Below, in pieces: positions 1 to 24,367 of a DNA stretch of 24,367 nucleotides. The stretch covers positions 1-24,367 of IMG/VR virus record IMGVR_UViG_3300043466_002514; one strand, 5' to 3'. The notes beneath the pieces were generated by a model. The model was given only the letters and a program-made list of their open reading frames with translations, was not told the DNA's origin and did not search any database. The translations under genes and the position numbers were made by a program. Position 1 is the stretch's first letter. Each line of letters starts with the position of its first letter. This DNA comes from a virus.

Positions 1-288
1 ATATACTCCCTTGTAGAATTTCTTTGATTCTGGATCAAAATATTTTTCTTCTTTAAATGAAACCATCTTGCCTACTGCTGATGGTTGGTGCATCTCTCTA
101 ATGTTCCCACGGAATTTAGCAAAAGCTTCCATAGATGCTTCTGTTGTAACAATATCGTTCTGCTTGTCAAGGTTATCTAGTGACGCAAAACCAGAAACCA
201 TTCTACGGCCTTCATCAATTTTTGTTAGAGGCATAGACAAACGAACGTTGTCGCCGTCAGTAACCCACGAAGCCTTATTTATTTTCAT
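1..288 (-). CDS. Phage prohead protease (XkdF-like), C-terminus beyond the window
   Basis: The first 96 codons of a minus-strand gene that runs off the left edge. The N-terminus begins MKINKASW and includes the stretch RRMVSGFASLDNLDKQNDIV, followed by SMEAFAKFRGNIREMHQ. A beta-strand leading into a 'G.AS....D.Q.DIV' turn and a helix ending in a conserved His is typical of the XkdF/HK97-type prohead serine protease that trims scaffold and capsid precursors during head maturation. The His of REMHQ would be the expected catalytic His; the Ser lies outside the window. It follows the portal gene, the usual head-gene order. An extended -10 box ends 9 bases before the ATG, so the mRNA would have almost no leader. 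Family assignment is from motif recognition only. Confidence 0.72.
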   Translation of the reverse strand, partial: MKINKASWVTDGDNVRLSMPLTKIDEGRRMVSGFASLDNLDKQNDIVTTEASMEAFAKFRGNIREMHQPSAVGKMVSFKEEKYFDPESKKFYKGVY

Positions 289-297
289 ATCACATCT

Positions 298-306
298 ATT
301 ATACCA
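298..306 (-). promoter_or_regulatory. Extended -10 promoter (TGGTATAAT) for the prohead protease
   Basis: The minus strand reads TGGTATAAT, a perfect extended -10, 9 bases before the ATG at 288. Transcription would start about 2 bases before the start codon. It lies between the portal stop and the protease start. Confidence 0.55.
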
Positions 307-327
307 AACGTTTTATAACTTTCTCAG

Positions 328-1932
328 CTATTGAGACGCTCGACCTTCCCCTTGCGGATTTCTTCCAGAAATAGTTGTTGGGCTGTCTGAGGCATTATTT
401 TGCCTTTCAGTATCCCGTGCTCTGTTGTCTGATGAGTTTGCTATTGAGTCTGCTGCTGCCCTTGCGGTCAGCTCTAATGGATTATCGCCACCCTCCCTTT
501 GAGGAAGGTCAAGAATCTCACGTGCCTCATTAGGAAGCATAATCTGAGACTTAACATATTTTTCAAGAATCTGAGCTTGAGCAATCTCATCCGTCAAAGT
601 TAACTCGTTAAACTTAAGTTGAAGAATATCTGTTTGCTCTTTAATAATTTTACTAATAATTTTTTCAAGGTGATGCTGTGCAGGTCTAGCCACCTGCTCT
701 TTAAATGTTCTGTCTTGCGACAATGCTGCTGCTAATCCAGAATCTGATCCACCAAGCTTAGAAATAGGAACTTGGTGAGCAATAAGAATATCATCACGAT
801 TCTGTTTACGGTACTCTTTAAAAGAGCCATCCTGAATGCCATTCTCAATTGGCTCCATCTTAAACTCAACTTTATTCTGGTCAGTGTCTCCAGGAAGAGG
901 GATATAAAGAGTTCTATGTGATTGAGACTTAAGGCCTGTTTGTAAAAATCTAAACATTTTATCTTCTGAATCACCACTTAGCTGAGCACCCTTAAGAGTA
1001 ATAATATATCTTGGTACCGCCTTGTTTTCAAAATAATCAATGTTGTATTGTGCTGCTAGCTTATCACCCATTAATGACGGAAGCGCAGAAATAATATCAG
1101 GTACTCCATAAAAAGTATTTAGTGGAGAATATTCTTTAATGTGAATAATCTCATTTGGACGTGTATCGTTAGTTACTGGGTTAGGATTCTTTGCTCCAAA
1201 GTTACGGAAATAAACAACCTTCTGACCGATTATCTGAAGAAATCCATCATGAAGTCTACGAACACGAACAGTAGTTGCTGGAATATGTCCAATATATCCA
1301 ATTTGTCCTTCTACATTTCTTCCAACTTCAATGAATCCGTTTCCCGTTGCTTGAAGATCTGTATAAACTTTTTCCATAATTTTTGTAAAAGAATCATCAT
1401 CATTTAAACTTTCTAGCCATTCTCTAATTTCTATTTTCATTCTTTCAATACGTTTACGGGCACGAGCTACTTTTTCTGGATCATCACTATTTTCAAATCT
1501 AAGAGATGTGCTGTCTGTTAAATCAAAACGATATCCAAGACCTACAATATTTTCTACCTTTGCATCAATTGCTGCATGGTTAGCAAAAGATGTATCATAA
1601 AAATTAGCAAGTTCATACATATTATATGGTGGAGTGATTACATCAAATAGACCATAGCCATTACGATATACGGTTCCAGGATTAATCTGCTTAGATGCTG
1701 AACCATCCCCTGCTGGCATTGCATTTGCTGAGTCAAGGTATGCAGGATCACCAATAGCTTTATTTGCTACACGGCTTGTTCTACGTTTAAAGTTTTGATT
1801 TATACCGTTTAAATCTTTTAGTTCTTCCCAATTTTTATTAAATGGGTCTTGAGCAAGAAAAGGATTTTCTTCCTGTTCCTGTGTATTTAGCTTTGCAACA
1901 ATTGTGTTGGGATCTCTACTCATCGCTACCAT
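328..1932 (-). CDS. Phage portal protein
   Basis: A 534-residue protein with the features of the Phage_portal/PBSX-type family: an N-terminal segment with YELANFYDTSFANHAAIDAKV, a middle 'GNGFIEVGRN' strand, 'PNEIIHIKEYSP' followed by 'YGVPDIISALPSLMGDKLAAQYN', the helix 'NIDYFENKAVPRYIITLKG', and a C-terminal 'SKLGGSDSGLAAALSQDRTF' loop. These are the stem and wing landmarks of portals that form the dodecameric DNA channel at the head vertex. The C-terminal 40 residues are polar and low complexity. The gene overlaps the end of the upstream gene, so translation is probably coupled. Two starts are possible, ATG at 1932 (MVAM) or at 1923 (MSRD); neither has a strong ribosome site. The adjacent protease gene supports the call. 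Confidence 0.88.
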   Translation of the reverse strand: MVAMSRDPNTIVAKLNTQEQEENPFLAQDPFNKNWEELKDLNGINQNFKRRTSRVANKAIGDPAYLDSANAMPAGDGSASKQINPGTVYRNGYGLFDVITPPYNMYELANFYDTSFANHAAIDAKVENIVGLGYRFDLTDSTSLRFENSDDPEKVARARKRIERMKIEIREWLESLNDDDSFTKIMEKVYTDLQATGNGFIEVGRNVEGQIGYIGHIPATTVRVRRLHDGFLQIIGQKVVYFRNFGAKNPNPVTNDTRPNEIIHIKEYSPLNTFYGVPDIISALPSLMGDKLAAQYNIDYFENKAVPRYIITLKGAQLSGDSEDKMFRFLQTGLKSQSHRTLYIPLPGDTDQNKVEFKMEPIENGIQDGSFKEYRKQNRDDILIAHQVPISKLGGSDSGLAAALSQDRTFKEQVARPAQHHLEKIISKIIKEQTDILQLKFNELTLTDEIAQAQILEKYVKSQIMLPNEAREILDLPQREGGDNPLELTARAAADSIANSSDNRARDTERQNNASDSPTTISGRNPQGEGRASQ

Positions 1933-2302
1933 ACTTATCGTGAGTTTGCTTAGCTGCCATCCATGCTCCTAAGTCATTCATTGAAGGGATAAGACCCTGT
2001 TTCATTCTGTCTAGCTGTTCGGAGTATTCTTCATCTGTAACTCTTGTAAGCCCAGGCACAAACACGGCCTCACCCTCACCGTCATCTCCATAGTGTTTAG
2101 CAGCGGTTTTAAGTTGTGATATTTTTGCTACATCATTTCTCATTGATTCGATATTAAGAATGTTGCCATCTCCATCGGTAAACCATTTGCCGTTTGACTT
2201 CTTATAAACATATAGACCCCAATTGTATTTCTTTTCAATGACCTGTCTGCGGACATTGCTTACAAGGGGTTTGCCAGTTTTAGGGTTAATTAATGCATCC
2301 AT
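1916..2302 (-). CDS. Small phage protein of unknown function next to portal
   Basis: A 128-residue protein I do not recognise. It opens with a basic segment (MDALINPKTGKPL), has a Trp/Tyr-rich middle (KKYNWGLYVYKKSNGKWF) and an acidic C-terminus ending KYGSDE. The frame is open to an ATG at 2308, but the -10 box TATACT ends 7 bases before the ATG at 2302. That matches the leaderless spacing seen for many other genes here, so I chose 2302. The stop overlaps the portal start. Its place between the reductase and the portal suggests a head-assembly or packaging accessory role, which is inference only. Confidence 0.7.
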   Translation of the reverse strand: MDALINPKTGKPLVSNVRRQVIEKKYNWGLYVYKKSNGKWFTDGDGNILNIESMRNDVAKISQLKTAAKHYGDDGEGEAVFVPGLTRVTDEEYSEQLDRMKQGLIPSMNDLGAWMAAKQTHDKYGSDE

Positions 2303-2309
2303 AACCATT

Positions 2310-2318
2310 AGTATACCA
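2310..2318 (-). promoter_or_regulatory. Extended -10 promoter (TGGTATACT), leaderless start at 2302
   Basis: TGGTATACT on the minus strand, 7 bases before the ATG at 2302, directly after the ribonucleotide reductase stop at 2324. It would restart transcription for the small protein, portal and protease. Confidence 0.55.
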
Positions 2319-2323
2319 TAACT

Positions 2324-4357
2324 CTAGTATAACTTGATTTCACAGGCATCTGTAGAGCAATACTTCTCAGATTCTGCATCAAGGTTATCCTTGCCATCAT
2401 AGATAGCAGACCAGTCAATTTTACCAATAGTGCCCACATATGCATTATATTCTTCTCGTGTGATTTCGCTATAAGGTTGCTGTGGATAAACCTTATCTCC
2501 CATAGGTAGGAAGGAAACTGCCTTTAGCTGACCCTCATACATATTTAGGGCTGGAGCAATAAATTTCTTCTCAGTTTCCTTGTCAAAAGATAAAGTTACA
2601 GAAACACCATTATCTGACCAGTACTTCTGAGCAGTAGCTGCTAAACCAATCTTTTCAAACAGGCTTACCTGCTTTTCAGAACGCTTATGTCCTGATGCCA
2701 CTGGGAAATAGACTACTGATGTATTTGCTGATACTAGGTCTGGTTCAATCTTATACCCCGCTGCTTTAAATAAATGAAGCATTGGATCTTGGTCACCAAA
2801 ACGAATAGCCCGTAGATAGAATTCTCCGCCTGGACCCCAGTGAACTCCAGGGGTAGCACCAGAAAGAAGTGATACAGATCCCGATGGTTTAACTGTTGTT
2901 ACACGAACTGATTCACGAACACAAAGCCATTCTGAATATGAATGATCATATTTACGAATTGTGGTGTATCCTTCATCCATCCATTCACGAATTACTGGAA
3001 GACCATGCTCATCAGAAAATGCTGCAATTCCTGTAAGAGATGTACCAATACGACGATTACGTTGCATGATACCGTTTGTCTGTTGCCAGTGTGTTGGCAT
3101 AAGAGTGACAGTCTTTCCATAAAGGTAAGCAAACTTTAACGTCTTGAGGAAGTCCTCCTTGGAATCATGACGATTAAGGTGCACTTCTACAAGTGTACAT
3201 AATTCATAACTTTCCAATGGCTGCTCCGCACAAGGGTTAAAGCCCATAATCCGACTATCCTTATAATCAGGAGCATCGGCAAGACGACCATAATTACGAG
3301 CAACATCAAGCCAAATAAAACCTGGTTCTCCGTTATCTGCAATTAAATCAACATAGTCTTCATATTTAGTTCCAACTTCAGCAGCGATTGAGTTGTTACT
3401 CATCCATGCCCAACCTGGTTTAGCTGGATCATATGAGTTACGCTCTGGAAATACTTCTGGATTCTTAAGATTAATAAAACCATTATCTTCTGGTGTACCA
3501 AGTGCAAGGGTAGCAGAACGACGAACATTTCCAGATACAACACATGTTCCAATAAGATTTACGATATCTACAATAGCACGAGAATCAAGCAGCTCCCCTG
3601 CTCTAGAACCGATTACATTACGAATGCGTGTATGGAGATCAATAAGTGGTGCTGGACCGCTTGCAACGCCTCCAAAGCCTTTAATAGGGGCTCCTAGTGG
3701 ACGGATAAGGTCATAGTTAAACTCTTGAATTGATTGGTTCTGACGAAGGAATGAGTTAATTAAAAGACGAACTGACTCTACCCATCCTTCACGGGTGTCA
3801 GGGATTTCATAAACATTTACTGGCTCTGTAGGAGCATAAATAGACATTTGCTTATCTTGTCCAAGGGTATCAAACCCAACACCAATTCCTAACATTAATG
3901 CATCCATTACCCAAGCAAATAGGGCTCCTGGATCATTACGATCAATATCACGAGTAGAAACCATTGCACAGTTTTGAAGGGATGCAGAGTTACGCTTCTC
4001 CATAGTCATAGGGGTACCAAACGCCCAAAGACCACGACCTGGTGGTGTCCACTTTAATTCAAACATTCTTTGAAAGGCTTCTTGAGCAGACTTTTGAGCC
4101 TTGTTATCATTCCATGGCAAACGGTTATCTTTAGCGTGGTTCTTCTGTACTGAATACATACCCTCGATTACACGACGACACACTTCATGCCAGCGTTCCT
4201 TTGTCCCGTCTTCCTTAACACGAGAATATGTACGAATAAATGTAATTTCTCCTAACGAGTTTGAGCCTGCATCTGAGAAACCAAATGGGCTTGGAACATT
4301 ATTATATTTATTTACAAATTCATCGGATAGACGAAAAGAGAATACTGTATCTGACAT
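2324..4357 (-). CDS. nrdJ: Adenosylcobalamin-dependent (class II) ribonucleoside-triphosphate reductase
   Basis: A 677-residue monomeric class II ribonucleotide reductase, which makes deoxyribonucleotides from ribonucleotides using coenzyme B12, thus supplying DNA precursors in the host cytoplasm. Visible landmarks: 'PPGRGLWAFGT' near residue 105; LQNC with Cys130; the active-site block NPCAEQ at 374-379, whose Cys376 would carry the thiyl radical and whose Glu378 is the expected acid; ELC with Cys387, the partner of Cys130 in the redox pair; and a C-terminal CSTDAC (Cys667 and Cys672), the swinging-arm dithiol that re-reduces the active site. Length is slightly below the roughly 740 of the Lactobacillus enzyme. 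It has its own promoter and a ribosome site (GAAAGG) before ATG 4357. It lies between the tail-fibre block and the portal rather than with replication genes. Confidence 0.93.
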   Translation of the reverse strand: MSDTVFSFRLSDEFVNKYNNVPSPFGFSDAGSNSLGEITFIRTYSRVKEDGTKERWHEVCRRVIEGMYSVQKNHAKDNRLPWNDNKAQKSAQEAFQRMFELKWTPPGRGLWAFGTPMTMEKRNSASLQNCAMVSTRDIDRNDPGALFAWVMDALMLGIGVGFDTLGQDKQMSIYAPTEPVNVYEIPDTREGWVESVRLLINSFLRQNQSIQEFNYDLIRPLGAPIKGFGGVASGPAPLIDLHTRIRNVIGSRAGELLDSRAIVDIVNLIGTCVVSGNVRRSATLALGTPEDNGFINLKNPEVFPERNSYDPAKPGWAWMSNNSIAAEVGTKYEDYVDLIADNGEPGFIWLDVARNYGRLADAPDYKDSRIMGFNPCAEQPLESYELCTLVEVHLNRHDSKEDFLKTLKFAYLYGKTVTLMPTHWQQTNGIMQRNRRIGTSLTGIAAFSDEHGLPVIREWMDEGYTTIRKYDHSYSEWLCVRESVRVTTVKPSGSVSLLSGATPGVHWGPGGEFYLRAIRFGDQDPMLHLFKAAGYKIEPDLVSANTSVVYFPVASGHKRSEKQVSLFEKIGLAATAQKYWSDNGVSVTLSFDKETEKKFIAPALNMYEGQLKAVSFLPMGDKVYPQQPYSEITREEYNAYVGTIGKIDWSAIYDGKDNLDAESEKYCSTDACEIKLY

Positions 4358-4414
4358 TTTTTACCTTTCATAGCAAAATTAATTGAGTACTTTGTAGTTT
4401 CCAAAGCAGTCTTA

Positions 4415-4423
4415 AGTATAGCA
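4415..4423 (-). promoter_or_regulatory. Extended -10 promoter for the ribonucleotide reductase
   Basis: TGCTATACT on the minus strand, giving a leader of roughly 50 bases before the ATG at 4357. The leader is too short for a cobalamin riboswitch and I see no B12-box sequence in it. Confidence 0.45.
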
Positions 4424-4431
4424 TAGGTTTT

Positions 4432-4464
4432 AAAAGAAAAAACCCCACTGTTATGCGGGGTTTT
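4432..4464 (-). terminator. Intrinsic terminator after the tail-fibre gene
   Basis: An 8-bp stem (AAAACCCC pairing with GGGGTTTT) with a 10-base loop; on the minus strand it runs into TTTTTTCTTTT. It closes the 796-residue fibre transcript and separates it from the reductase. A second inverted repeat without a T-tract, CTTAACCT/AGGTTAAG, lies at 4470-4492. Confidence 0.75.
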
Positions 4465-4513
4465 AACTTCTTAACCTTAACTTTAGGTTAAGTGCTTTGG
4501 TTTTTATTAAGTA

Positions 4514-6904
4514 CTATGCTGTTAAGTCTCCGAAAGCTACCCAAGTATTTTCTGCACGTTTTACAAGCGTTACTGCAGACCATTGAGCTCTTAGCTTTAA
4601 TCCTGGTGTTCCGTTAATTGTGACTCCACCAGTAGGAGCTATTGTTGTTTGTCCTGATCCTGTTTGGACTACGCTTATTTTTGTACCGATTGCATATGGA
4701 ACTGATGAGTTTAGTGGAACTGTTAAATTATTTGCAGATCCAACTCCCATTTCAATCATCTTATCTTTATCAGCTGCTACCAACGTGTATGATGCTGACT
4801 GTGCATTAATAAGTGTGGTTGATGGTGCAAATTCGATTGCATTTGTTCCATCTCCTACGATAATCTTATCATTTGTTGCATCAAAGGCTATTCTTCCACT
4901 TGTAGTAGATGTTGTTGATGATAGTGTAAGTGTCGGTGTTGTGATTGTTGGGGTTGTTAATGTCTTATTTGTTAATGTTTGTGATGTAGAAAGATCTGCT
5001 GTGATTGCAGTATCAATTGTAAGAGTTCCTGGTGTTGCTTCTGATAAACCATTTCCAGCAACAACAGTCTTAGCAGCATTAAACTCTGTATAAGAAATGT
5101 TATCTGTTCCAATTACTATTGGGTTTGTTGCTGAGTTATTGATAAATCCAATTCCACCGAATGTTGTTCCACTTTGAACAAATGTGAAATCTCCAGTTTT
5201 CATTTCTCCAACAGGACTGTTATCTGAATCTGTTGCACGAGTTAATACCCATGGGACAGATACTGATCCAACTGTTGTTAATGTATAAATACCGTTTTGT
5301 TTTGCGTCAGTCTGGTTCTTAATAAGAACTCTTTGTCCAAGAGTAACTGACTCTCCATCAATTGTGGTAAATGCACGGTTTGTATCTGCTGTAAGAGTTG
5401 CTCCTACTCCAGATGTACCGTTTGAGTAATTGGCTGCAAGATTTACTGTTGTTGTTGCGTGAACTGCTTCATGGAAGTTAATTCCAGCAGTTACGTTATC
5501 AACATATAGTTTAGTTGCTGCATGAAGGTCTGATGTTGGTGCACCTGAAAGTGTAAGTAGTCCAGTTAATGTTCCACCAGATAATGCTAACTTACCATCA
5601 AGTTGAGTTTGAATTGCAGATGTAACTCCATTTACATATCCTAACTCTGTTGCTGAAACATCTCCAACTGATGTTGTTGAAGGAAGAACTACTGTTCCAG
5701 TAAATGTTGGTCCAGCAAGATCTGCTTTTAGGTTGAGTGCTGTTTGTGTAGCAGTAGAAACTGGCTTGGCTGCATCTGATGTATTGTCTACATCGCTAAG
5801 TCCTACGTGAGTTTTTGTTATTCCAGTTACCGTTCCAGTAAAGGCTGGTGAATTAATTGGTGCATATGTTGTAGCTGCTGTTCCTGAGTTAAGCTTGTCA
5901 TTAATCTGTGTCTGAATAGCAGATGTTACGCCATCAAGGTATCCAATTTCAGTATCTGTAATATTATTAACACGAGCCTGAATTGTGGTGGTGTCTACAG
6001 AGATTGCTCCAGTTGTATCATTATATGAAAGTCCAGTGCCTAATGCATTTCCAACAGCATCTTGGGCTCTTTCATCTGTAAAATATTTATTGGTGCCACC
6101 TTCTGAAAGGTTGTCAGTATTAGAATCTGCAACACCATTTTCAGCAGTAATAGTAAGTCCATTTTTATCACCAGTGATAGCAATATTAGTTTTTGTTGCA
6201 TTTGTAAGAAGCTCGGCTACATTTTGTCTAGTTGCTAGTTCAGTAGTATCTACTATTCCATGAATATTTGTTGTAGCTGAGGTGTGACTTGTAAGATCTC
6301 CAGCCATAGCTACTGTGCCAGTTGCATCTGGAAAAGTAATTGTTCTATCTGCTGTAGGATCTGTTACGGTGAGGGTAGTTTCAAAATCATTTGCTGTAGT
6401 ACCTTCAAAAACAATTCCTGTTGTAGCATTAATAGTTGTGCTGTTAATAGTAGTGGTTGTACCGCTTACAGTTAAGTTTCCTGAGACTGTAACGTTTCCG
6501 CTACCGTCGGCTAATACAACAGTACCAGTTGCATCTGGAAGAGTGATTGTTCTGTCAGCAGTTGGATTTGTTACAGCCAATGTAGTTTCATTAGCATCTG
6601 CAGAAGAGCCTTCAAAAACAACACCAGTTGTGGTTAATACGTTGGCATTTGCATCAAGTGCTGCAACACCATTTAAAACACCTTTTTCTGTTGATAGAAC
6701 AAAACCCTCAAGGCTTCCACCAATAGCATCTTCATCAAGGAAGTAGTTAAGGTCAGCCCAGTGGTTTGTACCGTCTCCAACTTTAAACTTGTTAGTATCG
6801 GTCTCATATCCAATTTCTCCAGCATTAAGGATAGGTCCCTCTCCAGCATTGGTAGAGATCCATTGGGCAGCGGTACCTCTACGCTGTTGCATTCTTGTTG
6901 CCAT
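4514..6904 (-). CDS. Large modular tail-fibre/adhesin protein
   Basis: A 796-residue, Thr/Ala/Asn-rich beta-structured protein without Cys-rich or enzyme motifs. Residues about 1-60 (MATRMQQRRGTAAQW, then AGEIGYETDTNKFKVGDG) match the short N-terminal module common at the head of phage fibres and tropism determinants, which attaches to the virion. Then come two copies of an 'FEG..A.(D/N)ETTL.VT(D/N)PTADRTIT.PDATGTV' cassette, a 'LSYNDTTGAISVDTT..QARV' cassette, several 'T..GYV(N/D)GVTSAIQTQ' repeats, a 'HAATKLYVD' segment, and a C-terminal beta domain after about residue 700 (ASYTLVAADKDKMIEM). The start has a strong AGGAG ribosome site and its own promoter. It is last in the fibre block before a terminator. 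Role as receptor-binding fibre is inferred from family resemblance. Confidence 0.8.
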   Translation of the reverse strand: MATRMQQRRGTAAQWISTNAGEGPILNAGEIGYETDTNKFKVGDGTNHWADLNYFLDEDAIGGSLEGFVLSTEKGVLNGVAALDANANVLTTTGVVFEGSSADANETTLAVTNPTADRTITLPDATGTVVLADGSGNVTVSGNLTVSGTTTTINSTTINATTGIVFEGTTANDFETTLTVTDPTADRTITFPDATGTVAMAGDLTSHTSATTNIHGIVDTTELATRQNVAELLTNATKTNIAITGDKNGLTITAENGVADSNTDNLSEGGTNKYFTDERAQDAVGNALGTGLSYNDTTGAISVDTTTIQARVNNITDTEIGYLDGVTSAIQTQINDKLNSGTAATTYAPINSPAFTGTVTGITKTHVGLSDVDNTSDAAKPVSTATQTALNLKADLAGPTFTGTVVLPSTTSVGDVSATELGYVNGVTSAIQTQLDGKLALSGGTLTGLLTLSGAPTSDLHAATKLYVDNVTAGINFHEAVHATTTVNLAANYSNGTSGVGATLTADTNRAFTTIDGESVTLGQRVLIKNQTDAKQNGIYTLTTVGSVSVPWVLTRATDSDNSPVGEMKTGDFTFVQSGTTFGGIGFINNSATNPIVIGTDNISYTEFNAAKTVVAGNGLSEATPGTLTIDTAITADLSTSQTLTNKTLTTPTITTPTLTLSSTTSTTSGRIAFDATNDKIIVGDGTNAIEFAPSTTLINAQSASYTLVAADKDKMIEMGVGSANNLTVPLNSSVPYAIGTKISVVQTGSGQTTIAPTGGVTINGTPGLKLRAQWSAVTLVKRAENTWVAFGDLTA
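6308..6631 (-). repeat. Two copies of the ~115-bp fibre cassette
   Basis: Two related in-frame copies at about 6308-6420 and 6510-6631, encoding FEG...ETTL.VT.PTADRTIT.PDATGTV. Two further copies occur in the neighbouring 586-residue gene. Shared spellings such as 'ccagttgcatctgg' show DNA-level as well as protein-level similarity. Confidence 0.75.
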
Positions 6905-6936
6905 ATTATTACTCCTCTTTCGTGGTGTCTTATAGT

Positions 6937-6945
6937 ATTATATCA
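6937..6945 (-). promoter_or_regulatory. Extended -10 promoter (TGATATAAT) for the 796-residue fibre
   Basis: TGATATAAT lies 32 bases before ATG 6904 and is followed by a conventional AGGAG ribosome site. Here the same promoter motif is used with a normal leader, unlike the leaderless genes. Confidence 0.55.
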
Positions 6946-6950
6946 GATAA

Positions 6951-7403
6951 TTAGTTAAAATTATCCGTAGCAATTCCGCCAACCCATGTATTTTCCCATT
7001 CGGTTGTGTTGTATAGTCCTGCACTTACTAAATACCCTGGCTCATCGTAAGTTCCACCACTAACAAATACACTTACTACCAAACCACTGCCATCGATAGC
7101 TGTATCGTGAATGTGGTCTTGTAATCTTTCTGAGTCTTCCAGGTTAGAAATAGCTACCCATTGACCACTATAATAAATATGAACACGCTCTGTTAGGGTG
7201 TCAAACCAAAGATTTCCATTTACTGGAGTTACTGGTTGAGTTGAGCTAATAATTGGAGAACCAACTGCAGTATCTACATATAGCTTAGTTGCTGCATGTG
7301 TATTTTCGGTAGGAGTGGCAACTACAACAGTTCCTCCAAAGGTACCGCCTTGAGCTACATCTAGCCCATGCTTTACTTTAAAATCTCTGTTAGTAGTTGT
7401 CAC
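6951..7403 (-). CDS. Tail-fibre accessory protein with fibre-type N-terminus
   Basis: A 150-residue protein whose N-terminus (TTTNRDFKVKHGLDV) resembles that of the adjacent 586-residue fibre (MATVTKDFRVKAGLVV). It also carries NTHAATKLYVD, shared with the 796-residue fibre, then 'GNLWFDTLTERVHIYYSGQWV', a common short beta module in phage tail proteins, and a distinct C-terminal part. The start is GTG at 7403, supported by AGGAAAAGAGG a few bases upstream. The arrangement suggests a structural protein made of the attachment module plus one distal domain, possibly a second fibre or a chaperone-like partner. The function is not certain. Confidence 0.68.
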   Translation of the reverse strand: MTTTNRDFKVKHGLDVAQGGTFGGTVVVATPTENTHAATKLYVDTAVGSPIISSTQPVTPVNGNLWFDTLTERVHIYYSGQWVAISNLEDSERLQDHIHDTAIDGSGLVVSVFVSGGTYDEPGYLVSAGLYNTTEWENTWVGGIATDNFN

Positions 7404-7422
7404 TTCTAGCCTCTTTTCCTAA

Positions 7423-9183
7423 TTATGCTTCGATGTAGGTCTTGCTTACCTTAACAGCTGTATCTGCTGCAGCTGCAGTAACCTGAAGAAGAACATTGCC
7501 ACTTGAATAAACAGCATTTGTTGTTCCTAGTTCACCATTGCTTTGTACATCTGCGTACTCTGTTAGATAAACATTGTTTGATCCGTCTACGGCTACAAGA
7601 ACTTCGATAACCTCAATGTCGCCACCAGCATTTTTTAATTGAACAACATACTTAGCAGCAGAATATGTTGTTGCTGAGAATGTATCAATTGTTGTTGCTG
7701 AAGTTCCAGCAGTTGCTGTTGCAGATCCAAGAAGAGCATCTGGTAGAGCAAGGCTAGTACCTGTTGCTGCTCCAAGAACTGGGGTAACAAGAGTTGGTGT
7801 ATTAGCAAATACTAGAGCACCAGTTCCTGTTTCATCAGAGATAACACTAGCAAGCTCAGATGATGATGTTGCAGCAAGTGCTGAAATCTTGCTTGTTGTA
7901 TAAACGCCATTTGTTACTGTTGCAGCATTTCCTGTGTACTCTGTTGCTGATAGAACCTGAGTTCCAGCAATCTTTAATACCTTGCCAGAAACAAGGTCAA
8001 GGTGCTCAGAAGAGGTCCATGAATCTGTTGCATCTACCCATGAGAAAGTCTTGTCTGTAGTACCCTTAAGTGTAAGACCACCACCATCAGCACCAGCATC
8101 TGTTGGAGTTGCTACTGAACCAAGTGTAAGGTTCTTGTCATCAACTGTGATTTCTGTTGAGTTAATTGTAGTTGTTGTACCATTAACTGTTAGGTCCCCT
8201 GAAAGAACCAAAGATGTACCAGTTGCAGCACCAATATTTGGTGTTACAAGTGTTGGGGTATCAGCAAAAACAAGTGCTCCAGTACCAGTCTCGTCAGAAA
8301 TTACTGTACGAAGTTCTGATGAAGTAGTTGCAGCAAAAACATCCAACTTATTATTTGTAAGAGCAACAGTACCTGTAGCATCTGGCAAAGTAATAGTCTT
8401 GTCAGATGTTGGGTCTGTAACTGTAAGTGTTGTTTCAAAGTCATTTGCTGTAGCACCTTCAAAAACAATTCCATTTCCGTCTACTGCTGGAGAAGTAAGT
8501 GTTTTATTTGTAAGTGTCTGTGTGTCTGATGTTCCAACTACTGAACCAGTTACACCGTGTACTCCTGTTGAAGCACCAGTGTGAGTTGTAAGGTCTCCAG
8601 AAGAAGCCTTGTCGTTTAACTGAGTCTGAATTGCAGAGGTAACACCGTTAAGGTATCCAATCTCTGTATCTGAAACATCTGTAACTCTTGCTTGAATTAT
8701 TGTTGTATCTACAGAAATTGCACCTGTTGAGTCATTATATGAAAGACCGCTTCCGAGTGCATTACCAACTGCATCTTGTGCAAGTTCGTCAGTATACTGT
8801 GTTGGAAGGTCTGAAGTAAGCGCTACTGTACCAGTTGCATCTGGGAAAGTGATTGTGCGGTCTGCAGTAGGATCAGTAACCTGTAATGTTGTCTCAAAAT
8901 CGTTTGCTGTTGAACCTTCAAATGAAATTGAAGACTCAAACACACCTACTGCTGCTGGGGCTGACCACTCAACGCCGTATGTTGCACCTGAGTTTGCTGT
9001 AAGTACTTGACCGTTTGTACCAACGCCTAAACGAGCTACTGCATCGTCTGCACTACCAACAATCAAATCACCTTTAGCGTCAACGACACCTGCTGTGATA
9101 ATGTTCTTTCCATTGACAGTCGCAGTTGATCCTTCAACTACCAGTCCTGCCTTTACTCTAAAATCTTTTGTTACTGTTGCCAT
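7423..9183 (-). CDS. Modular tail-fibre protein
   Basis: A 586-residue beta-rich fibre. It has an N-terminal attachment module (KDFRVKAGLVVEGS), then AKGDLIVGSADDAVARLGVG, a repeat typical of phage structural proteins, two copies of the PTADRTIT/PDATGTVAL cassette, the 'LSYNDSTGAISVDTT' cassette shared with the 796-residue fibre, two 'SSEL..VISDETGTGALVFA.TPTLVTP' repeats, and a C-terminal domain (TFSATTYSAAKYVVQLKN onward). That last domain is clearly related to the C-terminus of the next gene's 148-residue protein. A ribosome site AGAGGAG precedes ATG 9183. The repeated, exchangeable architecture suggests host-recognition fibres that evolve by recombination between neighbours. Confidence 0.78.
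   Translation of the reverse strand: MATVTKDFRVKAGLVVEGSTATVNGKNIITAGVVDAKGDLIVGSADDAVARLGVGTNGQVLTANSGATYGVEWSAPAAVGVFESSISFEGSTANDFETTLQVTDPTADRTITFPDATGTVALTSDLPTQYTDELAQDAVGNALGSGLSYNDSTGAISVDTTIIQARVTDVSDTEIGYLNGVTSAIQTQLNDKASSGDLTTHTGASTGVHGVTGSVVGTSDTQTLTNKTLTSPAVDGNGIVFEGATANDFETTLTVTDPTSDKTITLPDATGTVALTNNKLDVFAATTSSELRTVISDETGTGALVFADTPTLVTPNIGAATGTSLVLSGDLTVNGTTTTINSTEITVDDKNLTLGSVATPTDAGADGGGLTLKGTTDKTFSWVDATDSWTSSEHLDLVSGKVLKIAGTQVLSATEYTGNAATVTNGVYTTSKISALAATSSSELASVISDETGTGALVFANTPTLVTPVLGAATGTSLALPDALLGSATATAGTSATTIDTFSATTYSAAKYVVQLKNAGGDIEVIEVLVAVDGSNNVYLTEYADVQSNGELGTTNAVYSSGNVLLQVTAAAADTAVKVSKTYIEA
8366..8931 (-). repeat. Two copies of the fibre cassette in the 586-residue gene
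   Basis: Copies at about 8366-8471 and 8822-8931, related to those at 6308-6631. The same gene also shares the 'GVTSAIQTQ' region (about 8610-8765) with about 5893-6050 of the neighbouring fibre gene. Confidence 0.72.
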
Positions 9184-9196
9184 TTTATCTCCTCTA

Positions 9197-9643
9197 TTAA
9201 GCCTTTAACCCAGTACGCAAATAGCGTAGAGTTATAGGGGTTTGCCCACCCACTGGAACTACAGATAACGAAACTGTGTTTCCCGCCCTAGAGACAGAGA
9301 TGGTGCCAATATTCCCATCGTTGTCGATTGTTCCATATTCACTGACTGATACATCTGTACCGTCAGCCAGTACGGTTAATTCTGTGGCCCAATATTTATT
9401 TGCACCACCAGAAGTTTTTTTAATTGAGATCATGTACTTTACTGATCTCCACTCTGTTGCATCAAAATTATCAAAGATTGTGGTATTTTCAATACCGTTA
9501 ATTGTTTGCTCATTATTACCATCACTACCAAGGTCTGTTGATCTTGCTGATGTGCTATCAATTAGGTCTACGTAATCTGCCTGAGTAGGACGATCACCAG
9601 TCTGGAAAAGAAGCTTGATATTTGCTATTGATATTTTTGCCAT
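9197..9643 (-). CDS. Small virion protein with fibre C-terminal domain
   Basis: A 148-residue protein. Residues 1-35 (MAKISIANIKLLFQTGDRPTQADYVDLIDS) form a helical N-terminus seen on many small phage structural proteins. Residues about 55-148 (FDATEWRSVKYMISIKK, then ELTVLADG, VSEYGTI and a beta-rich tail) match in order the last 95 residues of the 586-residue fibre: FSATTYSAAKYVVQLKN, VLVAVDGS and LTEYADV. The two genes therefore share a terminal domain on different stalks. The start at 9643 is 6 bases after a TGATATAAT box, so it is leaderless and begins the fibre transcript. Confidence 0.72.
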   Translation of the reverse strand: MAKISIANIKLLFQTGDRPTQADYVDLIDSTSARSTDLGSDGNNEQTINGIENTTIFDNFDATEWRSVKYMISIKKTSGGANKYWATELTVLADGTDVSVSEYGTIDNDGNIGTISVSRAGNTVSLSVVPVGGQTPITLRYLRTGLKA

Positions 9644-9649
9644 GTGTTG

Positions 9650-9658
9650 ATTATATCA
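9650..9658 (-). promoter_or_regulatory. Extended -10 promoter, leaderless start at 9643
   Basis: TGATATAAT on the minus strand, 6 bases before the ATG. The TGA of the extended element is also the stop codon of the upstream 75-residue gene. Confidence 0.62.
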
Positions 9659-9883
9659 CAATATATAGTTAGAAAATCCAATAATCTGAACACCAATTCC
9701 AGGAGGTGCAAGTGGATCTACACCACCGATTGTTATGTTTGTAATCCTTAATTTAAATGGAAGAATGTTTGTTGCTTGAACTTTTTTAGGATAATTTACG
9801 TTTCTAGCCTTTGATGCTTTTGGCTTTATATCTAAAACTACCTTTGCAAAAGGTCTAGTATCTACAATAGTTGCTTTAGCCAT
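9656..9883 (-). CDS. Small basic phage protein, unknown function
   Basis: A 75-residue basic protein (MAKATIVDTRPFAKVVLDIKP...) with a Lys-rich first half and a hydrophobic, Gly/Pro-rich end (GGVDPLAPPGIG). I do not recognise the family. It starts 3 bases after the stop of the 140-residue gene, so it is probably translated from the same mRNA. The equivalent position after the paralogous 133-residue gene holds a 27-residue peptide, also Lys/Val/Pro-rich. The pairing suggests a functional partner of the preceding protein. Confidence 0.62.
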   Translation of the reverse strand: MAKATIVDTRPFAKVVLDIKPKASKARNVNYPKKVQATNILPFKLRITNITIGGVDPLAPPGIGVQIIGFSNYIL

Positions 9884-9886
9884 TTA

Positions 9887-10309
9887 TTATGACTCTTGAT
9901 CTGTAACTTCGCCAATCATAACCATTTCACCTTGACATACAGTCCAGACTCTTGTGGGATCAGATAGCTGTACGTCAAATACGTCTCCAGTAAGTAGCTG
10001 CTTTGACTGGGCAGGTGTTAGGGATAATACGAATTCTCCAGGGCCATCTTCTACTGTTTCTGTTGGGGTAAGTGTAAAAAGTAAGTCATCCCCAACATTA
10101 TCTGAATAGCGTCTAAACTGTGCTCTAATTGTCCAAAGTGAAACATCAATGGCAGCACCTGTATCATCTTGAACATAAATTCTAAAAGCTGCACTGTCAC
10201 CAGTTACAATTGTCCAGTTAATTAGTGGTGGTCTATTTCCAAGGTTGTAAATGGTTGGAGCTTTAACCGAAGTTAATGCACTCTCATCTTTATTTCTGTA
10301 ACTTACCAT
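9887..10309 (-). CDS. Beta-sandwich virion protein (paralogue of 19333-19734)
   Basis: A 140-residue protein with the pattern 'INWTIVTGDSAAFRIYVQDDTG', then 'SLWTIRAQFRR', a Thr/Pro-rich hairpin, and 'WTVCQGEMVMIGEVTD' at the end. The W(T)(I/V)V.GDS...(I/F) opening and the terminal 'W...G.....G(E/D)V' strand recur in the 133-residue protein at 19333-19734, so the two are paralogues. The opening resembles the N-terminal domain of baseplate upper proteins (BppU-like), which would place it at the base of a fibre. That is a resemblance by eye. It starts 9 bases after an extended -10 box and is divergent from the endolysin gene. Confidence 0.66.
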   Translation of the reverse strand: MVSYRNKDESALTSVKAPTIYNLGNRPPLINWTIVTGDSAAFRIYVQDDTGAAIDVSLWTIRAQFRRYSDNVGDDLLFTLTPTETVEDGPGEFVLSLTPAQSKQLLTGDVFDVQLSDPTRVWTVCQGEMVMIGEVTDQES

Positions 10310-10318
10310 AGTCCTTAT

Positions 10319-10327
10319 ATTATACCA
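10319..10327 (-). promoter_or_regulatory. Extended -10 promoter (TGGTATAAT) for the 140-residue gene
   Basis: TGGTATAAT ends 9 bases before ATG 10309; the gap includes AAGGA. It is divergent from the endolysin promoter about 70 bp away. Confidence 0.55.
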
Positions 10328-10396
10328 CGTTGAATTATAACAAATAGATAACGAATATTTAAAAATGTCAAAAGTTTGCTTTTGGAGGCAAATTCG

Positions 10397-10405
10397 TGTT
10401 ATACT
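10397..10405 (+). promoter_or_regulatory. Endolysin promoter (TGTTATACT)
   Basis: Extended -10 TGTTATACT on the plus strand; a weak TTGCTT lies 18 bases upstream as a possible -35. The dyad TTTGC...GCAAA (about 10375-10395) covers the -35 area and could be an operator. The predicted transcript start near 10412 coincides with the first base of a hairpin. Confidence 0.55.
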
Positions 10406-10411
10406 TATACT

Positions 10412-10431
10412 ATGCTACCAAACGGTAGCAT
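10412..10431 (+). promoter_or_regulatory. 5'-terminal mRNA hairpin of the endolysin transcript
   Basis: ATGCTACC-AAAC-GGTAGCAT: an 8-bp perfect stem with a four-base loop, placed where transcription should begin, upstream of the AGGAGG ribosome site at 10441-10446. A 5'-end stem-loop of this kind usually protects mRNA from decay. Confidence 0.5.
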
Positions 10432-10454
10432 TTGTTCTCTAGGAGGTATATTTT

Positions 10455-11006
10455 ATGAGAAGAGACAAGATGGCTTGGATTGGAATCCTATCTTTGGTTG
10501 GAATTGTGGCACCCGTAAGCAATACGGCAAATGCTCTTGATTCTATAACCGATAATAATTTAATAAGTAAAACTTCAGAACCTGTTCTTGCCGACTCCAA
10601 GTCGGCTTTTTTGGTTTCTAAAGGAAAAATGTTAAAGTCTTTTGAAAATAAGACAAACCTGTCAGATTTAGAGTTAAAGAAGCTTCTATCTTTGGTTGGG
10701 TTTGAGGGGAGAGATCTTGTGGTCGCTTGGGCTGTTGCTAAGAAGGAGTCAAACGGACGACCTTTAGCATTTAATGGAAATCACAAAACAGGTGATTCTT
10801 CTTATGGGGTATTTCAAATAAATATGATAGACAACCTTGGTCCTGATCGTAGAACTAAGTTTGATCTTGAATCAAATGCTGAACTTTTTAATCCCGTCAA
10901 GAATGCAGAGATTGCATACTATATGACTAATGGTGGAGAAGATTGGTCTTCTTGGAAAGGCTTGACCCCAAGAACTAAAGCGTGGATGAAGAAGTTTCCA
11001 CACTAA
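10455..11006 (+). CDS. Exported lytic transglycosylase/lysozyme-fold endolysin
   Basis: A 183-residue protein that should cleave peptidoglycan. Residues 1-27 are a signal peptide: basic MRRDK, a hydrophobic stretch (MAWIGILSLVGIVAP), and a small-residue site at NTANA. A linker of about 60 residues follows, then a lysozyme/SLT-type domain. That domain has catalytic Glu98 in AKKESNG, the SYGVFQIN motif at 116-123, and 'NPVKNAEIAYYM...GEDWSSW' toward the end. The FQIN block and Glu-Ser pair are hallmarks of the soluble lytic transglycosylase fold. The signal peptide suggests Sec export rather than release by a holin alone. It has a strong AGGAGG ribosome site 8 bases before ATG. It is the only plus-strand gene in the first 21 kb and is isolated by its own promoter and terminator. 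A virion-associated role is less likely given the signal peptide. Confidence 0.85.
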   Translation: MRRDKMAWIGILSLVGIVAPVSNTANALDSITDNNLISKTSEPVLADSKSAFLVSKGKMLKSFENKTNLSDLELKKLLSLVGFEGRDLVVAWAVAKKESNGRPLAFNGNHKTGDSSYGVFQINMIDNLGPDRRTKFDLESNAELFNPVKNAEIAYYMTNGGEDWSSWKGLTPRTKAWMKKFPH

Positions 11007-11014
11007 CTTAAAAT

Positions 11015-11054
11015 AAAATACCCCCTTAGCTTTATGCTTTGGGGGTATTTTTTA
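11015..11054. terminator. Bidirectional terminator between endolysin and the SDR gene
   Basis: AAAATACCCCC pairs with GGGGGTATTTT across a 15-base loop, flanked by A- and T-rich tracts on both sides. It therefore ends the endolysin transcript on the plus strand and the oxygenase operon on the minus strand, whose last stop codon is at 11052. Confidence 0.85.
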
Positions 11055-11720
11055 TCTAAATACAGGATTATTAATATGACTAATGTTAAGGCTATTTACG
11101 TTGAAGTGGCTAGGCAGAGAAGAAATCCAAAGTATAGACTCTGCAAGATTTTCTGCTGTCAGAGCATTGTCCTTTTTTTCTTTTTGGGTATCAATTGTTC
11201 CTGGACAAATTTCAGTTATTTTAATGTTGTGGGCTGGAAACTCTAGTCTCATAGTTTCTATAAGACCTATCTGACCTCTTTTGGCATTTGTATAATTTCC
11301 TCCCCCATGGTAAGGAACATTTCCTCCAATAGAAGTTACAAAAACAATTGTAGGAGATTTTGATTTTTCTAAACAGGGAATAAAAAGTTGAGAAAGATAC
11401 ATTGGTCCAGATACGTTTATGTCATATGCTTTTCTAAAGTTATCCATTGTTTCATTAGTAATATAGTCAGGACCTGATCCGCCGCCTGCATTATTTACCA
11501 GAAGATCTAAAGATATATCCTTATATTTGTTAAAAAATTCTTTTATTTCTTGTTCATTAGTAATGTCTAGACGATATGTCTCAACCAGCTCAGAGCGTAG
11601 CTCATTTACCTTTGAGAGGTCTCTAGACACTGCTATAACACGATATCCATTCTCAGACAACAGTTTAACTGTTGCATAGCCTACACCCCTGCTAGCCCCT
11701 GTAACTATTGCTGTCTTCAT
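11052..11720 (-). CDS. Short-chain dehydrogenase/reductase
   Basis: A 222-residue classical SDR with a Rossmann fold. It has the nucleotide-binding TGASRGVG at 7-14, NNAGG at 76-80, catalytic Ser130, and the YxxxK pair Tyr143/Lys147 in NYTNAKRG. The post-Rossmann CPGTIDT segment (172-178) is also present. All catalytic residues are intact, so it should be an active NAD(P)-dependent oxidoreductase; the substrate cannot be told. A Ser-Arg pair after beta2 (SRDLSK) hints at NADP. The gene abuts the stop of the upstream oxygenase with no gap, so it belongs to the same operon and is its last member. It may act on a small molecule or sugar used by the decoration pathway, which is inference. Confidence 0.85.
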   Translation of the reverse strand: MKTAIVTGASRGVGYATVKLLSENGYRVIAVSRDLSKVNELRSELVETYRLDITNEQEIKEFFNKYKDISLDLLVNNAGGGSGPDYITNETMDNFRKAYDINVSGPMYLSQLFIPCLEKSKSPTIVFVTSIGGNVPYHGGGNYTNAKRGQIGLIETMRLEFPAHNIKITEICPGTIDTQKEKKDNALTAENLAESILWISSLPSHFNVNSLNISHINNPVFR

Positions 11721-12455
11721 TTACATACCCTGAGATCTATTGAGATCCATTTCGTTATGAATCCAATGTGCAGGAACCATATATTTAAAACCAGATTTAA
11801 CAAGGTGTGCTGTGTGAAAATATGGCGGGAATGCTGGAAAGATAATAACACTATTTGCTTTTGGCTTTAGTCCAAAATCAATTGCCTTATTTGCTACAGA
11901 TATATCATAGTCTAAATCTACTGCTGGTGCCGACCCTTTAGAAAAGCCATCAGAACTTGTCCATCCACCATCATAATCTTTTAATTGAAAAGATATTTCT
12001 CCACCTTCACAGTCGTCATTTAAGTACATAACTAAGGAATATCTTAAAGTTTTATCTCCATCCAGTTGGTCAAAGTGTGCCCCCATACCTATTCCAGTGT
12101 TATATTTTTTTATATTAAACGTTGGAAAAATTCTTGGCTCATCAAAATCTCCAGTAGATGTAGCATAATCTTTACAAACATTATATAGAGTAGCCATTAT
12201 TGAGTCATATATATACTTGCTTTTTTCTCCTACTTCACCACCAATATTATTTATTGCATTAATATCAAACGTTTTTGTTTCTCCATAAATAAAATCTTTA
12301 TCATTTGATGCTGTCCAAGTATTCCAAACATTCACGCCAGATTCATTATTTGACCCAATAGAGTCTAGCTCTTTTAGTGTTTTCTGAAACTTGTCAAAAT
12401 TATCTATCGCATCAGTGTAATAGTAAACCTTTGGGTCTAATACCTCTTTATTCAT
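11721..12455 (-). CDS. 2OG-Fe(II) oxygenase, prolyl-4-hydroxylase-like (copy 6)
   Basis: A 244-residue member of the P4H-like branch of 2-oxoglutarate/Fe(II) dioxygenases, which hydroxylate substrates using O2 and 2-oxoglutarate. The facial triad is His127-x-Asp129 (GAHFDQL) and distal His214 (YFHTAH). Lys224, ten residues later in SGFKY, is placed to bind the 2OG carboxylate, as in collagen prolyl hydroxylases. The conserved core strand SLVMYLNDDCEGGEISF is present. It has an insertion of about 30 residues (YDGGWTSSDGFSKG...) after that core not found in its siblings, perhaps altering substrate choice. It has the best ribosome site of the cluster, AGGAGG, in an 11-base gap after the preceding gene. 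Target unknown. Confidence 0.87.
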   Translation of the reverse strand: MNKEVLDPKVYYYTDAIDNFDKFQKTLKELDSIGSNNESGVNVWNTWTASNDKDFIYGETKTFDINAINNIGGEVGEKSKYIYDSIMATLYNVCKDYATSTGDFDEPRIFPTFNIKKYNTGIGMGAHFDQLDGDKTLRYSLVMYLNDDCEGGEISFQLKDYDGGWTSSDGFSKGSAPAVDLDYDISVANKAIDFGLKPKANSVIIFPAFPPYFHTAHLVKSGFKYMVPAHWIHNEMDLNRSQGM

Positions 12456-12466
12456 TTAATTTCCTC

Positions 12467-13132
12467 CTAGTACCTATTCTTTTTGTAGTGATCTTTTTCT
12501 TTAATAAATCCGACCAAAACATATCTTATTGGACCTTGTCCTACATGCTTAACTCCATGCTTATATTCTTCATCACCTGGAAAAAATACCAAAGTTCCTG
12601 CTTTAGGCTTTAGCTGTATATCTAGATTTGGAAAAAAAAGTTCACCATCTGCGTAATCATCATTTAAATATAAAATTGTAGCATATCTGATAGATGGGTC
12701 TGTATGCTGATCAGTATGAGCTTTTAGCTCTACACCCTCTTGCATTCTTTGTATTGTTGCAAATCCACTTAGGTGAAGTTCTGAATCTGAATCTATTACC
12801 ATAGAGTTTAAAGCATTATACAGTACTTTGGTTATAGGCTGTTTAAGTATATTAAAATTTTTATCTTTCCAATTTTGAGTAATTTCAAATTTTCCTTCAG
12901 CAACTAAATTATCTACATCAGATCTTCCAAACTTCTCTATACAAAATTTTGACAAGTTGGCATAATATTCTACTTCCCAATCTTCTTGCGATGTGCTATT
13001 TATAATATCAAAAAAAATGTTTAACTGCTCTTTTGATAAAAAGTTTTCAATAGAGAGTAGCTTTGGAGTAATCTCTTCAAAAGAATACTCATTATCAACT
13101 AGTTGTTTCTTAAAAGATTCAAGCATTCTCAT
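12467..13132 (-). CDS. 2OG-Fe(II) oxygenase, prolyl-4-hydroxylase-like (copy 5)
   Basis: A 221-residue P4H-like dioxygenase. The N-terminal 100 residues are divergent, then come His139-Thr-Asp141 (KAHTDQH), the core 'ATILYLNDDYADGELFF', KPKAGTLVFFPGD, and distal His192 with Arg203 as the 2OG-binding residue (11 rather than 10 residues apart because of one extra residue in GQGPIRY). The triad is complete, so catalytic activity is expected. Its start overlaps the end of the upstream oxygenase by 14 bases, indicating coupled translation. A second in-frame ATG two codons in is equally possible as the start. A polar KKNRY tail ends the protein. Confidence 0.87.
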   Translation of the reverse strand: MRMLESFKKQLVDNEYSFEEITPKLLSIENFLSKEQLNIFFDIINSTSQEDWEVEYYANLSKFCIEKFGRSDVDNLVAEGKFEITQNWKDKNFNILKQPITKVLYNALNSMVIDSDSELHLSGFATIQRMQEGVELKAHTDQHTDPSIRYATILYLNDDYADGELFFPNLDIQLKPKAGTLVFFPGDEEYKHGVKHVGQGPIRYVLVGFIKEKDHYKKNRY

Positions 13133-13874
13133 TATCTTCTATCTTGTATTTATTTCCATTTGAATCTATTTTCCAACCCTGCTTAAGTAATTCCTGCCAC
13201 TCGGCTCTTTCAACCTCTTGCTTTGCTCTTGTTTCTTTCATCTCTGCTGCCCACTCATCTCTCAATTCTTGTGGGTATGCGTCTTCTTCACGGTCATCCC
13301 AAAATGATCCAATGGTATATCTTACTCCACTTTCTATTAAAGATACTTCATGCATATTGTTAAATCCCCCGTCAAAAACAGCAAGCATTCCAACCTGTGG
13401 TTTAATTTCTATATTTTGATCTGGAAACTTTAATAGACCACCCTCAAAGTCATCATTTAGGTAAAGAAATCCAGCATACCTACTTCTTGTAAATGCTCCA
13501 GATTTTCCTTCAGCATCTGTATTGTCTGAGTGTATTCTTGCGTACGCTCCTGGCTCCCACTTTTGTGTGTGGTACCCAATTTTAGAAATTGTTTTTGGAT
13601 CAAGGTCGTGCACTGAAGCTATTGCTTCTGGCATTGTTTTTTCAATATCTGAAAAAATAGTGGGGGACAACCCAACATCAATTAATTCTTGATCATTATC
13701 TTGTGGCAATATAGAAGAATATGACTCATAAAAAGAAATTGGCATCCAAGAAATTGCTCCATTGTTTGCTTGAGCATCCAAAGCCTGAATCATTTTTTCA
13801 CAATCTTCTTTAGAAATAAAGTTCTCATAAACAACAATATCTTTTGTTAATCTTTTTTTATTAGTTAGGTTCAT
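13119..13874 (-). CDS. 2OG-Fe(II) oxygenase, prolyl-4-hydroxylase-like, with charged C-terminal tail (copy 4)
   Basis: A 251-residue P4H-like dioxygenase. An N-terminal 'IVVYENFISKEDCEKMIQAL' helix is typical of the family. The triad is His115-Ser-Asp117 and His175, with Arg185 ten residues later (ESGVRY). The core strand reads AGFLYLNDDFEGG. After the catalytic domain (about residue 195) there is a highly charged helical extension rich in Glu, Lys and Arg, then KIDSNGNKYKIEDNENA, absent from the siblings and possibly a docking element. It begins within an ATGA overlap with the upstream gene. The residue after the Fe ligand is Ser rather than Ala or Thr, within normal variation. Confidence 0.88.
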   Translation of the reverse strand: MNLTNKKRLTKDIVVYENFISKEDCEKMIQALDAQANNGAISWMPISFYESYSSILPQDNDQELIDVGLSPTIFSDIEKTMPEAIASVHDLDPKTISKIGYHTQKWEPGAYARIHSDNTDAEGKSGAFTRSRYAGFLYLNDDFEGGLLKFPDQNIEIKPQVGMLAVFDGGFNNMHEVSLIESGVRYTIGSFWDDREEDAYPQELRDEWAAEMKETRAKQEVERAEWQELLKQGWKIDSNGNKYKIEDNENA

Positions 13875-14542
13875 GGTTTTCTATCTCCAGTATGTTTTGT
13901 AATTTCCCAGAAAAATGGACAAGTAAATCTTAAGCCACTTTTAATTTCAGTAACTCCGTGAATATAATTTTTGTCTCCTGGGAAAAAGTAAGCAGCACCT
14001 CTTTTAGGTTTAAATTGTACGCCCTGTAGAGGAAAATATAATTCTCCACCTTCATAGTCTTCATTTAAATAAAATAAACTTGAAAGATCATAATTTGGAA
14101 AGTCATTTGGCAAGCCAGCATCTGGACCATCATGAAGTTCTTTATCTGCATGTGGTTTTTGAAATTGTCCTGGAAGCCATTTAACAATAGTTGTTCCTGT
14201 TGGAGTAACCTCTACTTTATAAAATTCTTCAATTATTGGCTTTAGTCTTTGGAATAGTCCAGCAATTATTGGGGATATAGCTGGATCATTTTTATCTAAT
14301 GTTGGCTGAGTAGCAACTCTATCTTTCCAATAATCTGAATCATAGACGACAGTTCCATTTTCATTTACATGGCTTTGTGTTATATCCCAAATAGTTAAAG
14401 ACTTTGCAGCCTTTTCTAAAAAGTCCATTTCCTCTTGAGTCATAAAATTTTCTAACTCAACAATCATGTCTTTGCTGTCTCCAAACCACCCAGATGGGGT
14501 CATTGAAGGTTTTCTTGTTACAACATTTTTTAAATTATCCAT
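13871..14542 (-). CDS. 2OG-Fe(II) oxygenase, prolyl-4-hydroxylase-like (copy 3)
   Basis: A 223-residue P4H-like dioxygenase with His131-Ala-Asp133, distal His195 and Arg205 (KSGLRF). The core is SSLFYLNEDYEGGELYF followed by KPKRGAAYFFPGD. It has a loop after HAD (KELHDGPDAGLPNDFPN) that could shape the active-site entrance. Its ATG lies 6 bases after a TGGTATAAT box located in the last codons of the upstream DUF6065-like gene. This gene and those downstream may therefore be transcribed separately as a leaderless mRNA, besides any read-through from 17492. All residues needed for catalysis are present. Confidence 0.88.
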   Translation of the reverse strand: MDNLKNVVTRKPSMTPSGWFGDSKDMIVELENFMTQEEMDFLEKAAKSLTIWDITQSHVNENGTVVYDSDYWKDRVATQPTLDKNDPAISPIIAGLFQRLKPIIEEFYKVEVTPTGTTIVKWLPGQFQKPHADKELHDGPDAGLPNDFPNYDLSSLFYLNEDYEGGELYFPLQGVQFKPKRGAAYFFPGDKNYIHGVTEIKSGLRFTCPFFWEITKHTGDRKP

Positions 14543-14544
14543 AT

Positions 14545-15273
14545 TTAGATTATACCACCCAATCTGTTTTTAGTATTATCTTCTACCTTAAGCTTTAAAA
14601 CTTTTACTTCATGATTACCCAAAGATTCCCGTTTTTCATTTACTGCATCTCTATACCAGTCTGTCCATTCTCCAGAAGAATTTACAACCTGTGAGGCTGC
14701 TCCGTAAGAAATGTTTGCCTTTAACCTTTTTTTATCTTTATCTTCATAGTCAAAAATTTGAATACAAGAATTATTTAAGTTTGATAGGGATATTGGTATT
14801 ATAGTTGCAAGAGGTGTTCCTGCTTTAATGGAAATTATTTCATTTGATCTTTTTGCTTTTATTGATAATGGCAATGGATTATCATAAAAAGATGTACTCA
14901 TTAAACTTGAAATTGTTTCAAAATCATTACTAAAATAGTTTACTGGATTTATGGTAAAAAGACTAGCATCTTGCTCTGTTCTAAAGACTAGTCCAGTATG
15001 AAAGCTAATAGACGATTGCCCCCTACCCCCATAAGTACCTTCGGGTGCTTTTATTATTTTTATATGTTCTGGGGTTTGATCATTAATACCATCCCATATA
15101 AAATCAATATCTTCAACACAAGAAATACTCCACCCAATAACATTTGATTGTGTTACTGGAAAACATCTGTAGGCATGGCCTTCTGAAGTTTCATCCATCC
15201 AGTCTCTTTTTATAGACATTGGCTGAATGTTAAATGAACATCCCTGTGTTTTTTCAACTGAAATATTAAACAC
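14545..15273 (-). CDS. DUF6065-like protein
   Basis: A 242-residue beta-rich protein. The order of its motifs ('VIGWSISCVEDIDFIWDG', a Gly-rich loop GTYGGRGQSS, 'TGLVFRT', 'FTINPVNYF', and IKAGTPLATIIPISL) fits the family of unknown function DUF6065. It lacks any obvious catalytic metal triad. The start is GTG at 15273, sharing one base with the preceding stop (TAGTG), with AGAGG upstream; an ATG start would remove conserved sequence. It is sandwiched between oxygenase genes and its last codons contain the promoter of the next one. Its role is unknown; a substrate-binding or scaffold partner for the oxygenases is a guess from context. Confidence 0.68.
   Translation of the reverse strand: MFNISVEKTQGCSFNIQPMSIKRDWMDETSEGHAYRCFPVTQSNVIGWSISCVEDIDFIWDGINDQTPEHIKIIKAPEGTYGGRGQSSISFHTGLVFRTEQDASLFTINPVNYFSNDFETISSLMSTSFYDNPLPLSIKAKRSNEIISIKAGTPLATIIPISLSNLNNSCIQIFDYEDKDKKRLKANISYGAASQVVNSSGEWTDWYRDAVNEKRESLGNHEVKVLKLKVEDNTKNRLGGII
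14549..14557 (-). promoter_or_regulatory. Internal extended -10 promoter in the oxygenase operon, leaderless start at 14542
   Basis: TGGTATAAT, 6 bases before ATG 14542. It encodes the final Gly-Gly-Ile-Ile residues of the DUF6065-like protein. It would allow the last five genes to be expressed independently of the first four. Confidence 0.6.
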
Positions 15274-15929
15274 TAGTCGGCCTCTGCGCTATACATTTCT
15301 GGGGTATGAAATTTTTTACTGTAATCTAGCATAGTAACAATAGAGTACTTAGTTCCAGAAGTTACTGGCATAGCTTGGTGAGGATACATAAAGTTTGATG
15401 GAAAAATAAAAAGATCTCCAGCATCTGCTTTTACCTTTAAGTTTTGTAGTCTAAAATAAAGCTCTCCCCCTTCATAGTCATCATTTGGATAGGCAACTAG
15501 CGAAAGAGTACAGTTATATGAAAATCCATGATCATGATGTTCCATAAAGTGTTGCCCTGGACCATACTTTATAAAGTTAAAGGCTTCCCAGTATTTTAAA
15601 TTGTTGATATTGTACATTCCTGAATAGTCTTGAACTGCAGGAAGCTTAACGTCATATAGGTCCTGCCACAAAGACTGTAGGTTTAGACTGGTTGGGCTCT
15701 TATCATGCTCTATATCTGTTTTTTTAAATTTAAAGTCATTGCAATCACGGTATGCTGGCATTAATTCTTTATATCCAACATATGCTGGTTGCCAAGCATA
15801 TCCTGAAGGATCTCCTACTGGCTTAAGATTAGATTCAATTCTATTAATTACATCTATCTCTTTTTTTATTAGTCCCTTATAGACCCAGATACCATTGCCA
15901 AGATCTTTTTTTTCTGTCCACGTTTGCAT
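15273..15929 (-). CDS. 2OG-Fe(II) oxygenase, prolyl-4-hydroxylase-like (copy 2)
   Basis: A 218-residue P4H-like dioxygenase, closest to the first copy at 16706-17419. Both share an N-terminal 'G(I/L).VY' entry, 'EAFNF(I/V)KY', and the 'DHG..YNCT(L/V)S' strand after the metal motif. The triad is His131-His-Asp133 and His184, with Lys194 ten residues on (TSGTKYS). Lys rather than Arg at this position is characteristic of prolyl-4-hydroxylases. The GGELYF core is intact. A good AGGAG ribosome site lies in the 9-base gap after the preceding gene. The pair of Lys-type enzymes at the head of the operon may share one substrate class. Confidence 0.88.
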   Translation of the reverse strand: MQTWTEKKDLGNGIWVYKGLIKKEIDVINRIESNLKPVGDPSGYAWQPAYVGYKELMPAYRDCNDFKFKKTDIEHDKSPTSLNLQSLWQDLYDVKLPAVQDYSGMYNINNLKYWEAFNFIKYGPGQHFMEHHDHGFSYNCTLSLVAYPNDDYEGGELYFRLQNLKVKADAGDLFIFPSNFMYPHQAMPVTSGTKYSIVTMLDYSKKFHTPEMYSAEAD

Positions 15930-15938
15930 TTATATCTC

Positions 15939-16706
15939 CTATTTATATTCTCTTCTTGTCCAAACACTGTTCTTATATACTCCGCCGTCTGGCTTACGAT
16001 AAAACTGCATGTTATTAACCATTTTATCATAGATTGTAGATTGATCCAAAATCTCTATTTTATGTTCCCAGTTATCTCTTTTAAATGGGAAAATCTGTAG
16101 ATATGGAGTTCCTGCTGGAATTGTTCCTTCCCACCCATCTATAATAAAAAATGGAAAACTTCCAAGTAAATTAACTTTATCAGAATCTACTATTCCAGTT
16201 GTACATAAAAATGGAAGATCAAACCTATTCATTGGTGTCATAAATAAAGCACTGTATCCTTCTGGCAATTCTAATCCCCAATCAGCAGACCAGGCAAAAT
16301 GATGCTCATAATATCCAACTGGGTGCTCAAACTGTGGCATGGGAGTTCTTTGTGTGCAAAAATCTTTACACAAAGGATCATCAATTTTTACGTTAATTAT
16401 TCCTTCAGAATTTTTAGTAAAAGTTAAATCACATGGAGTTTTAAAAACATAACCTGTTGAAAATGCATCCATAATTGCTGGGCAAGCTTTCCATGTAGGA
16501 ATCTTTCCATAGTCGTCGGTTGTACCTTCTTTAGGAAATGGACAAACTCCTTGTGGTGCTTTGTAATATTCTCCGTTTGGCATTTTTGCAAATCTGTCTG
16601 CACTTTTATACCAATCAGGAATAACGCTTTGTGTTGGAGATGGAGTAGACTTGCTATTTACTTTTAGCCAAGGTCTTAAAGATTTAAATGTAGCAACCAG
16701 TGACAT
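15939..16706 (-). CDS. DUF6065-related beta-rich protein of the oxygenase operon
   Basis: A 255-residue protein I do not recognise with certainty. It opens with 'SVIPDWYKSADRF', has many aromatics and Cys (CPFPKEG, PLCKDFCTQ), and shows the same series of motifs as the 242-residue gene two positions downstream: 'FSTGYVFKTPCDLTF', a Pro/Asn-containing 'MTPMNRFDLPF' and 'IPAGTPYLQIFPF'. The 'AGTP...IFP' element matches AGTPLATIIP, so the two are probably distant relatives. Its ATG shares one base with the preceding stop (TAATG). It always sits with oxygenase genes here, so it may present or bind their substrate; that is inference. Confidence 0.6.
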   Translation of the reverse strand: MSLVATFKSLRPWLKVNSKSTPSPTQSVIPDWYKSADRFAKMPNGEYYKAPQGVCPFPKEGTTDDYGKIPTWKACPAIMDAFSTGYVFKTPCDLTFTKNSEGIINVKIDDPLCKDFCTQRTPMPQFEHPVGYYEHHFAWSADWGLELPEGYSALFMTPMNRFDLPFLCTTGIVDSDKVNLLGSFPFFIIDGWEGTIPAGTPYLQIFPFKRDNWEHKIEILDQSTIYDKMVNNMQFYRKPDGGVYKNSVWTRREYK

Positions 16707-17419
16707 TACTTATGTCCTAGTTTGTTTATGTCTGTCATTACGACAACACAATACTTTGTTCCTGACTCCATTGGAAGTGATGCATGCTCATAGATATAAT
16801 TTGACGGGAATACAGCTATATCTCCTACTTTTGGTTTAATGACAATGTTGTCTAGTCTTGGGAAATGTATATCCCCACCTTCATAATCATCATTAATATA
16901 TATTACAGCGGAGACTGTACAGTTATAAGCAGGTCCGTGATCTGCATGAATATTAAAATGTGTTCCTTTGCCTTCATACTTTACAAAGTTAAATGCTTCG
17001 TAATAGACTACATCAATTCCCCAATATCTTGCATAATCATCAATGCAATATTTAAGTTTTTGATATATCTCTTCATGCAGGTCTATTAGTTCTGCATTTG
17101 ACTCATCTCTTAGCCCAAGATTTTCTTGCTTATACTTAAAATCTACACAATCTCTTGCCTTTTTAATTGGAATAGGAGAGTTTGTAACTGTAGCGTCAGA
17201 CCAATTATACTTTCCGCCTTTACTCAAGTTTGATTCAAGGGTATTTATATATCTATTTGCATCATCTAAAGAAAAGGTGTTGTGGTAAACATGCAAACCT
17301 AGTCCAAGGTTTTCAGCAACAATGCCATTGTCTAACTGCTTTGGCAAAACTCTATTTGACGCTGTTTCTGATCTATCTTTTGTGAACCACTCATTTGAGT
17401 TTTCATCATAAATATCCAT
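16706..17419 (-). CDS. 2OG-Fe(II) oxygenase, prolyl-4-hydroxylase-like (copy 1)
   Basis: A 237-residue P4H-like dioxygenase and the first gene of the nine-gene operon. The triad is His158-Ala-Asp160 in NIHADHG and distal His212 (YIYEHAS); Lys222 (SGTKY) is set for 2OG binding, as in collagen prolyl-4-hydroxylases. The core 'AVIYINDDYEGGDIHFP' and 'KPKVGDIAVFPSN' are intact. The first 45 residues (Asn/Glu/Ser-rich) are an extension compared with copy 2. Its transcript likely starts at an extended -10 at 17492-17500 with a leader of about 65 bases and a GGTGG ribosome site before ATG 17419. The gene lies directly downstream of the Hint/proline-rich and collagen-like genes. Confidence 0.88.
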   Translation of the reverse strand: MDIYDENSNEWFTKDRSETASNRVLPKQLDNGIVAENLGLGLHVYHNTFSLDDANRYINTLESNLSKGGKYNWSDATVTNSPIPIKKARDCVDFKYKQENLGLRDESNAELIDLHEEIYQKLKYCIDDYARYWGIDVVYYEAFNFVKYEGKGTHFNIHADHGPAYNCTVSAVIYINDDYEGGDIHFPRLDNIVIKPKVGDIAVFPSNYIYEHASLPMESGTKYCVVVMTDINKLGHK

Positions 17420-17491
17420 ACACCACCATTTTCTAATAATAAATGCTTTAGCCCATTGCCTTGCATTTTAGCTATTTTTTGCTACAGAATC

Positions 17492-17500
17492 ATTATATCA
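17492..17500 (-). promoter_or_regulatory. Promoter of the oxygenase operon (TGATATAAT)
   Basis: Extended -10 TGATATAAT on the minus strand just after the Hint gene stop (17508), with a leader of about 65 bases before ATG 17419. I see no convincing -35. A short open frame begins in the leader at an ATG before CAAGGC, but it has no clear ribosome site. Confidence 0.5.
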
Positions 17501-17507
17501 GATAAGG

Positions 17508-18476
17508 TTACTTGTTGTGAACTAAGAATCCACCAGCAATAAACCAGTCATATGGTTCTACAGATATCGCATAGGTTGAGATTTCTTCGGCTTCTGTATA
17601 TCCTATGTTAGCAACCAATTCTTCTGCTATTGATCCATCAGAAAGTATCTTGATTAGTGAATCCCCAACAATTATATCGTAAGAGTTTTTCATTTCAAAA
17701 ATTCCTTCTGTATTTTTAACAAACATTGGCTGATTAAGAGAGTAAGATACCTCTTCGTTATTATTAAAGTGGATTGTCTTATCCTTAAGAGAAACATAGA
17801 TGTTTGTAACTGTAGCTTCTACGTATCCTGCAGTTTTTGCTGTTAGTGAATCTGAGGTCCACATCATATATGTGTGCTCTTCGTCTGGACCCATTTCATT
17901 TAGGTCTATTGAGTAGACGGTATCTCCAACTTGAAGATCTTTAGCCTTAACCAAACCAGTTGTGGTTAGTATCTCAGTTTCTGCTTCAATACATCCAACA
18001 CCAAAGAAACGTGGGAAGTATGGGAAGAACGGTGGAAAGAACGGTGGGAAGAACGGTGGGAAGAATGGGAAAGATGGAGGGAAGAACGGTGGGAAGAATG
18101 GTGGGAAGAATGGGAAGAATGGAAAGAATGGGAAAAATGGAGGAAAGAATGGGGGGAAGAATGGTGGTGCTACTGGTGTAACAGAATTTGATGCAGCTGA
18201 TGGATCTGATACGAGTGTTCCATTATTTAGTGTCACTGTAAAGGTATATGCGGTTCCATTTGTTAAACCAGAAACAGTAATTGGAGATGTTCCAGTTCCT
18301 GTGATGTTTCCTGGGCTAGATGTTGCGGTATAAGTCAGTGCTCCAGTTCCCTTACCAGTAAATGCTGGGGCAGTGAATGCTACTGTGGCAGTTGCGTTTC
18401 CTGCTGTTGCTGATCCAATAGTTGGGGTACCTGGCTTACGGCCATCTTGGGAGTCTGTTATACCTATGTTTTCCAT
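17508..18476 (-). CDS. Fn3 - Pro/Phe tract - Hint domain protein
   Basis: A 322-residue three-part protein. Residues about 15-101 form a fibronectin type III-like beta domain (GTPTIGSATAGNATATVAF... LTNGTAYTFTVT). Residues 104-158 are a 55-residue tract of 24 Pro and 28 Phe with only one Ser, one Tyr and one Arg, built of PPFF and PFF units. Residues 161-322 are a Hint (hedgehog/intein) domain: Cys162 as the first-residue nucleophile in GCIEAETEIL, the LQVGDTVYSID strand, the 'IIVGDSLIKI' turn, and a terminal 'DWFIAGGFLVHNK' with the His-Asn pair at 320-321. The block-B His is not obvious (SLNQPMFV has Gln). Only Lys follows Asn, so full splicing cannot occur, but N-terminal thioester cleavage could. 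It is leaderless and lies between the collagen-like gene and the oxygenase operon. Confidence 0.83.
   Translation of the reverse strand: MENIGITDSQDGRKPGTPTIGSATAGNATATVAFTAPAFTGKGTGALTYTATSSPGNITGTGTSPITVSGLTNGTAYTFTVTLNNGTLVSDPSAASNSVTPVAPPFFPPFFPPFFPFFPFFPFFPPFFPPFFPPSFPFFPPFFPPFFPPFFPYFPRFFGVGCIEAETEILTTTGLVKAKDLQVGDTVYSIDLNEMGPDEEHTYMMWTSDSLTAKTAGYVEATVTNIYVSLKDKTIHFNNNEEVSYSLNQPMFVKNTEGIFEMKNSYDIIVGDSLIKILSDGSIAEELVANIGYTEAEEISTYAISVEPYDWFIAGGFLVHNK
18001..18168 (-). repeat. Low-complexity DNA encoding the Pro/Phe tract
   Basis: On the plus strand the region is a tandem array of GGGAAGAA(C/T)GGT-like 9- and 12-base units, with in-frame variation (gggaagaatggg, ggaaagaatggg). All unit lengths are multiples of three, so expansions keep the reading frame. 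Confidence 0.85.
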
Positions 18477-18482
18477 ATTTGA

Positions 18483-18491
18483 ATTATATCA
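18483..18491 (-). promoter_or_regulatory. Extended -10 promoter, leaderless start of the Hint gene
   Basis: TGATATAAT on the minus strand, 6 bases before ATG 18476, in the gap after the collagen-like gene. Confidence 0.62.
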
Positions 18492-18520
18492 CAATATAAA
18501 CTCTATTTTGAGAAAGATCC

Positions 18521-19246
18521 TCAAGAAATTGAGATATACATTCCCTTTAAGATAATAGTACTTTCGCTATCCGTTCTTGCTTGAATAATTCCGCCCTCTG
18601 ACTTGATTTTTGAAATATCGACATATAGGGTTTGGCTAATAGACATTTCATAAGGATACTTATATTTCAACATACCAATATATCCAGTTGGTGACTCTAC
18701 TTTTGGAATGTATGTTCTTATCCATGCCTCTGTGCTGTTGGTTTCTGTGGTAAGTAATATGTCATACCTAATATCTACTTTGGCACCGACCTTTAGCTGT
18801 TTAAAATTAACTCTTTGTGTAGCAGAATTCCAAAGAGATACTGAACCTAAAGGTAAAAATCTTAAAATACTATTATCTGTATCTTCTTGTATTAATAAAT
18901 TTACCCAGCCGTCATCACCCTTATCTGGTCCCAAAAATATTGGTCTTTTATCTGTATTTTCATAATAAGCCCAGCCTGGGTATTGACCTGATGGACTTTC
19001 ATACCCTTCCCCACCGCCTCTGCCAGGATCTCCTTTGGGTCCTTGTGGGCCTTGTTTTCCATCTTTACCTGGTATGCCTCTTTCACCCCTTGGACCTTCT
19101 GGGCCTGGGGGACCAGCAGGACCTATGTCTCCTTTTTCCCCTTGCATTCCTGGAACAGGAATATACTCTGCATTGTTTGTTGATCCTTGAGTTGCCTGAA
19201 CTGTTTCAGAATACTTTTTCTTTGGAAAGTCCATGCTTTTTGCCAT
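18521..19246 (-). CDS. Collagen-like fibre protein
   Basis: A 241-residue protein. Residues 1-32 are an N-terminal anchor (AKSMDFPKKKYSE...). Residues 33-80 hold 16 uninterrupted Gly-X-Y triplets, including GPP, GIP and GDP with Pro in the Y position and six triplets with Pro in X. Residues about 85-241 form a beta-rich globular domain with Trp/Tyr residues (GWAYYENTDKRPIF, GDDGWVNLL). Short collagen triple helices serve as rigid trimeric stalks in phage fibres. Y-position prolines are the classic target of collagen prolyl-4-hydroxylases, and six enzymes of that family are encoded 1.1 kb downstream. ATG 19246 follows the 27-residue gene by 3 bases and shares its transcript. Confidence 0.87.
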   Translation of the reverse strand: MAKSMDFPKKKYSETVQATQGSTNNAEYIPVPGMQGEKGDIGPAGPPGPEGPRGERGIPGKDGKQGPQGPKGDPGRGGGEGYESPSGQYPGWAYYENTDKRPIFLGPDKGDDGWVNLLIQEDTDNSILRFLPLGSVSLWNSATQRVNFKQLKVGAKVDIRYDILLTTETNSTEAWIRTYIPKVESPTGYIGMLKYKYPYEMSISQTLYVDISKIKSEGGIIQARTDSESTIILKGMYISIS

Positions 19247-19249
19247 GAA

Positions 19250-19333
19250 CTATTTGACCTTAAATGTTGTTTTACCAATTTTTATAATAGGTGGCAAATT
19301 AACTTTTGGAGTAGATATTTTTACCACAGGCAT
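19250..19333 (-). CDS. 27-residue peptide between the 133-residue and collagen-like genes
   Basis: Encodes MPVVKISTPKVNLPPIIKIG followed by seven more residues. Its ATG shares one base with the preceding stop (TAATG) and its stop lies 3 bases before the collagen-like start, so it fits tightly into the operon. It is basic, with a Lys/Pro/Ile/Val pattern. It occupies the same place after its neighbour as the 75-residue gene does after the paralogous 140-residue gene. Coupling and position are the evidence; the function is unknown. Confidence 0.5.
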   Translation of the reverse strand: MPVVKISTPKVNLPPIIKIGKTTFKVK

Positions 19334-19734
19334 TAAAGACTCGTTCCACTAACATCACCCAGTACACAAATAGTTCCAATAACGGGAGTCCAGGTTGTGT
19401 CTTCTCCTTCTCCAGAACCAGCTGCAATAATAACTTCTAAATCAAAAGAAAGTTCTGCAACTACAGACTTATAAGATGTGCCCCAGTTAGCAGTAGTTGA
19501 GGCTGGAGCTTGAATTTCTGCATACCCAGCACCAGAAATAACTGGCAAATCGTCAAGGACTTGTCCATTTGGATCATAGGATGTGGCAACATAAGACCAG
19601 TCGCTTGTATCGTATGCAGTTACTTCGTCATCTTCAAAAAACTCAATTTTAAGGTTTGAGCTATCTCCACGAACAACCGTCCACTGAATATTTGCGGGGG
19701 TAGCTCCAAATTTTTCTATTGTAGGTGAACACAT
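19333..19734 (-). CDS. Beta-sandwich virion protein (paralogue of 9887-10309)
   Basis: A 133-residue protein with 'ANIQWTVVRGDSSNLKIEFFEDD', 'SDWSYVATSYDPNG' and a terminal 'WTPVIGTICVLGDVSG', matching the order and signature residues of the 140-residue protein at 9887-10309. The two start separate fibre gene sets: this one leads to the 27-residue peptide and the collagen-like fibre. A role as the virion-proximal connector of the collagen-like fibre is plausible by analogy with BppU-type domains, but is inference. The start is 6 bases after TGATATAAT, so the mRNA is leaderless. Confidence 0.68.
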   Translation of the reverse strand: MCSPTIEKFGATPANIQWTVVRGDSSNLKIEFFEDDEVTAYDTSDWSYVATSYDPNGQVLDDLPVISGAGYAEIQAPASTTANWGTSYKSVVAELSFDLEVIIAAGSGEGEDTTWTPVIGTICVLGDVSGTSL

Positions 19735-19740
19735 ATAGTG

Positions 19741-19749
19741 ATTATATCA
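19741..19749 (-). promoter_or_regulatory. Extended -10 promoter, leaderless start at 19734
   Basis: TGATATAAT on the minus strand, 6 bases before the ATG. It directly follows the terminator of the glycosyltransferase gene. Confidence 0.62.
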
Positions 19750-19750
19750 T

Positions 19751-19812
19751 AATAAAAAGCGTTAGCCCCTAGGAAGCAATGGGTGGGGTGGGGTAGCAAC
19801 CTAGGGACTAAC
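19751..19812 (-). terminator. Terminator with G-rich loop after the glycosyltransferase gene
   Basis: GTTAGcCCCTAGG (19761-19773) pairs with CCTAGGGaCTAAC (19800-19812) through 12 of 13 positions around a 26-base loop. On the minus strand the stem is followed by GCTTTTTATT. The loop on the plus strand contains GGGTGGGGTGGGG, three G-runs that could form a G-quadruplex on the non-template side. The loop is unusually large for an intrinsic terminator. Confidence 0.6.
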
Positions 19813-19852
19813 TCCTACATTGTAACATTATATTATCCATCATTTCATTAAT

Positions 19853-20527
19853 CTATATAGTCCAACCTTTTTCTTTGGCTATATCAGAATACAATACCGT
19901 TTGACCGTTATAGTCTATACAATAACTTTTGTTAAACGTTGACTGATAGTCTCTTGAATGAGAAAAATATTTATATTGAAAGAAAATGTCGTTTTTATTT
20001 TTCATAGCTGTATTAGAGAAATTAGTCAAAACAATTGCTCCAGGATTTACGAATACGTCAAAATTTTTACTTTCTATTATTTTTTTACACTCTTCTATTG
20101 ATTTATCTATTATTGTTTTAACTATTTTGCTATTTTTAACAGCAGCAAAATTAGAGTTGTTTATAAGCTGTGGACCTCTTTGAAATCCAGGAGGGGAGCA
20201 GATCATATCTTGGTTATTATAGTTTTGAACAATAACATCATCTAAAGACATTGTGCAAACGGAGTCCATATCTGCATAAAATCCACCATTCTTATACAAA
20301 GCTACAAGTCTCCATAAATCTGCTTGATTTATTCCAGAGCATAACTTATAACATTCGTATAAGAAATCATCATACTCTTGGATATCCCTTAATCTTTCTT
20401 CAGCAGAAACATAATTATATTTCCAGCCAGGGTTTAAATTTTTCCATGTATTTATTACATTTTTTTGAAATGGTAAAAGATCTTCATATTTGTTTTCATG
20501 GGTTTGCCATATAATTTTTGGAATCAC
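19853..20527 (-). CDS. Glycosyltransferase, GT32 (DXD sugar-binding) type
   Basis: A 224-residue protein matching the Gly_transf_sug/GT32 family: N-terminal MIPKIIWQTHENK, a 'GINQADLWRLVALYKNGGFYADMDSV' block with the metal and nucleotide-sugar-binding Asp86-x-Asp88, and a C-terminal aromatic/charged tail. Such enzymes transfer hexose or related sugars from nucleotide sugars to protein or glycan acceptors. The start codon is GTG at 20527, chosen because it lies 6 bases after an extended -10 and directly begins the family's N-terminal motif. It is a single-gene transcript ended by the hairpin at 19751-19812. Its place next to the collagen-like, Hint and oxygenase genes suggests it may glycosylate virion proteins, perhaps on hydroxylated residues. 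Confidence 0.87.
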   Translation of the reverse strand: MIPKIIWQTHENKYEDLLPFQKNVINTWKNLNPGWKYNYVSAEERLRDIQEYDDFLYECYKLCSGINQADLWRLVALYKNGGFYADMDSVCTMSLDDVIVQNYNNQDMICSPPGFQRGPQLINNSNFAAVKNSKIVKTIIDKSIEECKKIIESKNFDVFVNPGAIVLTNFSNTAMKNKNDIFFQYKYFSHSRDYQSTFNKSYCIDYNGQTVLYSDIAKEKGWTI

Positions 20528-20533
20528 AGTTAA

Positions 20534-20542
20534 ACTATATCA
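20534..20542 (-). promoter_or_regulatory. Extended -10 promoter (TGATATAGT), leaderless GTG start at 20527
   Basis: TGATATAGT on the minus strand, 6 bases before the GTG start of the glycosyltransferase, the same spacing as the ATG-starting genes. Confidence 0.58.
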
Positions 20543-20724
20543 TAAATAAAAATATGATCCAGGGTATACAGAATCGTTATCAAATTGTTATAATTGTTTA
20601 TATACCTTATGTCCGTTTTATCTGTATTGTCCAGGGTATTGATAGTGTATACTTTAAATATATAAAGAGAAAAGAGTATCCTGTAATAGGTTTATTCTTT
20701 ATATATAGTATATATTATATATAG
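20543..20724. other. AT-rich intergenic region with a repeated TCCAGGGTAT
   Basis: About 180 bp without a credible gene. TCCAGGGTAT occurs twice, near 20555 and 20631, about 75 bp apart, and the stretch ends in a very AT-rich segment (TATATATAGTATATATTATATATAG). The repeat could be an operator; nothing more can be shown. Confidence 0.35.
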
Positions 20725-20937
20725 TTACTTGTTATGATCTTTAAGATGCTCGATCATTAAGTCAAAAACCTTATCAGTCTTTTCCTCAAGTCGAGAAACA
20801 GAATCTTTTAGGCTGGATCCTGAATTGGGTTTAAGCTCACTTAGATAATGTTTTACCATCCATTTAATTCCACCAGCAAATATAGCAAAAATTGAAAGTA
20901 TTGAAAGAATTAGCGCTGCCCAGTCTTGTAGAGTCAT
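20725..20937 (-). CDS. Small holin-like membrane protein
   Basis: A 70-residue protein beginning MTLQDWAALILSILSIFAIF. Residues about 6-28 form one transmembrane helix, followed by a basic stretch (KWMVKHYLSELK) and a charged coiled-coil-like C-terminus (SVSRLEEKTDKVFDLMIEHLKDHNK). The open frame extends further upstream to 21018, but the -10 box TGATATAAT lies inside that extension and ends 7 bases before this ATG, so 20937 is the likely start. One helix plus a charged tail resembles small phage holins or spanin-like membrane proteins. The endolysin gene is 10 kb away and carries its own signal peptide, so a lysis role is only a possibility. Confidence 0.66.
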   Translation of the reverse strand: MTLQDWAALILSILSIFAIFAGGIKWMVKHYLSELKPNSGSSLKDSVSRLEEKTDKVFDLMIEHLKDHNK

Positions 20938-20944
20938 AAGTGTT

Positions 20945-20953
20945 ATTATATCA
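20945..20953 (-). promoter_or_regulatory. Extended -10 promoter, leaderless start at 20937
   Basis: TGATATAAT on the minus strand, 7 bases before the ATG of the membrane protein. This box decides the start over the upstream in-frame ATG at 21018. Confidence 0.6.
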
Positions 20954-21090
20954 TTATATAAGATAATAGTTTTAAAATTCGACGGGATACGAGTCAAGCC
21001 GAAAATAGAAGTTACCAAACCTCCCTATAGACAACATATGGGACACACTCCCAATATGTCTTAGAATGGCTTTCAAACCTTCATATGGGC

Positions 21091-21096
21091 TATAAT
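21091..21096 (+). promoter_or_regulatory. -10 promoter, leaderless start at 21103
   Basis: TATAAT on the plus strand, 6 bases before ATG 21103. The extended TGn element is not present here (GGGC precedes the box). Confidence 0.5.
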
Positions 21097-21102
21097 AGGT
21101 TT

Positions 21103-21174
21103 ATGGAGATGTTTGCTATTGTAATGGTTATAGTTGGTTTGTATGTTGTAGGAATGTATTATTATGACAGATGA
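21103..21174 (+). CDS. 23-residue leaderless membrane peptide
   Basis: Encodes MEMFAIVMVIVGLYVVGMYY followed by YDR: one hydrophobic helix and a short Asp-Arg end. ATG lies 6 bases after TATAAT, so it is expected to be translated from the 5' end of the mRNA. The stop TGA overlaps the next gene's start by 11 bases, and that gene has no close ribosome site, so the peptide may serve both as a membrane peptide and as a translational lead-in. Too short for homology judgement. Confidence 0.5.
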   Translation: MEMFAIVMVIVGLYVVGMYYYDR

Positions 21175-21370
21175 TCGTAAGGATGTAAAACCATGGGATT
21201 TGATAAATGGATCTAAAAGGTCGCCAGAAGAATTAGCTGCATCCCGCTTAGAAATTTGTAAAGGGTGTATCTGGTTTAGATCTAAAACCCAGACATGTAG
21301 GAAATGTGGATGTTTTATGAAATTGAAGACTACCCTGGAGAAGGCTAAGTGTCCTATAGGGAAATGGTAA
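21164..21370 (+). CDS. Small zinc-binding phage protein (CxxC/CxxCGC)
   Basis: A 68-residue protein: a polar N-terminal half (MTDDRKDVKPWDLIN...), then 'EICKGCIWF', 'TCRKCGCFM' and 'AKCPIGKW'. The spacing Cys-x2-Cys, Cys-x2-Cys-x-Cys and a final Cys before PIGKW is a recurrent phage zinc-ribbon architecture (DUF6171-like) of unknown role. The start overlaps the preceding 23-residue peptide, suggesting translational coupling. The family call is by pattern; a metal-binding fold is well supported by the six cysteines. Confidence 0.75.
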   Translation: MTDDRKDVKPWDLINGSKRSPEELAASRLEICKGCIWFRSKTQTCRKCGCFMKLKTTLEKAKCPIGKW

Positions 21371-21431
21371 TTTAGCCAGCGACCAGGAGATGGTCTATAT
21401 CCCCTTGAAAAATGAGAGAGAGTGAAAGATT

Positions 21432-21638
21432 ATGCCTAGATATACATATAAAGCTATCAAACCTATTATAGAAGAAACCTATATGTTTCATACTAAGACA
21501 AACGTTTATGAAGCATTGGGTAATGTTGACTTTGATAATGTAAAAGTTGTCGTTACCGCCAAAGATTTAGATGAGGCAGAAGCTATACGAAAAGGTGTTA
21601 CAGATATACGTATGTGGGAGCTTGAGTCTGAAGATTAA
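21432..21638 (+). CDS. Small acidic phage protein, unknown
   Basis: A 68-residue acidic protein (MPRYTYKAIKPIIEETYMFH... ending RMWELESED). It is probably an alpha/beta fold with a C-terminal 'AKDLDEAEAIRKG' helix; no known motif is recognised. Start 21432 follows a purine-rich GAGAGAGAGTGAAAG sequence usable as a ribosome site. It is co-directional with the zinc-binding gene 61 bp upstream and convergent with the 54-residue gene downstream. The gap to that gene contains a small TATAAC/GTTATA hairpin. Confidence 0.65.
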   Translation: MPRYTYKAIKPIIEETYMFHTKTNVYEALGNVDFDNVKVVVTAKDLDEAEAIRKGVTDIRMWELESED

Positions 21639-21667
21639 TTATAACAAACCGTTATATATAAAACCTT

Positions 21668-21832
21668 TTATTCTGGTTTGTGATCAGATTCTGATTTGCA
21701 AGTACATCCATTGCAGCATGTTTCTGTAAATATCTTCAAAGCCAGACCTGTATTGTCTACTGCCTTAATAGGTGTTGATTCATACTGAAATTCTACATCC
21801 CAGGCATTTTCAAAATTTTCTAATATCCCCAT
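21668..21832 (-). CDS. 54-residue protein with CCxxCTC motif
   Basis: Starts MGILENFENAWDVEFQY and ends with a cysteine cluster, Cys39-Cys40-Asn-Gly-Cys43-Thr-Cys45, followed by a polar tail (KSESDHKPE). The ATG lies inside the last codons of the sulfotransferase gene (13-base overlap), with GAAGG 6 bases upstream. The same CCxxCTC motif ends the 30-residue protein at 22592-22684. The cysteines probably bind metal or form disulfides; I do not recognise the family. Confidence 0.6.
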   Translation of the reverse strand: MGILENFENAWDVEFQYESTPIKAVDNTGLALKIFTETCCNGCTCKSESDHKPE

Positions 21833-22494
21833 CGTTGACCTTCTTTAGTGTTTGTGGATTTAATTAACATATACTCATTATAGCATTCTGCTAGGACCTC
21901 TAGCTCTAAACCTCTAATAAAGTTATCCACAAGGACTCTTTCTTTTATCTTCTCTCTAGGCATATGTCCATCATGATCTGTCATTAAGGATTCTTGTATT
22001 TTGTTGCCAGATTTATCTACCCTGATTTTTTTAGTTTCAAACATGATCCTTTCTATTTCTTTCAATACCTGGTCATTGGTCCAATCTTGTTTGTCTTTTA
22101 TCGTAATACCAAAGAATAGAGCAATGTCTTCTATTGTTCCCACAGGGTCTTTTAGCATATCTTCTGACTTGCCAGTATAGATGTTAGAAAAATGTAGCTT
22201 AGATTCTTTTATTACTTTTAAATAATCTTTTGCATAGGCCTCAATGGTGTATCGTATCTCATCAAGATCTTCTTCATTAAATGATAGTTCACAGTCAAAC
22301 CTTGACTTAACCACTGCAGAGGAGATTGAGTCATAGGGGTTTCTGAAGAATACCGCCTGCTTTTGAGATTTATCTGAATATTTTGTTATGTCTAGGGCTT
22401 TGCTTGCTTCACCATGAATAAGTAGACGAAATAGGCATGCAAAAAATACATTACCCGATCTTGGTGGAGAGTTAAATAGGAAGATTTCTTTCAT
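21820..22494 (-). CDS. Sulfotransferase-like protein
   Basis: A 224-residue protein with the two PAPS-binding signatures of sulfotransferases: the 5'-phosphosulfate loop PPRSGNVFF at residues 10-18 and the 3'-phosphate-binding FFRNPYDSISS at 49-59. A helical C-terminal region follows (MPREKIKERVLVDNFIRGLELEVLAECYNEYM). Such enzymes move sulfate from PAPS to hydroxyl or amino groups of sugars, tyrosines or small molecules; the acceptor is unknown. The ATG at 22494 lacks a ribosome site but overlaps the stop of a 7-codon leaderless ORF (ATGA), suggesting coupled translation. It may act with the glycosyltransferase at 19853 in decorating virion or host surface, an inference. The gene contains one TTATCCACA sequence (21923-21931), probably chance. 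Confidence 0.75.
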   Translation of the reverse strand: MKEIFLFNSPPRSGNVFFACLFRLLIHGEASKALDITKYSDKSQKQAVFFRNPYDSISSAVVKSRFDCELSFNEEDLDEIRYTIEAYAKDYLKVIKESKLHFSNIYTGKSEDMLKDPVGTIEDIALFFGITIKDKQDWTNDQVLKEIERIMFETKKIRVDKSGNKIQESLMTDHDGHMPREKIKERVLVDNFIRGLELEVLAECYNEYMLIKSTNTKEGQRWGY

Positions 22495-22514
22495 TGTTTA
22501 CCAGAATTGTACAT
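22491..22514 (-). CDS. Seven-codon leaderless upstream ORF of the sulfotransferase
   Basis: MYNSGKQ then TGA. Its ATG lies 6 bases after a TATAAT box and its stop overlaps the sulfotransferase start as ATGA. No ribosome site precedes the main start, so the short ORF is the probable way ribosomes load. Confidence 0.45.
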   Translation of the reverse strand: MYNSGKQ

Positions 22515-22520
22515 GCTTTT

Positions 22521-22526
22521 ATTATA
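22521..22526 (-). promoter_or_regulatory. -10 promoter for the sulfotransferase transcript
   Basis: TATAAT on the minus strand, 6 bases before the ATG of the seven-codon upstream ORF. The TGn extension is absent here. Confidence 0.5.
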
Positions 22527-22591
22527 CACCCATACCGTCGCAAAATAGAGCTATTGGTTATAGGGGGTAGATCGCAAACCTAGAATGCAGG

Positions 22592-22684
22592 TTATAGTGG
22601 TTTTGATCTATGGGGGTTTGTACAGGTACAAGCTTCGCAACAAACGATTGCTGGCTGTTCTGATACTTCTGTGGCTTCTGACAT
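22592..22684 (-). CDS. 30-residue protein with CCxxCTC motif
   Basis: Begins MSEATEVSEQPAIV and continues with Cys15-Cys16-Glu-Ala-Cys19-Thr-Cys21 and a short basic tail. The ATG is 6 bases after TGATATAAT, the same leaderless geometry as longer genes, which is the main support for so small a gene. It shares CCxxCTC with the 54-residue protein at 21668-21832. An 87-residue frame over the same bases is less credible because it starts upstream of the promoter. The motif suggests metal binding. Confidence 0.55.
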   Translation of the reverse strand: MSEATEVSEQPAIVCCEACTCTNPHRSKPL

Positions 22685-22690
22685 AACATT

Positions 22691-22699
22691 ATTATATCA
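22691..22699 (-). promoter_or_regulatory. Extended -10 promoter, leaderless start at 22684
   Basis: TGATATAAT on the minus strand, 6 bases before the ATG of the 30-residue protein. Confidence 0.58.
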
Positions 22700-22790
22700 C
22701 TATATATGTAAAATCTGAAAAAATTTCTATTTCCACAAAATCTGAATATTTTTGTCAGATGTATGATACGTATAGCTGTAGAAAAAATAG

Positions 22791-22824
22791 AAAAAAAATA
22801 GTGAGCACACAAAGATCTCACTAT
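22791..22824 (-). terminator. Terminator of the three-gene small operon
   Basis: ATAGTGAG pairs with CTCACTAT around an 11-base loop; on the minus strand it continues into eight T residues. A second hairpin (AAAAATCTA/TAGATTTTT, about 22828-22854) stands just before it, overlapping the last stop codon. Confidence 0.75.
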
Positions 22825-22853
22825 CCTAAAAATCTACAGTATTGCTAGATTTT

Positions 22854-23021
22854 TTAACCTTGCAAATAACCATCGATGCAAAGTATTTCGCAAGTAATCC
22901 TAACACGCTGGCTAGGTAATAGCGATGACTTGAATACATCGATGAAATCAAATACCTCTTGCTTAGAGGCTAGGTTAATGTTGCGGGTGTTACCCGCCAT
23001 AGTGGTTAGTGTTAGTCGCAT
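22854..23021 (-). CDS. 55-residue protein, last of the small operon
   Basis: Encodes MRLTLTTMAGNTRNINLASK followed by 35 residues, including a 'QEVFDFIDVFKSSLLPSQRVRITCEI' helix-strand segment. A strong AAGGAG ribosome site lies upstream, and its start overlaps the end of the 38-residue gene. Slightly higher GC and a different codon style than the tail genes fit an early-gene module. No family recognised. Confidence 0.65.
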   Translation of the reverse strand: MRLTLTTMAGNTRNINLASKQEVFDFIDVFKSSLLPSQRVRITCEILCIDGYLQG

Positions 23022-23128
23022 TGGTTATTCTCCTTAGTAATGCATAGACATTGAGTAATTGTAATTGTGTTACCCTCACGGATAACGGTTGCAAGCGTAT
23101 TGCATGAATCGCATATGTGTAGATACAT
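23012..23128 (-). CDS. 38-residue cysteine-containing protein
   Basis: Starts MYLHICDSCNTLATVIREG, with Cys6-x2-Cys9 and Cys27-x-Cys29 plus Cys37, a spacing that could coordinate one zinc ion. AGGA lies 8 bases before the ATG, and the gene begins 5 bases after the upstream stop and overlaps the next start. The position between two well-supported small genes and the ribosome site are the evidence. The function is unknown. Confidence 0.55.
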   Translation of the reverse strand: MYLHICDSCNTLATVIREGNTITITQCLCITKENNQCD

Positions 23129-23133
23129 GTTAG

Positions 23134-23325
23134 CTATCCTAACACATAGTCAGACACATAACGGGAGAGGTGAAACCACTCACCCGTTTCTAGTAACACA
23201 CTCTTAGCGTGTTGATTAGACTTTCTAATCTTAACTATCTTACCTGACTTAACTAGGTTAGAGGATAGAGGCATAGTGATAATATCGTTAATCTCGATAC
23301 TATCGTATAGTGATAATGTAGTCAT
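23134..23325 (-). CDS. 63-residue small protein, first of the small operon
   Basis: MTTLSLYDSIEINDIITMPL, then 'SGKIVKIRKSNQHAKSVLLETGEWFHLSRYV': a compact five-strand beta pattern resembling small SH3- or OB-like barrels, by eye only. GAAAGGTGG lies just before the ATG. It heads the operon driven by the two tandem promoters upstream and ended by the terminator at 22791. The probable role is early phage control or DNA metabolism, from position only. Confidence 0.68.
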   Translation of the reverse strand: MTTLSLYDSIEINDIITMPLSSNLVKSGKIVKIRKSNQHAKSVLLETGEWFHLSRYVSDYVLG

Positions 23326-23445
23326 TTAATGACCACCTTTCTTTTAATGTGTTAGCAATTTGCTAACGCTTTCCTTGACCTAGATTATTTGCCTATCGTA
23401 TTTGATAGGGCTCACTAGGATTTCTTATTTAATTTTATAGTAGTA

Positions 23446-23474
23446 ATACTAGCACACATTCCCTGAAAAGTCAA
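23446..23474 (-). promoter_or_regulatory. Sigma70-type promoter P1 of the small operon
   Basis: TTGACT (23469-23474) and TAGTAT (23446-23451) separated by exactly 17 bases, with TGC before the -10 (extended). This is one of two near-identical tandem copies. Confidence 0.72.
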
Positions 23475-23495
23475 GGCGACACGCTGTATTTCTAG

Positions 23496-23511
23496 TGTGA
23501 TTTAGGTCACT
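23496..23511. promoter_or_regulatory. Crp/GlxR-like dyad upstream of P1
   Basis: TGTGA-TTTAGG-TCACT, centre 57.5 bases upstream of the -10 box edge of P1; one mismatch to TGTGA-N6-TCACA. Confidence 0.5.
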
Positions 23512-23594
23512 TATTCGCTACGCTCACCCTAGACTCTAGGTTTATTTGGTAGGCTCATAACCTGATTTATCTTTATTTAATTTTCTATAGTAGA

Positions 23595-23623
23595 ATACTA
23601 CCACACAATACCCCAAAAGTCAA
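23595..23623 (-). promoter_or_regulatory. Sigma70-type promoter P2 of the small operon
   Basis: TTGACT (23618-23623) and TAGTAT (23595-23600) with a 17-base spacer and TGG before the -10. Sequence TTGACTTTT, a G-rich spacer and TGTG(C/G)TAGTATT are common to P1 and P2. Confidence 0.72.
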
Positions 23624-23644
23624 GTCCTAACACGGCGTGTCGCA

Positions 23645-23660
23645 TGTGATATACCTCACA
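23645..23660. promoter_or_regulatory. Crp/GlxR-like dyad upstream of P2
   Basis: TGTGA-TATACC-TCACA, a perfect match to the Crp/GlxR consensus half-sites, centred 57.5 bases from the P2 -10 edge, identical to the P1 geometry. Confidence 0.6.
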
Positions 23661-23676
23661 CGCTGGCCCGGCCCCT

Positions 23677-23697
23677 TGTGGATAACTATGTGGATAA
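23677..23697 (-). other. Pair of DnaA-box sequences
   Basis: TGTGGATAA at 23677-23685 and 23689-23697 (TTATCCACA on the minus strand), 12 bases apart start to start, next to a GC-rich GGCCCGGCCCC. A third TTATCCACA, in the opposite orientation, lies at 24349-24357. Perfect E. coli-type DnaA boxes in an AT-rich non-coding region suggest a replication origin. Confidence 0.5.
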
Positions 23698-23701
23698 CTT
23701 A

Positions 23702-23717
23702 TGTGAGCTTTATCACA
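23702..23717. promoter_or_regulatory. Third Crp/GlxR-like dyad
   Basis: TGTGA-GCTTTA-TCACA, again a perfect pair of half-sites, lying between the DnaA-box pair and the plus-strand promoter. Its centre is 57 bases from the second dyad and 71.5 from the plus -10 edge. Confidence 0.55.
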
Positions 23718-23772
23718 TATCCCAAATGTCCGATTTCTCCCTTAATGTCCAAGTCCATTTGTCATACCCCTG

Positions 23773-23781
23773 TGTTATACT
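23773..23781 (+). promoter_or_regulatory. Extended -10 promoter for the plus-strand small genes
   Basis: TGTTATACT on the plus strand. The transcript would start near 23788, giving a leader of about 45 bases with AAAGGAAA before ATG 23833. Confidence 0.5.
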
Positions 23782-23832
23782 TCTATGTATAGAAGGTTGA
23801 GAAAGGTTCTTAACCAAAGAAAGGAAATCAAA

Positions 23833-24036
23833 ATGATTTCATTTAAAGATATAACACCAAAGGCTGATTGGTCTATTGAGTGTGAAGATTCATATTGCGA
23901 CGGATACGGTTGCGATATTCACGATTCATATTTAGGTGGAAATTGTGAGATTGCAAATTGCACATCTCCTGTTTCATCTCATCTTGTCCTTATCAACAAT
24001 GCAGAAACTAATATCTGCAACTACCACTTTAACTAA
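23833..24036 (+). CDS. 67-residue cysteine-rich small protein
   Basis: Begins MISFKDITPKADWSIECEDS and has six cysteines at 17, 22, 27, 38, 43 and 62 plus His30, His50 and His65, a likely zinc-binding fold. An ATG at 23785 is in frame, but it overlaps the predicted transcript start and has no ribosome site. ATG 23833 has AAAGGAAA 6 bases upstream and is preferred. It is followed by a second small gene 15 bases on. No family recognised. Confidence 0.68.
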   Translation: MISFKDITPKADWSIECEDSYCDGYGCDIHDSYLGGNCEIANCTSPVSSHLVLINNAETNICNYHFN

Positions 24037-24051
24037 TAGAAAGGAATTCAA

Positions 24052-24276
24052 ATGAATTCAAATAACTACTACTCAGAGATTCGCTCTGATATTGCAAAAG
24101 ACTTCGGTCTATCATCTGCAGGTTTTGCACCTGCTCCAAAGCGTATGCCAGTGCGTATTGCACAGCGTATTGCTAACAAATATCCTAGTGATTATTCACA
24201 GGGTAGATTTAATTCTACACTCAACCCTAAAGCGGTTGAAATTGCTAAGCGTTATCACGCTATCTTTGTAAAATAA
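24052..24276 (+). CDS. 74-residue basic small protein
   Basis: Begins MNSNNYYSEIRSDIAKDFGL and has a basic middle (PKRMPVRIAQRIANKYPSDY) and 'NPKAVEIAKRYHAIFVK' at the end. High Arg/Lys and Tyr content suggests nucleic-acid binding, but no motif is recognised. A strong GAAAGGAA ribosome site lies upstream, co-transcribed with the 67-residue gene. It ends just before the hairpin at 24291. Confidence 0.68.
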   Translation: MNSNNYYSEIRSDIAKDFGLSSAGFAPAPKRMPVRIAQRIANKYPSDYSQGRFNSTLNPKAVEIAKRYHAIFVK

Positions 24277-24290
24277 ATAAAACAATAAAA

Positions 24291-24320
24291 AGTTTTGTAG
24301 AAATAAAACTCTACAAAATT
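24291..24320 (+). terminator. Terminator after the plus-strand small genes
   Basis: AGTTTTGTAG pairs with CTACAAAATT (10 bp, one G-T wobble) around a 10-base loop, followed by TTCC. The T-tract is short, so the efficiency is uncertain. It is A-rich on the left side. Confidence 0.55.
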
Positions 24321-24348
24321 TTCCGGGTGCGATCCCGGGCCCCAAAAG

Positions 24349-24357
24349 TTATCCACA
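24349..24357 (+). other. DnaA-box sequence
   Basis: TTATCCACA, the same nonamer as at 23677-23697 but in the opposite orientation. It stands 5 bases after a GC-rich CCCGGGCCCC. Confidence 0.45.
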
Positions 24358-24367
24358 TGATGTAAGT

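Follow-up and report, generated by a model that had tools for sequence, protein, structure and literature searches.

A probable protein-hydroxylation module in a lake-water phage: a cassette of prolyl hydroxylase-like oxygenases linked to a Phe/Pro-tract protein

Background

Few 'auxiliary metabolic' genes are as common in aquatic phages as those for 2OG-Fe(II) oxygenases, whose role is usually guessed to lie in host metabolism. Mimivirus L230, a lysyl hydroxylase-glycosyltransferase, is a case in which a virus hydroxylates its own collagen fibre-like protein. It acts on Lys in Gly-X-Y collagen and carries a fused glycosyltransferase, whereas the Phe/Pro tract considered here contains no lysine. 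In algae, the P4H substrate is Ser-Pro/poly-Pro with O-glycans. The algal system of cell-wall proteins, represented by a P4H with a (Ser-Pro)5 peptide (3gze), resembles the proposed one in its repetitive, Pro-rich rod substrate, and differs from it in that the present tract consists almost entirely of Phe and Pro and the GT32-type glycosyltransferase beside it is not conserved.

The PBCV-1 enzyme vCPH, a viral collagen prolyl hydroxylase (PDB 5c5t), is, like OX2 described below, a viral single-domain enzyme of the P4H fold, and the literature connects it with viral proteins that contain hydroxyproline (Eriksson 1999, as cited in PMC9301287). It differs from the present cassette in belonging to a eukaryotic algal virus and in having a different substrate. 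It is not known to be partnered by a dedicated Phe/Pro stalk, by DUF6065 or by an SDR.

In phages, up to 24 2OG-Fe(II) oxygenase genes occur in one genome, and the function of the cyanophage enzymes was 'not specifically investigated' (PMC9602691). Cyanophage S-SCSM1 has several tandem 2OG oxygenase genes around its tail-fibre genes, distantly related to OX2 (34% identity); unlike in the present cassette, neither an FFPP tract nor DUF6065 is annotated in the stretch read. No annotated cluster of this kind was seen in the neighbourhoods of cyanophages S-T4 and ACG-2014f. Homologues of DUFa, with 24-33% identity, are DUF6065/phrog_7084 proteins, those of haloarchaeal tailed viruses (HF2) among them, but in HF2 the DUF6065-type gene has RNR and tail genes for neighbours, and its surroundings contain no annotated oxygenase. 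In the open-licence literature, no paper was found on the letters of the tract or on DUF6065, nor was any described system with a Phe/Pro-tract substrate.

Results

Organization of the cassette

The locus lies on a 24,367-base virus fragment, the whole of which is here called the window, from a phage of lake water. Its main features are as follows.

18483..18488, minus strand: TATAAT, 6 nt upstream of the FFPP start codon
17508..18476, minus strand: FFPP protein, 322 aa, the proposed substrate, with FN3 at aa 29-96, tract at aa 104-156 and a Hint-like tip
18009..18167, minus strand: Phe/Pro tract, 53 residues (aa 104-156), with 8 Pro-Pro and 5 single-Pro spacers
16706..17419, minus strand: OX1, PF13640 42.5 bits, H158/D160/H212/K222, triad intact in 80/80 orthologues
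15939..16706, minus strand: DUFa, DUF6065-like, phrog_7084 E 1.3e-31, AlphaFold pLDDT 93.4
15273..15929, minus strand: OX2, PF13640 49.9 bits, H131/D133/H184/K194
14545..15273, minus strand: DUFb, DUF6065 (PF19541), 93 bits against a cut-off of 26.6
13871..14542, minus strand: OX3, PF13640 35.6 bits, H131/D133/H195/R205, intact in 88/88 orthologues
13119..13874, minus strand: OX4, PF13640 34.4 bits, H115/D117/H175/R185, intact in 86/86 orthologues
12467..13132, minus strand: OX5, PF13640 49.5 bits, H139/D141/H192/R203, intact in 73/73 orthologues
11721..12455, minus strand: OX6, the most divergent, PF13640 32.4 bits, H127/D129/H214/K224, intact in 70/70 orthologues
11052..11720, minus strand: SDR, short-chain dehydrogenase, PF00106 E 1.9e-41

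From OX1 to the SDR the intergenic gaps are only -14 to +11 nt, which bears out an earlier note on this DNA that had described one tight operon of six P4H-like oxygenases, a pair of DUF6065-like proteins and an SDR. The FFPP gene precedes OX1 by 88 nt, and the TATAAT hexamer is a candidate promoter for a leaderless transcript running from FFPP to the SDR. The SDR is the usual final gene of the cassette among relatives and is absent from some.

The oxygenases

The 2OG-FeII_Oxy_3 family (PF13640) is found six times in the record, and all six ORFs (32.4-49.9 bits) pass the Pfam cut-off of 27 bits. The six are complete, each with an HxD...H triad and with Lys or Arg 10 residues past the distal His (11 in OX5), as had been claimed. 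Among 70-89 orthologues per oxygenase, these four residues never vary in any sequence that extends over them. OX2, OX3 and DUFb are the most widely shared members of the cassette.

For OX2, the model (pLDDT 92.4) has a double-stranded beta-helix fold nearest the prolyl hydroxylases. Its best structural match is the algal P4H 3gze (Z 20.3 over 173 residues, rmsd 2.0, 19% identity), the PBCV-1 structure 5c5t is among its top matches (E 6.4e-10; Z 17.5), and nearly all of the top 50 are prolyl hydroxylases. In a profile search with OX2, a bacterial P4H is the first match, and the weak ones include 6ax6, an entry for a procollagen lysyl hydroxylase-glycosyltransferase. The cassette enzymes look like peptidyl-prolyl hydroxylases and are linked to a putative virion protein rich in proline.

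The FFPP protein

The Phe/Pro tract, given as 55 residues in the earlier note, is present with a measured length of 53, and its Pro codons are varied. The FN3 match before it is weak (PF00041 E 4.8e-4, below cut-off). The same note had called the protein a Pro/Phe-Hint protein; the Hint block-A Cys and C-terminal His-Asn are recognizable by eye as Cys162 and the terminal VHNK, the tip spanning Cys162 to the terminal HNK, but the profiles stay under their cut-offs (PF14890 20.9 bits, E 3.4e-4, against 35.8; PF13403 12.7 bits against 28.4). Hint is an occasional tip, in about 14 of 199 cassette-linked FFPP proteins. The tips are mostly Cys-rich (87/199) or very short, 78 of the 199 proteins having almost none (≤25 residues). 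Anchors are exchanged among relatives (FN3, PASTA, Ig) while the tract, which is 15-180 residues long and almost purely Phe and Pro, remains together with the enzymes.

Linkage of the FFPP gene and the cassette

Among 52 non-redundant relative cassettes, collected without reference to the tract, a sense-strand FFPP ORF lies within 3.5 kb upstream of OX1 in all 52. When FFPP ORFs were instead found by pattern, an oxygenase lies within 4 kb downstream in 40 of 49, compared with 3 of 30 upstream; the nine without an oxygenase in the 4 kb downstream count against reading the block as a module. PF13640 occurs on 46 of 50 FFPP contigs, often in 6-11 copies. In portal-matched phage contigs, FFPP is absent from all 33 that lack an oxygenase cluster and present in six of the ten that have one; the remaining four are consistent with contig ends falling inside the cassette.

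A scan of 84,980 species genomes with a long FFPP DNA pattern gave eight hit places. The genuine FFPP genes (L355, L357/L360, L361) are all on phage-like contigs, and those contigs read far enough downstream have OX2/OX3-type genes. Four further hits (L354, L356, L358, L359) were rejected as stray or out-of-frame ORFs with no cassette genes.

A tblastn search of the FFPP protein and DUFb against 50,697 phage records gave no match, although low-complexity filtering may hide matches to the tract; the module was thus not detected in any cultured phage. The window also has no near DNA match among cultured phages. Its portal shares about 45% identity with the portal of Streptomyces phages, which tentatively suggests actinobacterial hosts.

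Tract grammar and OX1

In the 199 cassette-linked FFPP proteins, with tract types chosen by pattern searches, single-Pro spacers (FFPFF) occur in 165 of 165 proteins with OX1 in the cassette and in 0 of 34 without it (1438 spacers in total against none). On the OX2 tree, all 51 tips are concordant for OX1 and single-Pro, and the two traits change four times, always jointly, so that only about four independent changes lie behind the match (sign test p 0.25, three supported pairs). Four fragments of 7-38 kb (L264, L307, L342, L431) run counter to the match, carrying single-Pro tracts with no OX1 on the contig. Other apparent exceptions were rejected: OX1 is present at another place on the contigs of L244, L328, L336 and L381, and G101 and G102 have a divergent OX1 together with 1 and 2 single-Pro spacers, respectively. 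The earlier suggestion that different copies serve different targets thus gains its first evidence, for OX1, which tracks the single-Pro spacers.

Discussion

The block 18476-11052 is probably a dedicated protein-hydroxylation module acting on the FFPP tract of a putative virion stalk. The substrate would be the Phe/Pro tract of a stalk-like protein encoded among tail-fibre genes and built of a variable anchor domain, the tract and a variable tip. P4H-like oxygenases would hydroxylate the tract prolines, OX2/OX3-type enzymes being enough for tracts with only Pro-Pro spacers and OX1 being required where single-Pro spacers also occur. Hydroxylation may stiffen a polyproline-II helix and render the very hydrophobic rod soluble, by comparison with hydroxyproline in plant and algal cell-wall proteins, and a stiffened, soluble rod would keep the tip away from the virion. 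DUFa and DUFb would be accessory, perhaps as a substrate-binding scaffold, and so would the SDR, perhaps acting on the hydroxylated product.

Six or more enzymes seem many for a two-residue repeat, and some of them may act on tips. It is nevertheless improbable that the main targets of the oxygenases are the variable tip, Cys-rich or Hint-like, or other FFPP residues, which they would modify as peptide-maturing enzymes do, with the tract as a spacer carried along. The tips are highly variable and often Cys-rich, the enzymes outnumber the tract motifs, and OX4 has a faint match, far below cut-off (E 0.0021), to YhhC, a peptide-maturing 2OG oxygenase; but 78 of the 199 proteins have almost no tip, and OX1 follows the tract grammar, not the type of tip.

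The earlier note had proposed that the oxygenases hydroxylate the collagen-like and other tail fibres and that a GT32 enzyme then adds sugar. The genes concerned lie upstream of FFPP.

18521..19246, minus strand: collagen-like fibre, accessory, PF01391 (Collagen) E 2.7e-7, 14 strict Gly-X-Y triplets
19333..19734, minus strand: phrog_1084-like small protein (phrog_1084 E 0.01), a neighbour also retained in the relative G056
19853..20527, minus strand: GT32-type glycosyltransferase, accessory, PF04488 54 bits

The GT32-type domain named in the earlier note is clear. The fibre, said to have 16 triplets with Y-position prolines, is indeed of Gly-X-Y type, but has 14 strict triplets and only three Y-position prolines, with six at the X-position. 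In both the window and G056, a collagen-like ORF adjoins the FFPP gene, and viral P4Hs of PBCV-1 are known to act on proteins that are Pro-rich or collagen-like (as cited in PMC9301287). However, the co-occurrence of a Gly-X-Y fibre with the operon, for which a survey of related phages had been proposed, was seen here at these two loci only, being found in none of the 52 other non-redundant cassettes, and a search for the GT32 family found a homologue in only two of the 52. Since neither a Gly-X-Pro substrate nor GT32 is conserved beside the enzymes, collagen hydroxylation is a very unlikely function of the cassette. Of the fibre-decoration reading, the P4H-like enzymes and a proline-rich putative virion partner are retained, while the collagen-like fibre and GT32 as partners are not; the conserved partner of the cassette is the Phe/Pro-tract protein alone, at 52 of 52 loci. 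The emphasis laid on six oxygenases beside two proline-rich substrates as striking should also be toned down, because cultured cyanophages have clusters of such genes next to tail-fibre genes and six or more oxygenases is the norm for the freshwater cassette.

DUFa raises the question of small-molecule substrates. It has no Pfam hit of its own, but 7 of the 26 rows of its alignment match PF19541, and it is homologous to DUFb (hhalign 99.1%). Its model has a dUTPase/dCTP deaminase-type beta-clip fold, reported here from the model: in Foldseek and VIA, its best matches are with dUTPases or dCTP deaminases, at moderate scores (Z up to 10.3 over 117 residues). Read by eye, most DUFa rows keep a stretch, G-[IV]-[IV]-D-x-D, that looks like dUTPase motif 3 and is lost in DUFb, and no dUTPase Pfam match was found among the DUFa alignment rows. 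This predicted nucleotide-enzyme fold is left unexplained by the stalk model and counts against it. Nucleotide modification, which the fold had prompted as a candidate, is not supported by the gene order. More broadly, the oxygenases might serve as auxiliary metabolic genes, with nucleotides or small molecules of the host as their substrates, as the modelled DUFa fold, an RNR gene following the cassette in many relatives, and the description of phage 2OG oxygenases as genes that reprogramme the host, their function untested (PMC9602691), would suggest. Such a role has a slim chance of being correct, considering that the cassette in the window and G056 lies apart from RNR, before an SLT gene, yet still with FFPP, that many RNR-bearing portal relatives have no cassette, and that OX2 resembles peptidyl hydroxylases.

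It is equally hard to credit that FFPP and the oxygenases are linked solely through one mobile host-range block with no enzyme-substrate relation, for although the block is found as a unit at two genome positions, linkage alone predicts neither the match of OX1 to single-Pro spacers nor the persistence of the tract while anchors and tips are exchanged.

Conclusion

In its fullest form, the stalk proposal is that phages build a virion stalk rich in hydroxyproline out of a Phe/Pro repeat, that separate paralogous hydroxylases read Pro-Pro and single-Pro spacers, respectively, and that DUF6065 proteins, a family of dUTPase fold, were recruited as partners in modifying the protein; this is tentative, and we consider it slightly more apt to fail than to hold. 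One large oxygenase family nevertheless gains a specific predicted substrate next door and a motif-level prediction for one of its enzymes, and the role of phage oxygenases thereby becomes testable. If the proposal is true, these oxygenases would shift from host metabolism to virion building, and DUF6065 proteins would receive their first context. The Phe/Pro stalk would then be a new sort of repetitive protein material into which an enzyme-repeat code is built; in this code, the gain or loss of one enzyme would be paired with the gain or loss of one type of repeat.

The oxygenases of the window

The earlier note described six complete P4H-like 2OG-Fe(II) oxygenases (OX1 to OX6, in order of transcription) in one tight operon, and this description holds in full. 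All six score above the Pfam cut-off for PF13640, of which the 24,367-base record contains no seventh copy; HxD...H and the following Lys/Arg are found in each; and the genes from OX1 to the short-chain dehydrogenase (SDR), here called the cassette, overlap or almost touch. The catalytic residues and the Lys/Arg are invariant in the orthologues that cover them (OX1 80/80, OX2 84/84, OX3 88/88, OX4 86/86, OX5 73/73, OX6 70/70). OX1 and OX2 are 40% identical, and the other paralogue pairs 21–35% over longer aligned stretches. Judged by their sequences the paralogues are old, and a recent tandem expansion is excluded, because the identities are only 21–40%.

With the OX2-family profile, bacterial P4H structures rank first (E 4.8e-8), followed by lysyl hydroxylase LH3 and PiuC-type entries. 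The structure nearest to the OX2 model (pLDDT 92.4) is an algal P4H in complex with (Ser-Pro)5 (Z 20.3); HIF prolyl hydroxylases, a Pseudomonas P4H complexed with EF-Tu, and vCPH of PBCV-1 are also near. Nearly all top structural rows have peptidyl proline as target, but a common fold is no proof that OX2 shares it.

The P4H-like oxygenases at 11721-17419 match PHROG profiles that carry the names 'ferrochelatase' (phrog_3531) and 'DNA endonuclease' (phrog_2297, phrog_274), and 'ferrochelatase' also labels such genes in cyanophage records; both names are likely misannotations.

Two DUF6065-like proteins had also been reported. DUFb is indeed DUF6065, but DUFa is only a distant relative, with a model (pLDDT 93.4) of the dUTPase / dCTP deaminase fold; most DUFa rows keep a motif-3-like G-[IV]-[IV]-D-x-D. 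Any role of DUFa as a scaffold that binds peptides is guesswork. DUFa homologues (phrog_7084) are found in 49 records of haloarchaeal tailed viruses; that of halovirus HF2 (L232:7857-8741) adjoins RNR and tail genes, and the nearby annotation has no oxygenase.

The conserved partner of the cassette

Searches of IMG/VR with DUFa and OX2 as queries retrieved many viral contigs. Gene order is remarkably constant in these relatives: tail-fibre genes come first, followed by a Phe/Pro-tract gene and, in many cases, a small Cys-rich ORF, then OX1, DUFa, OX2, DUFb, OX3, (an extra oxygenase), OX4, OX5, OX6 and often SDR, with RNR, a small gene and portal 3' of the cassette. Other genes of the window include:

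17508-18476, minus strand: FFPP, an FN3-Phe/Pro tract-Hint protein, the proposed substrate
4514-6904: large fibre protein carrying Mtd_N, the major tropism determinant N-terminal domain (PF18454, E 7.5e-15); homologues lie immediately upstream of the FFPP gene in most relatives
21820-22494: sulfotransferase-like protein near the module (PF00685, 26.3 bits against a cut-off of 22)

Of the non-redundant loci, 52 have 2.6 kb or more of sequence upstream of OX1. In all 52 a sense-strand tract ORF lies within 3.5 kb upstream of OX1; a Gly-X-Y ORF occurs in none of them, and a GT32 homologue in just two. The tract protein is therefore the fixed partner, and the collagen-like fibre and glycosyltransferase of the earlier proposal are not conserved ones. 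The collagen-like run of the window does exist, but with 14 strict triplets rather than 16 and with three Y-position prolines. Its gene also precedes the tract gene in the related contig G056 and is thus an accessory of this subgroup. In the window and G056 the complete block is found across the SLT gene from its position in other relatives, with RNR directly 3' of the fibre gene; two genome places are thus seen for the block, which is a unit in both.

The Phe/Pro tract of the window is likewise present, but has 53 residues and not 55, and the Hint call is weak. The tract is not a simple DNA repeat, because its Pro codons vary (17 CCA, 4 CCG, 2 CCT, 1 CCC). Across relatives the tracts are ~51% Phe and ~43% Pro, with a median length of 63 residues, and Pro is either doubled (FFPPFF) or single (FFPFF). 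Anchors are FN3, PASTA or Ig-like, and tips Hint-like, Cys-rich, short or other; anchors and tips are exchanged, while tract and enzymes are retained together.

The C-terminal tips are hypervariable and many are very Cys-rich (GGCGSACYFCAYDFGAGCGCQCAY; e.g. L136:6838-7776, L010:4674-5627), which makes them candidate receptor-binding tips or disulfide-rich peptides. Some phages have two FFPP proteins.

The association was also examined from the tract side. A DNA pattern for PFFPPFFPPFFP matched at least 120 stretches, and PF13640 is present on 46 of 50 tested contigs, in several copies on most. An oxygenase lies within 4 kb downstream in 40/49 distinct tract ORFs having that much downstream sequence, and within 4 kb upstream in 3/30 having that much upstream sequence. 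Of 43 portal-matched contigs examined, FFPP is absent from all 33 without an oxygenase cluster (one being of 94.5 kb and one carrying a single oxygenase gene) and present in six of the ten that have at least two oxygenases; each of the remaining four contigs seems to end within the cassette. The pattern occurs at eight places in 84,980 species of bacteria and archaea, where the real-looking tract genes (L355; L357 and L360, both from a single MAG; L361) are on phage-like contigs; OX2/OX3-type genes follow in L355, L357 and L361, and the L360 sequence stops at the tract.

Tract grammar and OX1

A reduced form of the cassette, lacking OX1 but with genes of the OX2, OX3 and DUFb types, is common. 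Among distinct tract proteins that have a cassette gene and 3 kb or more of downstream sequence, single-Pro spacers occur in 165/165 where OX1 is present (1438 single, 1627 double) and in 0/34 where it is absent (0 single, 402 double), a two-by-two table that ignores kinship, so that its p-value is not to be read at face value. The two scans picked tracts by their type, with no selection on OX1; a second pair of scans, run after the rule was first noticed and included in these totals, gave 46/46 with OX1 and 0/10 without.

Four apparent exceptions were rejected, as OX1 was found elsewhere on the same contig. Two divergent ones have one and two single-Pro sites, and four fragments (L264, L307, L342, L431) still stand as apparent exceptions.

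In a tree of OX2 with 51 tips, OX1 and single-Pro spacers are concordant at every tip, each trait requiring four changes. The OX2 of locus L327 groups with reduced cassettes, yet OX1 and single-Pro spacers are present; that of L317, L311 and L353 groups with full cassettes, and both are absent, the placement of L327 and L353 being unsure (long branches). The three supported independent pairs give p 0.25, too few for significance. Gene linkage and tract grammar are observed directly, and the hydroxylation, the place in the virion and the physical properties of the rod proposed below are inferred from them.

Known systems and a proposed mechanism

Viral P4H and viral collagen that is hydroxylated have precedents in PBCV-1 and mimivirus, and the principle of hydroxylating peptidyl proline in a repetitive rod is also known. 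No description was found of a dedicated Phe/Pro substrate, of a multi-paralogue oxygenase cassette with a dUTPase-fold partner, or of an enzyme set matched to repeat type.

Cyanophages carry numerous 2OG oxygenases (PMC9602691), and the S-SCSM1 record has such genes beside fibre genes. In this cultured cyanophage the short tail fibre gene (L233:6093-7358) encodes a long insert rich in Arg, Pro, Phe and Gln (RQPRNYRQPR..., FRAPVPFRVP...), and 2OG oxygenase genes flank it, four on one side and three on the other. It is possibly a second, unrelated case in which oxygenases accompany a Pro-rich tract of a fibre, and the phage can be grown.

TATAAT precedes the start codons of g9197 (9643), OX3 (14542), FFPP (18476) and g19333 (19734) by exactly 6 nt, and that of g9887 (10309) by 9 nt, against a chance expectation of ~0.5 sites in 20-nt windows before 27 genes. 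These positions suggest leaderless transcripts in the window, as in Actinobacteria. Transcription may begin at the TATAAT before FFPP and run on to SDR. The stalk-like protein would be made, the oxygenases would then hydroxylate its tract, and the hydroxylated stalk would be mounted on the virion close to the tail fibres, where hydroxyproline would favour a stiffer, more soluble polyproline-II rod.
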